Below are positions 1 through 64,000 of a stretch of DNA of 64,000 bases, piece after piece. Position 1 is the first letter of the stretch, and each line of letters starts with the position of its first letter. Source of the DNA: a virus. The stretch lies in the IMG/VR virus record IMGVR_UViG_3300047560_000604, positions 1 to 64,000 of that record; one strand, given 5' to 3'. The notes beneath the pieces were generated by a model. That model searched no databases and was not told the DNA's origin. It was given only the letters and a program-made list of their open reading frames with translations. A program made the translations under genes and the position numbers.

Positions 1-470
1 CTCGGAAAATTGTGGGAGTGGCTTCCGGACGAGCCGAGTTCGGCCCCCGTGCACTCGGAAACCGTAGCCTCTTGGCGGACCCTCGCGGAAGCAAGATTAA
101 GGAGACTGTAAATGAAATTAAACGAAGACAACAATTTAGACCCTTTGCGCCAGTTATTCTGGAAGAGTATGTTCACGAGTATTTTACTATGCCTCGTAAT
201 TGGGATAACAGTAGGTATATGCAAGTCGTCGGTACTTGTAGGTTTCCTGACTTATTTCCTGCTATCGTTCATCACGACAATACTAGTCGTATCCAGACTG
301 TGCCGAAAGATGGATCAGGAATCAGAGAACTACTTGAAAAGTGGTTTGTCTTAACAGGATGCCCTATGCTTCTTAATACATCATTGAATATCAGAGGCGA
401 GCCTATGGTCAATGATAGAACAGATGCAGATAGATTTGAAAATATGTATGGGATTAAAGTAATATCGTGA
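1..470 (+). CDS. Carbamoyltransferase, C-terminal part (cut by window edge)
   Basis: The reading frame (codons from base 3) is open to the left edge, so the gene starts outside the window. The visible ~156 residues hold the carbamoyltransferase C-terminal signature GRAEFGPRALGNRS, followed by LLADPR, RPFAPVI and LLNTSLNIRGEP, all typical of the NodU/CmcH/TobZ family. These enzymes transfer a carbamoyl group from carbamoyl phosphate, through a carbamoyl-adenylate, to a sugar or other hydroxyl. In phages they usually sit with glycan- or DNA-modification genes, which fits the glycosyltransferase-like neighbour downstream. The TGA stop overlaps the GTG of the next gene, so the two are probably translationally coupled. 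The substrate cannot be inferred. Confidence 0.9.
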   Translation, partial: RKIVGVASGRAEFGPRALGNRSLLADPRGSKIKETVNEIKRRQQFRPFAPVILEEYVHEYFTMPRNWDNSRYMQVVGTCRFPDLFPAIVHHDNTSRIQTVPKDGSGIRELLEKWFVLTGCPMLLNTSLNIRGEPMVNDRTDADRFENMYGIKVIS

Positions 471-2761
471 TTTCTAGTGAAGAAGTAAATCGTAGACAAG
501 AGTTGTTTAATCAGGGTTATTGGGAGATACCTGATAACTTAGATACAACTAACTTTGACTTTGAATGGAGACCGGACCCTTATGATAGACCCTATATTCA
601 TCAATTCGGGACACAACATCAGAAAACAGGAGGCCCACGTTTTGTTATTCCAGAGAATGAAGGAATCAAGTATCAATCACATCAGCAAGCTATTAGACTA
701 CGGGACGAATCTAGTAGAGCGTGGCGGCACCTTAAACCAAATGTTAGCTTTGATTATTCTTGGCACCCTGATGATTGTGATCCTCCCTATATCTATGTGT
801 TCGGCAATCAGTGGTATGATGTTCACACCATGCCGACAATTCAGTACAGGGTTAAAGGTGCTACTGAGAAAAAGTACGTGGAAGATGTCCATGCAAGACT
901 TTTACCCACCACAGACAGATGGGAGATCCCGGACGACATTACAGACTTTGACTACAGTTGGGAGCCGCATCCTGATGAACCCCCATTCATCTGGCAGTTT
1001 GGTACCCAATGGCAAAAGAACGGTGGTCCCAAGTATAAGGCTGACTATGCGACCGTAGTCAAGTATACAGATATTCAGAAAGCAACTAAGAAACAGAATA
1101 TAGATAATCGTGCATGGCGCCCATTGGTATCTAATGCAACTATAGATTATTCATGGCATCCTGACGAATCTGAGCCACCTTATATCTATGTGTTCGGTAA
1201 TCAGTGGTATGACTCTATTACTATGCCAACGTTTCAATATAGGGTTCAAGGTGCAACAGAAAAGAAATACTTAGACATAAACGCAACACTGTTACCTGAC
1301 ACAACTGGATGGGACATACCTACAGACATAGAAGATAATTTTGACTACAGCTGGAGACCTAATCCAAATGATCCGCCAATGACATACCAGTTTGGTACTC
1401 AATGGCAAAAGACAGGTGGCCCTCGACTAGCAACGACTGGTTCAAGTGTTGTTAAGTATGTGGATATGCCCCGTGCCGTTAAGAAAGTTAACATGCGTAA
1501 CTGGAGAATACCCGAAGAAATCGAAGAAGGGTTTGACTTTAGTTGGCATCCAGATGATACTGAACCTAGTATGATGTATCAGTTTGGGACACAGCATCAA
1601 AAGACCGGCGGCCCTATATACGTAGCTAGGGGTGCAACAGATACAAAATACTGTGACGCACAAATTGCTAAACGCAAAGTTAATATGCGTAACTGGAGAA
1701 TCATTGAACCTATCAACAATGAAACGTTTGACTTTAGCTGGCACCCTGACGAAACAGAAGACGACTATACACATATCTTTGGCAATCAGTTTCATTTACC
1801 TGAAACCATGCCCACTGTTATGTATAAGAGTAAAACCTCTATTGGTAACAAATACAATCAAACAATTGAAGCTGAATTGACTGTAGACAAGTTCACATAC
1901 ACTGACAGTATCTTTGATAGTTTGATGGAACATAAGTTTCAATCAGCATACGCACACTTTGTAAAGGGTGATAGCAAAGTAAATTATTCGCATCTTAGAA
2001 CTAACAAAATCAGTGTACACTTATTGGGTAATGAAGCTATTGTACCTAGAAGTGCAAAGATTCACATGTACGACAAGTTAACAGATAGTGACAACGTGGT
2101 ACTTCATTCTGTACCCGATGTTAAACTATTAGACATTGTTTTCTTTAGTAACGGGGAAAGTTGTGCGGAAGAGAACTATCAACACTTATTAAGTTTAAAC
2201 TTACCTAATCGTATCGTAAGAGTAGACGGAGTAAATGGTAGAGTAGCAAGTCAACATGCCGCAGCGAATAGTAGCAATACTGAGTGGTACTTCTTAATCA
2301 ATGCTAAGTTGAAAGTTAATAAAGACTTTGATTTTAACTGGCAACCTGACATATACAAATCTAGTAGACATTATATCTTTAGAGCAAAGAATCCATTGAA
2401 TGGGTTAGAGTATGGACATATGGCTATGGTAGCAAACAATAAGAAACTTACACTACAGACAGTGGGTAAGGGCTTAGACTTTACTATGGAAAGTAACCAT
2501 GAAGTTGTTGACTTGTTATCTGGAACAGCAGTGTTCAATAGTGACTGGGATATATGGCGTACTGCGTTCAGAGAATGTATTAAGTTATGTCATGCGGGCG
2601 ATAGTGAGTCCATGCAAAGACTAGAAGTATGGACAACTGTAGGAGAAGGCACTAAAGGAGCATTAGACGCAGTTAGTTATTATAATGAAGTAGACGGAGA
2701 CTTTGATAAGTTAAAACTAAGTTATGACTGGACTTGGTTGTACAACAGATACGCTAAATAA
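467..2761 (+). CDS. Large repeat protein with glycosyltransferase-like C-terminal region
   Basis: Protein of 764 residues starting at a GTG that overlaps the upstream stop (GTGA). Residues ~30-450 are seven repeats of about 65 residues, beginning near 30, 95, 161, 226, 292, 356 and 421. Each has a core F-D-[FY]-[ES]-W-x-P and ends in either FGTQxQKTGGP or FGNQWYDxxTMP, the two endings mostly alternating. A degenerate eighth core (FDFNWQPD) lies near 621. The C-terminal ~250 residues include LDIVFFSNGE, RIVRVDGVNGR and NTEWYFLINAKLKV, which resembles a GT-A glycosyltransferase core, though no classical DxD is obvious. It is probably linked to glycan modification with the carbamoyltransferase. 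Function is not established. Confidence 0.85.
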   Translation: MISSEEVNRRQELFNQGYWEIPDNLDTTNFDFEWRPDPYDRPYIHQFGTQHQKTGGPRFVIPENEGIKYQSHQQAIRLRDESSRAWRHLKPNVSFDYSWHPDDCDPPYIYVFGNQWYDVHTMPTIQYRVKGATEKKYVEDVHARLLPTTDRWEIPDDITDFDYSWEPHPDEPPFIWQFGTQWQKNGGPKYKADYATVVKYTDIQKATKKQNIDNRAWRPLVSNATIDYSWHPDESEPPYIYVFGNQWYDSITMPTFQYRVQGATEKKYLDINATLLPDTTGWDIPTDIEDNFDYSWRPNPNDPPMTYQFGTQWQKTGGPRLATTGSSVVKYVDMPRAVKKVNMRNWRIPEEIEEGFDFSWHPDDTEPSMMYQFGTQHQKTGGPIYVARGATDTKYCDAQIAKRKVNMRNWRIIEPINNETFDFSWHPDETEDDYTHIFGNQFHLPETMPTVMYKSKTSIGNKYNQTIEAELTVDKFTYTDSIFDSLMEHKFQSAYAHFVKGDSKVNYSHLRTNKISVHLLGNEAIVPRSAKIHMYDKLTDSDNVVLHSVPDVKLLDIVFFSNGESCAEENYQHLLSLNLPNRIVRVDGVNGRVASQHAAANSSNTEWYFLINAKLKVNKDFDFNWQPDIYKSSRHYIFRAKNPLNGLEYGHMAMVANNKKLTLQTVGKGLDFTMESNHEVVDLLSGTAVFNSDWDIWRTAFRECIKLCHAGDSESMQRLEVWTTVGEGTKGALDAVSYYNEVDGDFDKLKLSYDWTWLYNRYAK

Positions 2762-2765
2762 GTCT

Positions 2766-2861
2766 ATGAGTTACTTATTTTGGATTGTAATCTGTGCTAC
2801 CTTCAGCGGTGCTATCTACTGGATTATGGACTGGCATGACAAACACGAAGACGGTGAATGA
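2766..2861 (+). CDS. Small single-span membrane protein
   Basis: A 31-residue ORF, MSYLFWIVICATFSGAIYW..., with one hydrophobic segment (residues ~3-20) and a charged, acidic C-terminus. It starts 4 nt after the upstream stop and has no clear Shine-Dalgarno. Its end overlaps the degraded tail of the homing endonuclease on the other strand. Function unknown. Confidence 0.55.
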   Translation: MSYLFWIVICATFSGAIYWIMDWHDKHEDGE

Positions 2862-3462
2862 TTTAATTTCCATCCCGCGCTAGTTTTTAGTTTTCCGTTC
2901 ACTAATTTACTAGCACTCCTGCTACCTGTAATTGTACTAAATTCAAATTTAGTCGTATACAATATTTCTCCGGAATTAATATTTATAAATGAGTAGATAT
3001 TTTTATCTGATTTAGCATGTCCTAACCCAACTCTCCCCATTTTCTTTCTTGTACTATCGCTATGTGTTTTTCCATAATGGGATTGTTGGCACCACTTACA
3101 TCATTTTCTTGATGCCATTCGATTTTGCGTTGACGCATTGATTCCAATTTTATTGGATCCCATACTTTACCAATAGTCCCTTCACCACCGTCTGTTTTGT
3201 TATATAAGATACCAGTGTTAGTATTCTTGCGACCGTACCATTTAATCATTCTACGCTCAATGGCCAACGCACCCAATTCAGATAAATTGTGTTCAAGAAT
3301 TACAATCTTGGACATGTCGCTCGGAACTGAAATCGAATGATCCTTGTTCCAGGCACGGTTACCTGAACCTTTTCCGATGTAATACAGTGAGTTGTTTGAT
3401 TTGCGAATGTATGCGTAAACATAAAACCCTTTAGGTAGATGTTTAGGTGAATAAATAGTCAT
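2816..3462 (-). pseudogene. GIY-YIG homing endonuclease, frameshifted
   Basis: The minus-strand frame from ATG 3462 encodes a GIY-YIG nuclease domain: YVYAYIRK, YYIGKGSGNRAW, the conserved Glu in [17 protein letters not shown], and NKTDGGEG. The frame closes at a TAG (3022-3024). The next frame, from about 3040 down to 2816, continues with a DNA-binding tail (NIYSFINI, GEILYTT, SKLVNGKLKTSAGWKL) like those in phage HEGs. One missing A in an A-run near 3039-3045 explains the shift. A full-length paralogue with a near-identical leader lies at 9010-9576. It could be a real disruption or a sequencing error. Confidence 0.8.
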
Positions 3463-3467
3463 GCTGA

Positions 3468-3522
3468 TTGCTCCTCTAAGCGTTAGAGTAGTTGGGAATT
3501 CCACTTCCGCGAACTACACTAT
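3468..3522 (-). promoter_or_regulatory. Structured 5' leader of homing endonuclease 1
   Basis: Between the late promoter and the GAGGAG ribosome-binding site lies a sequence almost identical to the leader of the second GIY-YIG gene. It can fold into a long hairpin: TAGTGTAGTT pairs with AACTACTCTA with one mismatch, and an inner GGAA/TTCC stem replaces GGC/GCC in the paralogue. The loop sequence differs while pairing is kept. Confidence 0.6.
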
Positions 3523-3530
3523 TATTTATC
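3523..3530 (-). promoter_or_regulatory. Late promoter (GATAAATA) for homing endonuclease 1
   Basis: GATAAATA on the minus strand, matching the T4-type late promoter box seen before many virion genes here. It is followed by the structured leader and the GIY-YIG gene. Confidence 0.6.
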
Positions 3531-3539
3531 CCAAAACAT

Positions 3540-3572
3540 TTGATTTTTATCTAATTGTGTATATAATAAATA
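3540..3572 (+). promoter_or_regulatory. tmRNA promoter: sigma70 type overlapping a late box
   Basis: TTGATT (3540-3545), a 16-nt spacer and TATAAT (3562-3567). The -10 merges into AATAAATA (3565-3572), a late-promoter box. The combined TATAATAAATAC also occurs upstream of the gene at 8192. This suggests transcription in both early and late infection. Confidence 0.6.
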
Positions 3573-3574
3573 CT

Positions 3575-3960
3575 TGATTGCTGTAAACCCCGAAAGGGAA
3601 GAGGCGAAGAGAAAAGTGTTCTGGACGCGGGTTCGACTCCCGCCAGGTCCACCAGTAAGAATATTGTTCGCACCAAATAATAGCGCAAAAAATAGTGGCG
3701 TGGTACTAGTCCGTGGATCACTAGCAATATTCTTACTAATGGGCCTGTCATGGTTTCGACAGGGCAAAGAGTAACAGAGTGGACAGCAGGGCAATGTGAA
3801 AGCCCTTAGGATTGGGGGTAACAATACAGTAATGTCATGTCAATATGATATCAGTATTTCCCGGTCGTAGAAGCAAAAAACGTAAATGCAAACGACAGCG
3901 CATATTCTCTAGCCGCTTGAGGCAGAGGTGCAGTAGGACTTACTGTATAAAATAAAAAAC
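3575..3960 (+). ncRNA. ssrA: Circularly permuted, two-piece tmRNA
   Basis: The 3' tRNA-like half comes first: T-arm GCGGG-TTCGACT-CCCGC, then CAGGTCC-A-CCA ending at 3654. About 86 nt later the 5' half begins at 3741 with GGGCCTG and the D-loop-like TGGTTTCGACAGGG. GGGCCTG and CAGGTCC form a perfect 7-bp acceptor stem with G-U at the third pair, the alanyl-tRNA synthetase identity element. The spacer ends are a perfect 12-bp inverted repeat that extends this stem. Downstream, GCA AAC GAC at 3888 resembles the bacterial resume site and encodes ANDSAYSLAA followed by TGA (3918-3920). The product would rescue stalled ribosomes and tag proteins for host proteases. Exact outer ends are uncertain; processing into two pieces is inferred. 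Confidence 0.93.
3655..3736 (+). repeat. Intervening segment of permuted tmRNA with 12-bp inverted repeat
   Basis: GTAAGAATATTG (3655-3666) and CAATATTCTTAC (3725-3736) are perfect complements flanking the removed spacer. They sit directly on the acceptor stem, separated only by CCA on one side and TAAT on the other. They should hold the precursor together for 5' and 3' end processing. Confidence 0.85.
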
Positions 3961-3963
3961 CAC

Positions 3964-3990
3964 AATAGGGACTTCGGTCCCTATTTGTTT
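3964..3990 (+). terminator. Rho-independent terminator after tmRNA
   Basis: AATAGGGAC-TTCG-GTCCCTATT forms a 9-bp stem with a UUCG tetraloop and is followed by TGTTT. It ends the tmRNA transcription unit. Confidence 0.85.
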
Positions 3991-4043
3991 GGGTATTGTC
4001 AACGTAATTGTCACGTAAGGCGTTGTATATATGAGGAGCTTAT

Positions 4044-4178
4044 ATGCAACTAACTAAACCCAAAGAGTATTCTGACGATAAACCAGCTAAGTACGAAGTC
4101 ATTCATTTCTTAAAGACCTGTTCACGAGGTTGCCCTAATTGTGACAAGAAACGCATAGGAACATGCGGTTGTAAGTAA
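4044..4178 (+). CDS. Small Cys-rich protein
   Basis: A 44-residue ORF with a strong ribosome-binding site (GAGGAGC at 4033-4039). The C-terminal half has five cysteines in C-x5-C-x2-C and CGC arrangements (FLKTCSRGCPNCDKK, GTCGCK), suggesting a small metal-binding knuckle. I recognise no family. Confidence 0.6.
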   Translation: MQLTKPKEYSDDKPAKYEVIHFLKTCSRGCPNCDKKRIGTCGCK

Positions 4179-4187
4179 CCTTTTTTC

Positions 4188-4216
4188 TTGCATCTCAACT
4201 TTCAGTCATATATACT
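4188..4216 (+). promoter_or_regulatory. Sigma70-type promoter, leaderless class
   Basis: TTGCAT (4188-4193), 17-nt spacer, TATACT (4211-4216), then 6 nt to ATG 4223. The A of the ATG should be +1. There is no Shine-Dalgarno. Confidence 0.7.
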
Positions 4217-4222
4217 TTGACT

Positions 4223-4537
4223 ATGAGTAACGAAACAGCTAAATTTATCAACTCTCGTCGCCGTCATAAGACCGACGTTCACATCGCAAGACAGATAAAG
4301 ATTGCGAAGCAGTCTCACACAATGGGAACATCACGTTCTATCATTGAACGAGAGCCACATAGAATGGCAAAACGACATGCAATGGATTGTGGAAATCCAA
4401 AATGCTTTCTCTGCGGAAATCCCCGCAAGACCCACAAAGACAAACTAACAGCGCAAGAAAAGCGTTTGTTTCAAGATTTGGATAGAACATCAGATAAACA
4501 TTCTAATGGTCTACCATCACCGGATAATGACGAGTAA
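4223..4537 (+). CDS. Conserved phage protein with Cys knuckle (CGNPKCFLCGNPRK)
   Basis: Basic 104-residue protein. The C-terminal half holds HAMDCGNPKCFLCGNPRKTH, a short double-cysteine motif seen in many small phage proteins of unknown role; it may bind zinc. A TTG six bases upstream is in frame, but the ATG at 4223 fits the predicted transcription start of the adjacent promoter, so a leaderless mRNA is likely. Confidence 0.7.
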   Translation: MSNETAKFINSRRRHKTDVHIARQIKIAKQSHTMGTSRSIIEREPHRMAKRHAMDCGNPKCFLCGNPRKTHKDKLTAQEKRLFQDLDRTSDKHSNGLPSPDNDE

Positions 4538-4573
4538 TCGTTATTATATTTCATAAACGTTAAAGGAAATTAA

Positions 4574-5131
4574 ATGAAAAAAATCGCATTAGCCCTAATG
4601 GCAACTCTATCTTTCGCAGCATCCGCAGCAGACTTTGTTTCTGTCGCAGTTGAGCATGTTACTGACCGTGTTGACTCAGCAAAGTCAACAGTACAATATG
4701 TTCGTGCTGGTAAAGAAATCAATGGCTTGCAATATGGCTTGCAATCACGCACTAGCCGTCGTGATGATGGCACCGGCTTGTTCAACAGCTTAGAAGGTAC
4801 TGTTGGTAAGAACTATTCAGTTTCTCAATTCACTGTTACTCCATTCGTTGGTCTAGCACGTGACAACACTAAGAACGGTGCAAGTGAGCCATACACATAT
4901 GGTTTGATCGGTGCTAACATTGGTACACCAGTATTAGGTGGCTACGCAATGGCAGGTGTTAAGACACGAGCAGGTTCTACACAGTCAGGCGACCGTACAA
5001 AGCAAACTGTTACCTTCGCATCTTATGCTTACCCAGTAGCTAAGAACGTTGCGTTGACCGCAGGCGTTTCTCGTTCAGCACAGGACATCAAGGAACGTGC
5101 AGTTTCAGTAGGTGTTTCAGTAGGTTTCTAA
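4574..5131 (+). CDS. Predicted phage-encoded outer-membrane beta-barrel protein
   Basis: 185 residues with a classic Sec signal peptide: MKK, a hydrophobic core, and a likely cleavage after AASA (about residue 18). The mature part alternates polar and hydrophobic residues with Gly and aromatics in short beta hairpins. It ends in SVGVSVGF with a C-terminal Phe, the usual outer-membrane insertion signal. The likely role is modifying the host surface, for example to block superinfection, but this is inference. AAGGAA lies upstream and a strong terminator follows, so it is its own transcription unit. Confidence 0.75.
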   Translation: MKKIALALMATLSFAASAADFVSVAVEHVTDRVDSAKSTVQYVRAGKEINGLQYGLQSRTSRRDDGTGLFNSLEGTVGKNYSVSQFTVTPFVGLARDNTKNGASEPYTYGLIGANIGTPVLGGYAMAGVKTRAGSTQSGDRTKQTVTFASYAYPVAKNVALTAGVSRSAQDIKERAVSVGVSVGF

Positions 5132-5157
5132 TCTCTGATTAGATTCTTTTAAAAGCG

Positions 5158-5184
5158 AAAAGGGCATTAAGTTGCCCTTTTTTA
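5158..5184 (+). terminator. Rho-independent terminator after the outer-membrane gene
   Basis: AAAAGGGCA-TTAAGT-TGCCCTTTT forms a 9-bp stem with a U-rich tail. Confidence 0.85.
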
Positions 5185-5213
5185 TTGTCTAGAACAAACC
5201 TATCATATATAAT
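5185..5213 (+). promoter_or_regulatory. Sigma70-type promoter for the rubrerythrin operon
   Basis: TTGTCT (5185-5190), 17-nt spacer, TATAAT (5208-5213), then a short leader with AAAGGAGA before ATG 5231. Confidence 0.65.
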
Positions 5214-5230
5214 AACACAAAGGAGAAACT

Positions 5231-5701
5231 ATGTCAGTTACAATTAAGAACTTAGAAGCAGCTTTCGCCGGTGAGAGCCAAGCGTTCACAAAGTATATGT
5301 ACTTTGCTAAAATGGCTCGTCAGCAAGGCTTTGAAGACGTTGCTAAACACTTTGAACATACTGCAAGCCAAGAACTTCTTCATGCTCATGGGCATTTAGA
5401 GTTGTTAGTAGGTAAGCCAGATGTTAAGCATTGTTTAGAAATGGCTATTGAAGGTGAAACATACGAGTTCACTACAATGTACCCGGAGTTTGAAACAGTC
5501 GCTATCGCTGAAGGCAATCTAGAGGCTGCGATAGAAGCACGCTATCAGATTGAAGAATCAAAAGAACACGCAGACGAATTCAAACAAGTTTTGAAGAAAG
5601 CAGAAAAGCGTTTCGCCGCTCTTGCTAAAGTTGAGAAGCGTCACGCCGAGGCATACCAAGAAGTTTGGGAAGCTGTTAACACAAGTCAAGGAGCAAAATA
5701 A
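5231..5701 (+). CDS. Rubrerythrin-type ferritin-like diiron protein
   Basis: 156 residues forming a four-helix ferritin-like domain. Ligand-type motifs are visible: E14 in FAGESQAFTKY, E47/H50 in SQELLHAHGH, E77 in GETYEF, and E108/H112 in IEESKEHADEF. Rubrerythrins reduce peroxide with electrons from rubredoxin. The usual C-terminal rubredoxin domain is missing here and is encoded by the next gene, which overlaps this stop (TAATG). It may protect the infected cell or supply redox capacity. Confidence 0.9.
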   Translation: MSVTIKNLEAAFAGESQAFTKYMYFAKMARQQGFEDVAKHFEHTASQELLHAHGHLELLVGKPDVKHCLEMAIEGETYEFTTMYPEFETVAIAEGNLEAAIEARYQIEESKEHADEFKQVLKKAEKRFAALAKVEKRHAEAYQEVWEAVNTSQGAK

Positions 5702-5829
5702 TGGAACACGTATGCGTAGTATGCGGTCATGTACATGACGAAGCCACTGAAGGTAAATGGGAAGATTTGCCAGATACATTCACTTGCCCTGAGTGTGGTG
5801 TCGGTAAAGAAGATTACGAGACAATCTAA
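5701..5829 (+). CDS. Rubredoxin-like small iron protein
   Basis: 42 residues with CVVCGHVH near the start and CPECGVGKEDYE near the end, the two C-x2-C knuckles of a rubredoxin, with WEDLPDTFTCP between them. It should carry one Fe(SCys)4 centre and serve as electron donor to the adjacent rubrerythrin. It overlaps both neighbours by one base (TAATG on each side). Confidence 0.9.
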   Translation: MEHVCVVCGHVHDEATEGKWEDLPDTFTCPECGVGKEDYETI

Positions 5830-6221
5830 TGGCAAACGTAGCAGAGTATTTTGAAAAGAATCGTTATCACGGCTCCTATGATTTGGGAGAACGTGTGTTC
5901 GGTTATTACGACAAGATTCCCTTCATCGGCTCTGTTGGTAACGACCGTGTTGTCAGTGAACTAATTGGTCCTGAAATCACGGTCTTACTTGACTTGCCCA
6001 TTATGATTGATGGACAAGTAAAAAATGTTATAATTGTAAAACACAAAGACATTAAATCTTTGTTGAGAGATTATGATGCGTCGGAGGCTCGGATGGTCAG
6101 AGCAACCGATTCTAAACCGGTAGGAAGTGGGTTCGATTCCCATCCGACGCACCAAGAACAACCAAAGTCTAATAGTAAAACACTATTAGAGAATTTGAAG
6201 AAACTAAAAGGTAAAAAATAA
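5829..6221 (+). CDS. Small conserved phage protein with a tRNA gene nested in its 3' half
   Basis: Residues 1-83 form a compact domain (RVFGYYDKIPFIGSVGND, VTVLLDLPI-type strands, VIIVKHKDIK) that I recognise as a common T4-like phage family of unknown function. From codon 84 the frame runs straight through a complete tRNA (6078-6154) without a stop, then encodes a Lys-rich tail ending at TAA 6219-6221, which overlaps the next ATG. So 26 residues would be translated tRNA. Processing of the tRNA would cut this mRNA. The core domain is solid; whether the extension is expressed is unclear. Confidence 0.75.
   Translation: MANVAEYFEKNRYHGSYDLGERVFGYYDKIPFIGSVGNDRVVSELIGPEITVLLDLPIMIDGQVKNVIIVKHKDIKSLLRDYDASEARMVRATDSKPVGSGFDSHPTHQEQPKSNSKTLLENLKKLKGKK
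6078..6154 (+). tRNA. Amber suppressor tRNA (anticodon CTA)
   Basis: A full cloverleaf with encoded CCA. The acceptor GCGTCGG/CCGACGC has 7 perfect pairs with A73, the D-stem is GCTC/GAGC, and the T-arm is GTGGG-TTCGATT-CCCAT with a 5-nt variable loop. The anticodon arm is ACCGA-TTCTAAA-CCGGT. By position, bases 34-36 (6112-6114) are C-T-A, with T33 and A37, reading UAG. The 31-39 pair is an A-C mismatch and base 8 is A rather than T. An Arg-TCT reading would need the arm shifted by one, which destroys pairing. The charged amino acid is unknown. Confidence 0.85.
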
Positions 6222-6463
6222 TGGACATGGATAACGCAGCAGTGTTCTTAGCTGGTACAATCTTGTACGCATTGGGTATTCTAATCATCCTATCAGCTAC
6301 GATTATTGCGAATAACATCATTCATAAATTTTGGAAAAGTTTCGGTTGGACATTCATGTCTTGGGTGCATCAAGAACCCGCGAGATTTATGACTCCAGAA
6401 GAAGAAGCTAAAGTTGCACCCACACTTGATCCAGTTAGTGGCGCCACACATAAAACAAAATGA
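6221..6463 (+). CDS. Single-span membrane protein
   Basis: 80 residues with a long hydrophobic segment (~8-32, VFLAGTILYALGILIILSA...) and a soluble Pro/Glu-rich C-terminal tail. Starts in the TAATG overlap with the upstream frame; its TGA overlaps the next ATG (ATGA). Function unknown. Confidence 0.75.
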   Translation: MDMDNAAVFLAGTILYALGILIILSATIIANNIIHKFWKSFGWTFMSWVHQEPARFMTPEEEAKVAPTLDPVSGATHKTK

Positions 6464-6768
6464 TTGAAAAGATTTGGTATCTCCCGGCACCGTATTCAGA
6501 AGATGACTGTGTATGGATCAACAGTTCAGGATTATTGTACGAAGTATTAAGTCCTGATAAGTGGGGTGACACTGACAGTGGATGGTGTGACTATGCTACT
6601 GGTCAAGAGGTACTAACAAATCTACACGAAGTTTATTTAAGAACCACAGATGAAAAAGGTGAGATGTGGTTGAAACTTAAATATATAGATAGAGTGAAAT
6701 TACAAAGGGTAATGAATCACAATATGTCAGAAGTATTAAGGAGAAAACAAAATGACACAATAGATTGA
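6460..6768 (+). CDS. LRW-family small protein (diverged member)
   Basis: 102 residues. The stretch VYLRTTDEKGEMWLKLKY matches the C-terminal signature of the family amplified at 45-52 kb (strand, D-E-K, aromatic, L-[RK]-[WFY]), here followed by a 21-residue basic extension. It starts at an ATGA overlap. Its last 17 nt overlap the ATG-initiated, amber-interrupted gene downstream and contain that gene's AAGGAG. Confidence 0.65.
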   Translation: MIEKIWYLPAPYSEDDCVWINSSGLLYEVLSPDKWGDTDSGWCDYATGQEVLTNLHEVYLRTTDEKGEMWLKLKYIDRVKLQRVMNHNMSEVLRRKQNDTID

Positions 6769-7327
6769 ATTTGCATGTAAAGAGGTAGTCTTCCACTTTA
6801 ACAAAGCACACTTACAAGACGAGACCATTCCCATGTGGGTCTTAAAATTTCATGGCGAAACGTACTATGTCAATCATGTAGATGCAAAGCTACCATGGAG
6901 TACTAAAGAAACTCCCGACAACCCAAGTACAAAAGGTTCATTAAAGTTCAAAAATGCGTTAGTAACCATCAACGAACAGAACGAAGCAACCTTGACAGAA
7001 TTAACAATCTTTGATAAAATACGTTTACGCAATCAGAAGTTGGGTATTACACGTATTATGTTCACACCTGGTTCTGAAATACACGAAGCATTAAAGAGAA
7101 ACGAATTCAAACACTCACCATTCAAAACTATCTCAGCACCTTGTACTACAACATACATTATCTGTGATATGTTGAAGAAAGAAGAGGTCACGTTCGCTAC
7201 TTTGAAGTATGACACGTTTAGGATTGTAAAAGAAAATGAGTATTACTACAAACACTATGACGAAACGAAAGACGACAGAATCCGTGCAGACTACTCGGAT
7301 CCGGACACCCCGTATGAGTACAGTTAA
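6752..7327 (+). CDS. Conserved phage protein with in-frame amber codon at position 4
   Basis: AAGGAG (6737-6742) sits at ideal distance from ATG 6752, which opens M-T-Q-TAG-I-E-F and continues in the same frame for 192 codons in all. The first ATG after the amber is 6833, with no ribosome-binding site, yet the 23 codons between read as normal protein (CKEVVFHFNKAHLQ). The body (MWVLKFHGETYYVNHV, PWSTKETPDNP, TKGSLKFK) is a family I recognise from T4-like phages, function unknown. Full-length synthesis would need UAG read-through, probably by the suppressor tRNA 600 bp upstream. Alternatives are a mini-ORF, internal initiation or a mutation. Confidence 0.75.
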
Positions 7328-7520
7328 GTTATTCGTAAAGGATGTTGACTTCTCAGATGTGTGTAAACATGTCAGTACGAGTGGTGTAAAGTATTACCCT
7401 ATTCGTAGATGGAGTGTCGCTATCCCGAAATATTACGCTGGGTATCTATTTGAAATGGATAAGGATCATCCTATCGTTTCATTTATCATGCTCACCTATG
7501 ATGTAATCCTACAAGACTAA
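7314..7520 (+). CDS. Small protein, possible LRW-family relative
   Basis: 68 residues from ATG 7314, overlapping the upstream gene by 14 nt. A longer in-frame ATG at 7236 would overlap it by 92 nt and is rejected. The end YLFEMDKDHPIVSFIMLTYD resembles the family signature (strand, acidic turn, helix with F-x-x-L-x-Y). Function unknown. Confidence 0.6.
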   Translation: MSTVKLFVKDVDFSDVCKHVSTSGVKYYPIRRWSVAIPKYYAGYLFEMDKDHPIVSFIMLTYDVILQD

Positions 7521-7523
7521 ATA
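7517..7523 (+). promoter_or_regulatory. Late promoter (CTAAATA), leaderless class
   Basis: CTAAATA followed by 4 nt (taag) and ATG 7528; no Shine-Dalgarno. The transcript should start at or within a base of the start codon. Confidence 0.55.
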
Positions 7524-7527
7524 TAAG

Positions 7528-8073
7528 ATGCGTATTCAAGAAATCACCGAATCAAAAGAACAAGCATTACAATATGCTACACAAGCACATCAGGGACAAA
7601 CCCGTGATGGTGGCGCTCCCTATATCAGTCATCCTGTTAGAGTTGCTAATATAATTAAACAATATAAGCAAAGTCACAACATTGACGCATTGATTCAGGC
7701 TGCTTACTTGCACGATACGATTGAAGATACAGATACTACCCACGAAGCATTACATGACCTGTTTGGTGGGTTAGTTGCTAGTCTAGTTTTAGAACTTACA
7801 AGCGATTTAGCACAAATCAAGAAAGTAGGAAAGAAAGACTATCTTGCTAAAAAGATGGCTCACGATATGAGTTCATGGGGTCTTGTTATCAAACTAGCTG
7901 ATAGACTAGACAACGTGAAGGATATTACTACTGCCAAGACTCCTGAATGGAGAGCAAAATACAAAGAGGAGACAGAACATATCATGGACTACTTGGAACA
8001 GAATAGAGTATTGAGTGGTACACATAAGAAACTGATTGAGTTGATTAGAAATAAGATTAACGAGGTTCATTAA
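7528..8073 (+). CDS. HD-domain (p)ppGpp hydrolase-like protein with head-targeting-like N-terminus
   Basis: 181 residues of the SpoT/MESH1 hydrolase type. HPVRVA (His35), YLHDTIEDTD (HD 62-63 plus ED) and KLADRLDNV (Asp125, Asn129) form the metal and substrate site. Such enzymes remove the 3' pyrophosphate of (p)ppGpp, reversing the stringent response. No synthetase domain is present. The N-terminus MRIQEITES resembles the short tags on other proteins here, with a possible I-T-E cleavage site, so the enzyme might be packaged and injected. It is preceded by a late promoter, which fits virion packaging. Confidence 0.85.
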   Translation: MRIQEITESKEQALQYATQAHQGQTRDGGAPYISHPVRVANIIKQYKQSHNIDALIQAAYLHDTIEDTDTTHEALHDLFGGLVASLVLELTSDLAQIKKVGKKDYLAKKMAHDMSSWGLVIKLADRLDNVKDITTAKTPEWRAKYKEETEHIMDYLEQNRVLSGTHKKLIELIRNKINEVH

Positions 8074-8105
8074 CCCAAATAACTTTCTTTCTAAACTCAA
8101 TCTGA

Positions 8106-8116
8106 TATAATAAATA
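8106..8116 (+). promoter_or_regulatory. Overlapping sigma70 -10 and late promoter
   Basis: TATAAT (8106-8111) merges into AATAAATA (8109-8116), the same TATAATAAATAC string as at the tmRNA promoter. The -35 is weak (CTTTCT at 8083-8088). Confidence 0.55.
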
Positions 8117-8119
8117 CAT

Positions 8120-8185
8120 TGCTAGATAGGCTAGCAGTTCTAACACTCTTTAAACAACATGACCTTAGAGTGTGGTCAGTAAAAG
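8120..8185 (+). promoter_or_regulatory. Structured 5' leader with potential pseudoknot
   Basis: TGCTAG/CTAGCA (8120-8136) is a hairpin at the transcript start. ACACTCT (8143-8149) is complementary to AGAGTGT (8167-8173), which lies in the loop of a second hairpin GACC/GGTC (8161-8177), so an H-type pseudoknot is possible just before the GGAAA ribosome-binding site. Confidence 0.45.
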
Positions 8186-8191
8186 GAAAAT

Positions 8192-9019
8192 ATGATGTAC
8201 GCAAACAAGCTCGTGGCGAGCCTAAAAGCCAATGGTAAAATTCTCCGTGAATTTAAAGACAATGTTTATATCCCATTCGGATCTGAATATAGCTTCTTAC
8301 TAAAAAACCTCAACTCAAAACGAGCATTAGTCAATGTATTCATTGACGGTGAAGACATGACACCCGGTGGTCTTGTTCTCAATGCAGGTCAAGAGATTGA
8401 CTTGGAACGCTCAATCAAAAACGGCAATCTACGTGAAGGTAACAAGTTTAAGTTCATTGAACGTACCGGCGCAGTAGAGAAACATCGTGGTGTCAAACTA
8501 GAAGACGGATTAATTCGTATTGAGTTTCAATTTGAATTACAACACCCAATGCAATCATTCTTTGATGACAACATGGCACGATATAGTAAGAATCTTATGC
8601 GTGGTATCAGTGGTGGTACCGGTGATGTTACTTACGGTGTACCACAGGGCACTGGTTCAGCAACTTACAGTAGCGTGAGTGGTTCAAGTATGGATTCATC
8701 ATGGATCAGTGCTAGCGGTGCAACTACCAACTCTATGAACATTTCAGCACAAGCACAATCAATGCCAGCGAACGATGTTGGTATCACTGTAGCAGGTAGC
8801 AAGAGTACACAATCGTTCACAACAACTACAATGGGCTTGATGGAAATCGAGAAGCATTCTATCATCTTTATGTTGTTAGGCGAGACAGAAGACAACAAGC
8901 CGGTACTACAACCCGTGACAGTGAAAACTAATCAAAAATGCACGACATGCAACCATACTAACAAAGTTTCGTCCAAATTCTGTTCAGAATGTGGCACTGC
9001 GTTAACACTCTACGCTTGA
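8192..9019 (+). CDS. Phage protein with C-terminal zinc ribbon
   Basis: 275 residues (ATG 8192 or 8195). An N-terminal beta-rich domain (~1-115: [30 protein letters not shown]) is followed by a Ser/Thr/Gly-rich low-complexity linker (~130-215). The end is a C-x2-C...C-x2-C ribbon ([19 protein letters not shown]). It has a structured leader and both promoter types. I suspect a virion-associated or abundant protein but cannot name the function. Confidence 0.8.
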
Positions 9020-9576
9020 TTTCGTTTACCAGTACCTTTGTTCCAAGGAGTTCTACCCTTAAGGGTTAGACTCCTTTTTAGTTTTTCATCTTCAGTTTGT
9101 TTGCGTCCTAGAGAATTTGTATTACCTGTAGCCCACGTATTGCCTAATGCGGCTTGTCGCATCTTTTCCTTAGATTCTTCTGTTCTAGGTTTCATCACTT
9201 GCAATTTACGGGCTTCTCTAATCTTCTGTTTTGTTTCTTCTGACTGAGGTTTTCTTTTTGTACCAGTCTGTCTTAGTACTTGACGGAGCTTAGTTTCTTG
9301 GGTATGTTTGTACCCACTAACACCTTCTCCACCGTCAGTTTTGTTAATTAAGATACCAGTGTTGTTATCTTTTCTACCGTACCATTTAATCATTCTTCTC
9401 TCAAGTGCTAGTGCTCCTATTTCGGATAAACAGGTTTCGAGGATGAGTATACGTGTTTTATCTTTTGGTGGTCTATGATAGGTATGATTTTGATATGCAC
9501 GGTTATTCTTTCCCTTACCGATGTAGTAAGGGGTACCGTCTTTTCTGAGATATGCGTAGACGTAATAAATAGTCAT
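9010..9576 (-). CDS. GIY-YIG homing endonuclease
   Basis: 188 residues. Residues 3-90 carry [21 protein letters not shown], catalytic Glu in [17 protein letters not shown], and NKTDGGEG. Tandem NUMOD3-like DNA-binding repeats follow ([49 protein letters not shown]). This class of free-standing nuclease promotes its own spread between related phages. It is about half identical to the frameshifted copy near 3.3 kb over the nuclease domain. It ends in TAG and overlaps the convergent 8192 gene by 10 bp. Confidence 0.92.
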
Positions 9577-9581
9577 GCTGA

Positions 9582-9635
9582 TTGCTCCTTTAAAGCGTTA
9601 GAGTAGTTGGGCCTGCCAGCCGCGAACTACACTAT
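9582..9635 (-). promoter_or_regulatory. Structured 5' leader of homing endonuclease 2
   Basis: Near-identical to the leader at 3468-3522: an outer TAGTGTAGTT/AACTACTCTA stem and an inner GGC/GCC stem, then AAAGGAGC and ATG. The inner stem and loop differ from copy 1 but pairing is maintained. Confidence 0.6.
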
Positions 9636-9643
9636 TATTTATC
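9636..9643 (-). promoter_or_regulatory. Late promoter (GATAAATA) for homing endonuclease 2
   Basis: Same box and same spacing to the leader hairpin as for homing endonuclease 1. Confidence 0.6.
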
Positions 9644-9647
9644 ATAT

Positions 9648-9676
9648 TTGACAAAAATACCCTTTTGTGCTATACT
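9648..9676 (+). promoter_or_regulatory. Sigma70-type promoter, leaderless class
   Basis: TTGACA, 17-nt spacer, TATACT (9671-9676), 6 nt, ATG 9683. Consensus -35. No ribosome-binding site. Confidence 0.8.
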
Positions 9677-9682
9677 TAGGGT

Positions 9683-9937
9683 ATGCAAATACAATCTTCA
9701 CTTGACTGGAACGATGTACATTCTGAATTGAGAAAACAAGTCGGACAGCTTCCTTATAACCCAGACTTGTGGAAAATGTTGAACAACATTAGCAACATGG
9801 TGTCTGAGTTAAGTTCAGCCGAAGTAGAGACACGTAGGCTCAATAAACCTGAGTACAATAAAGAAAAGGTCGATAGCATAAACAAAGCTATCGACCATCT
9901 TGAAAAGTTTTTGCTTATTGCAAAACTTATGTCTTAG
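9683..9937 (+). CDS. Small helical protein, predicted leaderless mRNA
   Basis: 84 residues, mostly helical (LRKQVGQL, MLNNISNMVSELSSAE, INKAIDHLEKFLLIAKL). It is one of very few genes here that end in TAG; read-through would add 11 residues. The coding region holds a perfect 10-bp inverted repeat at 9868-9896. It converges on the glycosyltransferase gene with an 11-bp overlap. Function unknown. Confidence 0.7.
   Translation: MQIQSSLDWNDVHSELRKQVGQLPYNPDLWKMLNNISNMVSELSSAEVETRRLNKPEYNKEKVDSINKAIDHLEKFLLIAKLMS
9868..9896. repeat. Perfect inverted repeat inside a coding region
   Basis: GGTCGATAGC and GCTATCGACC with a 9-nt loop, lying within the 3' part of the 9683 gene. No U-tract follows directly, so it is not a standard terminator for either strand. 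Confidence 0.6.
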
Positions 9938-11288
9938 AAACGTCAACTATTAAATCATATCCAACTTCTTTAATAGTTAATTTGAAGTTATGCTTTTCGG
10001 CTAAGTCTTCAAACACTTCTTTAGTGAATCCGCATTTGTGAACCATGAAGTCACTGCTATGACGATGCGTATGATAACGTGAACCATACAACATATCCAT
10101 TGCACTTATGGGTCCACCTGCACTATCATACACTGTATCAAGTATCTTTCCGCTAGCTAATCTGATTGCCACAGTTTTCATGTTAGGTGTAATGAATCTA
10201 ACAAAGCCATCATCTTTAACCACACGTAATAGTTCTTTGATTACAGTAGGAACTTTGAAATAGTGAATGTGTTCAATCATGTGACTTGAGTATGCAACAT
10301 CAGCAAACTTATCAGGTATGTGACTGATATTATAAATGTCAGCAAGAATGTCAGGATTGTGCATCTTGTCAATATCTAATGAAATCTCACGATACTCAGT
10401 TAAGTCTTCGGTGTAAAGTTGCTCAGGGATTTTACTGCCACCAAAGCCTACGTTCAAAATAGTTTTGTCAGTAGTAGGAGTTAACACAGTGTCTCGGTCA
10501 TACCTATCCCACCATTCACGCCAATTGATTTGGTCATCTTCCTCAGTATCATATTGCATGTGTAGTGCAAGACTTGGGATAGGAACAAATAGATAATACC
10601 CTCGTTGCTGCCAAAGTTTATTGATAGTATTGTCTTCCATCTTACTATCAACCTGATGTTTGCCCATTGCTTCAAATACGTCCCAGTTATCAGTGATAAC
10701 TTTATGGTGTGTCATAAAGCAACTAGCAGTTGCATTCTGTGTACGCCAGTGACGTTTGCGATTACGAATCATGTGACTTTGCACAACAGTGTTTTGTGGG
10801 ATATAACGATATGGATCATCAAATGGGTAGATAGCAGTGAAGTTGCCAATCTTTTGACTTGTATCCATTAGTGTAAGAATCATATCATAGATAGCAGTAG
10901 TATCATATAGGTAGTCATCCTGTGCGTAGTACACGATTTCTTTACCATAGTCTCTGCCGTGTTCGTAGCATTTAAGAATGCTTGGCATGATACCATAAGT
11001 GTCTAGAGCATTGAATTGTGTTTTGAATGTAGCAATGTTAAGGTTGTTCTTTAACTCGTGTACTGCCGATTCATCACTGTGGTCATCGTAAATGACTAAT
11101 TCAAAATCACTATCTAAGAACAGTTCTTTTGCATAGTTCATGGACTCAACTAAACTGCGAGTGCAACGGCGTTGTATCTCACTTTTGGGCGCATTGGCAA
11201 ATCTTTTATTGTCGTTCATTTTTAAGTAGTGCTGACTGTCCCCTTTACTATGGGTTTGTAGCACTACTAATACATGTAGTTTATTCAT
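9927..11288 (-). CDS. Glycosyltransferase-SAM methyltransferase fusion
   Basis: 453 residues. The N-terminal ~260 residues look like a GT2-type transferase (ELVIYDDHSDES, IVYYAQDDYLYD, TASCFMTHHKVI). From ~275 a class I methyltransferase follows: ILNVGFGGSKIPEQ (motif I), EISLDID, ADVAYSSHMIEHIHYFK (post-II), LLRVVKDDGFVRFITPN. It could build and cap a glycan on virion or DNA; the partner is unknown. A late-type box AATAAGTA lies 5 nt before the ATG, with no ribosome-binding site. Confidence 0.82.
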   Translation of the reverse strand: MNKLHVLVVLQTHSKGDSQHYLKMNDNKRFANAPKSEIQRRCTRSLVESMNYAKELFLDSDFELVIYDDHSDESAVHELKNNLNIATFKTQFNALDTYGIMPSILKCYEHGRDYGKEIVYYAQDDYLYDTTAIYDMILTLMDTSQKIGNFTAIYPFDDPYRYIPQNTVVQSHMIRNRKRHWRTQNATASCFMTHHKVITDNWDVFEAMGKHQVDSKMEDNTINKLWQQRGYYLFVPIPSLALHMQYDTEEDDQINWREWWDRYDRDTVLTPTTDKTILNVGFGGSKIPEQLYTEDLTEYREISLDIDKMHNPDILADIYNISHIPDKFADVAYSSHMIEHIHYFKVPTVIKELLRVVKDDGFVRFITPNMKTVAIRLASGKILDTVYDSAGGPISAMDMLYGSRYHTHRHSSDFMVHKCGFTKEVFEDLAEKHNFKLTIKEVGYDLIVDVSKT

Positions 11289-11293
11289 TTAAC

Positions 11294-11301
11294 TACTTAT
11301 T
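11294..11301 (-). promoter_or_regulatory. Late-promoter variant AATAAGTA, leaderless class
   Basis: AATAAGTA on the minus strand, then 5 nt (gttaa) and ATG 11288. The same box and gap precede ATG 25161. Confidence 0.45.
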
Positions 11302-11327
11302 CTGTGAGTAGCGTCATTGATTAAAAG

Positions 11328-13928
11328 TTATGTCTCGTCGGCTGTTCTAGTTGATGGGAATTGACGAGTTGTACCAGGCCAAATAATTCTTACTGCACCG
11401 TATGAACCCGTACCTCCCACAGAACCGGCGGTTCCTTTCCCACCACCGCCACCGCCATATGTTCCACCTGTTCCACCATTTGCTCCGGTTGATACAGTGC
11501 TTGTTGCTCCGGTGCTCCCGGCGACAGGGCCACCTGATCCACTAGCACCGCCTGCTCTTGCAGCAGCTCCTATTGTGCCGTTAGACCCTTGACCTTGATT
11601 GCCGACACCACCTCCACCACCACCACCTTGATAAGTATTTCCAGTTGACGCAGCACCGTAACCCCCAGCTCCACCGCCACCTGAACCATTAGTTGGCGGT
11701 TGTATACTCCAATTAGTTCCACCAGCTCCGCCGGCGCCACCACTGCCTGAATATCCGCCTGCACCTCCACCACCACCACCTTTGTTGGTCGTCCCGGCAC
11801 TACCGCTACCGCCTGCACCACCACCATCACCGGTATATGAGCCACCAGCTCCTCCGCTTAGCCCGCCTCCGCCACTAACAGTTGCTAAACTAATGAAATA
11901 ACTATCGTTGCCATTAAACCCTTGCTGTGCGTATGCGGCCTGTACAACTGTGTAATTTTGACCGGGAACTACCGTGATATTGTTTTTATAGCCTAAACCT
12001 CCGCCCCCACCGCCGGTAGTAGTTGATCCACTACCACCCCCACCGATACAAACAACAGATACACTAGTAACACCCTCAGGGCATGTCCATGTAGTAGAAC
12101 TACCCGTGTTAGTTGCATAAAGTGCCTGACCTGTTACCTCCACTGCTAATGTAAATGAACCACTGCCGGATACATCAAATGAATCTACGACATCAACTGT
12201 GTAGACTGTATCACTTGTTACTGTGCTTGTAGTTGTTCCTGAGATTGCACCAGTTGAAGTGTTAAATGTTAATCCACTGGGTAACCCAGGGGATATTGAT
12301 AATGTTACTGTGCCAGTACCGCCTGTATATGTAACCGGTGTAAATGTAGTTATTGTTGATGAAACTGGTACTGCTTTATATGTTATTGCAGTAGTAACTA
12401 CTAGTGGAACCGAATCAATAGTATGTGTTGATGGGTAGGAACGCCCTGTACCCCAAATGATTCTTACTGCACCTTGATTACCGATACGGTTAGCCCCGGC
12501 ACCTCCACCGTATGATGATCCTGTGCCGCCTGAGCCTGCACCACCGTCAGGGCCTATTTGAGCGCTACCGGCATATACTGCCGCAGCACCGTTAGATCCC
12601 TCACCCAACAATCCCACCCCGCCGCCATAGCCACCATATGCTGTACCAGTAATCTGGCTATTTACTAAAGGAGCAGTAGAGTAATATGCGGGTGCACCTC
12701 CTCCAGCACCGCCGCCGGAGCCTGCAGAACCGCTACCAGTGCCACCGGTAGTAGACCAAGAACCTTTACCACCGTTTCCGCTATAGCCACCAGCACCACC
12801 CCCGCCACCTGCTACTGGATAAGCAAATGATTCACCGTAACCACCATCACCACCGTTGCCTCCACCGTCGCCTGTGTATGTACCACCAGTTCCGCGTGAG
12901 TTGTACAACGCACTTTGACCGGCACCACCTTTAACAGTGGATGTGTCAATAAAGTAACTGTCACCTGCAGTAGTTCTGGCTCCACCGTAAGTTTGTCTCG
13001 CACCACCTATACCAACTACTACTGTGTAATTTTGACCGGGAACTACAGTAATATTGTTTTTATAACCAACCCCGCCGCCTCCGCCACCGGCAGACCCGCC
13101 AAAACTACTACCAATTGGAACAGTTGACATATCAGCGCCACCACCACCACCGCCTCCGACACATAGAACACATACGGATGTTACTCCTGTGGGAGCAGTC
13201 CAGGAAAATGTACCAGTGGTAGTATATGCAACTTGATTCATCGGTGTTAAAGAGGTATCAGCTATAGTGACAGTTGACGATGATGCAACCACAGGACCTG
13301 AACTTGAACCGGATCTAATGTCAACTCTAAAAGTCTCAGATCCTTCAGTTGAGTAGTCAGTAGAAGTAGTTACGTTAAATGTGCCAGCCCCGCTTGTTAT
13401 GCTTACTGTACCAGTCGCTGCTGTAAAATCTGAATTGGTTGTAGTTAAATTTACTATTTCCCAATATAGTGTAGATACTGTAGTGTTTGTCGTAGATACT
13501 GAGAAGCCTAACGTAGCTGATTCATTCATATTTGCGCTATCAGCATATACCAAAACCGTACCGCTGGTCACGAAAACTTCACTGCTAGATTTAATTACTT
13601 CACCTGATGTAGAATCAAATCTAACACTTAGAACAAAAGACTCTTCAACCTCAGCAGACCCGTCTAATGATAATGTTTTTGTTATGGTACCTACATCACT
13701 AGTAACATTGAACGATCCAGTGAGTAAGCCGTCGGTGAAATCAGCCTCTGTGATATTAGTACCGGATATTGAGTAGTAGAACGTAGTTCCATCAGGAACA
13801 CCTATTGTATAAAAAGTGTAGGTAACAGAACTACCTTCGTATACTGCACTAGTTGAAGTAGTTAGTCTATAATTGTTTACTAATGTACCGAAATCCGATA
13901 ATCGGTGTAGTGATGCTAATATTGCCAT
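11328..13928 (-). CDS. Gly-rich tail fibre/adhesin-like protein
   Basis: 866 residues in modular order. Two Calx-beta-like beta-sandwich repeats come first (~15-225: SVTYTFYTIGVPDGTTFYY, then EESFVLSVRF and GSETFRVDIRSG). A first Gly-rich module (~235-490) starts with GTFSWTAPTGVTSV. An Ig-like putative domain (~515-600, ISPGLPSGLTFNTSTGAISG) and a second Gly-rich module (~612-855, TTWTCPEGVTSV) follow. Both Gly-rich modules close with a GAVRIIW strand. Gly-rich modules of this type occur in phage receptor-binding adhesins. It lies downstream of a small virion-like gene in the same direction. Confidence 0.82.
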   Translation of the reverse strand: MAILASLHRLSDFGTLVNNYRLTTSTSAVYEGSSVTYTFYTIGVPDGTTFYYSISGTNITEADFTDGLLTGSFNVTSDVGTITKTLSLDGSAEVEESFVLSVRFDSTSGEVIKSSSEVFVTSGTVLVYADSANMNESATLGFSVSTTNTTVSTLYWEIVNLTTTNSDFTAATGTVSITSGAGTFNVTTSTDYSTEGSETFRVDIRSGSSSGPVVASSSTVTIADTSLTPMNQVAYTTTGTFSWTAPTGVTSVCVLCVGGGGGGGADMSTVPIGSSFGGSAGGGGGGVGYKNNITVVPGQNYTVVVGIGGARQTYGGARTTAGDSYFIDTSTVKGGAGQSALYNSRGTGGTYTGDGGGNGGDGGYGESFAYPVAGGGGGAGGYSGNGGKGSWSTTGGTGSGSAGSGGGAGGGAPAYYSTAPLVNSQITGTAYGGYGGGVGLLGEGSNGAAAVYAGSAQIGPDGGAGSGGTGSSYGGGAGANRIGNQGAVRIIWGTGRSYPSTHTIDSVPLVVTTAITYKAVPVSSTITTFTPVTYTGGTGTVTLSISPGLPSGLTFNTSTGAISGTTTSTVTSDTVYTVDVVDSFDVSGSGSFTLAVEVTGQALYATNTGSSTTWTCPEGVTSVSVVCIGGGGSGSTTTGGGGGGLGYKNNITVVPGQNYTVVQAAYAQQGFNGNDSYFISLATVSGGGGLSGGAGGSYTGDGGGAGGSGSAGTTNKGGGGGGAGGYSGSGGAGGAGGTNWSIQPPTNGSGGGGAGGYGAASTGNTYQGGGGGGGVGNQGQGSNGTIGAAARAGGASGSGGPVAGSTGATSTVSTGANGGTGGTYGGGGGGKGTAGSVGGTGSYGAVRIIWPGTTRQFPSTRTADET

Positions 13929-13929
13929 A

Positions 13930-14454
13930 TCAACCGAAAGATGTTAGTTGTCCGAAAACTGTCCAAGCGCTACCTGTTCTTAATAGCCCGAACACCGCCA
14001 ATTCAGTTCTATTTGCAGTTGGTTGCGGAGTTAATGCGCCCAACCATTTTATTGTTTGTGAAGCACCGTCTATTTGAACAGCACTAGGGTACCTGGGTGT
14101 AGAACCTTGCACTAATACTAAGACAACAGTTGTTACTCTACCGTTAGTAGTTGGTACATTAGTGAAGTTTGCAGTAAAGTTGGCTGCTAGTGAAGTGTGG
14201 TAAAATGTAGATCCAGTGGAAATATCATGCACAACTGTACCCGTCGCACCGGTTTTTGTGTTTACTATTTCCGATGATTCTTGTAATTGCGTCAATCCAG
14301 TAACGTACAATCCGGCTGTTGTGAAAGAATCGTTTGATATAGTGATGGATTCTTGACCAACACGATTCCACAATGAAGATGAAGAATTGTATTGATATGT
14401 GATTCCGCTTATTGTTACTTGTTGTCCATTGATTGGGTTAGTGGGCCACGCCAT
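13930..14454 (-). CDS. Virion-associated fibre/tail protein, short
   Basis: 174 residues, beta-rich. The start MAWPTNPINGQQVTISGITYQY is a motif common at the N-terminus of phage tail-fibre and neck-fibre proteins. It is preceded by a late box (GCTAAATA) and AAGGAA, and is followed after one base by the Gly-rich adhesin, so the two probably form a late fibre operon. Confidence 0.7.
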   Translation of the reverse strand: MAWPTNPINGQQVTISGITYQYNSSSSLWNRVGQESITISNDSFTTAGLYVTGLTQLQESSEIVNTKTGATGTVVHDISTGSTFYHTSLAANFTANFTNVPTTNGRVTTVVLVLVQGSTPRYPSAVQIDGASQTIKWLGALTPQPTANRTELAVFGLLRTGSAWTVFGQLTSFG

Positions 14455-14476
14455 TGTTTATTCCTTAATACTTTAT

Positions 14477-14484
14477 TATTTAGC
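14477..14484 (-). promoter_or_regulatory. Late promoter (GCTAAATA) for the fibre operon
   Basis: Minus-strand GCTAAATA, followed by AAGGAA and ATG 14454. Confidence 0.55.
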
Positions 14485-14492
14485 TTTGATAG

Positions 14493-14522
14493 TTGACACA
14501 AATACCCGAAATGTGCTATAAT
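14493..14522 (+). promoter_or_regulatory. Sigma70-type promoter, leaderless class
   Basis: TTGACA, 18-nt spacer, TATAAT (14517-14522), 6 nt, ATG 14529. The -35 and spacer would otherwise be read as coding from a TTG, so the promoter decides the start. Confidence 0.8.
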
Positions 14523-14528
14523 ACAGGC

Positions 14529-15047
14529 ATGCTTAAAGAACATTTGCTTAGTCGTCATTTAGATTTAGAACTACATCGTCCTATGTTAGACGAGACTGAG
14601 GGTGTGGCTACTTTTTACTTGTGGAATTTGAGCGGTCAGCTTGTAGGTTACCAACAATATCGCCCCGCAGGAGAAAAGAAGCCCAACAATAACCCTAAAG
14701 AGGGAAAGTATTTTACATACCGAAAGCAACCTACACTAGCAGTTTGGGGTGTTGAAAGTCTACACTTAACTCCTCACGTTGTTTTTGTGACTGAGGGCTT
14801 GTTTGATGCCGCACGATTGACTGAGCGAGGTGTTAGTGCTTTAGCAGTATTCACAAACAATCCAGGCAAAGACGTTATGAACTGGCTGAGTATGCTGGGT
14901 CGTAAAGTTGTTGTCGTTTGTGACGGCGACAATGCCGGCGCAAAACTAGCAAAATACGGCGATGTAAGCCTGTGTTTGCTTGGTGGTAAAGACTTAGGTG
15001 ACGCCGATGACGAAACTGTAACTTTCGTATTACAAAATTTCGTTTGA
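14529..15047 (+). CDS. Toprim-domain protein (primase-fragment-like)
   Basis: 172 residues. GVATFYLWNLSGQLVGYQQYRP is the N-terminal catalytic-core strand pair seen in DnaG-like proteins. HVVFVTEGLFDAARL carries the Toprim Glu and KVVVVCDGDNAGAKLAKY the DxD. The CHC2 zinc finger and helicase parts are absent, and a fuller gp61 primase lies at 55705. It may be an accessory Toprim nuclease or primase-derived protein. The promoter of the next gene overlaps its stop. Confidence 0.82.
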   Translation: MLKEHLLSRHLDLELHRPMLDETEGVATFYLWNLSGQLVGYQQYRPAGEKKPNNNPKEGKYFTYRKQPTLAVWGVESLHLTPHVVFVTEGLFDAARLTERGVSALAVFTNNPGKDVMNWLSMLGRKVVVVCDGDNAGAKLAKYGDVSLCLLGGKDLGDADDETVTFVLQNFV

Positions 15048-15072
15048 CAATAAATCAAAACCCTGTTATACT
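15044..15072 (+). promoter_or_regulatory. Sigma70-type promoter, leaderless class
   Basis: TTGACA (15044-15049), 17-nt spacer, TATACT (15067-15072), 6 nt, ATG 15079. It overlaps the stop codon of the Toprim gene. Confidence 0.8.
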
Positions 15073-15078
15073 TACAGT

Positions 15079-15494
15079 ATGGAAATCAAAATTGTTTCTC
15101 GTTCTAAACGGCGCAAAATTACTATTGACTTGACGACCAAATTCTTATGCAAAGAGTTGAAGTTGGAACGTAGTAAATTTTTGTTAACTATCTACACTAT
15201 GTCAGGATTGCGTAAGCATCAGGGTTATAATGGGGTAGTAGCACAAGTCGGTGAACGTGAAATGACAATGATGGTTGACAGTCGTTTGGGTGAAGGAGAC
15301 CTCATACAATGCGTTGCACATGAAATGGTTCACGTGAAACAAATTGCAAAAGGTCAACTTACTACGTAGTCTACCATGAGCGTCCTTGGGAACAAGAGGC
15401 TTTTAGTCGTGAACGTTTGCTTGCCGCACGTGCCCTTGCTTTTGCTGAAAAAGAAATGGGCAAGATGGTTAAAAAACTTGTAAAAAATGTTTGA
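15079..15494 (+). pseudogene. SprT-like metallopeptidase, disrupted by internal deletion/frameshift
   Basis: The first frame (15079-15369) gives a ~96-residue domain ending in the zinc motif HEMVHVKQIAKGQL, then a TAG. The -1 frame (15360-15494) continues with YHERPWEQEAFSRERLLAARAL, the conserved W-E-x-E-A third-ligand region of the same family. Relatives that I recall carry roughly 15-20 more residues between the two parts, so an out-of-frame internal deletion is likely. No convincing slippery heptamer is seen in the overlap 15324-15369. Possible sequencing error cannot be excluded. Confidence 0.65.
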
Positions 15495-15519
15495 CAAAAA
15501 ATCCAACATAGCATACAAT
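15491..15519 (+). promoter_or_regulatory. Sigma70-type promoter for the MoxR ATPase
   Basis: TTGACA, 17-nt spacer, TACAAT (15514-15519), then a ~38-nt leader with CAGGAG before ATG 15564. Confidence 0.75.
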
Positions 15520-15563
15520 ACAAATTCTGAAAAATTTCTCATCGCCAACAACAGGAGTTAATA

Positions 15564-16667
15564 ATGGCATCACCAGTCTCTGATAATCTCACTATCACTA
15601 GCACACAAGCCCGCAAAGCAATTATGCAGGCATTCAAAGTTAAACGTCCCGTATTTTTGTGGGGCCCTCCCGGTATCGGTAAATCTGAGGTTGTCGCAGA
15701 GATTGCCGCAGAAATGAATGGTCCCGTTATTGACTTGCGTATGGCTCAGATGGAACCCACTGACATTCGCGGTATCCCATTCTTCAACAAAGAGAATGGT
15801 AAGATGGACTGGGCTGAGCCAGTAGACTTGCCAAGCGCAGAGTTTGCGGCACAACATCCAGTTGTTGTATTGTTCCTCGATGAAATGAACTCAGCGCCCC
15901 CAGCAGTACAGGCAGCTGGTTATCAACTTATTCTTAACCGTCGTGTAGGTAAGTATCACTTGCCTGATAATGTCGTTATCGTTGCGGCAGGTAATCGTGA
16001 CAGCGACAAAGGTGTGACATATCGCATGCCAATGCCCCTCGCTAATCGTTTCGTTCACTTAGAAATGCGCCCTGACTTTGCATCTTGGCAAACATGGGCA
16101 GTGAACAATAACGTTCACAAAGACGTTGTTGGTTACTTGTCATTCGCTAAGAATGATATGTACGACTTTGATGCTAAGTCTAGCTCTCGTGCTTTTGCTA
16201 CACCTCGTTCATGGTGTTTCGTTTCTAACTTGCTTGATGACGAAGCTAACATGGATACTGACACACAATTCAACTTGGTGTCAGGTGCGATTGGTGAAGG
16301 TCTTGCAGTTAAGTTCATGGCTCACCGCAAAGTTGCAGGTAAGATGCCTGAGCCAAGCGATATCTTGTCAGGCAAAGTTAAAGACTTGCAAGTGAAAGAA
16401 ATTTCGGCAATGTATGCGTTGACTATTGCGATGTGTTACGAGTTGAAAGACAATATCAAAAACAAGACTGTTGATAACAAACAGTTCCACGTGATGGCTC
16501 AACACTTCTTTGACTACATGATGAACAACTTTGAAACTGAGTTGGTCGTTATGGGTGCTAAGATTGCTCTCAAGACTTATGAGTTGCCAATCGAACCAAG
16601 TCAACTTAAGAACTTTGACGAATTCCACAAGAAGTACGGCAAGTACATCGTGGAAGCAGGTAACTAA
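15564..16667 (+). CDS. MoxR-type AAA+ ATPase
   Basis: 367 residues. Walker A GPPGIGKS (34-41), Walker B VVLFLDEMNSA (~102-112), sensor-like VIVAAGNRDSDKG and the arginine-containing PMPLANRFVHLEM. MoxR ATPases act with VWA proteins as a chaperone or metal-insertion machine; a VWA/metallopeptidase-like partner follows directly at 16807. Substrate unknown. It has its own promoter and terminator, so the pair is separately transcribed. Confidence 0.9.
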   Translation: MASPVSDNLTITSTQARKAIMQAFKVKRPVFLWGPPGIGKSEVVAEIAAEMNGPVIDLRMAQMEPTDIRGIPFFNKENGKMDWAEPVDLPSAEFAAQHPVVVLFLDEMNSAPPAVQAAGYQLILNRRVGKYHLPDNVVIVAAGNRDSDKGVTYRMPMPLANRFVHLEMRPDFASWQTWAVNNNVHKDVVGYLSFAKNDMYDFDAKSSSRAFATPRSWCFVSNLLDDEANMDTDTQFNLVSGAIGEGLAVKFMAHRKVAGKMPEPSDILSGKVKDLQVKEISAMYALTIAMCYELKDNIKNKTVDNKQFHVMAQHFFDYMMNNFETELVVMGAKIALKTYELPIEPSQLKNFDEFHKKYGKYIVEAGN

Positions 16668-16670
16668 TTG

Positions 16671-16687
16671 GTCAACATAAAGTTGAC
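16671..16687 (+). repeat. Short hairpin after the MoxR gene
   Basis: GTCAAC-ataaa-GTTGAC, immediately downstream of the stop. No U-tract; may stabilise the mRNA 3' end before the true terminator. Confidence 0.4.
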
Positions 16688-16710
16688 TCCCTAGTGTCGC
16701 AAGGCACTTT

Positions 16711-16750
16711 TGGGTGAGGATAGTGTGAATATTCTCACCCATTTTTTATT
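16711..16750 (+). terminator. Rho-independent terminator after the MoxR gene
   Basis: TGGGTGAG (16711-16718) pairs with CTCACCCA (16734-16741), followed by TTTTTT. Confidence 0.8.
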
Positions 16751-16778
16751 TGACAATAAATTGAGATTAGTGTACAAT
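16750..16778 (+). promoter_or_regulatory. Sigma70-type promoter for the VWA protein
   Basis: TTGACA, 17-nt spacer, TACAAT (16773-16778). A short leader with AGAGG precedes ATG 16807. Confidence 0.75.
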
Positions 16779-16806
16779 TACTACATTAATTAACAGAGGT
16801 ATACAA

Positions 16807-18114
16807 ATGAGTGAAGTACTTGACAAAACAAAATCAAAGAAAAAGCGTTCTGCAAAATTTGAGAATCTTGTGGGCCCGATGGACAAAAACATTGACATGC
16901 AAGCCCGTGAGCGTTTGGTAACAGCACGTATTGGTTTGCTTTTGCGTCATTCATTCTTCGGTAATCTTGCTACTCGCATGACGTTGACAAACGCAGACGA
17001 ATGGTGCTCAACAGCCGCAACTGACGGCTTGAAATTCTATTACAACTCTCGCTTCATTATGATGTTGAAGCCTAAGGAAGTTGAATTCCTCGTAGGTCAC
17101 GAAGTGTTGCACGTTGTATATGACCACATGGGTCGCCGCAATCATCGTGATCCTCAAATCTGGAACATTGCCGACGACTACGCGGTTAACGCAGACTTGA
17201 AACGACACAAAGTGGGTCAATTCATCACCACAGTACCTTGTCTCTACGAACAAAAGTATGATGGCAAGCCAGCTGAGGAAATCTATGATGACTTGATGAA
17301 GAATGCCAAGAAGATTGATATCAACAGCTTAGTTGACCAATTGATTGATGACCACTTAGATGGTGACGAACAAGACGGTGAAGGTGATGACGGTGAAGGT
17401 GAAGGTAAAGACGGCAAAGGTAAGCCTAAGCGTCCCAAAATGTCACCTGAAGAACGTGAACGTGCCCGTCAAGAAATCAAACAAGCAATTATCAATGCGG
17501 CACAATCAGCAGAGGCAGGTTCATTGCCAAAAGGTGTTGAGCGTCTAGTACGTCAAGCAACTAACCCAGTCATGCCCTGGCGTGAATTGATTCAAACTAA
17601 CTTGACTAGTGCTATTCGTACTGACTACTCTTGGATGCGCCCATCACGCCGTTCTTGGCACATGGATGCAGTTATGCCCGGCATGACACCAGGCGAAGAG
17701 ATTGACGTAGTTGTTGCTATCGACATGTCAGGTTCTATTAGTAACAAACAAGCACAACAATTCTTGGGAGAAATCTCAGGCATGATGGAAGCGTTTGATG
17801 GTTATAAGGTTCATGTATTCTGTTTCGATACCGAAGTCTATAATCCACAAGATTTCACTAGCGAGAACATGGATACTATCGACAGTTACGAACCAGCAGG
17901 TGGCGGTGGTACTGACTTTGATGCTATCTTTGACTACTTGAAGCAAGTTGGTAACGTGCCAAAGCGTTTGATTTGTTTCACTGACGGATATCCCTGTGGT
18001 TCATGGGGTGACAAAGATTATTGCGATACTACATGGATCATTCATGGTGACCCTGATCCGAATCCCCCATTCGGTACATTCGCAATCTATGATGACCACA
18101 AGTCATCTAACTAA
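16807..18114 (+). CDS. DUF2201-type metallopeptidase-like/VWA protein
   Basis: 435 residues. The N-terminal domain carries GHEVLHVVYDH (HEVLH at 98-102), the zinc-binding motif of DUF2201-like putative metallopeptidases. A charged Asp/Glu/Gly/Lys linker lies at ~180-220. The C-terminal VWA-like domain has the MIDAS-type IDMSGSIS (~303-310), GGGGTDF and CFTDGYP. It pairs with the adjacent MoxR ATPase in the typical MoxR-VWA arrangement. Whether the peptidase site is active is not known. Confidence 0.88.
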   Translation: MSEVLDKTKSKKKRSAKFENLVGPMDKNIDMQARERLVTARIGLLLRHSFFGNLATRMTLTNADEWCSTAATDGLKFYYNSRFIMMLKPKEVEFLVGHEVLHVVYDHMGRRNHRDPQIWNIADDYAVNADLKRHKVGQFITTVPCLYEQKYDGKPAEEIYDDLMKNAKKIDINSLVDQLIDDHLDGDEQDGEGDDGEGEGKDGKGKPKRPKMSPEERERARQEIKQAIINAAQSAEAGSLPKGVERLVRQATNPVMPWRELIQTNLTSAIRTDYSWMRPSRRSWHMDAVMPGMTPGEEIDVVVAIDMSGSISNKQAQQFLGEISGMMEAFDGYKVHVFCFDTEVYNPQDFTSENMDTIDSYEPAGGGGTDFDAIFDYLKQVGNVPKRLICFTDGYPCGSWGDKDYCDTTWIIHGDPDPNPPFGTFAIYDDHKSSN

Positions 18115-18123
18115 GGAGCAATG

Positions 18124-18246
18124 ATGGAAGTATTGGGAGAAACAATCGGTACAATCGTACTTGTAAGTGTAGTGGGTGGTATCATATACGCCTTCTATCG
18201 CATATTGAAATATATGCTTGATGGTATTAAGGGTAGTGACGATTGA
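18124..18246 (+). CDS. Small single-span membrane protein
   Basis: 40 residues: MEVLGETIGTIVLVSVVGG... with one transmembrane helix (~7-26) and a basic stretch after it. AAGGAG at 18113-18118 fits ATG 18124 better than ATG 18121. Stop overlaps the TTG of the next gene. Confidence 0.6.
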   Translation: MEVLGETIGTIVLVSVVGGIIYAFYRILKYMLDGIKGSDD

Positions 18247-18464
18247 TTTATGAGAGTCCAGACGGGGGTAAGACAGTTTACTCCCGTCGCCCCGGCGAAA
18301 CGGAGAGAACATTGATTCACGAAAGTACTGAAGTGCGGGCTAGAAACCGATGGGCTAAGTTTGCAAACATCTTACATCTTGCAGAGACAGAACCTGCGCT
18401 TGATGATGCAGTCAAGAAAGTGGAAATGCTTTACGCATTGTTAAAGGATAATGATGGAAGTTAA
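18243..18464 (+). CDS. Conserved small phage protein (IYESPDGGKTVY)
   Basis: 73 residues starting at a TTG that overlaps the upstream TGA (TTGA). The N-terminal MIYESPDGGKTVYSRRPG is a motif common in T4-like phages; no function is known. No upstream ATG is available in frame. Confidence 0.65.
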   Translation: MIYESPDGGKTVYSRRPGETERTLIHESTEVRARNRWAKFANILHLAETEPALDDAVKKVEMLYALLKDNDGS

Positions 18465-18711
18465 TCCTTCAGTTTGGTATGGTACACGTGAGTTGCCCGA
18501 TGTGCCACCTCACTTTATAAAAACATCAGCACCAGTTACAAGTGAATCACTATTTTGGGTAAAGTCAAAATTAGTAGGTAGATATTCTGTGTACATCGTG
18601 CCTATCACCCTATCATCTAGGACACTCACTGATTCGGGCAATACAGTTATGTATTTTGAGAATCCAGGTGAAGCAATGATGTATGAATTGCGTTGGTCCG
18701 GAAGTAAATAA
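18451..18711 (+). CDS. LRW-family small protein
   Basis: 86 residues from ATG 18451 (or 18454), overlapping the upstream gene by 14 nt, with AAAGGA upstream. The end VMYFENPGEAMMYELRW matches the C-terminal signature of the tandem family at 45-52 kb. Confidence 0.7.
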   Translation: MMEVNPSVWYGTRELPDVPPHFIKTSAPVTSESLFWVKSKLVGRYSVYIVPITLSSRTLTDSGNTVMYFENPGEAMMYELRWSGSK

Positions 18712-18765
18712 ATTTCGTCACTGAAAACTCACATTAAATATGTATACCCTTAAGGAGATATTAAT

Positions 18766-19458
18766 ATGAGTTTTTTACGACACGTAGGTAAGATTGGCGA
18801 CCGCAAAGTCGCTATCATTTTCAGAGAAGTACCTGGCGAGCCGCACATGTGCTTGGTGACATACACTGAGACATTAAACATGCACGTTCACGATCCATTG
18901 ATGAAGTGTATTGAGAGTCAAATTGGACAGAGCGCAGAGAATCTAGCTGACGCACTAAATCGCTCTTACACTAAGGACGGTAAAATCATTTTACAAGTTT
19001 TACACGCTGAAGGTTTGATGAAGAAAGTCCAAACTGGTCAAGTTGTTGTCACACCAAATAGCAACACTAGAATCAAACTTGATGAATTGAACAAAATCTT
19101 AGACGAAATGCAACAAGGTGAAAACGCAGTTAAGCGTTTAGCTGAAATGGATGCAAGTCGTGGCTTACAAGATCCAGTTGATGTTGCACGTAGAATGCGC
19201 GGTGAACCCACAGCACAACCATCACAACCAGTAACAGGTATTCCTGATGCAAATGGTATCATGGGTGATTCTGCTCTAGCTAATAACTTGTTGCAACAAG
19301 CACAACGTATGACAGCAGAAGCAAAAGGCTTATTGGCTGAAAGCGCAAGATTAGAACAACAAGCTAATGAAATGTTAGGTGTGCCAGTCGCTACACAAAC
19401 TACTGCACCGGTTGCTAAAAAGCGTGGTCGTCCAGCGAAAGTAAAAGTTCCTGCATAA
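18766..19458 (+). CDS. Conserved phage protein with AT-hook-like tail
   Basis: 230 residues with TAAGGAG upstream. An N-terminal domain (~1-110: VGKIGDRKVAIIFREVPGEP, MHVHDPLMKCIES) is followed by a helical coiled-coil region (~165-205, AQRMTAEAKGLLAESARLEQQ). The basic end AKKRGRPAKVK resembles an AT-hook (RGRP). I recognise the N-terminal domain from T4-like phages; function unknown, DNA binding is plausible. Confidence 0.75.
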   Translation: MSFLRHVGKIGDRKVAIIFREVPGEPHMCLVTYTETLNMHVHDPLMKCIESQIGQSAENLADALNRSYTKDGKIILQVLHAEGLMKKVQTGQVVVTPNSNTRIKLDELNKILDEMQQGENAVKRLAEMDASRGLQDPVDVARRMRGEPTAQPSQPVTGIPDANGIMGDSALANNLLQQAQRMTAEAKGLLAESARLEQQANEMLGVPVATQTTAPVAKKRGRPAKVKVPA

Positions 19459-19465
19459 GTACTAG

Positions 19466-19762
19466 ATGACACCTGAATACCTAAGTAAATGGGAACATAT
19501 CTTAGAAGATATTGATAAGCATAAAGTTCCCGTTCAATTCATTAAAAAAATCGTAGTACGGATGGTTGGTAAGAAACAACATACTATCAACATTCAAAAC
19601 TTGTTGAAACAAGGTTTGGCACCGGAAGAGATTGAAGAAGTAGTTTCTCGCAAACTACACGAGCTTGATCCTTTAATTACAAGTTTCGAGTTCATCCTTA
19701 ATGTAGAAAGTATAGCAGAGACAGTACAACCTGAAACTGATAAAATATTGAATAGATTATGA
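19466..19762 (+). CDS. Conserved hypothetical phage protein
   Basis: 98 residues, mainly helical (YLSKWEHILEDIDKHKVPVQFIKKIVVR, LLKQGLAPEEIEEVV). No Shine-Dalgarno; a CATAAGTA box ends 4 nt before the ATG but also contains the stop of the upstream gene. The end overlaps the DHFR start (ATGA). Function unknown. Confidence 0.7.
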   Translation: MTPEYLSKWEHILEDIDKHKVPVQFIKKIVVRMVGKKQHTINIQNLLKQGLAPEEIEEVVSRKLHELDPLITSFEFILNVESIAETVQPETDKILNRL

Positions 19763-20202
19763 AGTTGATTATAGCCTTTGATCCTAAAGGAGGAATTGGT
19801 TATCAAGGAAGATTGCCCTGGGATAAACTCCAGGGCGATTTACCAAGATTCAAGGAGTTGACGACAAATAAGATTGTACTTATGGGCCGCAACACTTGGG
19901 ATTCTCTACCAAAGAAACCTCTACCAAACAGAACTAACTGGGTGAAGAGTTCACGCCCTATAGATGATATTACAAATCCAAGCGATGATAAGATTGCACA
20001 AGATAAAGATGTGTGGCTTATCGGTGGCGCCAAGATGATTGAAAGTTATTGGGATTACATTGACGAGATACATGCGTCAAGAACTTTATCCGAATACACT
20101 TGCGATACGTTCATAGATTTAGTAAAATTAGAAAACGAATTCATGTGCTGGTTTAAAGAAGACTTAGCCGACCATTCGTATGAAATTTGGAAAAGAAAAT
20201 GA
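19759..20202 (+). CDS. folA: Dihydrofolate reductase
   Basis: 147 residues. MKLIIAFDPKGGIGYQGRLPW (substrate and cofactor loop), IVLMGRNTWDSLP and DVWLIGGAKMIESY are all diagnostic. It reduces dihydrofolate to tetrahydrofolate with NADPH, regenerating the cofactor used by the thymidylate synthase it overlaps (ATGA). T4 has the same pairing (frd-td). Confidence 0.95.
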   Translation: MKLIIAFDPKGGIGYQGRLPWDKLQGDLPRFKELTTNKIVLMGRNTWDSLPKKPLPNRTNWVKSSRPIDDITNPSDDKIAQDKDVWLIGGAKMIESYWDYIDEIHASRTLSEYTCDTFIDLVKLENEFMCWFKEDLADHSYEIWKRK

Positions 20203-21110
20203 AACAGTACTTAGATTTATTACAAGATATTTTAGATAACGGAGAAATAAAAGATGACCGAACTGGCGTGGGCACCATTAGTGTTTTTGGACGTAATCTT
20301 CGCTTTGATTTGCGTAGGGGCTTTCCAGCCGTCACAACTAAGAAGTTGGCTTGGCGTGCTTGCAAGGGTGAACTTCTTTGGTTCCTTGAAGGATCAAATG
20401 ACGAAAGACGCCTCGCAGAAATTACGCATGGAACCTCAGACGGTACAGTTACAATCTGGACGCCCAATGCGCTTGCTCCGTATTGGAAGCCTAAGGCGAA
20501 ATTCGAAGGCGACTTGGGTCGTGTCTATGGGGTACAGTGGCGCCACTGGCAAACACCGATTGAACATAAGCAAGAAACATTTAAAGATGAATTCGGCAAT
20601 CAATACAACAGGGGCGGGGCGTACCATGTCAAAGAGACGGATCAAATCAAGAACCTCATCGAGGGCTTGAAGAAAGATCCTAACGGACGTAGACACATTA
20701 TCAATGCGTGGAACACAGGTGAGCTAGACCAAATGGCTTTACCACCATGTCACGTTATGTCGCAATTCTATGTAAACAAGAACAATGAACTTAGTTGCCA
20801 CATGTATCAACGAAGTGTTGATGTGTTTTTGGGATTACCGTTCAATATTGCAAGCTATGCGTTGTTAACTCACCTGATTGCACAAGTATGCGGTATGGGA
20901 GTTGCTGAATTGATTATCTCCACCGGTGATACTCATATCTATCAGAACCACTTAGATCAAGTAAAAGAACAATTGCAACGTGAACCATTAGCACCACCAA
21001 CGTTAGTGTTGAATCCTACGGTCACTGATATATTTGGCTTTATGATGAACGACATTGTATTGAATGATTACAAGTCTATGGACTCTATCAAAGCACAGAT
21101 GGCAGTGTAA
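20199..21110 (+). CDS. thyA: Thymidylate synthase
   Basis: 303 residues from ATG 20199, which overlaps the DHFR stop; an upstream in-frame start at 20187 is rejected. DDRTGVGTISVFG, GRVYGVQWRHW, catalytic Cys184 in LPPCHVMSQFYV, QRSVDVFLGLPFNIASY and GDTHIYQNH cover the whole family pattern. It converts dUMP to dTMP for phage DNA synthesis. Confidence 0.97.
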   Translation: MKQYLDLLQDILDNGEIKDDRTGVGTISVFGRNLRFDLRRGFPAVTTKKLAWRACKGELLWFLEGSNDERRLAEITHGTSDGTVTIWTPNALAPYWKPKAKFEGDLGRVYGVQWRHWQTPIEHKQETFKDEFGNQYNRGGAYHVKETDQIKNLIEGLKKDPNGRRHIINAWNTGELDQMALPPCHVMSQFYVNKNNELSCHMYQRSVDVFLGLPFNIASYALLTHLIAQVCGMGVAELIISTGDTHIYQNHLDQVKEQLQREPLAPPTLVLNPTVTDIFGFMMNDIVLNDYKSMDSIKAQMAV

Positions 21111-21346
21111 TGCAGTACTTGGTTAAAAAAATCAGGATGAGCGATGTGGAAGATCCTGATCTGATGGTGTCGCAACCTATATATGAGTGGCAACAAACAG
21201 ATGCTGGTAAGTATGTAATGGCTAACAGCAAGCCTGAACCCATGTGGACTAGGACCGTTGACGCAACGACATATGGGTACTTGTATTTGATACATGCAGA
21301 GTTTACACCAGAGCAAATAACATATTATAAGTTGAAATTCGAATGA
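21110..21346 (+). CDS. LRW-family small protein
   Basis: 78 residues, starting in a TAATG overlap. The end YLYLIHAEFTPEQITYYKLKFE fits the family pattern (strand, acidic turn, helix, aromatic-x-L-[RK]-[WF]). Stop overlaps the epimerase ATG. Confidence 0.65.
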   Translation: MQYLVKKIRMSDVEDPDLMVSQPIYEWQQTDAGKYVMANSKPEPMWTRTVDATTYGYLYLIHAEFTPEQITYYKLKFE

Positions 21347-22305
21347 ACATTTTAGTAACAGGCGGAATGGGATTGATCGGTCATAACGTTGTTAAACGTT
21401 TACAGGACCAAGGTCATCAAGTATCAATCATTGATAATCAAACTAACTACGGTATTATCCCGCAAGACCAAATTGACTATCTCTTATCAGAACGAAAGAA
21501 GAAGATTCAATTAGGGGACTTCATTTATACTGCTGATATTTCAGACGCACGAAAAGTGAGTTCTATCTTCCATATTGAAGAACCTGAGATTGTAATTCAC
21601 TGTGCTAGTTTCCCTAGACAGAAGGTAGTTAACGCTGATCCGGCGATGGGTAGTCGTGTTATGAGTGAAGGGTTGCTCAACTTACTGGAATCTAGTAAAA
21701 ACTATGATGTTCGCAAGTTCATCTATATCAGTTCGTCAATGGTATATGGTGATTTTAAAGACGATGTGAAAGAAGACTATGACTGCAAACCACAAGGACA
21801 GTACGGAATCCTCAAGCTGGCAGGCGAAGCACTTGTCAAAGATTATAGCCGTCGTGACAATCTTAATTATACTATTATACGCCCCTCTGCTGTATACGGC
21901 CCACTTGACGTGGAAGACCGAGTCATCAGCAAGTTCATTCTCAACGCAATGCGTGGATTGCCTATCAGAGTTAACGGAGCAAACGAGACTCTTGACTTCA
22001 CGTATGTCGAAGACGCAGCAGATGGAATCGTTGCCGCAGCCCTCTCAGACAATACCGACAACAGAACCTACAACATCACCAAGTCGCACTCTCATACCTT
22101 ACTTGATGCTGCTACTCTAGCAGTAAAGATAGTCGGTAAGGGCGAGATTATAGTGGGTGACAGAGACTTAGACTTCCCTAGTAGGGGAGCATTGAACATT
22201 GATGCTGCCAGACGAGACTTTGATTTTGACCCCAAAGTTGATGTAGAAGAAGGCTTTAAAATTTACTATGATTGGCTAAAGGACTCTACATACTTTAATA
22301 AATAA
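21343..22305 (+). CDS. NAD-dependent epimerase/dehydratase (extended SDR)
   Basis: 320 residues. TGGMGLIG (6-13) is the Rossmann nucleotide-binding motif; SSSMVYG and the Y154-x3-K158 pair (QYGILK) form the catalytic site; RPSAVYGP and DFTYVEDAADG are family hallmarks. Likely a nucleotide-sugar epimerase or dehydratase feeding glycan synthesis with the glycosyltransferases. Substrate not predictable. Confidence 0.9.
   Translation: MNILVTGGMGLIGHNVVKRLQDQGHQVSIIDNQTNYGIIPQDQIDYLLSERKKKIQLGDFIYTADISDARKVSSIFHIEEPEIVIHCASFPRQKVVNADPAMGSRVMSEGLLNLLESSKNYDVRKFIYISSSMVYGDFKDDVKEDYDCKPQGQYGILKLAGEALVKDYSRRDNLNYTIIRPSAVYGPLDVEDRVISKFILNAMRGLPIRVNGANETLDFTYVEDAADGIVAAALSDNTDNRTYNITKSHSHTLLDAATLAVKIVGKGEIIVGDRDLDFPSRGALNIDAARRDFDFDPKVDVEEGFKIYYDWLKDSTYFNK
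22297..22304 (+). promoter_or_regulatory. Late promoter AATAAATA, leaderless class
   Basis: AATAAATA, then 5 nt (agagt) and ATG 22310. It overlaps the end of the epimerase gene. Confidence 0.5.
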
Positions 22306-22309
22306 GAGT

Positions 22310-22738
22310 ATGTTCATCTTTGAAGTCACACCCAACTGGATATTCCACTCGTTATTCTATCTTAGTATAGTTTCAATCATTCTTGGCTTTGTTTTCGGCA
22401 AAGCCAAGTTGATAAAACAATATGCCTTGATGCTGAAAATTTCGGGCATTATTGGATTTGCCGTATCTACATTCTTAGAAGGTGCATTATACGATTATAA
22501 CACAATGCAAGCTAGGATTGAAGAAGCTAAACAGCAAACAGCCGAGTATGAGCAAAAGAACAAAGAGTTGAATGACAAGTTAGCTAAGAAAGCTACAGTG
22601 ACTAAAGAAAAGATTAAGGTCAAGAAAGAGTATGTTACTCGTTACATTGACCGCGAAGTTAAGAAATACGACAATACATGTGTGATTCCGAAGCCGTTCG
22701 TTGATGCACATAATCAATCAGCGGAGAGAGCAAAATGA
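22310..22738 (+). CDS. Inner-membrane spanin (Rz-like)
   Basis: 142 residues. Two hydrophobic segments (~12-30 and ~40-57) precede a long coiled coil (~65-120, rich in K/E: ARIEEAKQQTAEYEQKNKE). The end CVIPKPFVDAHNQSAERAK matches Rz-type C-termini. Followed with an ATGA overlap by a lipoprotein that would be the outer-membrane partner. Together they fuse the inner and outer membranes at lysis. Two spans rather than one is unusual. Confidence 0.75.
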   Translation: MFIFEVTPNWIFHSLFYLSIVSIILGFVFGKAKLIKQYALMLKISGIIGFAVSTFLEGALYDYNTMQARIEEAKQQTAEYEQKNKELNDKLAKKATVTKEKIKVKKEYVTRYIDREVKKYDNTCVIPKPFVDAHNQSAERAK

Positions 22739-23049
22739 AGCACAATGATCCAAAACAAATCATAAAGTCTATGATGGGCTTTGTAATGGTTCTGTTGTTA
22801 GTTGTATTCATATTGACAGGTTGCACAACTCCACCAGTCATCCCTAAGTTCCCCGAAGCACCCACTAAGGCTGGAGCAATGGAACAATGCCCCGACCTAA
22901 AGAAACTTCAAGACGGGGCAAAATTAAGTGATGTTAGTCAAACTATCAACATCAACTATTCAACCTATTACGAATGTGCTGTAAAGGCAGACATATGGAT
23001 TGAATGGTATAACATCAACAAAATCAACTACGAAAAGATCGGCAAGTAA
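22735..23049 (+). CDS. Outer-membrane lipoprotein spanin (Rz1-like)
   Basis: 104 residues with an N-terminal hydrophobic segment (~13-28) ending in the lipobox LTGC (Cys ~31), then a Pro-rich stretch TTPPVIPKFPEAPTK. Position directly after the coiled-coil membrane protein supports an o-spanin role. Confidence 0.75.
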   Translation: MKHNDPKQIIKSMMGFVMVLLLVVFILTGCTTPPVIPKFPEAPTKAGAMEQCPDLKKLQDGAKLSDVSQTININYSTYYECAVKADIWIEWYNINKINYEKIGK

Positions 23050-23865
23050 TTACTCTGCCGCACCCTTACACTTAGCACGTTTAGCGTTAGTCAACTGACC
23101 AAAGTCTACTTTCCATTCAGTACCGGGAGCTAACTCTTTAGCATTGCCCGGGAACTTAAAGCGTACACCAGCTTCTTGTTGAACCTGAGCAATCGGAGCA
23201 CGGAACTTAGTCAAATCATTTCCTAAATTCACGTATGGTTTAGTGTGCGGGAATCTCCAAGCTGCAACTTCACCTGTTTGATTGTTGATTACGACTTTGT
23301 AATAAGCGTGAGGGATAATGATCCCCTTGAATGACTCATCACCAGCGCCATACATAGCTCCAACGTATATCGTATAGCTTTGGTTCGTTTGTACTGCCCA
23401 ACCACGCACTGAAGTTTCCAGTAACTTCCAAATTCCACGGTTTAGACTTCCATGCTGCGGATACATGTTTGTCATTAAAAAACTCTCATATTCCACCATC
23501 TGATTGTAGGATAGGTCGCCATCCGGTGCCGCGTGTCCCTTGTCGTATCCTGTACCAGCATAGTCATCAGGTCTTGCACCTGTGCCATTTAAAGACTGGT
23601 CAGCCACGAAGGCGTTTGTTCTAGGAAAGCAACCTAATGCGTTTTCCGGCTTCAATGTATATGCTACGTAAACCGGAATTTTAACTGGTGCGTCATAAGC
23701 GACTAGATAGCCCTCACGGCATATAGCCTGTGCTTGACGCTGAGTTTCAGCAAATCCATATGGACTGTGAACTTGACATTGTTGTACGGGTAACGGGGCT
23801 CTTTGGTCCCATGCTTGAGCGGATGCTGATACAACTAACAGCAATCCTAATAGAAATTTGTGCAT
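23050..23865 (-). CDS. Secreted DNA/RNA non-specific endonuclease
   Basis: 271 residues with a Sec signal peptide (MHKFLLGLLLVVSASAQA, likely cleavage near 18). YDKGHAAPDGDL is the DRGH-like catalytic motif of NucA/EndA-type nucleases, with LTNMYPQ and the downstream Asn-rich helix. It should act in the periplasm or outside the cell. It could degrade DNA of superinfecting phages or released host DNA. Late box CATAAATA and AAGGAG precede it; it converges on the spanin genes. Confidence 0.88.
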   Translation of the reverse strand: MHKFLLGLLLVVSASAQAWDQRAPLPVQQCQVHSPYGFAETQRQAQAICREGYLVAYDAPVKIPVYVAYTLKPENALGCFPRTNAFVADQSLNGTGARPDDYAGTGYDKGHAAPDGDLSYNQMVEYESFLMTNMYPQHGSLNRGIWKLLETSVRGWAVQTNQSYTIYVGAMYGAGDESFKGIIIPHAYYKVVINNQTGEVAAWRFPHTKPYVNLGNDLTKFRAPIAQVQQEAGVRFKFPGNAKELAPGTEWKVDFGQLTNAKRAKCKGAAE

Positions 23866-23886
23866 AAATGCTCCTTAATATACGTA

Positions 23887-23894
23887 TATTTATG
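23887..23894 (-). promoter_or_regulatory. Late promoter (CATAAATA) for the secreted nuclease
   Basis: Minus-strand CATAAATA, then a TATACGTATA palindrome and AAGGAG before ATG 23865. Divergent from the late promoter at 23921. Confidence 0.6.
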
Positions 23895-23920
23895 ATTGGG
23901 TAACTATTAGTTGCAGCCAC

Positions 23921-23928
23921 GATAAATA
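23921..23928 (+). promoter_or_regulatory. Late promoter GATAAATA
   Basis: GATAAATA 20 nt before ATG 23949. Confidence 0.6.
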
Positions 23929-23948
23929 TATAATAACGGGATAGTAAA

Positions 23949-24737
23949 ATGACGATTACAACGGCAAATATTGATATTGGTGATTTACCAAACGACGGAA
24001 CAGGTGATCCGTTACGATATGCATTTGAGAAGATTAATGAGAACTTTGCTTTATTAGCAGAGGGGCAAGTTACTGGACCCGATGGGTCATTTCAGTTCAA
24101 CGATGGCGGTGTTCCTAACGGCACTGCTAATTTTGCATATGTTTCTTCTAATAACACTGTTCAACTTGGGGCCAACGTAGCAATCACCGGTAGTATATCT
24201 ATCGGTAATAGTAGTAATGCCATTACTAATTTGTATGTAGGTAACACTGGTTTGCGTATCGGTGGGGTAAAAGTCACTGAAAATGCAAACATTATTAGCT
24301 TCCCGGTCAACGTATTACCTACACTAAAGGCTAGTTTAGCAGTTAATGATATATTAGCAGACGGCAAAGTCGCAGCCAATGTTAGTTTACGTGCAGGTAA
24401 TACTGTCATTTCTGATTTACAGGAAGTTACATCTAATAATGATGCGAACCAAGTAATTTACACGTTTGATTCTTCAACATTCAGATCCGGAATCTTTAAT
24501 ATCAGATCAGTAGAATCATCATCAAACAACAGTCAGTATGCTACAGTAGCAGTTAACAAGTCTCCTGATAACAATGGTGTAAAGTATAGTGTATATGGAA
24601 CAGTGTTTGTCAATAACCCAGTTACAAACTATAACGTAGACCTTCAATACGGATATGTTCGTATTATGGTAAGCCCGATCCCCAACATCACAGTAACACA
24701 TACGTTATCACAGGTATCTGATAACAGCGGGATTTAA
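23949..24737 (+). CDS. Virion structural protein (tail/baseplate type)
   Basis: 262 residues. The N-terminal ANIDIGDLPNDGTGDPLR followed by FEKINENF is a well-known module of T4-like tail and baseplate fibre proteins (N-D-G-T-G-D-x-L-R). The rest is beta-rich and Asn/Ser-rich. Preceded by a late promoter. Confidence 0.75.
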   Translation: MTITTANIDIGDLPNDGTGDPLRYAFEKINENFALLAEGQVTGPDGSFQFNDGGVPNGTANFAYVSSNNTVQLGANVAITGSISIGNSSNAITNLYVGNTGLRIGGVKVTENANIISFPVNVLPTLKASLAVNDILADGKVAANVSLRAGNTVISDLQEVTSNNDANQVIYTFDSSTFRSGIFNIRSVESSSNNSQYATVAVNKSPDNNGVKYSVYGTVFVNNPVTNYNVDLQYGYVRIMVSPIPNITVTHTLSQVSDNSGI

Positions 24738-24741
24738 TTAA

Positions 24742-24749
24742 CATAAATA
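24742..24749 (+). promoter_or_regulatory. Late promoter CATAAATA, leaderless class
   Basis: CATAAATA, then 5 nt (tcatt) and ATG 24755. No Shine-Dalgarno. Confidence 0.6.
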
Positions 24750-24754
24750 TCATT

Positions 24755-25126
24755 ATGAGAGCAACCGAATTTATCAGCGAGGCCCGCAAAATTGCAAAGC
24801 CAACTAAGCGTCAAAAACAATCTACTACTGGGTTGCAAAAGTTTCGTGATCCAGGTGGATATGACCGTACATACGAACTAAACCGTGTCATGATGGCTGC
24901 TGCTGGATCAGATGGTAAAACTCCCATCAAAGTTGATGCGGAAACATACAGTGGTCGTTATAATACCGCACACCCATATACACAAGTTGAAGCAGATATG
25001 CTAAAACAAGCATATAAAGCCGTGGGCAGTGATGCAAAAGATTTGAATCACGGTGACAACAAGAGCAAAGAACTTGATAGTACATATAAAGTTAGTCCAG
25101 TCATTGGATTTAAAGGCTTTAAATAA
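24755..25126 (+). CDS. Putative internal head protein with capsid-targeting-like N-terminus
   Basis: 123 residues, basic. MRATEFISEA closely resembles the capsid-targeting peptide of T4 internal proteins (MKTYQEFIAEA) and contains I-S-E, a match to the prohead-protease site (I/L-x-E). The rest is polar, Lys-rich and of unknown function. Under a late promoter with no leader. Confidence 0.65.
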   Translation: MRATEFISEARKIAKPTKRQKQSTTGLQKFRDPGGYDRTYELNRVMMAAAGSDGKTPIKVDAETYSGRYNTAHPYTQVEADMLKQAYKAVGSDAKDLNHGDNKSKELDSTYKVSPVIGFKGFK

Positions 25127-25147
25127 TTTTTGAGTATTAGTTCTATG

Positions 25148-25155
25148 AATAAGTA
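25148..25155 (+). promoter_or_regulatory. Late-promoter variant AATAAGTA, leaderless class
   Basis: AATAAGTA, 5 nt (gaact), ATG 25161; same arrangement as at 11294 on the minus strand. Confidence 0.45.
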
Positions 25156-25160
25156 GAACT

Positions 25161-25847
25161 ATGCTTGATATTAATAACACACTAGACCTAGTCAAACTCA
25201 AATTCTACAACGAATGGTTGTACACCAGTCATCTTTATGATGAAGGTGAAACAGAGTTACACAAAAAGATGACCAGTGAAATGGTCAAGACTTACGTTGA
25301 TCCGATGAACATCCCTAGAAACGCAAACATCCTAGATGTATATTGCGGTACTGGTTATTTCTTAGAAGAAATGAAAGATCGTGGATATACTAACGTCACT
25401 GGTATTACTCTTAGTGAAGTAAACGCAAAGATGTGCCGTGATAAGGGACTTACTGTAAAAGAATATGATCCTACATTCCTCCCACAAAGTGACGGTTTTA
25501 TTGATGAATCTGTTGATTTCATCTTTATGAGACATTATCTGCAACATAGTCCATATCCGATCTTTAGTTTGATTGAATATAACAGAATCTTGAAGCAATA
25601 TGGTAAGATGTACATTGAAGTACCTGCTCCAGATTGTGCAAGGTCACATGAATATAATCAGAATCATTATTCTATCATGGGCGCAAAGCAACTAGACGCA
25701 TTATTACAACGCACCGGGTTCAAAGTCGAATCATTCAATGACGTAGATTTTGACCTGAATATTATCGAGAACGGTGAGACTAAAACAGTGAAAGAAAAGT
25801 ACTTCTGTATCGTGGTTAGCAAGCAAAGTCCACTAGATATTAAGTAA
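25161..25847 (+). CDS. SAM-dependent methyltransferase
   Basis: 228 residues, class I fold. ANILDVYCGTGYFLEEM (motif I), NVTGITLSE (motif II), VDFIFMRHYLQHSPYP (post-II), RILKQYGKMYIEVPAP (motif IV-V region). Probably acts on a small molecule or glycan; the substrate is not evident. Confidence 0.85.
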   Translation: MLDINNTLDLVKLKFYNEWLYTSHLYDEGETELHKKMTSEMVKTYVDPMNIPRNANILDVYCGTGYFLEEMKDRGYTNVTGITLSEVNAKMCRDKGLTVKEYDPTFLPQSDGFIDESVDFIFMRHYLQHSPYPIFSLIEYNRILKQYGKMYIEVPAPDCARSHEYNQNHYSIMGAKQLDALLQRTGFKVESFNDVDFDLNIIENGETKTVKEKYFCIVVSKQSPLDIK

Positions 25848-25850
25848 AAT

Positions 25851-25872
25851 AAGACGGTCTTAGGACCGTCTT
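25851..25872 (+). terminator. Perfect 9-bp hairpin, possible terminator
   Basis: AAGACGGTC-TTAG-GACCGTCTT lies just after the methyltransferase stop. It lacks a U-tract (CCTACA follows), so it may be a weak terminator or a 3'-end stabiliser. Confidence 0.5.
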
Positions 25873-25884
25873 CCTACATCTGTG

Positions 25885-25892
25885 CATAAATA
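25885..25892 (+). promoter_or_regulatory. Late promoter CATAAATA, leaderless class
   Basis: CATAAATA, 5 nt (taaat), ATG 25898. No Shine-Dalgarno. Confidence 0.6.
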
Positions 25893-25897
25893 TAAAT

Positions 25898-26158
25898 ATG
25901 AGAGCAACCGAATTTATCAGAAGTCTTTTAGACATTATAGACCAAGTCGATGGTCAAGGTGAAGAAACAACAAACGACTATGAAGACGAGATCGTTGAAC
26001 CTAGTCCTGAAAAGCAATTCTCTAATAGTCCGGACGAAATGTACACGGATGAGAAAGTACTTTTCTCTATGGGCAATGACGTAAATAAACCCAAGCATCC
26101 AGCAGACATTAGAGTTTCAACGGTAGCATTGTATCCAGATACTGCGTATAAGGGCTAA
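25898..26158 (+). CDS. Small acidic protein with MRATEFI N-terminus
   Basis: 86 residues. The first seven residues, MRATEFI, are identical to the putative head-targeting tag at 24755, and the nucleotide sequence around both starts is also alike. Here the next residues are RSLLDIID without an obvious I-x-E site. The remainder is acidic and unrecognised. Confidence 0.6.
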   Translation: MRATEFIRSLLDIIDQVDGQGEETTNDYEDEIVEPSPEKQFSNSPDEMYTDEKVLFSMGNDVNKPKHPADIRVSTVALYPDTAYKG

Positions 26159-26160
26159 TA

Positions 26161-27021
26161 ATGGCTAATATCACTATCACCGTTCAGAGTTTGATTAATG
26201 CGGCAGAATACGATAGCTATACTGTTGCTGACACTACTACTATAGGCACGTTCAAAACAACAATCCAAACTACTACAGGTTGTAGTGTTGATTGGTTTGA
26301 TTTGGTGTTTAACAATGCTCTTTTAGATGTTTCAGAGACATTGGCATTTTATTCTATTACAACTGGTTCTCAGTTAAGAACACACAATAAGATTTCTCGT
26401 CTTGCTACATTAGAACTTAGACAAAAAAGTAAATTAGATTTAGCAGCATTGGATAGAGAAAATTCAAGTAATCCTAGAAGCACATATGATATCACTGAGT
26501 TACCTACACAATATATAGACGATGATGTACATGACAATCCAAACACAGGTGGATTGACAGAAGGCCGTCCTTGGATAGATACAACAACTCCGTTTACTTT
26601 CTACGAAGCAATTGATGATACAGTTGCAATATACACTACCCAATATGTAAGTGGTAACAAGATTTATGCTTACTCATCAAGTTATGACGTTCCAAGCTAT
26701 CAAAATGCACGTGTAGTCGTCAATGACATTGAACTAGCAAACACAGCTTTGCGTGGTCACACTATGGTTGTAACTAATAGTTACGGTGATTTAGTTAGTG
26801 TAACTAACTATGATACGTATATCAACCCTGCTAACCTAACAGCATTAGCAAATGCTCTTGGTGCAGTAACGAGTGGTAATATTGTTATATTAGTATCATA
26901 TGATGCGTGTGCATTCAACTCTGCATGTCGTTCCGCATTGACTACTGGTTACGGAGACACTAACACTACCACTTGGGCTGCTATTCGTTACGACCATATC
27001 TTTATTGGGGTTAAAGTCTAA
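26161..27021 (+). CDS. Virion protein with ubiquitin-like and ILEI-like domains
   Basis: 286 residues. Residues ~1-78 follow the ubiquitin pattern: T-I-G-x-F-K-x-x-I, then TTGCSVDWFDLVFNNALL, then ETLAFYSITTGSQL. Residues ~200-285 match an ILEI/FAM3-type domain (RGHTMVVTNSYGDLV, NYDTYINP, SGNIVILVSYDAC), which occurs in phage tail fibres. It overlaps the next fibre gene (TAATG). Likely a tail-fibre or receptor-binding component; domain calls are by eye. Confidence 0.72.
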   Translation: MANITITVQSLINAAEYDSYTVADTTTIGTFKTTIQTTTGCSVDWFDLVFNNALLDVSETLAFYSITTGSQLRTHNKISRLATLELRQKSKLDLAALDRENSSNPRSTYDITELPTQYIDDDVHDNPNTGGLTEGRPWIDTTTPFTFYEAIDDTVAIYTTQYVSGNKIYAYSSSYDVPSYQNARVVVNDIELANTALRGHTMVVTNSYGDLVSVTNYDTYINPANLTALANALGAVTSGNIVILVSYDACAFNSACRSALTTGYGDTNTTTWAAIRYDHIFIGVKV

Positions 27022-29036
27022 TGCCATCAGTTCCAGATCCAGACCACGTTAAGCCGTGGTATCTTAGAAACATAACAGAAGCACTAGCGTTAGATGAACC
27101 TAGTGGTAATGTTTATGTCCGAACCGGATTCCAAGGTAACATTATTATTAGCGGTAATGTTAATATTCCCGGCAATGTACAAGTTTTTAGTTCACCTGAA
27201 GATCCCGTTCATACACATATAAGTGAAGTAGGTACAAGCGGTATATTGGATGTACCATATTTGCCTATCGGCGGAAATGTAATAGTTAACTCAGGTAATA
27301 TAGATGCTAATGTTCACGGTAATGTAGGTATACTCACAATGCCAAATGTTAACGCAAGTGTCACTGGTAATGTTATTGTTTCTTCAGGTAATGTCAATGC
27401 CAATGTAAGTGGTAATGTTATTGTTTCTTCAGGTAACATTAATGCTAATGTTAGTGGCAATGTTATTGTTTCTTCAGGTAACATTAATGCTAATGTTAGT
27501 GGCAATGTAAATGCCAACGTTAGTGGTAATGTAGGAATAATAGGCAACGTAAACGTAACTCAAGGGACAGACCCATGGCATGTTGATGGCAATGTTGGCA
27601 TCACTGGTACAGTAACAACAGTACCGGCATTATCAGTTGGTGACTACTTTGGTGAACCTTATGCGGTTCCTATTACACCTGTAGTACAACTAGATGGTCG
27701 CTATGGCATTTATACCAAAGACGCCCAATCAATCACAGCAGGTGGCGGCAATGCTACAACCGGCAGCGGCTCATATCAAGTATCATCTACGTCTACTTTA
27801 GGCAGTTATGGACTACTACGCAGTAGACGTTTCAACACATACAAGCCAGGACAAAGTCTAGTTGCTCGTTGGTATAGTAAGTTTGACGCTCCAGCGGCAG
27901 GCACTAGCCAACGCATGGGATTGAACAACCAAGAAAATAATTATTGGTTTGGTTATGACAACACCACTTTTGGTTTCCTACATGTACACGGCGGCAGAGG
28001 GGCTATATACAGAATAACAGTTAGCTCATATTCAGGTGCACAAAACGTAACAGTGACACTTAACGGTGTTGCTTATGTGATAGCAATCAGTGCAGGATTA
28101 ACTACAGGACAAGTAGCACAACAAATTTCACAATCAGCATTTGGTGGATTATGGTTAGCTAACCAACGTGATAACACAGTTGAGTTATTAAACTTTGGAA
28201 CTGGACCAACAAATGGAACATTCAGTATCAGTGGTAGTGGAACATTTAGTGGTTCAATTGCACAAGTGCAAGCAGGTGTTGCGCCAACCAACGAATGGTG
28301 GTATGCGGGCACAGACTTTACGTTACCTGCGTGGTTCAATCCACAAGGGTTTAATCAGTATGAACTAAAATACAGTTGGGCAGGCGTCAGTTTCTTTATC
28401 TTGAATCCATCTAGCGGTCAGTTTGAATTAGTATATCAGCACTTACAAACAGACGATGATGAATTAGAATTGAATAACCCAGCGTTCAAGATAGCTATAT
28501 TAGCACTAAATCAAGGCGGGTCGACCCCGGTAACTGTTAAAGCAGCCAGTATGATGATGGGTCTAGAAGGCATCACTAATCGTAACAGTTACACTGGATC
28601 AGCAACTACTACTGCCACGAGTTTGACACAAAACATCTTATACCAAATTCTTTCAATTCAAAATCCATACACATACAGTGGAACAGTAAACGCACGAGAA
28701 TTATTACTAGATGATATTACTGTAGCAACACAATGTAATGATCCTAGCCAAGTATATGTTTTTGTTGAACCCGTTATTGCACTAGCAACAGGTGTAGATA
28801 ACTATACTACACAGGATAGTCAATCGGTAACAGTTAGTTACACAAATGGAACGATAACACAAGGGCAATATTTCCCGGTGGTTACCTTTGTTGTAGGTAA
28901 TACCGGATCAGTTACACAATTTGACCTAAGTGACTATCGTGTAGTTGTTCCGCCTGGCTACCAAGCAACTATCGCTGTTATGTCAACCGCGGCAATACAA
29001 AAGGTCAGTGCCGCTATAGTTTGGTATAACGACTAA
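27021..29036 (+). CDS. Tail-fibre-like protein with Gly-Asn-Val repeats
   Basis: 671 residues. Residues ~95-185 are GNV-rich repeats (GNVIVSSGN, INANVS), encoded by 45-bp tandem DNA repeats. The ~210-515 region looks like a beta-sandwich and collects the phrase QSLVARWYSKFDAP, and the C-terminal ~150 residues (YTTQDSQSVTVSYTNGT) form another beta-rich domain. Probably a trimeric fibre; overlaps the upstream fibre gene by one base. Confidence 0.75.
   Translation: MPSVPDPDHVKPWYLRNITEALALDEPSGNVYVRTGFQGNIIISGNVNIPGNVQVFSSPEDPVHTHISEVGTSGILDVPYLPIGGNVIVNSGNIDANVHGNVGILTMPNVNASVTGNVIVSSGNVNANVSGNVIVSSGNINANVSGNVIVSSGNINANVSGNVNANVSGNVGIIGNVNVTQGTDPWHVDGNVGITGTVTTVPALSVGDYFGEPYAVPITPVVQLDGRYGIYTKDAQSITAGGGNATTGSGSYQVSSTSTLGSYGLLRSRRFNTYKPGQSLVARWYSKFDAPAAGTSQRMGLNNQENNYWFGYDNTTFGFLHVHGGRGAIYRITVSSYSGAQNVTVTLNGVAYVIAISAGLTTGQVAQQISQSAFGGLWLANQRDNTVELLNFGTGPTNGTFSISGSGTFSGSIAQVQAGVAPTNEWWYAGTDFTLPAWFNPQGFNQYELKYSWAGVSFFILNPSSGQFELVYQHLQTDDDELELNNPAFKIAILALNQGGSTPVTVKAASMMMGLEGITNRNSYTGSATTTATSLTQNILYQILSIQNPYTYSGTVNARELLLDDITVATQCNDPSQVYVFVEPVIALATGVDNYTTQDSQSVTVSYTNGTITQGQYFPVVTFVVGNTGSVTQFDLSDYRVVVPPGYQATIAVMSTAAIQKVSAAIVWYND
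27366..27500 (+). repeat. Three 45-bp tandem repeats in the fibre gene
   Basis: Units 27366-27410, 27411-27455 and 27456-27500 each encode GNVIVSSGN[VI]NANVS; units 2 and 3 differ by one base, unit 1 by several. A partial unit follows at 27501-27524. Confidence 0.85.
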
Positions 29037-29044
29037 CGTTTCTT

Positions 29045-29052
29045 AATAAATA
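29045..29052 (+). promoter_or_regulatory. Late promoter AATAAATA, leaderless class
   Basis: AATAAATA, 5 nt (aaatt), ATG 29058. No Shine-Dalgarno. Confidence 0.6.
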
Positions 29053-29057
29053 AAATT

Positions 29058-30605
29058 ATGGCAAATACACCTACCTTAGTTAAAACTCCGTATGTAAAAA
29101 CAAAATACGCAAACGACCAAGAATTAACAGACTTCATCAAGTGCTGTGATCCTAACACGGGACCCATGTACTTCATGGACAACTTCTTTATGATTCAGCA
29201 TCCTACAAAAGGATCAATGAATTATCATCCATGGGATTATCAGAAACGATTGATTGAGAATTATCATCAGAATCGTTACTCAATCTCATTGATGCCTCGA
29301 CAAACAGGTAAGTCAACAAGTGCTGCGGGTTATCTATTATGGTACGCTATGTTCGTACCTGACTCTACGATTCTAATTGCAGCACACAAGTATACAGGTG
29401 CTCAAGAAATTATGCAACGTATTCGTTATGCGTATGAGAACTGTCCCGATCATATCAAAGCAGGTGTCACGACATATAACAAAGGTTCGTTAGACTTTGA
29501 GAACGGATCTCGTATTGTATCAGCTACAACAACTGAAAACACAGGTCGTGGTATGTCTATTACACTCTTATACCTAGACGAATTTGCGTTCGTTCGACCT
29601 ACGATTGCGACAGAGTTCTGGACAGCGATTACACCTACTCTAGCAACTGGTGGTAAAGCTATTATCACAAGTACTCCCAACTCAGACGAAGACCAATTTG
29701 CTTTAATTTGGAAAGGTGCCAACAAATGTGAAGATGAGTTTGGTAACAAGACAGAATTAGGAGTGAATGGCTTCAAAGCATATCGTGCTTTCTGGCAAGA
29801 ACATCCTGAACGTGATGAAGCATGGGCAACTCAGATGAAGGCTCAGCTTGGTGAAGATAGATTCCGCCGAGAGATTGGTTGCGAGTTCATTATTGCTGAC
29901 GAAACATTGATTGCTCCCACTACATTGATTGACATGGAAGGAATCGAGCCTATTCATAGAGAAGGTCAAGTACGTTGGTATAAAAAACCTTCAAAAGATA
30001 AAATCTACACAGTTGCATTAGATCCTGCTGTGGGTACAGGTGGTGACTATGCTGCAATTCAAGTGTTTGAAGCAAACACTACAGAGCAGATAGGTGAGTG
30101 GAAACACAACAAAACTCCTATCCCTGAGCAAATTAAACTGTTAGCTAATATTTGTAAACATATCTGTGATGCCACCGGACAATCTAACAATATCTACTAT
30201 TCGGTAGAGAACAACTCGGTGGGTGAAGGTGCCCTAATTTCATTGCAAGAGTATGGTGAAACAAATATTCAGGGTATCTTTCTATGTGAGCCTGGAAAGA
30301 AGCGTAAGGGCTTTACTACTACCCACAAAACAAAGATGGCTGCATGCACTAAGTTCAAACATCTACTAGAATCCAAGAGAATGAAGATTTATAGTCACAG
30401 TCTTATCTCAGAATTAAAGAACTATATTGCTTCAAAAGACAGTTTTGCGGCGAAATTAGGAGAAACTGATGACTTAGTAGCTGCTACGTTGCTTACAACC
30501 CGCATGATCCAGGACTTAGGAGACTATCATTACAACTTGGAAGAGCAAATCCGTGACCATGAGGATATTGTATTGCCCCTTCCCTTCTATGCTATCCTGG
30601 GATAA
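29058..30605 (+). CDS. terL: Terminase large subunit
   Basis: 515 residues, gp17-like. Walker A LMPRQTGKST (78-87), Walker B LLYLDEFAF (170-178), coupling motif ITSTP (~199), then an RNase H-like nuclease domain with VALDPAVGTGGDYAA, YSVENNSVGEG and ETDDLVAA carrying the acidic metal ligands. It translocates and cuts DNA during packaging. Transcribed from a late promoter with no leader. Confidence 0.96.
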   Translation: MANTPTLVKTPYVKTKYANDQELTDFIKCCDPNTGPMYFMDNFFMIQHPTKGSMNYHPWDYQKRLIENYHQNRYSISLMPRQTGKSTSAAGYLLWYAMFVPDSTILIAAHKYTGAQEIMQRIRYAYENCPDHIKAGVTTYNKGSLDFENGSRIVSATTTENTGRGMSITLLYLDEFAFVRPTIATEFWTAITPTLATGGKAIITSTPNSDEDQFALIWKGANKCEDEFGNKTELGVNGFKAYRAFWQEHPERDEAWATQMKAQLGEDRFRREIGCEFIIADETLIAPTTLIDMEGIEPIHREGQVRWYKKPSKDKIYTVALDPAVGTGGDYAAIQVFEANTTEQIGEWKHNKTPIPEQIKLLANICKHICDATGQSNNIYYSVENNSVGEGALISLQEYGETNIQGIFLCEPGKKRKGFTTTHKTKMAACTKFKHLLESKRMKIYSHSLISELKNYIASKDSFAAKLGETDDLVAATLLTTRMIQDLGDYHYNLEEQIRDHEDIVLPLPFYAILG

Positions 30606-30607
30606 TT

Positions 30608-30615
30608 GATAAATA
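30608..30615 (+). promoter_or_regulatory. Late promoter GATAAATA
   Basis: GATAAATA 19 nt before ATG 30635, right after the terminase stop. Confidence 0.55.
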
Positions 30616-30634
30616 ATTAATTAGAGACAAAATT

Positions 30635-32029
30635 ATGCCAATTAACACCGATTCATTAAACAGAGAACTATACGGACTATTAAAAAGCAGAGGATATCGC
30701 CCTGACATGTTTACTAGTTCAGGTAAGAAAGTAGCTATCCCAGACGAAGCAGAAGTATTCCAATTCGACTTCATTCAAGATGACGTAGAATATGGAAAAG
30801 TCACTGTAACAGTCGACGGCTTGCATAGAATGATTGTGTATTATGGAGATGACGTTGAATCTGCACCAAAAGCAAGTTCACATGACAGTGAATCATTCAC
30901 ACATTTGTTAGGGCATTTAAAGCGTTTCGCAAAGAATAGACAATTGGGCTTTGAACTAAGCGACCAAGATGATCTGGAACCAGATATGGCTAAAAGAGAA
31001 CACAACAAAAGAGAAGGTTTACGTGAGGGTTATTACCCAATGGGCAAGAAGTCTAGCTATAGCGACAATGTACCTACTACAAAGATTATTTTGCAACATT
31101 CTCGTCAAATCGAAGAAGGTGAACAACGTTATCGCAACATCGCAAAGATTTTCGTAGAAAATGCAAATGGCGAACGATTCTTAGTTCCAACAACAAAACC
31201 CGGCATCGCACGTGTGTATGCCAGACACATTGCTGAAGGTGGCACACCGTATGATGAACGTGGTGGTCATATCACTAGCCTTGTAGAAGAATATTCTAAG
31301 ATGGCAGGATTTGTTCGTGCAACACGTGGTCAACAGTTCAATGAATCAACCCAAAAATTAGTAGCTGAAGGTATCAATCACTATCAGAAATTACGTGAGA
31401 CCTTACATAAGATGTCAGGTAAAAAGGGATATACTGCATACTTCGAAAGTTATACTCCTGCATTGATGGAAGACGAAGATGTAGACTTGAGTGAAATGTT
31501 CATGCAATCTAGTTTAGATCCACGCATCGAATCAGTGATGCCAATCTTAGGTAAGTTGAGCAAGAACATCACTGAATCAGATATTTCAGAAGTTAAAGAA
31601 CTTGAAGAATGGGCTGATAATCTAATGGATGGTAAGATGAGTTCATTAGCTTCATTTGAAAAGGTTGATACTGACCGTGATGAAGATGACGAAGACGAAG
31701 AAGTTGACGTACAAGATTATCAAGATCCTGAAGAAGCCGACTATGGTGATGAATATCAGGACACCGTTAAACGTGCAGGTGATGCTGTAAAACGTATTGA
31801 GAAAAAGTTAGGCAAGGTAGACTTAGGTGCACTAGCCAAGAAACTCAGCAGAGAAGAAACAACTGAGAACATTGATAGTGACCAACGTAAGGCAGGACAA
31901 TTAGGTCCCACTAATAAAGTAAGTACAGGCCCTGTCTTAGGAAACAAACCACAATCACAAAAAGGATTACGTGGTAAATTAGTTGCAGAAGATCCATTGA
32001 GCAAAATCAAAAAGTTGTCAGGTCTATGA
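30635..32029 (+). CDS. Large conserved protein, probably head-associated
   Basis: 464 residues. An N-terminal domain (~1-130) is followed by a helical middle and a very acidic Asp/Glu stretch (~348-380). Several I/L-x-E tripeptides (for example PALMEDEDVDLSEMF near 275) could be prohead-protease sites. It lies between terminase and another acidic coiled-coil protein and has a late promoter. I cannot name the function. Confidence 0.7.
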   Translation: MPINTDSLNRELYGLLKSRGYRPDMFTSSGKKVAIPDEAEVFQFDFIQDDVEYGKVTVTVDGLHRMIVYYGDDVESAPKASSHDSESFTHLLGHLKRFAKNRQLGFELSDQDDLEPDMAKREHNKREGLREGYYPMGKKSSYSDNVPTTKIILQHSRQIEEGEQRYRNIAKIFVENANGERFLVPTTKPGIARVYARHIAEGGTPYDERGGHITSLVEEYSKMAGFVRATRGQQFNESTQKLVAEGINHYQKLRETLHKMSGKKGYTAYFESYTPALMEDEDVDLSEMFMQSSLDPRIESVMPILGKLSKNITESDISEVKELEEWADNLMDGKMSSLASFEKVDTDRDEDDEDEEVDVQDYQDPEEADYGDEYQDTVKRAGDAVKRIEKKLGKVDLGALAKKLSREETTENIDSDQRKAGQLGPTNKVSTGPVLGNKPQSQKGLRGKLVAEDPLSKIKKLSGL

Positions 32030-33579
32030 AAGAAATAAAGCTATTAGAATCATGGGCTGATGACATAACAGAATTCAAGCAGCCTACTAGAATGGGCACG
32101 CCTATGACTGCTAAGGCTGATAGACCTTTACCAAGAAATATCGACATTCAATATAAAGCACAACGTGCCCATCCTGAACTAAGTCCAGAACAAGCACTAG
32201 CATTGTATATGAACGATGAACTTGTTGACAAAGAAAAAATGGACTTTGCTCAGAACAAGTTAATCAACACAGTAAAGCGTGAAAACGAAAAACTACGTAA
32301 GAACGTAACTGATATTGGCAATGAATTACATGACTTAGAACGTCAAGAAGCAGAGACAGATAAAGAAGTTGCAAGACTACGTGACCTAAGTGCTAAGTTA
32401 AGACCAGCTGGTGAAGTTCAACAAATGGCTGCTAAGGCAAGTGCTGATAAAGTACAAAACATGCTTTCTGACTTAGAGAAGTTACAAAACAAGCCAGGCG
32501 TCGATGACGCAAAATATCAAGAACTAGTCGATAAGGTTAACAGAATTAAATCTGGTCCAGTGGACAACACTGACGTTCAAAAAGTTCAAGCTGCATTAGC
32601 TGCATTAGGTCAACGCCAGAACGTAGATGACGAGTTATTCAACAAAGTGATGGGTAGACTTGAGACTACTGAAAAAGAATTGGCTGCAAAAGAAAAACGT
32701 TTCCAAAAGAGTATTACCAAGAATGCTGAAAAGATTGGTCAGTGGGGGAATAAGTTCGGTGATCTAGACGACAAGGTCAAGAAAATTGAAGTTCGAGCTA
32801 AAGAAGTCTTAGATAACGTTGAAAAAGAGAACGACAATCTACAGGACAAGTTCAACCGTCTAGCCGATTTGATTTATAAAATCAATCCTGATATTCTGCA
32901 ACAAGCAGGTATTACTGCTGGAAGTGTTGCTAGTAGTGTCGCTGATAGACAAGAAAAGGATGAGGCGGATTTAGCCAAGATCCAACCAGAGCCAGTGGAT
33001 CCAGAAGAAATCGCAGCGGCTAAACTGCAAGCTGCTAGTGGATCATCTCAAGTTGACATAGACGATACGTTAGATGATGAGCCGTTCGACAAAGACAAAG
33101 TAGTATCCATATTCAAGAATCAAGGCAAACAATCATCAACTATGCCAGATGATATGAAGGATGCAATGAAACAAGAACCTCGCAAAGTTAACGAACAAGA
33201 TTTGCCTATCACTATGGTAGACAAACCAGAAACAAATCAAAAAGTTACACCTGACTACATCGAAGATACTGTTATTCCAAATCTAGTTCGTTGGTATAGA
33301 AATCAATATCCAATTGATTTAAAACAATACACAGTTCAACAACTAATGGAAATCATTCGTAGAACAGTTACTGGCGGATTATTAATATATGGTGATGACA
33401 TAACAGACAAGACAGTAGAAGAATATCTAGCCAGAGTGCGTGGATGGTTACGTAAGTCTAGACCCGTAGCACCTGAGTTACCCGGTATACCTAGTGAGCC
33501 TCCATCACAAGGTGGACTACAAGAATCCATGTTTAGGAACTTCACTGACGAATTAGACCGTTTAACAGGCGGATATTAA
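32026..33579 (+). CDS. Long coiled-coil protein with MKEIKLLES N-terminus
   Basis: 517 residues, ATGA-coupled to the upstream gene. Residues ~80-290 are strongly heptad-like (KLINTVKRENEKLRK, DLERQEAETDKEVARLRDL). The C-terminal ~95 residues form a compact domain (PDYIEDTVIPNLVRWYRNQ, QLMEIIRRTVTGG). The start contains L-L-E, a possible head-protease cleavage site as in other tagged proteins here. A scaffold or internal head role is plausible but unproven. Confidence 0.7.
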   Translation: MKEIKLLESWADDITEFKQPTRMGTPMTAKADRPLPRNIDIQYKAQRAHPELSPEQALALYMNDELVDKEKMDFAQNKLINTVKRENEKLRKNVTDIGNELHDLERQEAETDKEVARLRDLSAKLRPAGEVQQMAAKASADKVQNMLSDLEKLQNKPGVDDAKYQELVDKVNRIKSGPVDNTDVQKVQAALAALGQRQNVDDELFNKVMGRLETTEKELAAKEKRFQKSITKNAEKIGQWGNKFGDLDDKVKKIEVRAKEVLDNVEKENDNLQDKFNRLADLIYKINPDILQQAGITAGSVASSVADRQEKDEADLAKIQPEPVDPEEIAAAKLQAASGSSQVDIDDTLDDEPFDKDKVVSIFKNQGKQSSTMPDDMKDAMKQEPRKVNEQDLPITMVDKPETNQKVTPDYIEDTVIPNLVRWYRNQYPIDLKQYTVQQLMEIIRRTVTGGLLIYGDDITDKTVEEYLARVRGWLRKSRPVAPELPGIPSEPPSQGGLQESMFRNFTDELDRLTGGY

Positions 33580-33591
33580 TTCTCCCAAAAG

Positions 33592-33609
33592 CCTCACATA
33601 AAAGTGAGG
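33592..33609 (+). terminator. Short hairpin after the coiled-coil gene
   Basis: CCTCAC-ATAAAA-GTGAGG, 12 nt after the stop and before the gene 32 promoter region. No U-tract, so a weak or Rho-assisted terminator at best. Confidence 0.45.
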
Positions 33610-33623
33610 TTAGCCATATCTGG

Positions 33624-33631
33624 GATAAATA
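33624..33631 (+). promoter_or_regulatory. Late box GATAAATA upstream of gene 32
   Basis: GATAAATA just before the sigma70-type promoter at 33635, so gene 32 could be expressed throughout infection. Confidence 0.5.
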
Positions 33632-33634
33632 CTA

Positions 33635-33663
33635 TTGACACTGCTTGATAGTAATGCTAAACT
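33635..33663 (+). promoter_or_regulatory. Sigma70-type promoter of gene 32 with overlapping inverted repeat
   Basis: TTGACA, 17-nt spacer, TAAACT (33658-33663). TGATAGT (33646-33652) and ACTATCA (33661-33667) form a perfect 7-bp inverted repeat across the spacer and -10, an operator-like arrangement. Confidence 0.65.
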
Positions 33664-33668
33664 ATCAT

Positions 33669-33741
33669 CTGTGTTAGTCACTAATAGGTAGTGGCGAATA
33701 TTAAAACAGAGACCATCTCAATTTATTAAGGAAATATTATT
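33669..33741 (+). promoter_or_regulatory. Structured leader of gene 32
   Basis: CACTA/TAGTG (33679-33693) forms a hairpin inside a TCTGT/ACAGA outer stem, followed by an A/T-rich single-stranded stretch and AAGGAAA. In T4, gp32 represses its own translation through a leader pseudoknot and an unstructured A/U-rich region; a similar role is possible here. Confidence 0.4.
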
Positions 33742-34749
33742 ATGGCATCATTAGCAGAAATTCGTGCCCGTATCGCGGCACAAGAAAACAAGTCTACTGG
33801 CGGCGAACGTCAGCAATCAGACAACGCAATCTACCCCCACTGGAACATGGACGAAGGCACAACAGCTACAATTCGTTTCTTGCCAGACGCAAATCCAAAC
33901 AACACATTCTTCTGGGTAGAACGTCAAATCATCAAACTACCATTCAACGGTGTTAAGGGTGATACTAATATGAAACAAGTTATCGTTCAAGTTCCATGTA
34001 TGGAAATGTACGGTGAGGCTTGTCCAGTATTGGCAGAAGTTCGTCCTTGGTACAAAGACGAAACATTGAAAGAAATGGCAAACAAATACTGGAAGAAGCG
34101 TAGTTACTTGTTCCAAGGTTTTGTTCGTCAAAACCCACTTGGTGATGACAAGACACCAGCGAACCCAATTCGCCGTTTCGTTATCAGCCCACAAATCTTT
34201 ACAGTCATCAAATCTAGTTTGATGGATCCTGAAATGGAAGAATTGCCAACAGACTACATGCGTGGTCTTGACTTCAACGTTAAGAAAACAAGCAAGGGTG
34301 GTTATGCTGACTACTCAACTAGTAACTGGGCACGTAAAGAATCTGCATTGACCGAAGCAGAAGCATCAGCAGTTGATGCACATGGTCTATTTGACTTGGC
34401 TGAGTTCTTACCTAAGAAGCCAGGTGAAGCAGAATTGCGTATCATCAAAGAAATGTTTGAAGCATCAGTTGATGGTCGCCCATTCGACAACGAGCGTTGG
34501 GGCAATTACTACCGTCCATTCGGTGTAGAAGCACCTGCAGGTTCGACCGCGGAAAAACAAGCAGCGCCAGCACAAGAAGCAAGCGCACCCGCAACAGCAC
34601 CCGTAGCAGAAGCTAAACAACCTTGGGAAGGTGATGACGAGCCATCATCAGCAAGCACCCCAGTTGAAGTTCCAAAAGCAACTCCTAGTAGCGATAAAGC
34701 ACAAGACATTTTAGCAATGATTCGTGCCCGTCAAAACAAGCCTGCTTAA
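33742..34749 (+). CDS. 32: Single-stranded DNA-binding protein (gp32-like)
   Basis: 335 residues. N-terminal basic helix (MASLAEIRARIAAQ), core with YPHWNMDEGTTATIRFLPD, the zinc-type CMEMYGEACPV region, and FQGFVRQNPL, all typical of T4-like gp32. A Pro/Ala/Glu-rich linker leads to a tail rather different from T4. It coats ssDNA in replication and recombination and cooperates with UvsX/UvsY encoded next to it. Confidence 0.93.
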   Translation: MASLAEIRARIAAQENKSTGGERQQSDNAIYPHWNMDEGTTATIRFLPDANPNNTFFWVERQIIKLPFNGVKGDTNMKQVIVQVPCMEMYGEACPVLAEVRPWYKDETLKEMANKYWKKRSYLFQGFVRQNPLGDDKTPANPIRRFVISPQIFTVIKSSLMDPEMEELPTDYMRGLDFNVKKTSKGGYADYSTSNWARKESALTEAEASAVDAHGLFDLAEFLPKKPGEAELRIIKEMFEASVDGRPFDNERWGNYYRPFGVEAPAGSTAEKQAAPAQEASAPATAPVAEAKQPWEGDDEPSSASTPVEVPKATPSSDKAQDILAMIRARQNKPA

Positions 34750-34756
34750 TCAAAAC

Positions 34757-34776
34757 GGGGAAGGTTAACCTTCCCC
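34757..34776. terminator. Perfect 20-bp palindrome after gene 32
   Basis: GGGGAAGGTT followed by its exact complement AACCTTCCCC, 7 nt after the stop, then TATTAAGG. The RNA would form a long stem-loop; with no U-tract it may be a partial terminator or an mRNA 3' barrier. Confidence 0.65.
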
Positions 34777-34792
34777 TATTAAGGAGTATGTT

Positions 34793-35026
34793 ATGACAAT
34801 GCCTGATGAAAGATACCGTGCCCTAAAGCAAGGTAGAAAACTATTAGAAGAACTATGCGATCCAGGTAAGACACCTAGAGTACCTAGCATAGTACGTGAC
34901 CGAGCACGAGGCGCATTGAGACACTTTCCATCTGATTATGAATTAGATTGCATGGCAGACAAATGCCCAGACATGCTTGATAAGCAACCGTTTAGTGCGT
35001 ATACTAACGGTACAAATAGACAATAA
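34793..35026 (+). CDS. BPSL0761-like small protein
   Basis: 77 residues with AAGGAG upstream. MTMPDERYRALKQGRKLLEEL, TPRVPSIVRDRARGALRHFP matches a small family common in Burkholderia-type bacteria. Function unknown. Its presence in a phage suggests exchange with such hosts. Confidence 0.75.
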   Translation: MTMPDERYRALKQGRKLLEELCDPGKTPRVPSIVRDRARGALRHFPSDYELDCMADKCPDMLDKQPFSAYTNGTNRQ

Positions 35027-35045
35027 GTATATATAAGGAGTAGAA

Positions 35046-36119
35046 ATGGTAAAACCATTTGACGTAAGTAAGTTCCGCAAGGACATTACAAAAAGTATTG
35101 AAGGATTATCAATTGGATTTAATGACCCCACTGATTGGATTAGCACAGGAAACTATGCACTTAATTATCTCATTAGCGGTGATTTTAATAAAGGTATACC
35201 TCTTGGCAAAGTTACTGTATTCGCTGGAGAGTCTGGTTCGGGAAAGAGTTACATCTGTTCCGGGAACCTGGTTCGCCACGCTCAAGAGCAAGGTATCTTT
35301 GTTGTCCTCATTGATTCAGAGAATGCACTAGACGAAACATGGTTGCATAACTTAGGAGTTGACACAAGTGAAGCTAAACTTCTAAAATTGAACATGGCTA
35401 TGATTGATGACGTGGCTAAGACAATCAGTAAGTTCGTAGCTGATTACAAAACATTACCCACAGAAGATAGACCAAAAGTCTTGTTCGTTGTTGATTCACT
35501 TGGTATGTTGTTGACTCCAACTGACGTTAATCAGTTTGAAGCAGGTGATATGAAAGGTGACATGGGTCGTAAGCCTAAAGCACTTACAGCACTTGTTCGT
35601 AACACAGTTAACATGTTTGGTTCACTCGGCATCGGCTTGGTAGCAACGAACCACACATACGCATCGCAAGATATGTTTGATCCAGATGATAAAATCTCTG
35701 GTGGTCAAGGTTTCATTTATGCAAGTTCTATCGTTGTTGCGATGAAGAAGTTGAAGTTGAAAGAAGACGAAGACGGTAACAAAGTTACAGACGTTCGTGG
35801 TATTCGTAGTGCTTGTAAGATTATGAAAACTCGCTATGCAAAACCATTCGAAGGTGTGCAAGTTAAGATTCCATATGACACAGGTATGAGTCCATATTCA
35901 GGTCTTGTTGATATGATTGAGAAAGATGAATTGTTGAAGAAAGAAGGCAACAGTTTAGTGTACACGGGCATTGACGGAGTTATCATTAAGAAGTTCCGCA
36001 AAGCATGGGAATCAAACACTGACGGTTGTTTGGATACAGTTATGTCAGAATATTCAACTAAGATGGCAAAGATAAGTAATGTAGATTTAACAAATGAAGA
36101 AGGAGAATCTACAGAATGA
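35046..36119 (+). CDS. uvsX: UvsX recombinase (RecA/Rad51 family)
   Basis: 357 residues. Walker A GESGSGKS (61-68), Walker B VLFVVDSLG (~145), ATNHTYASQ, and GGQGFIYASSIVV for DNA-binding loop 2. Promotes strand exchange in recombination-dependent replication and repair. AAGGAG upstream; coupled by ATGA to the next gene in an operon with uvsY. Confidence 0.95.
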   Translation: MVKPFDVSKFRKDITKSIEGLSIGFNDPTDWISTGNYALNYLISGDFNKGIPLGKVTVFAGESGSGKSYICSGNLVRHAQEQGIFVVLIDSENALDETWLHNLGVDTSEAKLLKLNMAMIDDVAKTISKFVADYKTLPTEDRPKVLFVVDSLGMLLTPTDVNQFEAGDMKGDMGRKPKALTALVRNTVNMFGSLGIGLVATNHTYASQDMFDPDDKISGGQGFIYASSIVVAMKKLKLKEDEDGNKVTDVRGIRSACKIMKTRYAKPFEGVQVKIPYDTGMSPYSGLVDMIEKDELLKKEGNSLVYTGIDGVIIKKFRKAWESNTDGCLDTVMSEYSTKMAKISNVDLTNEEGESTE

Positions 36120-36364
36120 GTTTAAGTATCGTATCAGAAGTTTGGGAAATATTGCGTGAGCATATTGACTTTAATGAACGCAGTGAAGCAGCCGACACCC
36201 TAGTGAATTATTTGATGGACAACAATTATGAAGTTGATGATATCAAAGACGAATTCAAGGACAAGGATATTACTAAGGCTTTGAAAGGTTATGCTGAACA
36301 GCATTTCCAAGAAGAAGAATACGAAGAATATGAAGACGAAGACCAAGACGAAGAATGGGATTAA
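36116..36364 (+). CDS. Small very acidic protein between uvsX and uvsY
   Basis: 82 residues. Helical N-terminal part (VSEVWEILREHIDFNERSE) and a C-terminal run of Glu/Asp. Conserved in this position in T4-like phages I have seen; function unknown, possibly DNA mimicry or a binding partner. Confidence 0.7.
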   Translation: MSLSIVSEVWEILREHIDFNERSEAADTLVNYLMDNNYEVDDIKDEFKDKDITKALKGYAEQHFQEEEYEEYEDEDQDEEWD

Positions 36365-36823
36365 ATGGCAAACTGGTATACCCGAGTATCACAAGACTTA
36401 TCAGTAATACCCGATTTCATTAACCATTACGAAGCCGAACTTGGTTCGGCTAGAAATGATGTGAAGATTTACGGCAATGTTGAAAAGAACATTGCCGCTT
36501 TACCCGGAGTTACTGAACACCGTTTCAACCAGCTTCAAGAGATTGAGGCTGTGTTGAATTATCTCAATATTCAATTACGGAAAATTCGCCGAAAACATTT
36601 TCAAAAGTATTTAGAAGCGTATAATAGAGCTTTAACAAGTCGTGATGCCGAGAAGTATGTCGATGGTGAACAAGAAGTTATTGACTTTGAAACCATTATT
36701 AACGAAGTAGCATTGTTACGTAATCGTTGGTTAGGTATACTTAAAGGCATTGAAGCAAAACAATGGCAGATGGGACATATTGTTCGTTTGCGTACTAGTG
36801 GAATGGAAGATATTTCAATATGA
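36365..36823 (+). CDS. uvsY: UvsY-like recombination mediator
   Basis: 152 residues. WYTRVSQDLSVIPDFINHYE, HRFNQLQEIEAVLNYLNI, KHFQKYLEAYNRALTSRD and RNRWLGILKGIEAKQWQ follow the UvsY pattern closely. It loads UvsX onto gp32-coated ssDNA. The gene begins right after the acidic protein stop. Confidence 0.9.
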   Translation: MANWYTRVSQDLSVIPDFINHYEAELGSARNDVKIYGNVEKNIAALPGVTEHRFNQLQEIEAVLNYLNIQLRKIRRKHFQKYLEAYNRALTSRDAEKYVDGEQEVIDFETIINEVALLRNRWLGILKGIEAKQWQMGHIVRLRTSGMEDISI

Positions 36824-37605
36824 GTTTAAGTAACGTTTCTTGGTCACCTACTATCACAATAGGTTCAGCCGCAAGTCAGCACACTATCAACATTTTAGAT
36901 TCACTCAGTGGCTTGAATAGTGATTATCACAAAGTCAAAAGATACGAGGTGTGCGAATCACCCGAAGACACTCTTGCATTAAGCGTAACATGGAAGCGGT
37001 TACGTGATGCAGGCAAAAGCACTTCCGGTAAAATATTGGATAGACAATTATTCGATGAAGTTACAGATGCTGACCGAGAAGAAGCTAAAGTAATTCGTGA
37101 TTACTATAGCAAGAAGATTATGATGTGGAAACTTAAGGGGGATAAACCCTTCACTCCGTATCGTGAAGACTTAAACAAGTTTGTCCATAGTGACGGTACG
37201 ATTGTTCGCAATGACATGATGGGTTTAATTTACTATCTTCCTATCTTCCATCAATATGACACTGAACTTGATGTAGTCAAGGACTTAGTAACTACGAATC
37301 AATCATTCAAGAAAATGGATGAGTCACATACACCTAAGGTGATGACACTAACTGCATCATTGGAACCTCTCAAAAAGATTGCTAAGAAACGTAAACGTGC
37401 CACAACGATTGAGTATTGGTTCAAGGACAATAAAGTTAACTCAGCAGTTGTAATGACCCTTGACAAAAAGAACCCTCTAGAGCATATCTGGGAGAACGTT
37501 TTTAATACTGAAAAAGTATTACAAATTAAGGGTGCCTATTGCAGACGCAAACAAGACGAATTTGAATACTATAGTATTGATAACTGGACGCTCGAAAAGG
37601 CTTGA
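36820..37605 (+). CDS. Conserved phage protein downstream of uvsY
   Basis: 261 residues, ATGA-coupled to uvsY. Mixed alpha/beta with a basic C-terminal half (LKKIAKKRKRATTIEYWFKDN). Position suggests a role in recombination or replication; no recognised motif. Confidence 0.75.
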   Translation: MSLSNVSWSPTITIGSAASQHTINILDSLSGLNSDYHKVKRYEVCESPEDTLALSVTWKRLRDAGKSTSGKILDRQLFDEVTDADREEAKVIRDYYSKKIMMWKLKGDKPFTPYREDLNKFVHSDGTIVRNDMMGLIYYLPIFHQYDTELDVVKDLVTTNQSFKKMDESHTPKVMTLTASLEPLKKIAKKRKRATTIEYWFKDNKVNSAVVMTLDKKNPLEHIWENVFNTEKVLQIKGAYCRRKQDEFEYYSIDNWTLEKA

Positions 37606-37630
37606 CAAATAATCATTTTGGGCATATAAT
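37602..37630 (+). promoter_or_regulatory. Sigma70-type promoter
   Basis: TTGACA, 17-nt spacer, TATAAT (37625-37630): a full consensus promoter, overlapping the upstream stop. Leader with AAAGGAG before ATG 37660. Confidence 0.85.
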
Positions 37631-37659
37631 ACATGTATTGATTGATTAAAGGAGCATGT

Positions 37660-37866
37660 ATGTCGTTCGAAAAAGAAGTCCTCGCTAAAGTTGCTAAGAT
37701 TCTCAAAGACGAAAATTCTGCTAGTTTTTTCTATGGTACATTGTCGGTCGTTTGCTCCGAAGACGAAGCCCGCAAAGTCTATCACAAACTAGCTAAAGAT
37801 TATAAGAATAAAGTACTCATTTCCAAGGATGGTTCTTACGGTTATTTGTTCGACTTTACGGCTTGA
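37660..37866 (+). CDS. Small hypothetical protein
   Basis: 68 residues from ATG 37660 (an upstream TTG at 37642 is rejected because AAAGGAG lies between). Alpha-beta mix with a C-terminal GSYGYLFDFTA. Strong promoter suggests early high expression. Function unknown. Confidence 0.7.
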   Translation: MSFEKEVLAKVAKILKDENSASFFYGTLSVVCSEDEARKVYHKLAKDYKNKVLISKDGSYGYLFDFTA

Positions 37867-37891
37867 CAATAAACCCAAAACATAGTATAAT
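37863..37891 (+). promoter_or_regulatory. Sigma70-type promoter
   Basis: TTGACA, 17-nt spacer, TATAAT (37886-37891), overlapping the upstream TGA. AAAGG precedes ATG 37918. Confidence 0.85.
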
Positions 37892-37917
37892 AACATCTTT
37901 ACACACGAAAGGTTTCA

Positions 37918-38916
37918 ATGACTACAGTTCGCATCGTTTCTGGCTCTTATCGCAACACCCCAGTTTCTAATCAAGTTTTCACATTAGTGAAAGGTTACCA
38001 ACTAGGTGCTAAAGGTGGTTTCGTTACTGTGAAGAATGAGGGTCAGTTCCCGGGTCGTAGTGACGAATTGCGTATTCAAATTGATAATCAACAATGTATT
38101 GAATTTGGTGCAAGTATGCCTGAGGTAGTTGAGACTGTTAAAGAAACTGAGACAGAAGCAATGGATCGTATTGCCTCACGATTCGCAGTGCTTGATGAAA
38201 TGTCTCGTGCCTGTATCGCAGGCGATATTCGTGCTATGATTGTGACAGGTCCTGCAGGTATCGGTAAGTCACACGGTGTTATCACACAGATGGAGAAAGC
38301 ATCTATGTTTGACAAGATTCAAGGCAAGCGTCCTCGCTTTGAGATTGTCAAAGGTGCAATGTCAGGCATCGGCTTGTTCGCTAAGTTGTACAAATTCAGT
38401 GACAAGAAAAATGTCTTGGTGTTTGATGACTGTGACATTTGGGATGACCAAGATGCTGTTAACGTACTGAAGGGCGCTTTGGATTCAGGTAAGACTCGCC
38501 GTATCTCTTGGAACAAAGATAGTCGTTTGTTGCGTGACGAAGGTGTGCCAAACACTTTCAACTTTGAGGGTTCAATCATCTTCATTACAAACAAAACTTT
38601 CGATAGCAAAAAAGCAAGCAAGATGACACCTCACTTGGATGCTCTCCAATCACGTAGTCACTTCTTAGACCTGACTGTTGATACTGAGCGTGACAAAATG
38701 TTGCGTATCAAGCAAGTTCACCGTGATGCTGATGGTGGTTTGTTTGCTGACTATGACTTTACTCAGGAACAAACTGACGAAGTTATGGCATTCATTGAGG
38801 CTAATCATTCTAAATTGCGTGAAGTGTCTTTGCGTATGTGTTTGAAAGTTGCTGACCTCGTGAAGATTAGTGGTAACTGGCGTGAACTCGCTAAAGCAAC
38901 TTGTATGAAAGGTTAA
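37918..38916 (+). CDS. AAA-type P-loop ATPase
   Basis: 332 residues. A ~65-residue beta-rich N-terminal domain, then Walker A GPAGIGKS (111-118), Walker B VLVFDDCDIWDD (~166), sensor-1-like IIFITNKTF and an R-finger-like QSRSHFLDL. Distinct from the MoxR ATPase at 15564. Substrate unknown; heads a run of small coupled genes. Confidence 0.85.
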   Translation: MTTVRIVSGSYRNTPVSNQVFTLVKGYQLGAKGGFVTVKNEGQFPGRSDELRIQIDNQQCIEFGASMPEVVETVKETETEAMDRIASRFAVLDEMSRACIAGDIRAMIVTGPAGIGKSHGVITQMEKASMFDKIQGKRPRFEIVKGAMSGIGLFAKLYKFSDKKNVLVFDDCDIWDDQDAVNVLKGALDSGKTRRISWNKDSRLLRDEGVPNTFNFEGSIIFITNKTFDSKKASKMTPHLDALQSRSHFLDLTVDTERDKMLRIKQVHRDADGGLFADYDFTQEQTDEVMAFIEANHSKLREVSLRMCLKVADLVKISGNWRELAKATCMKG

Positions 38917-38917
38917 T

Positions 38918-39169
38918 ATGAGAGAACGTATCAACGAACTTGCCATCAAAGCTGGCGGAATCTGGCAGGGTGGCTATGTTGAGCAGGCTAACGGTGATAG
39001 TGTCTACACTGACCGGAAGTTTGTGAGTGGTGGCGACATGGATGTAGAACAATTCGCCCGGTTGCTGGTGAAAGAATGTGCCATAATTGCTAATCGTGCA
39101 GATAATACTGAAACTGAGATACGGTGTATGTATGATGTGATTACTGAACATTTCGGAGTTGAAGAATGA
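38918..39169 (+). CDS. Small protein, GVEE cassette member 1
   Basis: 83 residues. MRERINELAIKAGG, then EQFARLLVKEC and a C-terminal ITEHFGVEE, a pattern shared with 39360 and 39629. Its last codons (GGAGTTGAAGAATGA) provide the ribosome-binding site and start of the next gene. Confidence 0.75.
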   Translation: MRERINELAIKAGGIWQGGYVEQANGDSVYTDRKFVSGGDMDVEQFARLLVKECAIIANRADNTETEIRCMYDVITEHFGVEE

Positions 39170-39363
39170 CTAAACTAACATACACTGAATGGTTTGAAAA
39201 ATACGGCGGTAAGTTAAAAGACGGCGAATTTCAGACTGCACAAGAAATGATATCCGATTTTCAAAAATTACACGGACTATCTTTACAAAATGAAATTGAT
39301 AAAATAAACCAATCGGAATATCAGTTATACCTAGAGCGGTTTGCCGCAGGAGTTGAAGAATGA
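39166..39363 (+). CDS. Small protein in GVEE cassette array
   Basis: 65 residues: KLTYTEWFEKYGGKL..., helical. The body is unrelated to its neighbours but the end AAGVEE and the junction sequence are the same. ATGA overlaps on both sides. Confidence 0.7.
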   Translation: MTKLTYTEWFEKYGGKLKDGEFQTAQEMISDFQKLHGLSLQNEIDKINQSEYQLYLERFAAGVEE

Positions 39364-39632
39364 ATGAACGAATTAAAGAACTTGCTGAACAGGCTGCGAT
39401 AAGTTGTGGTTATTTTATTGGACCCAGGTTGTACATGACACACGAAGAAGAAATGGAAAAGTTCGCCGAGTTGATGATCGTTGAGTTTACCGAGGCTGTA
39501 AAAGAAACTGCTACTCGTGTTGCTCAAACTGCATTCAATGATGGTGAAGACGCAGTTGCAGTCCAAAAGCGAGTTGCTGGTGCGTTGCGGGTGTTGGATG
39601 TTATGCGTGAGCGTTTCGGAGTTGAAGAATGA
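39360..39632 (+). CDS. Small protein, GVEE cassette member 2
   Basis: 90 residues. MNERIKELAEQAA, MEKFAELMIVEF, helical middle and MRERFGVEE; paralogous to 38918 and 39629. Same GGAG-containing junction. Confidence 0.75.
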   Translation: MNERIKELAEQAAISCGYFIGPRLYMTHEEEMEKFAELMIVEFTEAVKETATRVAQTAFNDGEDAVAVQKRVAGALRVLDVMRERFGVEE

Positions 39633-39877
39633 ACCACCGACTAGATGAACTTTATGAACAATCATTGTTATCTATCCCATACAGGATATGCCCCAACTCA
39701 TACAAAGAGATAGATGATCCAGCGGGTGACCGCATTAGGAAAGTGTTTGATCCCGAAACATTCGCCGAGTTGATTGTCAAGGAATGCCATAGTGTTATTG
39801 TTAAATCTCACAGGGGGCACATGAATCCCGATTTATCTTGGAATGCGGTTAAAGAACATTTTGGAGTTGAAGAATGA
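39629..39877 (+). CDS. Small protein, GVEE cassette member 3
   Basis: 82 residues. MNHRLDELYEQS, PETFAELIVKEC and VKEHFGVEE; third paralogue. Same junction to the following gene. Confidence 0.75.
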   Translation: MNHRLDELYEQSLLSIPYRICPNSYKEIDDPAGDRIRKVFDPETFAELIVKECHSVIVKSHRGHMNPDLSWNAVKEHFGVEE

Positions 39878-40077
39878 CAGACTTTGAATTGGTACAACGT
39901 TTTCAATCATGGGAACGTGAACTTAATCAATTAGGCTACAAAGTGTCTGCAATTAATATGGGCTTTTATATTCATAATAACAAAGGTACGATTGTTGCTG
40001 ACGTTTCTAGTGTAGATGGCTTGCGAGGATTCGCACAGGGTATTGAGTATATGAATTCATTAAAGGATAAAGAATGA
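39874..40077 (+). CDS. Small hypothetical protein
   Basis: 67 residues, alpha-beta: LVQRFQSWERELNQLGYKV, GFYIHNNKGTIVADVSS. Starts from the last GVEE junction. No homology recognised. Confidence 0.7.
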   Translation: MTDFELVQRFQSWERELNQLGYKVSAINMGFYIHNNKGTIVADVSSVDGLRGFAQGIEYMNSLKDKE

Positions 40078-40394
40078 ACTTTGGATTATGGCTACTCAAG
40101 CGCATGAAGCGTAAAGTCTTCGGTGGTGAGTGGGGCTGGCTATACAAGTATCGTCAATTCATTCAAGAGGAAATGGCATTGTCTATTCTGATGACTGTCA
40201 TCCTCGGCGCTATATGGACAATAGTAGTGGGCGTGATTTGTGCTTGGTTAATTGACAGCGGAGACACATTGCGAACAGTAATGAAGTGTGTGGTTGCTTG
40301 TCCTCCCTTGTTCTTTGTGTATAATTGGATCTATGGGTTATATCAGATTTATGATACTGAACGAATGGCTACTTGGAATAGGCTTAAAGAATGA
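40074..40394 (+). CDS. Membrane protein with two to three spans
   Basis: 106 residues. Hydrophobic segments at ~36-61 (LSILMTVILGAIWTIVVGVI) and ~72-90 (VMKCVVACPPLFFVYNWIYG) after a basic N-terminal region. ATGA overlaps on both sides. Function unknown. Confidence 0.75.
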   Translation: MNFGLWLLKRMKRKVFGGEWGWLYKYRQFIQEEMALSILMTVILGAIWTIVVGVICAWLIDSGDTLRTVMKCVVACPPLFFVYNWIYGLYQIYDTERMATWNRLKE

Positions 40395-40624
40395 ATGAAA
40401 AAGAAAATACATTCAGAATCTTAAAGGATGAAACACCTCTTATGAAAAGTTTTTGGTGTCGCATTGGCATTCATAACTGGACAATGTGGGGTGAACCTCA
40501 ACAAGGTGTACATGAAAATGTGTTCCTTTCAACTAAGCGTAAAGCGTTGTTCCAGTTTCGTCATTGCGGCAACTGTAATAAGATTAACAGAGGCAAGACG
40601 TTACTAGGTTCTATCTATCATTAA
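40391..40624 (+). CDS. Small Cys/His protein
   Basis: 77 residues. FWCRIGIHNWTMW and RHCGNCNK may bind zinc. It resembles the protein at 51755 (FRCRFGWHRWTSY, CADCG), so the two are likely paralogues. Last gene before a strong terminator. Confidence 0.7.
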   Translation: MNEKENTFRILKDETPLMKSFWCRIGIHNWTMWGEPQQGVHENVFLSTKRKALFQFRHCGNCNKINRGKTLLGSIYH

Positions 40625-40640
40625 ATTTCAATCACTTTCT

Positions 40641-40662
40641 GGGGACTTCGGTCCCCTTTTTT
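40641..40662 (+). terminator. Rho-independent terminator
   Basis: GGGGAC-TTCG-GTCCCC followed by six T. Ends the 37.9-40.6 kb operon. Confidence 0.9.
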
Positions 40663-40673
40663 CACCTCTAGTG

Positions 40674-40703
40674 TTGACTTCTGTGTACTAAAAGCTATAT
40701 ACT
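40674..40703 (+). promoter_or_regulatory. Sigma70-type promoter, leaderless class
   Basis: TTGACT, 18-nt spacer, TATACT (40698-40703), 6 nt, ATG 40710. No ribosome-binding site. Confidence 0.75.
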
Positions 40704-40709
40704 AAGAGA

Positions 40710-41753
40710 ATGAAAAAAGTGAAACCTACAACAAAAGAACAGTTAATATACTTTTTTATAACCAACGTAAGTTTAGGAACTTACGATAAAAGATTCTTGT
40801 CTAATATAGAATCAATGAGCCTCATTGAAGGAAAACCATTGACCTCTAACCAAGTAGCATTGTTAGATAAGATAATCGCTAGGTATAGTAGACAGTTATC
40901 TAAAATGGAAATCAACGTAGATGAAATGTTGGCACTGCCATGGAACCTACAACCGATTGAAAGTCTACCACAATTCACTGAGGCTCACTTGAATCTCATG
41001 GAGGATGTATTTCTACTACATAGTCCATATAAGAAAGAATTCATCGATGAATTCAAACAAGCTGACATTGATGGTAAGTGGAACAAAGAAGACCGGTGCT
41101 GGACATTCCCTGCGTGTACTCATTCATTAAGTATAGCTACCTTTCTGATTGAAAAACATTATAACAAAGTAAACTACTGCGACCAAACTAAAGAGTTTAT
41201 AAATACAGCTAGTGAGTACAAGGATATGAAATATTGGAATCCTACTTACAAGTATATCAACGGTTCATTCTATGTTGTAGCAACAAATCCATATCTTGAA
41301 TCTGCAATTACAGATTTAGAATTTAACTTAGACCTTTCAGTCTTAGCTAGATTAGTAAGATATGGTGTCACTATTGATGACACAGTATTGATGAAGTTCA
41401 GTGAAACGTATTCGGTTGATGAAATAGCCTTTGCTATAGATCCTAAACCCAAAGTAGAAATAAACGATGATTCTATCATAGACAAGTTACAATCAATTAA
41501 AACAGATTGTGTTGCTTTTATGGAACTCACCGGCAGTTCTAGTAATTTTTTCAAAGGGTTGAAAGAGCAACTAAACGACACTGACATGAAGCAATTAACA
41601 CTATCAACCCGAGAGCCAGTCAATGATGCTTTCGTAGATAGTGAATACCCCGTGCTACTTGTATCTGGCTTTTGGACTAAATCCATGATGGATTCTCGTC
41701 AAGCTGCCAAAGTTATACACGTAGTAAACAGTAAACCAATTTTTATTAAATGA
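40710..41753 (+). CDS. Protein with HARP-like segment, upstream of uvsW
   Basis: 347 residues. The stretch YKKEFIDEFKQADIDGKWNK ending in CWTFPACTHSL resembles the HARP-type domain that precedes SNF2/UvsW-like helicases. The rest is helical and unrecognised. It is ATGA-coupled to the UvsW helicase, so it may be a partner in branch migration. Predicted leaderless. Confidence 0.65.
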   Translation: MKKVKPTTKEQLIYFFITNVSLGTYDKRFLSNIESMSLIEGKPLTSNQVALLDKIIARYSRQLSKMEINVDEMLALPWNLQPIESLPQFTEAHLNLMEDVFLLHSPYKKEFIDEFKQADIDGKWNKEDRCWTFPACTHSLSIATFLIEKHYNKVNYCDQTKEFINTASEYKDMKYWNPTYKYINGSFYVVATNPYLESAITDLEFNLDLSVLARLVRYGVTIDDTVLMKFSETYSVDEIAFAIDPKPKVEINDDSIIDKLQSIKTDCVAFMELTGSSSNFFKGLKEQLNDTDMKQLTLSTREPVNDAFVDSEYPVLLVSGFWTKSMMDSRQAAKVIHVVNSKPIFIK

Positions 41754-43237
41754 AACAATGCAAAATAATCGTTAAGGATGAAGTTAACGTAAAAATAGAA
41801 GGACTCGAACTAACAGAGCGCAAGGCTCTGATGAAGAAGTTTGAGTATGAGAAGCCGGGTGCGAGGTATTTACCAAGTGTCCGGCTTGGTCGTTGGAATG
41901 GCAAGATTAGCTATTTCAGTCTAGGTGGTTCTAGTTTTGTAAACTTATTACCTGACATCCTTCCCTTCATTGACCAAGCAGGTTATGATATTGAGCTAGA
42001 AGACTTGCGTGAGTATTCTACTACGTTCAACTTCACCGAGTTCAAAGAAGATAGCTTCGCCGCGCACGTGTGGCCTGACAAGCATCCAATGGCAGGTTCT
42101 CCTGTTATGATTCGTGACTATCAGATTGAGATTATCAACAACTTCTTAAAGAATCCGCAATCACTACAAGAAGTTGCGACTGGTGCTGGCAAAACAATTA
42201 TGACTGCCGCACTGAGTTATTCAGTAGAGGGTTATGGACGTTCAATCGTTATCGTTCCTAACAAGGACTTGGTTACACAAACAGAACGTGATTACATTAA
42301 CGTGGGATTAGACGTAGGTGTATACTTCGGTGACAGAAAAGACTACGGTAAGACTCACACAATTTGTACGTGGCAAAGTCTTGGCAACATGTTAAAGAAA
42401 ACTAAAGCAGATGAAGCAGAGATTACAATAGGTGAATTCATTGAAGGTGTATGCTGTGTTATCGTTGACGAAGTTCACATGGCTAAAGCTGACGTATTGA
42501 AAGAACTATTGACAGGGGTAATGTCACACATTCCAATTCGTTGGGGATTGACTGGAACTATCCCTAAGAGTGAGTTTGATTATAAAGCTATCATGGTCTC
42601 ACTTGGACCTGTTATCGGTAAACTATCAGCAAAAGAATTACAAGACAAAGGCGTGTTATCAAACTGTCACGTTAACATCGTACAATTACAAGATAAAGTA
42701 GAGTTCAGTAACTACCAAACTGAATTGAAATATCTTCTTGAAGATGACAAACGATTGACTTCTATTTGTCAGTTACTTGAGAAGATTAAAGAGACTGGCA
42801 ACACATTAATTCTTGTTGATAGAGTGTCAGCAGGTAGAGCAATTCAAACAAGATTGAGTGAGGCATTCACTAAAGAAAGACTTGATTACGAAGTTAGTTT
42901 TGTGTCAGGTGAGACAGGATTAACTGAGAGGAAAGAACAGTATGATGAAGTGGCTACAGCTACTAACAAGGTTATTGTGGCGACTTATGGTGTGGCCGCT
43001 GTGGGTATTAATATTCCTAGGATTTTCAATCTGGTTCTTGTGGAACCCGGAAAGAGCTTTGTTCGAGTTATCCAATCTATTGGACGAGGTATTAGAAAGG
43101 CAGAAGATAAGGACTTTGTACAAATCTGGGATATTACGAGTTCCTGTAAATTCGCCAAACGACATTTGACACAACGTAAGACGTTCTACAAAGAGGCGTC
43201 GTACCCGTTTTCGATTGAAAAACTAGACTATAAGTGA
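41750..43237 (+). CDS. uvsW: UvsW helicase
   Basis: 495 residues, SF2. Motif I ATGAGKT (143-149), motif II VIVDEVHMA, motif III LTGTIP, motif V ATYGVAAVGINIP and motif VI IQSIGRGIRKAED. An N-terminal domain with RYLPSVRLGRWNGKISYF matches the T4 protein. It unwinds R-loops and branched recombination intermediates. Confidence 0.95.
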   Translation: MKQCKIIVKDEVNVKIEGLELTERKALMKKFEYEKPGARYLPSVRLGRWNGKISYFSLGGSSFVNLLPDILPFIDQAGYDIELEDLREYSTTFNFTEFKEDSFAAHVWPDKHPMAGSPVMIRDYQIEIINNFLKNPQSLQEVATGAGKTIMTAALSYSVEGYGRSIVIVPNKDLVTQTERDYINVGLDVGVYFGDRKDYGKTHTICTWQSLGNMLKKTKADEAEITIGEFIEGVCCVIVDEVHMAKADVLKELLTGVMSHIPIRWGLTGTIPKSEFDYKAIMVSLGPVIGKLSAKELQDKGVLSNCHVNIVQLQDKVEFSNYQTELKYLLEDDKRLTSICQLLEKIKETGNTLILVDRVSAGRAIQTRLSEAFTKERLDYEVSFVSGETGLTERKEQYDEVATATNKVIVATYGVAAVGINIPRIFNLVLVEPGKSFVRVIQSIGRGIRKAEDKDFVQIWDITSSCKFAKRHLTQRKTFYKEASYPFSIEKLDYK

Positions 43238-43243
43238 TACAAT
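43215..43243 (+). promoter_or_regulatory. Sigma70-type promoter, leaderless class
   Basis: TTGAAA, 17-nt spacer, TACAAT (43238-43243), 6 nt, ATG 43250. Embedded in the last codons of uvsW. Confidence 0.65.
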
Positions 43244-43249
43244 ATAATT

Positions 43250-43750
43250 ATGCGAATTTTAACTTTAGACAACCAATACTATAACTTAGAGACACTACCA
43301 GAAGAAGTAGATGACTTACGCTTTGCTATCTTAGATAACAGCACACCAACAAACGTAGACTATCATTACATTCCATTAATCTTCTTAGAATCGTTTAACT
43401 CACCTGCTCTCGTATTGAGAGTGGGAGACAAGACTATAAAGATGCCGGTTGATTGGCAAATATTAATAGGCGAACCTGAAATGGGTGACTTAGAAACGTT
43501 ACCATTAACAAGTATCAATGATCGGGGATTCAAAGCATTTGAGTTTAATCCATTGTCAGCATTCAGACCCAGCTTTCAAGACATTGAGATTGTAGACATA
43601 TATCACGATGTAACATGGTATGCACCTCGATTGAAGAACGGACAGTTCTTATGTGTACCGATAGATGATACAGATAAACCCCGATGTGTTTACTTTGTAA
43701 AAGAGATTAGTAGAAACTGTGAAATCGTAGACTATCAACAGGCTTGGTAA
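43250..43750 (+). CDS. Conserved T4-like phage protein of unknown function
   Basis: 166 residues. MRILTLDNQYYNLETLPEE, YIPLIFLESFNSPALVLRVG, KMPVDWQILIGE, and PLTSINDRGFKAFEFNP form a family I recognise from T4-like phages of aquatic bacteria; no function known. Predicted leaderless; followed by gp62 with a TAATG overlap. Confidence 0.75.
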   Translation: MRILTLDNQYYNLETLPEEVDDLRFAILDNSTPTNVDYHYIPLIFLESFNSPALVLRVGDKTIKMPVDWQILIGEPEMGDLETLPLTSINDRGFKAFEFNPLSAFRPSFQDIEIVDIYHDVTWYAPRLKNGQFLCVPIDDTDKPRCVYFVKEISRNCEIVDYQQAW

Positions 43751-44346
43751 TGGCAACTAAAAAACCCGCAATAGCAAAAGACGAAAAGTTTGAAAAGCAA
43801 GACCTTGATTTGTTTGAGGCACTAGGTGCATTAGACAAGAAGGACTATGGATATTATTCTAGGCTCACGGAAGACCAGAAGAAGAAATTCTCTCACTATA
43901 TGATGACTACTTGGATGAGTATGGTAGATTCACGCAACAGTGAATTGCAAGGATACTATATTCGTGCCACTGATATGGCAGCGAACAAGCACATGTTCAA
44001 CGAAAACGTTCAACGTCATCCTGAATTGCAATGGTTGATGCTATGTGCTATTAGTCCTGGCATGGGTGCTCAACGTAGAAAGTGGATCCCGCATCTATCA
44101 CCTAAAGTTGCGATGTTAAAAGAAACACCCAAGGCTAAAGACATAAAAGAATATTACAGCAAAATCTATCCTGGAACTAAAGACAGTGACTTGACTATGA
44201 TTAGTGATGTGTTTGTTAAAGAACACAAGAAGAAAGTATATCTAGCAAGTGTATACCCACTGATGAAACAGACTGACATTGAACTACTAGCACAAATGGT
44301 TACTGATGAAGATATTGAACAATATGAGCGAGACCGAGGAAACTAA
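43750..44346 (+). CDS. 62: Clamp-loader small subunit (gp62-like)
   Basis: 198 residues from ATG 43750 (TAATG overlap). FEALGALDKKDYGYYSRLTED, MTTWMSMVDS, HPELQWLMLCAISPGMG and RRKWIPHL match T4-like gp62. It works with gp44 to load the sliding clamp; gp44 and gp45 are not in this window. Confidence 0.85.
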   Translation: MATKKPAIAKDEKFEKQDLDLFEALGALDKKDYGYYSRLTEDQKKKFSHYMMTTWMSMVDSRNSELQGYYIRATDMAANKHMFNENVQRHPELQWLMLCAISPGMGAQRRKWIPHLSPKVAMLKETPKAKDIKEYYSKIYPGTKDSDLTMISDVFVKEHKKKVYLASVYPLMKQTDIELLAQMVTDEDIEQYERDRGN

Positions 44347-45022
44347 ACCAATATATGGTTGTGAATTTTGTAATCGTAAATTTGCAAGAGAACGCACATT
44401 AGTTTCCCACATCTGTGAAACAAAATCTAGATGGCTTAGTAGAGATACCGCAGGCAATCGTTTGGGATATCAATGCTTCTTGCAATTCTATAAAAAGAAT
44501 ACAACAGCAAAGAAACCCAAGCCATACGAGGAGTATATTCGTAGCCCGTACTATACTGCGTTTGCTAAGTTCGGTAGTTACTGTGTTGATGTGCAAGTTA
44601 TCAACGTAAGTAGATATGTTGATTGGCTATTGAAAGATAGTATCAAGCTAGATAATTGGGCAACTGACGCAAACTACACAAAGTTCTTGTGTGAGTATCT
44701 TAGAATAGAAGACCCATTTGATGCTATTTACCGAAGCGTTGAGAAGTGTGTTGAATTGGGTGAGGCCCAAAATATATTACCAAATGATGTGTTGAGATTT
44801 GGGAATGTGAACAAAATCTGTTACGCCATAACAACGGGCAAAATCTCCCCCTGGATGTTGTATTGTAGCGACAGTGGTACCCAATTTCTAGCTAACTTAA
44901 ATGAAGATCATGTTAGAATAGTCATAGATTATATAAATCCACAACAATGGGCATTGAAGTTTAACCGTGACGAAAATCTTAAACAACAAATCAGAGACAC
45001 GCTCCAAGCCGCAGGGTACTAA
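44324..45022 (+). CDS. Protein with N-terminal C2H2 zinc finger
   Basis: 233 residues from ATG 44324, overlapping gp62 by 23 nt. YGCEFCNRKFARERTLVSHIC is a C2H2-like finger (C-x2-C, then H and C). The rest (FLQFYKKNT, YVDWLLKDSIKLDNW, YINPQQWALKFNRDENLKQ) is helical. Could bind nucleic acid; I know of similar genes next to gp62 in other phages. Confidence 0.75.
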   Translation: MSETEETKPIYGCEFCNRKFARERTLVSHICETKSRWLSRDTAGNRLGYQCFLQFYKKNTTAKKPKPYEEYIRSPYYTAFAKFGSYCVDVQVINVSRYVDWLLKDSIKLDNWATDANYTKFLCEYLRIEDPFDAIYRSVEKCVELGEAQNILPNDVLRFGNVNKICYAITTGKISPWMLYCSDSGTQFLANLNEDHVRIVIDYINPQQWALKFNRDENLKQQIRDTLQAAGY

Positions 45023-45206
45023 AGTAACACTTGATTGGCGGCACGGGCGTGATGGGACAGAATCATGGAATGAGATTTGTGCTTGGGTAATTGAGCAATA
45101 TGGTATGCCAGGCACACTTTACACATGGCACCCAACGGAAGACTACATGCAGTTCTACTTTCATAGAGAAAAGGATGCTATTCATTTTAGTTTGAGGTGG
45201 TTATGA
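44967..45206 (+). CDS. LRW-family small protein (array member 1)
   Basis: Up to 79 residues from a GTG at 44967 inside the upstream gene; the true start is uncertain because the next ATG (45105) is inside the conserved region. Central WNEICAWVIEQYGMPG and C-terminal EKDAIHFSLRWL are the two family motifs. The LRW codons, TTGAGGTGG, act as ribosome-binding site for the next gene. Confidence 0.7.
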   Translation: MTKILNNKSETRSKPQGTKVTLDWRHGRDGTESWNEICAWVIEQYGMPGTLYTWHPTEDYMQFYFHREKDAIHFSLRWL

Positions 45207-45466
45207 AAGAACCCTATTTTGTTAGAGAAAGATACATTGTTAATGTATGTAGAGGTCTATGGATAGAGCCTTGGCCCAAATACTTTGATAACTTTTGGAA
45301 TCATTGTCTTGCTATTGGTCATGAAAATGAATGGCAAACTATCACTGTTGCTAACCATGAACTTAAACCATTAGGTGGTAAACTGATTATAACTAAAACA
45401 CAAGGGTGGTACTTACGTTGGGATGATGAAAAAACTCACGCATTTTTTATATTAAAGTGGTCATGA
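45203..45466 (+). CDS. LRW-family small protein (2)
   Basis: 87 residues from ATG 45203 (ATGA overlap). Family end DEKTHAFFILKWS; the central W-x3-x-G motif is weak. A Trp-rich middle (LWIEPWPKYFDNFW). Confidence 0.75.
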   Translation: MKEPYFVRERYIVNVCRGLWIEPWPKYFDNFWNHCLAIGHENEWQTITVANHELKPLGGKLIITKTQGWYLRWDDEKTHAFFILKWS

Positions 45467-45645
45467 ATCAACATAGTATCGCTATCGAAAGATGGACTTG
45501 GAAACATAGAAATGAAGTGAGAATGTGGCTAGTTGAGAACTTCGGTGTTCATGGTGGTCGCTGGTTTGAAGATCCTGACTACGGATTAGATAATCTAGTT
45601 ATGGATGAAGATGTTTATATGATGTATAGGTTGAGGTGGGAATAA
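45463..45645 (+). CDS. LRW-family small protein (3)
   Basis: 60 residues from ATG 45463, the shortest member. Central EVRMWLVENFGVHG and terminal YMMYRLRWE. ATGA and TAATG overlaps. Confidence 0.75.
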   Translation: MNQHSIAIERWTWKHRNEVRMWLVENFGVHGGRWFEDPDYGLDNLVMDEDVYMMYRLRWE

Positions 45646-45818
45646 TGGATCTTACTGAAGAACAATGTGACAAAATTTTTACTCCAAGTGAGGCAGAGCA
45701 AACTTGGCTAGTGTTACAAGGTAAATGCCCGCACAACGGCGGCTGGCGTCATGTGGGTCACGGTCATAACGATGACTGCTATGAATGTAAATTATGCAGC
45801 GAATCAAGATGGTGGTAA
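45645..45818 (+). CDS. Small Cys/His-rich protein ending in RWW
   Basis: 57 residues from ATG 45645. GKCPHNGGWRHVGHGHNDD and CYECKLCSESRWW look like a zinc-binding cluster. Not an LRW-family member despite its position in the array. Confidence 0.7.
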   Translation: MDLTEEQCDKIFTPSEAEQTWLVLQGKCPHNGGWRHVGHGHNDDCYECKLCSESRWW

Positions 45819-45819
45819 C

Positions 45820-46065
45820 ATGAGACTGAAAGCGTTCAGAGGCAATCTGATGGCGCACAAACATCGCGGTAATCGCTGGACAGTGAGAGTTGCTGGCAAG
45901 ATTGATGATGAAGTGTGGTGTTGGTTAAGTGATAATTATGGCGAAGAAGATTTTGAAAATGGTCCCTGGGCTAGAATGTATGCTTCATGGGACTATTATA
46001 GTCACGCTACTTATGATGTAACAGACCCTAAAATTATTACTATGTTGAAATTGAGGTTTGAATGA
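45820..46065 (+). CDS. LRW-family small protein (4)
   Basis: 81 residues from ATG 45820. Central DEVWCWLSDNYGEEDF and terminal DPKIITMLKLRFE. Stop overlaps the next start. Confidence 0.75.
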   Translation: MRLKAFRGNLMAHKHRGNRWTVRVAGKIDDEVWCWLSDNYGEEDFENGPWARMYASWDYYSHATYDVTDPKIITMLKLRFE

Positions 46066-46379
46066 TTACAAGTGTATGGTACTCTACGGACGATCATAGA
46101 CCTTCTGTAGAGGGTTATTACCTAGCATACAAATTGCCTACTTTAGGTGATGATGAAGAAGGCTACGGGGTATACTACTGGGATGAGTTTTATAGAGACT
46201 GGAGAGAATCGAGTTCCCCTCAGTCACACGGCGTTAGAGTTAGCTTATGGTCAGAATTGCCACCACACGACCCTCGTGATAATACTGTACATCCACCCTC
46301 AGTAGCAGAAATTGACGCTTGGAATAATGTGATGAATGCCATTGACAAATTTAACATGGTGAAAGAGTTGAGTAGATAA
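46062..46379 (+). CDS. DUF551-like protein
   Basis: 105 residues. VWYSTDDHRPSVEGYYLAY, VYYWDEFYRDW and VSLWSELPPH follow the DUF551 pattern (W...P..G.YL, then V.HW.PLP) common in phages; function unknown. Sits within the LRW array. Confidence 0.7.
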   Translation: MITSVWYSTDDHRPSVEGYYLAYKLPTLGDDEEGYGVYYWDEFYRDWRESSSPQSHGVRVSLWSELPPHDPRDNTVHPPSVAEIDAWNNVMNAIDKFNMVKELSR

Positions 46380-46723
46380 TGTTAGAAGTTGTGAACAAGA
46401 TTCTCGGAATGTTTGGTAAAGACATTCAAGCGAAAGCTACCCGAAAGATAGCAAACCCCGGTGACCAATTTAGCCCATTTAAGATAGTAGATGGGTATAT
46501 TGGGTTTAAACCTTTCCTAATTATTGAGAATCAAAACGAAACTATGTTATACTCACATGACTGTGTAGCAATTGATACCCGGTCAGAAGTTGAATTATGG
46601 ATACTTGACCAACCAGTTCACATGTGGAAGTATGCAGAAGAATGTGATGATTGTCACCCTGCAATGACAAGATTTTTAGTAAACAAAGAATTATTAACTT
46701 GGATGGAGTTAAAATGGAATTGA
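46379..46723 (+). CDS. LRW-family small protein (5), long form
   Basis: 114 residues from ATG 46379 (TAATG overlap). Terminal NKELLTWMELKWN. The central W-helix motif is replaced by SEVELWILDQP. Its end overlaps the next gene by 11 nt. Confidence 0.7.
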   Translation: MLEVVNKILGMFGKDIQAKATRKIANPGDQFSPFKIVDGYIGFKPFLIIENQNETMLYSHDCVAIDTRSEVELWILDQPVHMWKYAEECDDCHPAMTRFLVNKELLTWMELKWN

Positions 46724-47151
46724 ATCACTTATCAGATAATGAATTGATTGAGCATATCATTAGATATGATAATGACCCTGTGAGGGTTCGTCTTGCCACT
46801 CACATGCAACGAGTTAGTGGTGCTATCATTGATGACTTGCTTGATGCTGGTATGGATGACACATGGTGTAATTTTGATAGTGTTGTGAATGGTGCTCAAT
46901 ATCACCCCGGTCGATATATTACGCACCTTGAGAATGAAGTTGAATATCTTAACGACAAATTATCCGACGCCCTCAAAGAAATCAAAGAACTTCAAGCACG
47001 AACTATCATGGACTTTATCGGTGAACTTAAACAAGAGATTAAGACTGTAGAATGGTGCAGAGATGAGGCTTACAGAGATAGAGACAAAGCACAAGAGAAT
47101 GAAAAGTTGATGAAAAGTAAACTTAGCATGTGGGCTGAGTTGAACAGATGA
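46713..47151 (+). CDS. Coiled-coil protein in the LRW array
   Basis: 146 residues from ATG 46713 (preceded by GGAG). The C-terminal half is a coiled coil (ITHLENEVEYLNDKLSDALKEIKEL). Not an LRW-family member. ATGA overlap with the next gene. Confidence 0.7.
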
Positions 47152-47372
47152 ACGATAAAGTGAAAAGTTTTATGGAACAATGGTTCGGTGAAGAAGAACT
47201 CAATGACAAGTACTGGCCCTATCAGTTTACTATCAATGACTGGCAACGTATTCGTGAAACTGAACGATTTTGCTATAACAGTTTTAAAAGTGGTAACTGG
47301 CGCAATCGTGGAAGATACTTTGGATTCAAACGTAAGCAAGATTACGAATGGTTCTTATTAAGGTGGCTATGA
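47148..47372 (+). CDS. LRW-family small protein (6)
   Basis: 74 residues. SFMEQWFGEEELND near the N-terminus and RKQDYEWFLLRWL at the end. The codons TTAAGGTGG give the next ribosome-binding site. Confidence 0.75.
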   Translation: MNDKVKSFMEQWFGEEELNDKYWPYQFTINDWQRIRETERFCYNSFKSGNWRNRGRYFGFKRKQDYEWFLLRWL

Positions 47373-47626
47373 GAGTAGAGTTTAATCAAGGCGTACCCGA
47401 AGGATGTAAGCAATGGCTTTGGGATAATGTCGGACCCGGCAATATAACATTGACTAGACCTGGTATCATTGACACAAAAGATAGTCCCGAGTATGCTTGG
47501 TTCTTTGAGCGTATTAAGAAACCAACAACCCCGGAATCGTTTTATGACGACCCATTTTATTTTGTCCCTACTATCACAGTGAAAGATGAAAAGATGGCAA
47601 CAATATTTGCTTTGAGGTGGCTATGA
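47369..47626 (+). CDS. LRW-family small protein (7)
   Basis: 85 residues from ATG 47369. CKQWLWDNVGPGN and terminal DEKMATIFALRWL. TTGAGGTGG then ATGA. Confidence 0.78.
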   Translation: MRVEFNQGVPEGCKQWLWDNVGPGNITLTRPGIIDTKDSPEYAWFFERIKKPTTPESFYDDPFYFVPTITVKDEKMATIFALRWL

Positions 47627-47871
47627 TGGATTTAGAACTTGTAAAAAAGATTGTGGCTAGACAAGGGCAGAATGAGTTTCTCAAAAAACCTATCGTATTG
47701 CCACCCGAAGCAAAAGTTGTCACTGGTCAAATGAAGGAAGATGCTTACTTACATTTCCTAGAAACTAACTGCGGGGTAGAGATACATTTGTCAGAATATC
47801 ATAACGAGATAGTTGGGTACAATGTCATTGATGAAAAGAAATTTTCTTGGTTTGTATTGAAATGGTCATGA
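47623..47871 (+). CDS. LRW-family small protein (8)
   Basis: 82 residues from ATG 47623 (ATGA overlap; ATG 47626 is the alternative). FLETNCGVEI and terminal DEKKFSWFVLKWS. Confidence 0.75.
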   Translation: MMDLELVKKIVARQGQNEFLKKPIVLPPEAKVVTGQMKEDAYLHFLETNCGVEIHLSEYHNEIVGYNVIDEKKFSWFVLKWS

Positions 47872-47882
47872 AGGGACAATAA

Positions 47883-48221
47883 ATGGCACAGCCAATCATC
47901 ATGCCAATAATTAGACAGGTGACACCCACTTTACTAGCTAATAGTATCTTAGGTGTACAACCCATGACGGGCCCGGTGGGTGAAATCTTTACTATGAAGG
48001 CTAACTACGCTCCGCTCAAATATAAATTTAGCCGTGCTAAATGGTACTATGCAGACCATCGTTATGAAGATTATGATGCTATCATAGCATGGTGTACTGA
48101 ACAGTTTGGTCCGCGACCCAAACGCCCTGATGCATGGACACGATGGGTTGATGAACACATTGACCGTATTAAATTCCGTGACGAAAAAGATTATGCTTGG
48201 TTTGTGTTGAGATGGTCATGA
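47883..48221 (+). CDS. LRW-family small protein (9), N-terminally extended
   Basis: 112 residues. An added N-terminal ~40 residues rich in Ile/Pro/Met, then AIIAWCTEQFGPRPK and terminal DEKDYAWFVLRWS. AAGGGA before the start; the only member here with a short gap to its upstream neighbour. Confidence 0.75.
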   Translation: MAQPIIMPIIRQVTPTLLANSILGVQPMTGPVGEIFTMKANYAPLKYKFSRAKWYYADHRYEDYDAIIAWCTEQFGPRPKRPDAWTRWVDEHIDRIKFRDEKDYAWFVLRWS

Positions 48222-48496
48222 CAGATACAGTCAAACTAGAGTGGACAGATATTTGTCGCCACGAGCATAGGTGTGAGAGCGGGAAAATGTTCCATCACAC
48301 TGTGCCCAGCTATAGTGTATACGTTCAAGCATACCAATGGTTGCGGGTAGAGCGTGGGTATAAGTTTATATGTGCTGCAGCCGAGATATCAGAGGAAGAA
48401 TACCCGGAAAGGGGTGGTAAAATTCACACCGGCAGATTCATATTCAAGTTCTTATGTGAGCAAGAGTATATGTGGTTTAAGTTGAGGTGGAGTTAA
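48218..48496 (+). CDS. LRW-family small protein (10)
   Basis: 92 residues from ATG 48218. YVQAYQWLRVERGYKF and terminal CEQEYMWFKLRWS. TTGAGGTGG precedes the next TAATG start. Confidence 0.75.
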   Translation: MTDTVKLEWTDICRHEHRCESGKMFHHTVPSYSVYVQAYQWLRVERGYKFICAAAEISEEEYPERGGKIHTGRFIFKFLCEQEYMWFKLRWS

Positions 48497-48774
48497 TGGA
48501 ATATTTTTACGGTGGCGGCGGCAACAATCGCCCTGTCTTTTTATACAGATTTAAAGTCAACCCTTGTACTACTGAAATGTATAAGTGGGCACAAGCATAT
48601 CCTGAGAAAGGTCCCTTCAGTCGGTTTCATGTTGAATGGCGAGGGGCTTATAGCAAAATGGATAGACCCTTAGAATATGATGTAATTCAGTTTGAACATA
48701 GTGAAGCCGCTAAAGTATTCAGAATCGCATTTGCGGGTGAGTATGAAGAAACCACTTTCAAAGAATACAGATGA
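48496..48774 (+). CDS. LRW-family small protein (11), diverged end
   Basis: 92 residues from ATG 48496. EMYKWAQAYPEKG and HSEAAKVFRIAF in place of LRW, followed by a short acidic tail. Confidence 0.7.
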   Translation: MEYFYGGGGNNRPVFLYRFKVNPCTTEMYKWAQAYPEKGPFSRFHVEWRGAYSKMDRPLEYDVIQFEHSEAAKVFRIAFAGEYEETTFKEYR

Positions 48775-49001
48775 ACAAGTACGATTACTGGAGATTGTTA
48801 AGAATTCTTAAAACAGAATATGATAAACAGTATACTGGTTACTATGAACCGACATATACTGGTTTCACAGATTCGTTTGACAAGTACATACAAGAACAGT
48901 ACGGAATAAAAATGTGGATTCATAATGACGGTAATATTGATGGTACTTTTGAAATTCTAGACGAAGGTAAGTATGCATGGTGCCTACTTAAACATAAATG
49001 A
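48771..49001 (+). CDS. LRW-family small protein (12)
   Basis: 76 residues. DKYIQEQYGIKM and terminal DEGKYAWCLLKHK. Confidence 0.72.
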   Translation: MNKYDYWRLLRILKTEYDKQYTGYYEPTYTGFTDSFDKYIQEQYGIKMWIHNDGNIDGTFEILDEGKYAWCLLKHK

Positions 49002-49438
49002 AAATACTTAGACGAATCAAAGCCTACGTTAGACTCAAAAAGAGCAGAAATTTTCTAAAGAAACATAAGTGTTTATCTTATAAACAATACAAGCTCCAGT
49101 ATGACGATGATATAATTAAGTACGCTACTTTGGTTAGCCACTTCTATCACGGTTACCCATATACATGTTACTTTGAGAAAGTACCCGACGGTGAGTTGTT
49201 GATGCCTTGGTTAGAGAAAATGGACGATTGGTGTCATACTAATTGTTCGGGTAAAGTCAGACATGATATCCATAGAGTTATTCGGGAAAAGGGCTTGATT
49301 CACAATCAATATGATGATACAATGATATGGAGTGATATAGAAGATTTTTCCATGAATGATATCGGTGGACATGACTTGTTATTCTATGCGTTTAAAAGTG
49401 AAAAGGATTATGCGTGGTTCAAACTAAGATGGCAGTAA
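48998..49438 (+). CDS. LRW-family protein (13), long form
   Basis: 146 residues. A basic N-terminal extension (LRRIKAYVRLKKSRNFLKKHK) precedes the family domain, which has DDWCHTNCSG and terminal SEKDYAWFKLRWQ. Overlaps the next gene by 10 nt. Confidence 0.75.
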   Translation: MKILRRIKAYVRLKKSRNFLKKHKCLSYKQYKLQYDDDIIKYATLVSHFYHGYPYTCYFEKVPDGELLMPWLEKMDDWCHTNCSGKVRHDIHRVIREKGLIHNQYDDTMIWSDIEDFSMNDIGGHDLLFYAFKSEKDYAWFKLRWQ

Positions 49439-49692
49439 AAACCAAAGAAGAAGAAATGATGGATATCTTGGCTGAAGAAATTCGCAAAGAAATTGATGAG
49501 GGTATCATATCAAATATATTAGTTGAGACTGGATGGACACCTGTACAGTTTTATTTTAAGAACGGTGAGCAAGCAGTTGATGTACAGATTTGGTTAGCCG
49601 GAACATGTACTGATGACTATCGTAGATTGGGCAGTGACTACTTGTTTAAAAGTAAGCAAGATGCTGAATGGTTTATTCTACGATGGCTATGA
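49429..49692 (+). CDS. LRW-family small protein (14)
   Basis: 87 residues from ATG 49429. Acidic helical N-terminus (EEEMMDILAEEIRKEI), then VQIWLAGTCTDD and terminal KQDAEWFILRWL. Confidence 0.75.
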   Translation: MAVKTKEEEMMDILAEEIRKEIDEGIISNILVETGWTPVQFYFKNGEQAVDVQIWLAGTCTDDYRRLGSDYLFKSKQDAEWFILRWL

Positions 49693-49946
49693 CATTCAAA
49701 ATTGATGAGGGCAGAGTGTATGGAGCACGATACTATACCGCAAAACCTCATTGTGATGATTGGGATGAAGCAGTCCCATGGTACATACTACAAGACTGGG
49801 TAGAAGAAATGTTCGGAGAAAGTAAGGGTTCTATATGGTTTGATAAGGGAATACCTCAACCAGGTGAAAGATGGTATGTGAACAATGCGAAATTTTGGTT
49901 TCGCAACAAAGAAGATTTAGAATGGTTTTTATTAAGATGGCAATGA
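49689..49946 (+). CDS. LRW-family small protein (15)
   Basis: 85 residues from ATG 49689 (ATGA overlap; an in-frame ATG at 49683 is the alternative). LQDWVEEMFGESKG and terminal NKEDLEWFLLRWQ. Confidence 0.77.
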   Translation: MTFKIDEGRVYGARYYTAKPHCDDWDEAVPWYILQDWVEEMFGESKGSIWFDKGIPQPGERWYVNNAKFWFRNKEDLEWFLLRWQ

Positions 49947-50188
49947 AAATAGAAGCAACAAAAGAGTTAGTCCAAATGATTGAACGTTCCGCACGTGAGT
50001 GGAAGAGGATCAAACCAATCCTAGAAGAAAAACATCGTCATTATGATACCTACGCTGAAGATATGTTCGGGATCAATGTCGATTTTGGTGTGTTTGATAA
50101 CAAGGTAGCTATCATTGGTGCCCAAATAATAGATGATGAAAAGTACGTCAACTTTCTATTAAGGTACGGAGACATGCCAAATGAGTAA
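49943..50188 (+). CDS. LRW-family small protein (16)
   Basis: 81 residues from ATG 49943. TYAEDMFGINVDF and DDEKYVNFLLRYGDMPNE, with a six-residue tail after LRY. Confidence 0.75.
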   Translation: MKIEATKELVQMIERSAREWKRIKPILEEKHRHYDTYAEDMFGINVDFGVFDNKVAIIGAQIIDDEKYVNFLLRYGDMPNE

Positions 50189-50465
50189 TATGCACAAAGC
50201 AGTAAAAGAAATTAAAGAATTAGGCTCCTTCAGATATTGGGATGAACACTACTACGGCAGTAAACGAACTATTACTACTATTACTTGGAAAGGCAGGGGC
50301 GAAGTTGACTCTGATGAAATACAAGATTGGTGTTTAACCTCATTTGGTAAGAGCGGCTATCAAGAAGAAATCGAAGATAGTCTTTGGGTTGATAATTGTC
50401 AGTACGGTGAGCTTATGTTATGTAGACCCGAACTACTCACAGCGTTTTTATTAAGATGGACATGA
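50181..50465 (+). CDS. LRW-family small protein (17)
   Basis: 94 residues, overlapping the upstream gene by 8 nt. IQDWCLTSFGKSGY and terminal RPELLTAFLLRWT. Confidence 0.75.
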   Translation: MSNMHKAVKEIKELGSFRYWDEHYYGSKRTITTITWKGRGEVDSDEIQDWCLTSFGKSGYQEEIEDSLWVDNCQYGELMLCRPELLTAFLLRWT

Positions 50466-50728
50466 AATTTGACATAAACAGAAGCATAGGCTGGAACATA
50501 GATAGAAGAATTGTGAAGCGTACTGACATTATCACAGACGGCGCAGATTGCTATCCATGGACTGAAACGTTTGTCATTTGGCCCAGACGAAGTATTTCGG
50601 GTGCTCCGTTGTTCTGGACTAAAGCATACAAGCGTAGAGTTTGGGTAGTATGGGGTACGGGGTTTCATATGGAACCAGAAGTTCAATATGCTACAGCATT
50701 TGATTTGTTGACACATGGTAACGATTAA
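50462..50728 (+). CDS. LRW-family small protein (18), diverged
   Basis: 88 residues from ATG 50462. The end VQYATAFDLLTHGND is a weak version of the motif; a Trp-rich middle (RRVWVVWGTGFHM). Overlaps the next gene by 14 nt. Confidence 0.68.
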   Translation: MKFDINRSIGWNIDRRIVKRTDIITDGADCYPWTETFVIWPRRSISGAPLFWTKAYKRRVWVVWGTGFHMEPEVQYATAFDLLTHGND

Positions 50729-50966
50729 ACTTAAACGAGGGCTAGAGCCACAAGCAGAACAATGGCTTGCTAAGAATGTGGGGCCAAGAATGCACTACCT
50801 CCATAATTCAATCGGTGGAGAAGGCTGGATCGCTAAGAAAGGTACCGAACCATTTGAGTATACCGATCAACAAGGTAATACGAGACAAATGACTGTTATA
50901 GTATGGAACCTCACATTCCAAGAAGATAAGTATGCTACTTGGTTTAGGATAATGTTTCCAGAATGA
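50715..50966 (+). CDS. LRW-family small protein (19)
   Basis: 83 residues. AEQWLAKNVGPRMH and terminal EDKYATWFRIMFPE. Confidence 0.73.
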   Translation: MVTIKLKRGLEPQAEQWLAKNVGPRMHYLHNSIGGEGWIAKKGTEPFEYTDQQGNTRQMTVIVWNLTFQEDKYATWFRIMFPE

Positions 50967-51181
50967 TAGAGGTTAAACTCATAGATTTGATGCCCAATGA
51001 GATTATGGACATCGTAAAAGAACTAAGAAAGAACGGGTGTGTACAGGGTTTGGACTTTGATTTTGAGTATCATAAGCCCAAATATGATGACTTCGGCCAT
51101 GAACCAGTGTATAATAGACATACAATATTCAAGTTTTACAAAGAAGAATTAGCGACTTGGTTCGCATTGAGGTATCAATAG
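50963..51181 (+). CDS. LRW-family small protein (20), TAG stop
   Basis: 72 residues. Terminal KEELATWFALRYQ, then TAG overlapping the GTG of the next gene (TAGTG). The family boundary argues that this TAG is a true stop even though a UAG-reading tRNA is encoded. Confidence 0.75.
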   Translation: MIEVKLIDLMPNEIMDIVKELRKNGCVQGLDFDFEYHKPKYDDFGHEPVYNRHTIFKFYKEELATWFALRYQ

Positions 51182-51465
51182 TGGCAATATCAGGTATAGG
51201 TAATAGCACAGGCACATTCATGCCCTACACAGGGACTCGTCCGCCTGAGGATCAAAGTAAATATGAAATTCATCACATGGGTAAAATCTTTCATCAGATT
51301 GATTTGAAATTTAGTAAAATTGATCCAGTAGACTATATTAAATGGTGCCGTAGAAATCTAGGTGATCGCGGTTCTACATGGGAGTTCTGGATGGCAGGTG
51401 GAATGTTGTATATTGAAGTCTGGGGCGAGAAGGCAAAGTTTACTTATGAAATGTGGAAGAACTAA
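51181..51465 (+). CDS. LRW-family small protein (21), GTG start
   Basis: 94 residues from GTG 51181, preceded by TTGAGGT. YIKWCRRNLGDRGS and EKAKFTYEMWKN, a diverged end. Confidence 0.68.
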   Translation: MAISGIGNSTGTFMPYTGTRPPEDQSKYEIHHMGKIFHQIDLKFSKIDPVDYIKWCRRNLGDRGSTWEFWMAGGMLYIEVWGEKAKFTYEMWKN

Positions 51466-51758
51466 TGAGTGAGCTAGTAGCAATCAATGGAATTGTACAA
51501 GCACGTAGCCAATACATGGTATCCGGGGATAACATCGTGTTTCACATCGCACCGCCGTGCGGCTCAAGAATCTGTATTCTGTCAGAAGATGGTAGGTCTG
51601 ACTATGAAGGCACCGGCGACACGTATGTGTACCCAGGGGCTTCTAATGAAAGAACAAAATACAAACAGTTTATGGAAGATGTTTATGACAAACGTTATAA
51701 CCCAACAGTCAAAGACGCATTAGAGAAATTAAAAGTAGTAATGGAATTAGTACGATGA
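51465..51758 (+). CDS. Hypothetical protein in the LRW array
   Basis: 97 residues from ATG 51465 (TAATG overlap). Beta-rich start (YMVSGDNIVFHIAPPCGSR), helical end (VKDALEKLKVVMELVR). No family features recognised. Confidence 0.65.
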   Translation: MSELVAINGIVQARSQYMVSGDNIVFHIAPPCGSRICILSEDGRSDYEGTGDTYVYPGASNERTKYKQFMEDVYDKRYNPTVKDALEKLKVVMELVR

Positions 51759-51955
51759 GTGCCGAGAATACATGGCGTGTAGTTGCAGGACTTAAACCCA
51801 TCCAATCATTTCGTTGCCGCTTTGGTTGGCATCGCTGGACTAGTTATGAAGTTGTAGAGCGACATGAATTCTCCATGCCATACGCCAAGTGTCATTGTGC
51901 AGACTGTGGATTACCTAGAATAGAACAACCCTACTCAAGCAAGAAAGAAAAGTAA
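51755..51955 (+). CDS. Small Cys/His protein, paralogue of 40391 gene
   Basis: 66 residues. FRCRFGWHRWTSY and CHCADCGLPR; zinc binding plausible. Similar to the protein at 40391-40624. Confidence 0.68.
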   Translation: MSAENTWRVVAGLKPIQSFRCRFGWHRWTSYEVVERHEFSMPYAKCHCADCGLPRIEQPYSSKKEK

Positions 51956-52200
51956 TGGCTAATGCTTCACGCACTTGGCAAGAAAATCTAAAACAGTGGC
52001 AAAATTCAGATTTACCGGGTCTTTCAAATAGTCTCAATGAAATTGATATGCTCGTATTAGTACATGGTAAGATGCAAGAGTTATACCCGGGCAATTATTC
52101 ACTTGATTGGAAGTTTGATTCAGTAACCGGGGCTTTCAAGTTGTATCCGAAATTTAACACACCAGAAGACGAGACTTGGTTCATATTAAAATATAGTTAA
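51955..52200 (+). CDS. LRW-family small protein (22), last in array
   Basis: 81 residues. Terminal PEDETWFILKYS with a strand-rich middle (SLDWKFDSVTGAFKLYP). Ends the array; TAA then the late promoter of the HNH gene. Confidence 0.72.
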   Translation: MANASRTWQENLKQWQNSDLPGLSNSLNEIDMLVLVHGKMQELYPGNYSLDWKFDSVTGAFKLYPKFNTPEDETWFILKYS

Positions 52201-52229
52201 GGAAACAAACGACATTATGATTGACGAAT

Positions 52230-52237
52230 GATAAATA
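52230..52237 (+). promoter_or_regulatory. Late promoter GATAAATA in an inverted repeat
   Basis: GATAAATA lies inside TGATAAA-tac-TTTATCA, a perfect 7-bp inverted repeat. CAGGAG follows before ATG 52258. Confidence 0.55.
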
Positions 52238-52257
52238 CTTTATCAGGAGTTAAAACA

Positions 52258-52875
52258 ATGGATTACAGGAAACTTTGGGAATCGCACAACGGACCTATAC
52301 CAAAAGATAAAGATGGTAGAAGTTATGAAATACATCACATTGATGGTAACCATCAAAATAATGTCATTGAAAATTTGAAATTAGTAACTATTCAAGAACA
52401 CTATGATGTACATTATTCGCAAGGTGACTACGGGGCATGTCTGGCTATCATTATGAGAATGAATGTTCCGGTTGAGGTGTCAAAGAAATTACAAAGCAAA
52501 CTAAGTAAAGCAGTTGCCGCAAAACGCATTGCCGAAGGCACCCATAACTTTTCATCCGAACTTAGTAAGCGAGTTCAGAAAGAAAGATTAGATAATGGAA
52601 CACACAACTTTCAAGGTGAACAAGGTAGCCTTAATGCTGTACAACGCAATAATAAACTAGTAGAATTAGGAAAGCATCCGTGGGCAGGTGAGTTAGGAAA
52701 GATTCATAATAAGAAAGTAGCTACTGAAAGAATTGCTAATGGTACGCATAACTTTCAAGGAGAGATGAACCCTAATAAAAACATGCCTAAGGTAACATGC
52801 CCACATTGTGGTAAAGTAGGTGGTCGTAATTCAATGAAACGATACCATTTTGATAATTGTAAGAATAAGGAATAA
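52258..52875 (+). CDS. HNH homing endonuclease
   Basis: 205 residues from ATG 52258 with CAGGAG upstream. YEIHHIDGNHQNNVIENLKL is the HNH core (residues ~23-42). Repeated NUMOD3-like units (RIAEGTHNFSSELSKRV, RLDNGTHNFQGE, RIANGTHNFQGE) and a C-terminal zinc finger (CPHCGKVGGRNSMKRYHFDNC). Late expressed. A third mobile endonuclease in the window. Confidence 0.9.
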   Translation: MDYRKLWESHNGPIPKDKDGRSYEIHHIDGNHQNNVIENLKLVTIQEHYDVHYSQGDYGACLAIIMRMNVPVEVSKKLQSKLSKAVAAKRIAEGTHNFSSELSKRVQKERLDNGTHNFQGEQGSLNAVQRNNKLVELGKHPWAGELGKIHNKKVATERIANGTHNFQGEMNPNKNMPKVTCPHCGKVGGRNSMKRYHFDNCKNKE

Positions 52876-52877
52876 GT

Positions 52878-53438
52878 ATGGCGGCGGACATTATGATAGA
52901 TATTGAGAGTTTAGACACAACACCTGATTGTGCTATTCTTACGATTGGTGCAGTAAGATTTGATCCTAAGGGTTCAGGTGTTGTTGAAAAACTTGAACTT
53001 AGACCTACATTAGAAGACCAAACAGAAAAATATAATAGGAGAATTAGTGATGATACACTTCGTTGGTGGTCCGAGCAGTCCCCAGAAGCCCTCGAGGAAG
53101 CGATGGGCGACAGAGGCCGTGTCCCGTTTGCTGAATGCATGGAGACGCTATATAAGTTTTGTTGGAATCGCCGTGCTGTTTGGAGTAACGGTGCTCCATT
53201 CGACTTGGTCGTTATGGAGCACGCCTGGCGACAAACAAGTGATAAACCAAATCCTATCCCTTGGCCGTTCTGGACAATGAGAGATACTAGAACTCTCTTT
53301 GAAATAGCAGGTGTTAAACTAAGTGATGGCGGCCATTCTACGAGTCACAAGGCTGTGGAAGATGCTGAACGACAAGCCATTGTCGTACAAAAAGCATATA
53401 TGAAACTAATCAAAGCAGAATTGGTAGCACCACGATGA
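52878..53438 (+). CDS. DEDDh 3'-5' exonuclease (Rv2179c/RNase T-like)
   Basis: 186 residues. IMIDIESLDTTPDCAILTIGA (Exo I, DxE), SNGAPFDLVVMEHAW (Exo II) and GGHSTSHKAVEDAERQA (Exo III, H-x4-D). Could trim RNA or DNA ends; T4 DexA has an analogous fold. Ends at an ATGA overlap with endonuclease VII. Confidence 0.87.
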   Translation: MAADIMIDIESLDTTPDCAILTIGAVRFDPKGSGVVEKLELRPTLEDQTEKYNRRISDDTLRWWSEQSPEALEEAMGDRGRVPFAECMETLYKFCWNRRAVWSNGAPFDLVVMEHAWRQTSDKPNPIPWPFWTMRDTRTLFEIAGVKLSDGGHSTSHKAVEDAERQAIVVQKAYMKLIKAELVAPR

Positions 53439-53857
53439 GTATTTTTTCTGATCTGTTTCACACACAGGAGAACGATATCATGCACACAAAGATGTGTAGC
53501 ATGTGCAATCGAACTTTGCCCGCGAACGGTGCTCATTTTGCAAAAGAAGGTAGCAAGGGATATTTGCGATATGAGTGCAGGGATTGTGCTAAGAAACACA
53601 GCAAACTATTAGCAAAGATTAAAAAGTCAGCACCTAAAGTTGCAGTTGACCACAAATGTCCTGTGTGTTTAAGAGGTGCAGCCGATCTCAAAACTTATGG
53701 AAAAAACAAAAAATCAGTTTGGGTCGCTGACCATGACCATGCTACTGAAAAGTTTCGAGGGTGGCTGTGTCACAAGTGTAACTTAGGTCTAGGTAATTTA
53801 GGTGATGATGCAGAACGATGTATTAGAGCCGCGGAGTATTTAAAAAATGAAGTTTAA
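53435..53857 (+). CDS. 49: Recombination endonuclease VII
   Basis: 140 residues. Zinc-type CSMCNRTLPANGAHF and CRDCAKKH, then CPVCLRGA and the HNH-like core VADHDHATEKFRGWLCHKCN plus GLGNLGDD. It resolves Holliday junctions and branched DNA before packaging. Coupled to the exonuclease by ATGA. Confidence 0.93.
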   Translation: MSIFSDLFHTQENDIMHTKMCSMCNRTLPANGAHFAKEGSKGYLRYECRDCAKKHSKLLAKIKKSAPKVAVDHKCPVCLRGAADLKTYGKNKKSVWVADHDHATEKFRGWLCHKCNLGLGNLGDDAERCIRAAEYLKNEV

Positions 53858-54443
53858 TTCAGATATTGATATTGACTTTGGTAACAGAGAAAATATACTA
53901 CAGCATATCAAGCATACGCCGGCGGCGATGCGTAATGTAACTCCCATACGAAAACATGCTACTGGAGTATATGTAACTGATGTTCCATATGATGCTGTAA
54001 ATGATATGGCTAATATTGATTACACTGTAGCAGAAGATAGAGGGTATGTTAAGCTAGACTTTTTGAACGTACACATTTATGAGCATGTTCGTGATGAGGA
54101 TCACTTAAAAAGTCTAATGAAAGAACCTGATTGGGCTAAGTTGAAAGACAAAGATTTTGTTGAAAAGTTAATTCACTTGTCTAATCATTACAACAGCCTT
54201 CAGCGTATGCCTGAGCCGGTAGATAGTATTCCTCGTCTTGCTATGTTTCTTGCGATAATCCGCCCAGCGAAGAAACACCTCATTGGTCTCCCATGGAAGA
54301 AAGTCTCTGAATCTGTGTGGGAAAAAGAATCTGATGGTTATCATTTCAAGAAAAGTCATAGTGTCGCCTACGCAAATCTTGTTGTTGTTCATATGAATCT
54401 GTTGAAAGAGGGTCTAGGGCATACGCTTGACGAGAGTAATTGA
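53847..54443 (+). CDS. Conserved phage protein, DIDIDFGNRE motif
   Basis: 198 residues. The N-terminal SDIDIDFGNRENILQHI resembles a short stretch in C-family DNA polymerases (PDIDIDF), but no other polymerase motif is present, so the likeness may be superficial. The C-terminal region (RLAMFLAIIRPAKKHLIG) is helical. Overlaps endonuclease VII by 11 nt. Confidence 0.7.
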   Translation: MKFNSDIDIDFGNRENILQHIKHTPAAMRNVTPIRKHATGVYVTDVPYDAVNDMANIDYTVAEDRGYVKLDFLNVHIYEHVRDEDHLKSLMKEPDWAKLKDKDFVEKLIHLSNHYNSLQRMPEPVDSIPRLAMFLAIIRPAKKHLIGLPWKKVSESVWEKESDGYHFKKSHSVAYANLVVVHMNLLKEGLGHTLDESN

Positions 54444-54794
54444 TTTGCGTTTACTCTTACGCTTATTGAGTTCTAACATAGAGCATATGGGCCCATGCAT
54501 GATTGTTAGACTCTTGTTATTGAATGTTCTAAGATAGGGTTTGAACACTACCCAATCTTCTTTTAAGAACATATTGATGGGAACTAAGCGATTTGATTCC
54601 CACCACCACGTGTCTCCCAATTCTAGGAACTTTTCTCTAAGTTCAGGGTGTTGGATTGACCCGTAGTCGTATATAGTGGTGACAATATCATCCCTGTTCT
54701 GCACGATTCCCACATAGTCTTGACCAGCATAGGAGCATACAGTAATAAAGGGATGATTCTCGGTCAATTTTTTGAAGAATTCGTTGTGAAACAT
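54414..54794 (-). CDS. Conserved small phage protein, TAG stop
   Basis: 126 residues. FHNEFFKKLTENHPFITVCSY, VGIVQNRDDIVTTIYDYG, DTWWWESNRLVPINMFL; a family familiar from T4-like phages, function unknown. Late promoter on the minus strand. The end overlaps the convergent gene by 30 bp and the stop is TAG. Confidence 0.7.
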   Translation of the reverse strand: MFHNEFFKKLTENHPFITVCSYAGQDYVGIVQNRDDIVTTIYDYGSIQHPELREKFLELGDTWWWESNRLVPINMFLKEDWVVFKPYLRTFNNKSLTIMHGPICSMLELNKRKSKRKSITLVKRMP

Positions 54795-54812
54795 TATAAT
54801 ATATTACGGATA

Positions 54813-54820
54813 TATTTATC
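54813..54820 (-). promoter_or_regulatory. Late promoter (GATAAATA), divergent pair
   Basis: Minus-strand GATAAATA driving 54794. Adjacent is ATTGGG-caaaa-CCCAAT (54821-54837), a perfect 6-bp inverted repeat between this and the plus-strand late promoter. Confidence 0.55.
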
Positions 54821-54848
54821 ATTGGGCAAAACCCAATATATTATTTGT

Positions 54849-54856
54849 CATAAATA
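54849..54856 (+). promoter_or_regulatory. Late promoter CATAAATA
   Basis: CATAAATA followed by AAGGAG and a GTG start at 54876. Confidence 0.6.
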
Positions 54857-54875
54857 GATTATAAGGAGCCAATCT

Positions 54876-55667
54876 GTGTACTCAACAAACGTTTATCTAA
54901 TAACTGGAAGAAACTATCTTCTAACTCAAAAGCATACGGTTGTGGTTTACAGTGGGAACTCGACCAGGAGGTATAGTCTAGTGTACGCAAAGAATCTAAA
55001 ATTACATAAGGGCGTTGAAAATCGCATTCAATTCCAATTTTTAAACCAGGAACAGAAACCAGTGGATATCACTGGAAAGACCTTTACTTTTAGACTTATC
55101 AGCTACGACGGCACAGAAGTATTGTTACAAGTTCCGTTAGTTACAACACTAGCATTGACTGGTATTGCAGAGTTGAGAACTAAAGCAGGTCAGTTGGAAG
55201 GAATCGATCCTCAGAACGCATCTTATAGTTTGGAAGTTATTGACCCAGATGGTGATGCATCCGAGTATACCGGGCATCCTCATTATCCTGTGTTCACTAA
55301 TAGTGATGCAGGTGGTCGTGGTTTATGTCAAGTAGTATCAAGTATCATGCCAGACTTTGTTTCGGCAACTAACGTTACCATTCCTAGTCATTCTATTCCA
55401 AACTCAAATACGGTTACTTATACCAGCAGTGTACTAACATCAAATGATACGGGTGTGACTACTATACAAACATTCTATGACAACTATAGCGGTACTGCTA
55501 CTATTCAAGGGTCAACGTTGAATGATACAGATTGGTATGATATTAGCACATCAACATATCTGGAAACCACCGCAAGTGATGGATACACTGTCACTGGGTT
55601 TCACCCATATCTGAGACTAAGTTTCACTAGTACTCAGGGCAATGTCACTCAAATTTTAGCCAGATAA
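54876..55667 (+). CDS. Virion structural protein (tail/baseplate-like)
   Basis: 263 residues from GTG 54876. Beta-rich: RIQFQFLNQEQKPVDITGKT, FTFRLISYDGT resemble the N-terminal domain of BppU-type baseplate or fibre proteins, with a C-terminal discoidin-like pattern (STYLETTASDGYTVTGFHPY). Late promoter. Confidence 0.7.
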   Translation: MYSTNVYLITGRNYLLTQKHTVVVYSGNSTRRYSLVYAKNLKLHKGVENRIQFQFLNQEQKPVDITGKTFTFRLISYDGTEVLLQVPLVTTLALTGIAELRTKAGQLEGIDPQNASYSLEVIDPDGDASEYTGHPHYPVFTNSDAGGRGLCQVVSSIMPDFVSATNVTIPSHSIPNSNTVTYTSSVLTSNDTGVTTIQTFYDNYSGTATIQGSTLNDTDWYDISTSTYLETTASDGYTVTGFHPYLRLSFTSTQGNVTQILAR

Positions 55668-55669
55668 GA

Positions 55670-55698
55670 TTGCATCAACATATATACTATGTTACAAT
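55670..55698 (+). promoter_or_regulatory. Sigma70-type promoter, leaderless class
   Basis: TTGCAT, 17-nt spacer, TACAAT (55693-55698), 6 nt, ATG 55705. No ribosome-binding site. Confidence 0.75.
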
Positions 55699-55704
55699 AG
55701 TATT

Positions 55705-56679
55705 ATGTTTGATATCCTTTCGTTAATTCCCGGTAAGAAAAAGAGCACAAGTAGTGGTTGGACTAGTTTCAATGCTATTTGCTGCGGGCACCGCGGTCAT
55801 AAAGCTGACCGGCGCGGTAGAGGTGGTATTAAATTTGATGGCCAAGCAAACTGGGTCATGCACTGCTTTAATTGCAGTTTCAGTTGTAGCTTTACATTGG
55901 GCAAGACTATTGCCCCTAAAACTCGACAATTCTTAACATGGTGTGGCGTTGATACTGAACAAGTACAACGATGGAGTTTAGAAAGTTTACAGCACAAAGA
56001 TTTCTTGGATTTCACTATCCAACAAAAACGATTAACACAAATCAAGTTCAAGACTAAGAAACTGCCTTTGGGTGAACCACTTGACAGTTCTAATCCAAGA
56101 CACAAATTCTACGTAGATTATCTGAACAAGCGCAAGATAAATTATAATACATATTCTTTCTATGTGAATCCAGATGGAAAGAGTAGAAATCAGTTCGGTA
56201 TAATCGTACCATACACTTACAAGGCAAAACTTGTAGGCAGCACTATTCGCTTCATTGACAATAAAATCCCCAAGTTCATTAATGACCAACAACCGGGATA
56301 TGTATTCAATGTTGACGCACAAAAATCTGAATCGACTGTTTGTATTGTTACTGAAGGTATCTTTGACGCCCTGGCTATTGATGGGGTAGCATTGATGCAC
56401 GATGATATCAGCAATGAGCAAGCAATGCTACTAGCACAAATGAATAAGAGAATAATCGTAGTGCCCGACTTTGATGCAACGGGTTTGAAGATATGTGATA
56501 GAGCCCTTGAATTAGGATACAGTGTAAGTTTACCCCCATGGGATGTAGGGATAAAGGATGTTAATGACGCAGTGGTTAAGTACGGAAAACTACCTACTCT
56601 GTTGAGCATTTTAGAGAATGCTACGATGAGCAAAATTAAAATAGAATTAAGGAAGAAACAAATTGCTAAAGGAATATAA
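55705..56679 (+). CDS. 61: DNA primase (gp61-like)
   Basis: 324 residues. A CHC2-type zinc domain (CCGHRGHKADRRG, HCFNCSFSC, ~residues 26-62), a middle RNAP-basic-like region, and a Toprim domain with VTEGIFDALAI (Glu) and RIIVVPDFDATGLKI (DxD). Synthesises RNA primers with the gp41 helicase encoded next. Predicted leaderless. Confidence 0.92.
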   Translation: MFDILSLIPGKKKSTSSGWTSFNAICCGHRGHKADRRGRGGIKFDGQANWVMHCFNCSFSCSFTLGKTIAPKTRQFLTWCGVDTEQVQRWSLESLQHKDFLDFTIQQKRLTQIKFKTKKLPLGEPLDSSNPRHKFYVDYLNKRKINYNTYSFYVNPDGKSRNQFGIIVPYTYKAKLVGSTIRFIDNKIPKFINDQQPGYVFNVDAQKSESTVCIVTEGIFDALAIDGVALMHDDISNEQAMLLAQMNKRIIVVPDFDATGLKICDRALELGYSVSLPPWDVGIKDVNDAVVKYGKLPTLLSILENATMSKIKIELRKKQIAKGI

Positions 56680-58099
56680 TAAAGACGTACAATCATTGTT
56701 CTTGCGAATGATGTTAACTAACTCCGAGTTGTATACTCGTGTTATGAACATTATGAACGCAGACAACTTTGATAAAGGGTTGAGACCAGTTGCTGAGTTT
56801 GTCAAGGAATACAGTGCAAAATATAATGTGTTACCTGATGTATCACAAATCAAAGCAACAACTGGCACAGACATTGAACTTGTTGAAGACATGGGTGACA
56901 AGCACACCGAATGGTTTTTGACTGAGTTTGAGGGTTTTACTAAACGTCAAGAGTTAGAACGTGCAATTCTTAAAGCAGCCGATTTGCTTGAGAAGGGTGA
57001 ATTCGGCCCGGTTGAGAAACTAATCAAAGACGCAGTTCAAATCAGCTTACAGAAAGACATGGGTACAGATTACTTTCTAGACCCAAAGACTCGTATCAAC
57101 AAATACTTTAACGCAGGTGGACAACAATCTACGGGTTGGCCTCAACTTGATAAACTACTATATGGTGGTTTCAGTCGTGGTGAATTGAACATCTTTGCAG
57201 GTGGTTCAGGTTCAGGTAAATCATTGGTTATGATGAACATTGCGTTGAACTGGTTAGAGATGGGATTGAACGGAGTGTATGTCTCACTTGAATTGTCAGA
57301 AGAATTAACAAGTTTGCGTACTGATGCTATGTTAACTAGCATGAGTACCAGAGACATTCGCAAGGACATTGATAGCACAGAACTTAGAGTTAAGATGTTT
57401 GCTAAGAAAGCAGGACAGTATCGTGTCAAGGGGATGCCAGCGCAAAGTAACGTTAACGACATTCGTTCATATCTAAAAGAAGTGCAAATTCAAACAGGAA
57501 TGAGAGTTGACTTTGTTATGATTGACTACTTGGATCTTGTTATGCCAGTTTCAGTCAAAGTGAACCCAAATGACCAGTTTATCAAGGATAAGTATGTTTC
57601 AGAAGAACTACGTAACTTAGCTAAAGAACTAGGAATTTTGATGGTTACAGCGTCACAGTTGAACCGTAGTGCGGTTGAAGAAATCGAATTCGACCATAGT
57701 CACATTGCTGGTGGTATTTCAAAGATTAACACAGCAGATAACGTATTTGGTATCTTTACAAGTCGCTCAATGAGAGAGCGCGGACAGTATCAGATTCAAT
57801 GTATGAAGTCACGTAGTTCTACGGGTGTGGGTCAAAAGATAGAATTATCGTATAATATCGAAACCATGCGTATTACAGATGATGATCCAGATGGATATGC
57901 TGACCAACAAGCAAAATACAAGTCTGCTCCTAGTCCGAATGACATTATGAGTCAGTTAAAACCACAGTCAAGTTTAAGTTCGTCTGAACCAGTAATCGAC
58001 CAGAAAACAGGGGAAATCATCGAACCTGTACAGAAAAAAGTCGTTGCAGACGTTAGAGGATCACAACTCAAATCTCTACTCAACAATCTGAAAAAGTGA
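56663..58099 (+). CDS. 41: Replicative DNA helicase (gp41-like, DnaB family)
   Basis: 478 residues from a TTG start at 56663 with AAGGAAG upstream, overlapping the primase by 17 nt. Walker A AGGSGSGKS (179-187), Walker B FVMIDYLDLV, VTASQLNRSA, and the C-terminal RSSTGVGQKIEL for the family. A Pro/Ser/Glu-rich tail. Unwinds DNA at the fork with the primase. Confidence 0.95.
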   Translation: MLKEYNKDVQSLFLRMMLTNSELYTRVMNIMNADNFDKGLRPVAEFVKEYSAKYNVLPDVSQIKATTGTDIELVEDMGDKHTEWFLTEFEGFTKRQELERAILKAADLLEKGEFGPVEKLIKDAVQISLQKDMGTDYFLDPKTRINKYFNAGGQQSTGWPQLDKLLYGGFSRGELNIFAGGSGSGKSLVMMNIALNWLEMGLNGVYVSLELSEELTSLRTDAMLTSMSTRDIRKDIDSTELRVKMFAKKAGQYRVKGMPAQSNVNDIRSYLKEVQIQTGMRVDFVMIDYLDLVMPVSVKVNPNDQFIKDKYVSEELRNLAKELGILMVTASQLNRSAVEEIEFDHSHIAGGISKINTADNVFGIFTSRSMRERGQYQIQCMKSRSSTGVGQKIELSYNIETMRITDDDPDGYADQQAKYKSAPSPNDIMSQLKPQSSLSSSEPVIDQKTGEIIEPVQKKVVADVRGSQLKSLLNNLKK

Positions 58100-58105
58100 T
58101 AAATA
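58098..58105 (+). promoter_or_regulatory. Late promoter GATAAATA
   Basis: GATAAATA overlapping the helicase stop, 18 nt before ATG 58124. Confidence 0.6.
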
Positions 58106-58123
58106 CAATTAGGATATCTACAT

Positions 58124-58372
58124 ATGCAAAAGAAAACTCGCAGCTTGTTAGAGGAATTAGAGGCTATTGGTCAAAATCGTGATACTAAGCATATCATTGA
58201 AAGCCGTGCCCACAACATCATTACCAGTGCAATTAATCTAATAGAAATGATTAATAAACACTATGATTCAGAAAAAGCGCAAGTTTTAGAGCGCAAACTC
58301 CTCAGTGCAATCAAAGCCCGAGACCAGGGTAGATTCTCCAAAAGTCTGAGGAAGAATAATGAAGGCGAATGA
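58124..58372 (+). CDS. Conserved small T4-like phage protein
   Basis: 82 residues, all helical. ESRAHNIITSAINLIEMI, KAQVLERKLLSAIKARDQGRF, a pattern common near head genes of T4-like phages. Late promoter. Overlaps the next gene by 14 nt. Confidence 0.7.
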   Translation: MQKKTRSLLEELEAIGQNRDTKHIIESRAHNIITSAINLIEMINKHYDSEKAQVLERKLLSAIKARDQGRFSKSLRKNNEGE

Positions 58373-59153
58373 GTTTATCGTAGAGGGACCAGTAGACCAG
58401 ATACGTACAAGTATGTACCGTAATTTGGGCATTGGTGGTGACGCGGCAAATGAAGTGGCTGCAAAACAAAACTTTGTAGACCGCTTTATGCAACAAGTGA
58501 AGCAGAATCAAAAAGCATCAGCTACATCAGGAATGCCACTAGATGTGAACCAAATGGTTCAATCTTATCTAGGTCAATATGGCTGGGTAGTATCACCTGC
58601 ACAACAAGCAAAACTATCTCAGATGGCTGACGCCGTGGGTGGAGAACGAGGTTTAATGGGCGGCGCATCTATGTACGCTCCTAAGTTAAAACAGTTAGCT
58701 AATGCTATGTACATGATCGGTAGTCAACAGCTACGTGATCCTAAAACAGGATTAACGATTCAAGGTGCAGGTGGCCAAGGTGGTGGATCTGCCGGTGGAC
58801 AAGCTAGTGCGGCAGCAGAACCAGAGCAATTATCACCTGCGACAGAACAAATCGTACAAAGAATTCAAAAATTACTAGGTTCTGAGAACAACGATGACCT
58901 AGAAATAATCGCAAAAACTGCTATGCAAGTATTGTATAAGCAAAACCCAACTGCATATACTGAGTTGTACAAAGAGATTATGACCGGTGAGACTAAGAAG
59001 AAAGCTCGTTCTCCTGAAGATATCCGCAAAGTTAAACAAGCACGTGCGGCTAGAGTAGCAAATCGTTCAGCAGTACCCGGTTCTAAACCAGTAGCTGATA
59101 CCGGTGAAAACCCTAACATTGTTCAGGGTTACAATGAGTCTAGAAGAAGATAA
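58359..59153 (+). CDS. Head-associated protein with targeting-like N-terminus
   Basis: 264 residues. MKANEFIVEG has the same form as MRATEFISEA, with I-V-E as a possible prohead-protease site. A helical N-terminal domain, a Gly/Ala/Gln-rich linker (~131-145) and a basic C-terminal region (KKARSPEDIRKVKQARAARV). Probably internal to the capsid; not proven. Confidence 0.65.
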   Translation: MKANEFIVEGPVDQIRTSMYRNLGIGGDAANEVAAKQNFVDRFMQQVKQNQKASATSGMPLDVNQMVQSYLGQYGWVVSPAQQAKLSQMADAVGGERGLMGGASMYAPKLKQLANAMYMIGSQQLRDPKTGLTIQGAGGQGGGSAGGQASAAAEPEQLSPATEQIVQRIQKLLGSENNDDLEIIAKTAMQVLYKQNPTAYTELYKEIMTGETKKKARSPEDIRKVKQARAARVANRSAVPGSKPVADTGENPNIVQGYNESRRR

Positions 59154-60325
59154 TGTTTTCCCTACGTGAACTAACTGATAAGCTAAATGAACTTTCTATC
59201 GTTGAAGACGAAGAAGTTCTAGTAGAAGATAAGGGTCATTTGGATCATCCAGAAGACTTAATCTTTCTCGGTGGAAGCGCCGGCGCAACTAAAGCAGTAA
59301 ATGCAATTGTTGACACTGTAAAGAATCCAAAGAACGTTACTATCAAGTGGGATGGATATCCTGCGTTGATATTCGGTCGTGATGTTGAAGGTAAGTTTAG
59401 CATCATGGATAAGCACATGTTCAACAAGAAAGATGGTTCAGGACGTGTAGCATATAGCCCGCAAGCATTTAGAAAGTATGACTTGGCTCGTGGGGTAGAC
59501 CGATCAGACTTACATCGTTTGATTGCTATGATTTGGCCTGGTCTAGAAAAAGAAGCACAAGGCAAGGGATACTATTGGGGCGACTTGCTATTCAGTAATC
59601 CATTGCAAAACGACAATGGCTTATATAAGTTTAAAGCTAACCCTAACGGAATCACATATACAGTTGACGTAAATAGCGATGTGGGTAAGTTGCTTACTAG
59701 TAAGCAAGCTGGAATCGCTGTACATCAATATATCGATCCAAGTGCCCCTACGACAGACCAAGCAGTTCCGTTAAACGGTACTATTGGTCAACTTAGAAAC
59801 GATAGCAACGTTGCTATTGTGCCTAGCAAGATGCCGTTAACTCCCAAGTTAACACTATCTCAAGCGCAAGTAGCAAGATGTCAACAAGCTATTCAAAAGT
59901 ACGGTCCTGCAGTAGATAAAATGTTAAGTACTGCACCTCAAGCAAGATCAGGATTCGTGGGTTTGTTTACTGTCTATATCAATAGAAAAGTTGTATCTCG
60001 TAATCTCACTGGCTTGATGAAAGACTTCATGGCTTTCTTTAATACTCGTCCTATGACTGAATCAATGAAAGCTAAGTTAACTGAGCACTTCCGTCAGAAT
60101 AGAGAAGGATTAGCCGGCGCATTTGTCATCTGGAGTGAGATTTATAAGCTAAAAATGTCAGTTGTTAAACAACTAGACAAAGCAAGTAAAGCAAGTCCAG
60201 TGAAGGGCTATCTACAAGATGGTTCAGAGACACATGAAGGATTTGTTGCATACGGATTGAAGTTTGTTGATAGAATGGGCTTTTCTGCTCAGAATTTGGC
60301 TGCTAGAGCACCCGCAACTCCATGA
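59153..60325 (+). CDS. Ligase-like nucleotidyltransferase
   Basis: 390 residues from a TAATG overlap. VTIKWDGYPALIFGRD (~59-74) matches motif I (K-x-D-G) of ATP-dependent ligases; GYYWGDLLFS could be motif III-like and HEGFVAYGLKFVD motif IV-like (E-G-x-V), though their spacing is unusual. The Glu-rich N-terminus has I-V-E and L-V-E sites. It may join nucleic-acid ends, possibly inside the capsid or after injection. Family known in phages but uncharacterised. Confidence 0.7.
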   Translation: MFSLRELTDKLNELSIVEDEEVLVEDKGHLDHPEDLIFLGGSAGATKAVNAIVDTVKNPKNVTIKWDGYPALIFGRDVEGKFSIMDKHMFNKKDGSGRVAYSPQAFRKYDLARGVDRSDLHRLIAMIWPGLEKEAQGKGYYWGDLLFSNPLQNDNGLYKFKANPNGITYTVDVNSDVGKLLTSKQAGIAVHQYIDPSAPTTDQAVPLNGTIGQLRNDSNVAIVPSKMPLTPKLTLSQAQVARCQQAIQKYGPAVDKMLSTAPQARSGFVGLFTVYINRKVVSRNLTGLMKDFMAFFNTRPMTESMKAKLTEHFRQNREGLAGAFVIWSEIYKLKMSVVKQLDKASKASPVKGYLQDGSETHEGFVAYGLKFVDRMGFSAQNLAARAPATP

Positions 60326-60339
60326 TTTTTTCTTCCTGG

Positions 60340-60347
60340 CATAAATA
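60340..60347 (+). promoter_or_regulatory. Late promoter CATAAATA
   Basis: CATAAATA 46 nt before ATG 60394; AAAGGA is the ribosome-binding site. Confidence 0.6.
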
Positions 60348-60393
60348 ATAGTATGAATCTATATGATTCAAACATTATAAAGGAAATTATATC

Positions 60394-60786
60394 ATGGCAT
60401 ATACAGCACGTACACACGGTGACTTGAAACAAGTTGCTAACTTTGACACTCCAGACTACACAGTTGGTTCAGTTGACGCAGTAACTTCAGCAGTTACAGT
60501 TCAACCACAAGGTCCTAAGCTAGATTATTGCACTATCACTTCTGAAGTCGGTCACTTGACTGGTGCTGAAGTTAACGCTATCATCCAGACTTTGACTCAA
60601 TTGGCTACTGTTCACATCTATGAATTCACTACTGGTGGTACATACGATTCATTAGCAGTTGCATTCTACCCAACACAAGCATGGGGTGCAGACGTTACAG
60701 CTACTGGCGCTGGTACACTTGACGCTGCTGTTACAGCAGTTGCTGGTGCAGTTGCTATCACAGCTTCAGCTACATTCACAAACTAA
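60394..60786 (+). CDS. Small virion-type protein, Ala/Thr/Val-rich
   Basis: 130 residues, beta-rich, with codon use biased to frequent codons and its own promoter and terminator, suggesting high expression. HLTGAEVNAIIQTLTQLATVHIYEF in the middle; C-terminal AVTAVAGAVAIT. A capsid decoration or tail protein is plausible. Confidence 0.65.
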   Translation: MAYTARTHGDLKQVANFDTPDYTVGSVDAVTSAVTVQPQGPKLDYCTITSEVGHLTGAEVNAIIQTLTQLATVHIYEFTTGGTYDSLAVAFYPTQAWGADVTATGAGTLDAAVTAVAGAVAITASATFTN

Positions 60787-60807
60787 TTCAAACTTAGTGT
60801 GATTAAG

Positions 60808-60833
60808 AGCCCAAGAATTTCTTGGGCTTTTTT
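60808..60833 (+). terminator. Rho-independent terminator
   Basis: AGCCCAAG-AATTT-CTTGGGCT followed by TTTTT. Confidence 0.88.
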
Positions 60834-60838
60834 ACCTC

Positions 60839-60846
60839 TATAAATA
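60839..60846 (+). promoter_or_regulatory. Late promoter TATAAATA (perfect), leaderless class
   Basis: The exact T4 late consensus, followed by 4 nt (gtac) and ATG 60851. No Shine-Dalgarno. Confidence 0.7.
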
Positions 60847-60850
60847 GTAC

Positions 60851-61315
60851 ATGACATTTATGATTAGGTGCTATACGTTATTTGATACAGTGAATACAGG
60901 CGTCACTAGCCGTAGACCACCAGTTAACGGTGCCCCTTCTGAGATAGCACAATGGCAACTTGACCGCAATAGACAAGTAAACTATGATACAATTCTGCAA
61001 GTAGTATCACTCAGAGCACAACCGGAGAATATGTCTTCTGTTGTAACAACAAAGATAAATTTTAGAGATTTTGATAATTTTGGATTCTTATTTGAAGATG
61101 AGAAAGATCAATTATGTTATCAGTTTGACTTCACCATCAATCACAAAAACGTATTTTATGACGGTGTAACAGAATTGGGAGCATTGTACAATGATTGCAT
61201 TGACGTTCCCATGATAAAGACTGGAAATGAATGGGAAAAATTACCGTCATTTCTAGATATTAGTCCAGAGTTAAAAAATATCCATTTTGAGGTAGTAAGT
61301 TATGAAGAAGAATGA
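60851..61315 (+). CDS. Conserved T4-like phage protein (RCYTLFD)
   Basis: 154 residues. IRCYTLFDTVNTGVTSR, NRQVNYDTILQVVSLRAQP, INFRDFDNFGFLFE: a family widespread in aquatic T4-like phages near structural genes; function unknown. ATG 60860 is an alternative start. Late, predicted leaderless. Confidence 0.75.
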   Translation: MTFMIRCYTLFDTVNTGVTSRRPPVNGAPSEIAQWQLDRNRQVNYDTILQVVSLRAQPENMSSVVTTKINFRDFDNFGFLFEDEKDQLCYQFDFTINHKNVFYDGVTELGALYNDCIDVPMIKTGNEWEKLPSFLDISPELKNIHFEVVSYEEE

Positions 61316-61781
61316 ACGTGACATGTTTCAGATCCTAAAACGGATCTTGAGCAAAAATGAGATTGAACAACTATCCAACAAGCTAGTCATTGAAGACGGC
61401 AAGGGATATGAATTGTACGGTGAATACAGCATAAGACCGTCAGGTAATATGTATAAGACTATCAAATTTACTACGTTCACTGAACATAAGTTCTATAGCT
61501 TGAGAAATGCAGCAGTTTGGGTGTCACTAGACAAGACCAATCAGATAATAGACGCACAGCGAGTTTTGGAACTAGATAAAGTACTTGAGGGTGCTTTAAT
61601 CAATGCTGAAATTCACAGAAAATTGTATAAAAATACGAAAAGTTTAGAGGCAAAATCATTGTACTATGCTAAATTGCAAGAGGACAATACTAAGCGTCAG
61701 TACGTAGTTAACCAACTAGAAACTTACGTGAGCAAAGTCAAAGCGTGGCAGGAAAAATGCTTTAAAGAAGCCGCTAAATAA
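61302..61781 (+). CDS. Conserved phage protein, helical
   Basis: 159 residues, overlapping the upstream gene by 14 nt. RNAAVWVSLDKTN, NAEIHRKLYKNTKSLEAKSLYYAKLQEDNTKR pattern, ending in a coiled coil. I recognise it from T4-like phages near the preceding gene; function unknown. Confidence 0.7.
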   Translation: MKKNERDMFQILKRILSKNEIEQLSNKLVIEDGKGYELYGEYSIRPSGNMYKTIKFTTFTEHKFYSLRNAAVWVSLDKTNQIIDAQRVLELDKVLEGALINAEIHRKLYKNTKSLEAKSLYYAKLQEDNTKRQYVVNQLETYVSKVKAWQEKCFKEAAK

Positions 61782-61791
61782 TTTAATCAAT

Positions 61792-61799
61792 GATAAATA
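61792..61799 (+). promoter_or_regulatory. Late promoter GATAAATA
   Basis: GATAAATA 25 nt before ATG 61825; a second box GCTAAATA lies at 61773-61780. AGGAAA is the ribosome-binding site. Confidence 0.6.
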
Positions 61800-61824
61800 C
61801 TATATCAGTTCTTTAGGAAAAACC

Positions 61825-62556
61825 ATGAAACTAACCGAATTTAATTTAAGACCAACCACAGTTGCTAAAAAGGCACTGAAGGAGCATTTCAACACAAACC
61901 TCAATGTAGACAATATGAGTCTATATGACACACAGCGCATGATGCGTAAAGTTAGTGGCTTGATGAACGAAATGCGTCAAAAAAGCAATGGTCATGCTAC
62001 TGAGCAAAATCCAGCATACTTGAAACTAGTATTCATGGAGCAAGCTCTATCTCACCACTATGGTGAATTGAAAGCTCTTCCAATGTACAACACACGCATG
62101 GTTGTAGAAAACGAGCAAGTTGAGAAATCACAAGTTATCTTGGCTGCACAAGAAATGGTAGATGCTATGCAAAAGATGATTGAGCAAGTATCTGACATGT
62201 TAGTTAAGGAACTTCCAGCTGTCGTTGACGGAGTTAACTCAGAAGTTGGCACAAACGAAGGTGAACAATTCCAACAACAAGTTTCAGAAGCACTAACATC
62301 ATTGCAAGCTGCATTGAGCCAATCACAAGGCACTATGAAATCTGCTTTAGGTACAATCACTGGTCAAGGCGGTGGTATGGAAGGTGGTATGGACATGGGC
62401 GGCGATATGGCCGGTGGCATGGGTGACGAAATGGGCGACATGGGCGGTATGGGTGATGAGCTAGGTGGCGAACAACCAGACACAGAGTTACCAGAGCTTC
62501 CATCTGAGCCAGACGAATCATTGCCAGTAGGCGGTGCAGGACGTTCAGTACGTTAA
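61825..62556 (+). CDS. Possible prohead core/scaffold-type protein
   Basis: 243 residues. MKLTEFNLRPTT resembles the tagged N-termini. A helical body (~30-180) and a Gly/Met/Asp-rich tail with repeats GGDMAGGMGDEMGDMGGMGD. The acid-rich tail, helical body and late promoter fit a head-core role, but no homologue is clearly recognised. Confidence 0.6.
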   Translation: MKLTEFNLRPTTVAKKALKEHFNTNLNVDNMSLYDTQRMMRKVSGLMNEMRQKSNGHATEQNPAYLKLVFMEQALSHHYGELKALPMYNTRMVVENEQVEKSQVILAAQEMVDAMQKMIEQVSDMLVKELPAVVDGVNSEVGTNEGEQFQQQVSEALTSLQAALSQSQGTMKSALGTITGQGGGMEGGMDMGGDMAGGMGDEMGDMGGMGDELGGEQPDTELPELPSEPDESLPVGGAGRSVR

Positions 62557-62557
62557 T

Positions 62558-62893
62558 ATGAAACTGTTCGAATTTGCCGATAATGATCCGTTGCGTGTTA
62601 AGCTGGTTGCAGTAACTAACCAGCTCAAAGAACGTCTTGCAGGTCAGTCGGCTACAATGAGTACAGATGAGTTGTTAAACTTCTTAAAGCAAAACAACGT
62701 TGTACTTGACAAATCAGATTTATTTGATATCGTAAAAAAAGATCCGTTGAAAAACATTATTCACAATGTTAATAAAGATGAAGTAGTCTTTAAGGGTCAA
62801 GAAGGCGCAGAAGAAATGGGTTCAGAGCCCGGGGCTGACGAAAATGAAAAGATTCGACAGCAGTTAGCAAGTAAGCAAACTTCTAAACTTTAA
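62558..62893 (+). CDS. Small protein with MKLFEF N-terminus
   Basis: 111 residues from ATG 62558, one base after the upstream stop; a longer ORF from 62534 is rejected as it overlaps the preceding gene. MKLFEFADNDPLRVKLVAVTNQL, then STDELLNFLKQNNV; acidic C-terminus. Probably head-associated by context. Confidence 0.65.
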   Translation: MKLFEFADNDPLRVKLVAVTNQLKERLAGQSATMSTDELLNFLKQNNVVLDKSDLFDIVKKDPLKNIIHNVNKDEVVFKGQEGAEEMGSEPGADENEKIRQQLASKQTSKL

Positions 62894-62902
62894 CCAAAAG
62901 AG

Positions 62903-62931
62903 TTGTACTACGAAGAAATTTGTAGTACAAT
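62903..62931 (+). promoter_or_regulatory. Sigma70-type promoter, leaderless class
   Basis: TTGTAC, 17-nt spacer, TACAAT (62926-62931), 6 nt, ATG 62938. TTGTACTACG and the reverse TGTAGTACAA form an inverted repeat across the promoter (operator-like). Confidence 0.65.
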
Positions 62932-62937
62932 TTCCAT

Positions 62938-63624
62938 ATGTACAATCCCACTAAATTTAACTATGTCCCAATGTCTCGTGTAGAGATTGATGGGAAACGA
63001 AGATATGCCACACCCGATGGTGAAAAACTCCCGAGTGTAACTACTATCTTAGATGCAACTAAATCAGAAGATTCTAAGAAAGCTCTTATGGAATGGCGAA
63101 AGCGTGTTGGTCATCAGAAAGCGCAAGAGATAACAACAGAAGCCGCAGGACGAGGAACTCGTATGCACAAGTGGCTTGAGGATTATATCAAGACAGGAGT
63201 CTTAGGTGAACCAGGATCAAACCCATACTCAGTACAAAGTCATCGAATGGCTTATTCAATTATCAAGCAAGGTCTTAGCAACTGCGCTGAGTTCTGGGGT
63301 ACAGAAGTACCTCTTTATTTCCCTAAAGTCTATGCTGGAACGACTGATTTGGTCGGTGTGCATGATGGTAGTGAATGTATTATGGACCATAAACAGACTA
63401 ATAAGCCCAAGAAACGTGAGTGGATTGATGACTATTTTGTTCAACTTGCGGCTTACGCAACAGCACATAACGAGCTACATGGAACCAAAATCCGTAAAGG
63501 AGTCATTTTTATGTGTGATCCAAACGCTGTATATCAAGAGTTCATACTAGAAGGTGAAGAGTTTGACAAGTATGTTGACTTGTGGTTTCGTAAAGTAGAA
63601 CAGTACTATATGCAGTTCATCTAA
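62938..63624 (+). CDS. PD-(D/E)xK exonuclease (RecB/Cas4-like)
   Basis: 228 residues. GTRMHKWLEDY (motif I-type His), AGTTDLVGVHDG (Asp), CIMDHKQTNK (D-x-K) and DDYFVQLAAYATAH (Q-x3-Y) are the RecB-family nuclease motifs. May process DNA ends in recombination or degrade host DNA. Predicted leaderless. Confidence 0.87.
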   Translation: MYNPTKFNYVPMSRVEIDGKRRYATPDGEKLPSVTTILDATKSEDSKKALMEWRKRVGHQKAQEITTEAAGRGTRMHKWLEDYIKTGVLGEPGSNPYSVQSHRMAYSIIKQGLSNCAEFWGTEVPLYFPKVYAGTTDLVGVHDGSECIMDHKQTNKPKKREWIDDYFVQLAAYATAHNELHGTKIRKGVIFMCDPNAVYQEFILEGEEFDKYVDLWFRKVEQYYMQFI

Positions 63625-63629
63625 AACAT

Positions 63630-63637
63630 GATAAATA
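63630..63637 (+). promoter_or_regulatory. Late promoter GATAAATA
   Basis: GATAAATA 21 nt before ATG 63659. The bases just before the ATG read TATACT rather than a ribosome-binding site. Confidence 0.55.
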
Positions 63638-63658
63638 GTATAATTAACGGATTATACT

Positions 63659-64000
63659 ATGGCAATCGTACAAATATCAAAAATCATTCACCGCACTGGC
63701 GCAAACGTAGACTTACCTCAACTAGATATCGGTGAGATAGGTTTTGCAACAGATGAGCAACGAGTCTTTATCGGCAATGATCCTGAGATTGTTCCCCCAG
63801 TCGCAGTTGGGGCAACTACACAAACAGAAATTTTAACTCAAGCATCATCGCTTGACTTCTCACGTTTAAATGGTTCTAGCAACGCTACATTAGAATTAGC
63901 GGATGTAGCTACTGGTCAACTATTAGGAATCAACGTAACAGGTGACGTTACTAAAGTAATTAACGTTGGTGGTAATGTCGGTGGTCAAATCACATTAGGC
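63659..64000 (+). CDS. Tail fibre/virion protein, N-terminal part (cut by window edge)
   Basis: 114 codons remain open at the right edge. AIVQISKIIHRTGANVDLPQ, LDIGEIGFATDEQRVFIGND matches the N-terminal module of phage tropism-determinant and tail-fibre proteins (R-G...L..GEIG..TD..R.FIG). Late promoter upstream. Confidence 0.72.
   Translation, partial: MAIVQISKIIHRTGANVDLPQLDIGEIGFATDEQRVFIGNDPEIVPPVAVGATTQTEILTQASSLDFSRLNGSSNATLELADVATGQLLGINVTGDVTKVINVGGNVGGQITLG

Follow-up and report, generated by a model that had tools for sequence, protein, structure and literature searches.

Do the many small genes between positions 44967 and 52200 of the 64,000-nt stretch of phage DNA analysed here (the window) encode copies of one protein domain and, if so, what might such a set do for the phage? 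The window belongs to a 133-kb fragment from a jumbo myophage related to Sinorhizobium phage Phosso. An earlier note on this DNA had described a tandem array of about 22 paralogues at this locus, and indeed we found the array there, with all of its 27 genes on the + strand. The number of paralogues had been set slightly high: a C-terminal motif ending in L-R-W (LRW) is present in 19 of the 27 genes, 17 in canonical form and two as variants, or in 20 if one borderline gene is counted. It is absent from the seven genes that start at 45642, 46062, 46720, 50462, 51178, 51462 and 51755.

Array membership and the LRW domain

The C-terminal motif by which we define the family is F-x-F-x4-[EK]-D-x2-[WM]-F-x-L-[RK]-[WF]. 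Membership was assessed with a 16-residue tail profile, which was trained on other contigs only and scanned against the 713 ORFs of the 133-kb record. The profile selected 17 array ORFs and the dispersed ORF 21110, at scores between 13 and 42, the next-best of the 713 ORFs reaching 3.9, and scores above 10 had a frequency of < 1e-5 among 100,000 random protein 16-mers. An offset-tolerant scan brought in 49943-50188 and 50715-50966 (p about 0.001-0.002) as well as 18451, and left 48493-48774 borderline (p 0.05). Among the members previously claimed outside the array, 18451 and 21110 hold, with tail scores of 27.9 and 13.4, and 6460, which carries the motif internally (LRTTDEKGEMWLKLKY; score 12.4 vs 8.6 at the 99.9% point of the null), is probable as judged from its sequence, but the one at 7236/7314 found no support (p 0.06). 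The central helix motif W-[CLV]-x3-[FYV]-G described before is also present, its Trp being invariant in a 44-sequence alignment. The array, its flanks and the dispersed members are listed below.

44306..45022, +, left flank: conserved phrog_11058 gene
44967..45206, +, LRW-domain gene 1 (tail scan; HMM match 45021-45203)
45203..45466, +, LRW-domain gene 2 (tail scan; ATGA overlap with gene 1)
45463..45645, +, LRW-domain gene 3 (tail scan, HMM)
45642..45818, +, array gene without domain (tail scan)
45820..46065, +, LRW-domain gene 4 (tail scan, HMM; earlier in-frame ATG at 45751)
46062..46379, +, array gene without domain (tail scan; helical tail ...AIDKFNMVKELSR)
46379..46723, +, LRW-domain gene 5 (tail scan; related bodies elsewhere have a gp23 N-arm N-terminus)
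46720..47151, +, array gene without domain (tail scan)
47148..47372, +, LRW-domain gene 6 (tail scan; L107 relative has a gp23 N-arm N-terminus)
47369..47626, +, LRW-domain gene 7 (tail scan, HMM)
47623..47871, +, LRW-domain gene 8 (tail scan)
47883..48221, +, LRW-domain gene 9, gp23 segment fused to an LRW domain
47886..48020, +, gp23-derived N-terminal segment of gene 9 (PF07068 positions 4-48)
48218..48496, +, LRW-domain gene 10 (tail scan, HMM)
48493..48774, +, borderline member, degenerate tail (offset-tolerant scan, p 0.05)
48771..49001, +, LRW-domain gene 11 (tail scan)
48998..49438, +, LRW-domain gene 12 (tail scan, HMM)
49432..49692, +, LRW-domain gene 13 (tail scan; N-terminus weakly like PF07068 171-198, E 7e-4)
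49689..49946, +, LRW-domain gene 14 (HMM; predicted structure)
49943..50188, +, LRW-domain gene 15, a variant extended at the C-terminus (offset-tolerant scan)
50181..50465, +, LRW-domain gene 16 (tail scan, HMM)
50462..50728, +, array gene without domain (tail scan)
50715..50966, +, LRW-domain gene 17, variant tail WFRIMF (offset-tolerant scan)
50963..51181, +, LRW-domain gene 18 (tail scan, HMM)
51178-51465, 51462-51758 and 51755-51955, +, three array genes without domain (tail scan)
51955..52200, +, LRW-domain gene 19, the last of the array (tail scan)
52228..52875, +, HNH_3 endonuclease adjoining the array
52878..53438, +, right flank: conserved exonuclease (PF16473)
18451..18711, +, dispersed LRW-domain gene (tail scan, HMM)
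21110..21346, +, dispersed LRW-domain gene, weaker tail (tail profile and offset-tolerant scan)
6460..6768, +, probable dispersed member, internal tail motif (score 12.4)

The LRW domain comprises about 60-70 residues in the order strands, helix, two strands, helix, and ends in F-x-F-x-D-E-K-D-x-x-W-F-x-L-R-W. A full-domain HMM gave E-values as low as 3e-21 in the window and, at E up to 1, found 13 places in the window's record, 27 in G006, 33 in G016, 38 in Phosso and zero in T4. Structure prediction, proposed earlier as a test of a common fold, covered two members, the others being assigned by profile only: the AlphaFold model of 49689 is confident (mean pLDDT 86, pTM 0.77), and the body of 47883 was likewise predicted to fold, with pLDDT 81-88.

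Neither Pfam nor PHROGs holds a family for the domain, described anti-defence and anti-CRISPR families included; besides chance-level matches, these searches returned only gp23 for 47883-like members. In two fold searches of the PDB, no match fell below E 0.6. The model does resemble three uncharacterised proteins of uncultured Caudovirales phages, A0A6J5KVW6, A0A6J5T1G0 and A0A6J5L6V8 (Foldseek E 9e-6 to 9e-4, TM 0.63-0.69), which carry neither name nor assigned function. No relative of 47883 was found in a scan of bacterial genomes, and a tblastn search of cultured phages matched neither the 47883 body nor 49432, so that the relation to Phosso is visible only by profile. In the literature, we found no description of arrays of this type.

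Gene junctions and codon bias

In LRW, Arg is encoded by AGG in 111 of 141 genes (79%) vs 48 of 764 (6%) elsewhere and Leu by TTG in 61%, and the gene-end codons TTG AGG TGG also fit the Shine-Dalgarno sequence of the downstream gene. In 117 of 179 cases the next start lies inside the stop (ATGA), and similar 24-bp junctions (tgGTTTataTTGAGGTGGncATGA) occur at most gene boundaries. Codon choice in LRW is strongly biased towards Shine-Dalgarno use for the next gene. This bias, with L-R-W codons that look selected for such use, favours a view that the earlier note had raised against its own reading, namely that the C-terminal likeness is merely that of shared ribosome-binding-site codons in unrelated overlapping genes. 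However, the array still stood out when the three LRW columns were masked (scores of 6 to 29.5), the tail is kept at 52200 and 18711, where there is no overlap with a next gene, and the HMM matches and the common predicted fold extend over the full domain. The masked profile thus rules out ribosome-binding codons as the sole explanation, although their effect is real and strong, and we consider a likeness due to those codons alone extremely improbable.

If each cassette supplies its neighbour's translation signal, it could be placed anywhere, every LRW gene might be interchangeable, and the shared junctions would allow the array to grow and be reshuffled by recombination.

Inside the array we counted 44 promoter-like sites (shuffles: 32 plus or minus 5) and saw no terminator excess; these counts are compatible with a single transcription unit but do not prove one.

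Capsid-protein pieces and probable enzyme pieces on LRW-domain proteins

Some LRW-domain proteins carry pieces of gp23 and of other hallmark phage proteins, a feature that we had not expected and that the earlier note had missed. Residues 3-46 of 47883 match PF07068 with 49.3 bits, the curated cut-off being 24.4 (E 6e-13; 1.0e-13 in another search). The match covers positions 5-48 (4-48 in the other search) of ~376, short of a full HK97-type capsid protein, and 47883 is a carrier of a gp23 fragment, not a capsid protein. Its segment is equivalent to residues 93-131 of T4 gp23, to which it is 44% identical (E 2e-11 when compared with that sequence only), and along 39 residues it shares 59% identity with the complete gp23 of a related 364-kb genome. 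In the model of 47883 the gp23 segment is predicted to be disordered and the body is confident. As a control, a pattern scan of viral contigs yielded 112 complete ORFs containing the gp23 peptide, and not one of them was short.

The gp23 N-arm is found on two further body types, again at the N-terminus, in relatives of 46379 (G006, G016 and other contigs) and in a relative of 47148 (L107). The N-terminus of 49432 is weakly similar to the gp23 helix region (PF07068 171-198, E 7e-4), and XYS97328.1 of Phosso joins the LRW domain to a C-terminal segment of gp23, which scores above the Pfam cut-off (E 9e-6). In a tree built from 34 residues and lacking support values, the gp23 pieces on 47883-type and on 46379/47148-type bodies lie apart, which suggests two separate groups, the pieces being too short for firm claims.

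Enzymes are probably represented as well. A P-loop piece in relatives resembles that of the phage's DnaB helicase, scoring higher than every shuffle (E 5.5e-7 against a small set); its RQTGKS is identical to the terminase P-loop, yet the alignment favours DnaB, and the terminase was rejected as source. Relatives L202-L207, L099 and L108 carry a piece, YQSNLCKEI...LCTLG, whose motif recurs in several contigs and which is probably the NrdA active site: L202, L203, L205 and L206 scored 23-25 bits against G006 NrdA, slightly above shuffle maxima of 20-22, and the piece reached E about 0.1 in Pfam and PHROG. Taken as a set, the chimeric relatives gave weak NrdA, DnaB and terminase matches only against Pfam and PHROGs. 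Since only the conserved motifs of source proteins are recognisable, the apparent preference for active sites may be a detection bias, and as no mimic piece can be recognised in the majority of members, the family as a whole cannot work by mimicry.

Could these pieces be functionless scars, gene ends and target sites of homing endonucleases or inteins pasted in by recombination? They are short and centred on conserved motifs, where inteins and introns typically insert; the window array is flanked by an HNH_3 gene and an endonuclease VII-like gene; and the N-terminal pieces have a history different from that of their bodies (pS 0.73 for the fragment and 0.22 for the body, window vs L018). We nevertheless find this rather improbable, as the gp23 piece of 47883 stays in frame, with its sequence kept, in about ten other contigs and has a dN/dS of mostly 0.07-0.2 where dS is unsaturated, gp23 and NrdA are uninterrupted in related complete genomes, and a motif scan found no HNH gene beside related arrays. 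The same scan speaks against HNH-driven growth of the array.

Because, by the gp23 alignment, the tail of 47883 corresponds to the part of T4 gp23 that probably holds the Lit-activating Gol site, EF-Tu would be its most concrete candidate partner; we know of no Lit-type protease in hosts of these phages. The Gol region of T4 gp23 functions in Lit/EF-Tu exclusion, binding EF-Tu and inhibiting its GTPase (PMC3014915). Both this activity and the likeness to T4 gp23 fit a takeover of translation, in which 47883-type proteins are free Gol-like ligands on domains II/III of EF-Tu that slow or redirect translation while other members bind other host factors. Such a role is distinctly unlikely as an account of the array, however, for it covers one body type only and leaves out the NrdA and P-loop pieces, and EF-Tu binding by the 47883 segment is itself putative. 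The capture of several gp23 regions (N-arm, helix region and C-terminal segment) could also point to superinfection exclusion, with gp23 pieces poisoning how T4-like phages in the same cell assemble their capsids, while further members act on further rival proteins. But the pieces most resemble gp23 of the phage's own kind, so that self-poisoning would be expected, and a 10-residue piece is unlikely to inhibit NrdA; we regard this explanation as very doubtful.

Turnover, proposed role and known systems

Arrays are gained, lost and reordered between relatives, and related contigs hold reordered cassettes, up to 28 in a single array. dN/dS has a median of 0.24 and stays at or below 1 in all 103 unsaturated ortholog pairs; the testable pairs are under purifying selection, and positive selection was not found. 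The interpretation offered earlier gains support from the confident common fold, the high copy number, the rapid turnover and the reordering, but diversification in the sense of positive selection does not; the set owes its diversity to genes gained, lost and shuffled and to exchanged N-termini. One domain in massive copy number, rapidly turned over and reordered, is as expected of an arms-race gene set; a direct arms race between proteins would leave a signature other than the purifying selection that every measured pair shows.

Our preferred reading, which we hold to be about evenly balanced between right and wrong, is that sequence and gene order reflect a modular cassette array of one uncatalogued domain that may encode arms-race effectors, some with decoy-like mimics. 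The LRW proteins would be accessory effectors binding host or rival-phage targets, each body with a different specificity, and the anti-defence or host-takeover role suggested earlier would be a candidate function. The hallmark pieces, predicted disordered tails on a folded domain, would serve as bait, imitating the real protein and occupying a sensor or partner otherwise acting on capsid protein, with EF-Tu the candidate partner for 47883. That the array as such is a decoy repertoire, in which recombining cassettes present gp23, helicase P-loop and NrdA peptides on a common carrier to occupy immune sensors or partners, seems unlikely to us. The recurrence of mimic pieces in the cultured phage Phosso makes the idea of a decoy or EF-Tu ligand directly testable. 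Anonymous 'hypothetical protein' sequence in jumbo phages thereby becomes a named, measurable family, one small fold with dozens of copies per genome, and the arrays suggest a route by which large phages may keep and reshuffle accessory proteins with translation signals intact.

As far as we know, the fusion of capsid-protein and probable core-enzyme pieces to such a domain is undescribed. T4 gp23 has homologous segments in 47883 (residues 93-131) and, for its C-terminus, in XYS97328.1, but the chimeras hold only 40-55 gp23 residues on an unrelated folded domain, which makes a capsid fold impossible. T4 internal proteins, built of a conserved leader and a variable effector, are modular in the same leader-plus-effector way and likewise form a diversified set; they share the leader and vary the effector, whereas the LRW genes share a C-terminal domain, and no capsid-targeting leader was recognised in LRW proteins. 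The accessory and early gene clusters of T4-like phages resemble the window in small overlapping genes, unknown or anti-defence function and high turnover. Anti-defence genes of T4-like phages are amplified in tandem, driven by SegB (PMC13096335), and a homing-type endonuclease gene adjoins the window array too. In contrast to that amplification, LRW arrays comprise as many as 28 members of one domain, diverged and not recent duplicates, share a 24-bp coding junction and, outside the window, showed no adjoining HNH gene in the motif scan. Lastly, the PA5oct-like Pseudomonas phage phi30-3 has three LRW-type proteins, and those of Phosso match the HMM down to 8e-11 with the tail DAMLFKLxW. Unlike the window array, the Phosso members, annotated as hypothetical, are longer (about 60-160 residues) and lie in many small clusters, but one of them occupies the syntenic place preceding the exonuclease gene.

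Gene array and its setting

Between positions 44,967 and 52,200 lie 27 genes, 17 of which were matched by a profile of the LRW tail (C-terminal, ending W-F-x-L-R-W) trained on contigs other than the window's record, with wide margins over the remaining ORFs. A variant form of the tail is present in two more array genes, and a further gene is a borderline case. The array and shared tail described in the earlier note are borne out, with this tally replacing its approximately 22 genes. Outside the array, 18451 and 21110 (members are named by gene start) belong to the family and 6460 probably does; 7314, also put forward, is unsupported. The likeness persists with L, R and W masked, contrary to the suggestion that shared ribosome-binding-site codons alone might account for it. 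A profile of 44 aligned sequences matched 13 places in the record, with E down to 3e-21, and by this comparison the shared domain extends past the tail.

The record is 133,466 bp long, the window being its bases 1-64,000. Its UvsX has 70% identity to that of Sinorhizobium phage Phosso, closely followed by the jumbo phages CBB, GAP32 and Atu_ph07, which makes the record most likely a jumbo myophage fragment.

Features around the array and elsewhere in the window
3562-4011 (+), phage-encoded permuted-type tmRNA with predicted tag ANDSAYSLAA (95 bits to Rfam RF04321)
6078-6154 (+), tRNA with CTA anticodon (ARAGORN label Pyl)
44306-45022, conserved phrog_11058 gene, one border of the array
52228-52875, HNH_3 endonuclease gene, right of the array
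52878-53438, exonuclease gene, other border of the array
53435-53857, endonuclease VII-type gene, also to the right of the array

In six related contigs or genomes among those examined, arrays adjoin the phrog_11058 gene, the exonuclease gene or both, and in Phosso one LRW-type gene occupies the place before the exonuclease. The CTA-anticodon tRNA is a possible amber suppressor, although TAG is the stop codon in 10 of the 187 rough gene calls for the record; among these is an LRW gene that stops where such genes normally do.

A possible second small-protein family, with a helical C-terminus like ...DAxxKxxMLxxLxK/R, occurs at window positions 46062-46379, 51462-51758 and 18243-18464, at record positions 133068-133364 and in Phosso at 182.3-182.9 kb, where the protein also bears a gp23 N-arm. 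Small paralogous genes (BLAST E 1e-4) lie inside the array at 51755-51955 and outside it at 40391-40624.

Junction, fold and selection

Eleven records, one of them the window's and the other ten related to it, supplied 179 array genes. AGG encodes the LRW arginine in 111 of 141 of them, vs 48 of 764 for other arginine codons, and 117 of the 179 genes overlap the next start by the four bases ATGA. The consensus of the whole junction is tgGTTTataTTGAGGTGGncATGA. Because of this bias and overlap, the conserved tail doubles as domain end and, by codon choice, as putative Shine-Dalgarno of the next gene. Such a junction would make cassettes interchangeable, as supported by related arrays that share some cassettes in changed order with others interposed. 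The largest array has 28 genes (genome G016), and genome G006 has two on opposite strands.

AlphaFold modelled 49689, with 43 relatives, at pLDDT 86 and pTM 0.77 as two strands, a helix, two short strands and a C-terminal helix. The C-terminal half of 47883 takes the same fold (pLDDT 75-88) behind a disordered N-terminal part, in keeping with the common fold that the earlier note had wanted tested by structure prediction. A structure search found no solved structure resembling the domain model and three uncharacterised proteins from uncultured phages that do; the releases of Pfam and PHROGs that were searched contain no entry for the domain, and it has no PDB relative. Together these results make it an unannotated domain family rather than an artefact.

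Among 103 unsaturated ortholog pairs the median dN/dS is 0.24 and none exceeds 1, indicating proteins kept by selection. Ongoing positive selection, one sense in which the earlier note's idea of diversification could be taken, is thus absent from these pairs; the paralog diversity is old, or arose via gain and loss.

Hallmark pieces and proposed role

The N-terminus of 47883 is a segment of the major capsid protein gp23 (PF07068, E 6e-13), matching T4 gp23 residues 93-131 and 59% identical over 39 residues to the complete gp23 of a related 364-kb genome. No complete gp23 was seen in the 133,466-bp record, consistent with its being a fragment. The chimera is kept in about ten other contigs, and in a control pattern scan none of 112 complete ORFs bearing the gp23 peptide was a short protein. 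Between the window and contig L018, pS is 0.22 in the LRW-bearing body vs 0.73 in the gp23 piece, so the piece seems to be exchanged separately.

Similar gp23 N-arm pieces sit on 46379-type bodies (G006, G016, L123-L129) and a 47148-type body (L107). Elsewhere, 47883-type bodies bear a DnaB-like P-loop (GGFKxGExxxxxxGRQTGKS), an NrdA-like active site (YQSNLCKEI...LCTLG) or a gp23-like YYAPYIP, which against shuffled queries were clear, modest and merely suggestive, respectively. In cultured Phosso, one LRW protein starts with a gp23 C-terminal segment, over the Pfam cut-off, and a second ORF has the gp23 N-arm without an LRW tail; G012, G013 and G014 also encode short gp23-bearing proteins without LRW.

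In G012, adjacent small genes (L035/L104) share a leader, EEEADEIxxRL, and carry gp23 regions 3-48 and 146-194 with no LRW dependence. The jumbo phage G013 has a shortened second gp23 paralog (L046, 216736-217845, ~369 residues) besides a complete one. The N-terminus of window 46379-46723, ...PGDQFSPFKIVDGY, is similar to G006 gp23 ...GEEALSPFKIAQAY downstream of the N-arm, over too few residues for a verdict.

The strongest rival explanation is that the pieces are recombination debris of homing or intein sites; the dN/dS of the gp23 piece, low wherever measurable, argues against pure debris. Beyond the observed fold family, junction, turnover, purifying selection and hallmark pieces, we give about even chances to LRW proteins being accessory effectors that would act on host or rival targets, the hallmark pieces serving them as bait. 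The full decoy-repertoire reading is rather unlikely. What makes a link from 47883 to Gol appealing is that Lit, a protease, is activated via EF-Tu by a short region within the first quarter of gp23, reportedly the most conserved one in that protein (PMC3014915). High conservation by itself would make a piece from this region the easiest to recognise. We take the region to coincide with residues 93-131.

A literature search yielded no description of such a single-domain array with dual-use junction and hallmark chimeras. Small accessory gene clusters are a known kind in large phages; to our knowledge, an array built on one domain, joined by coding junctions of double use and including chimeras with hallmark proteins, is undescribed.
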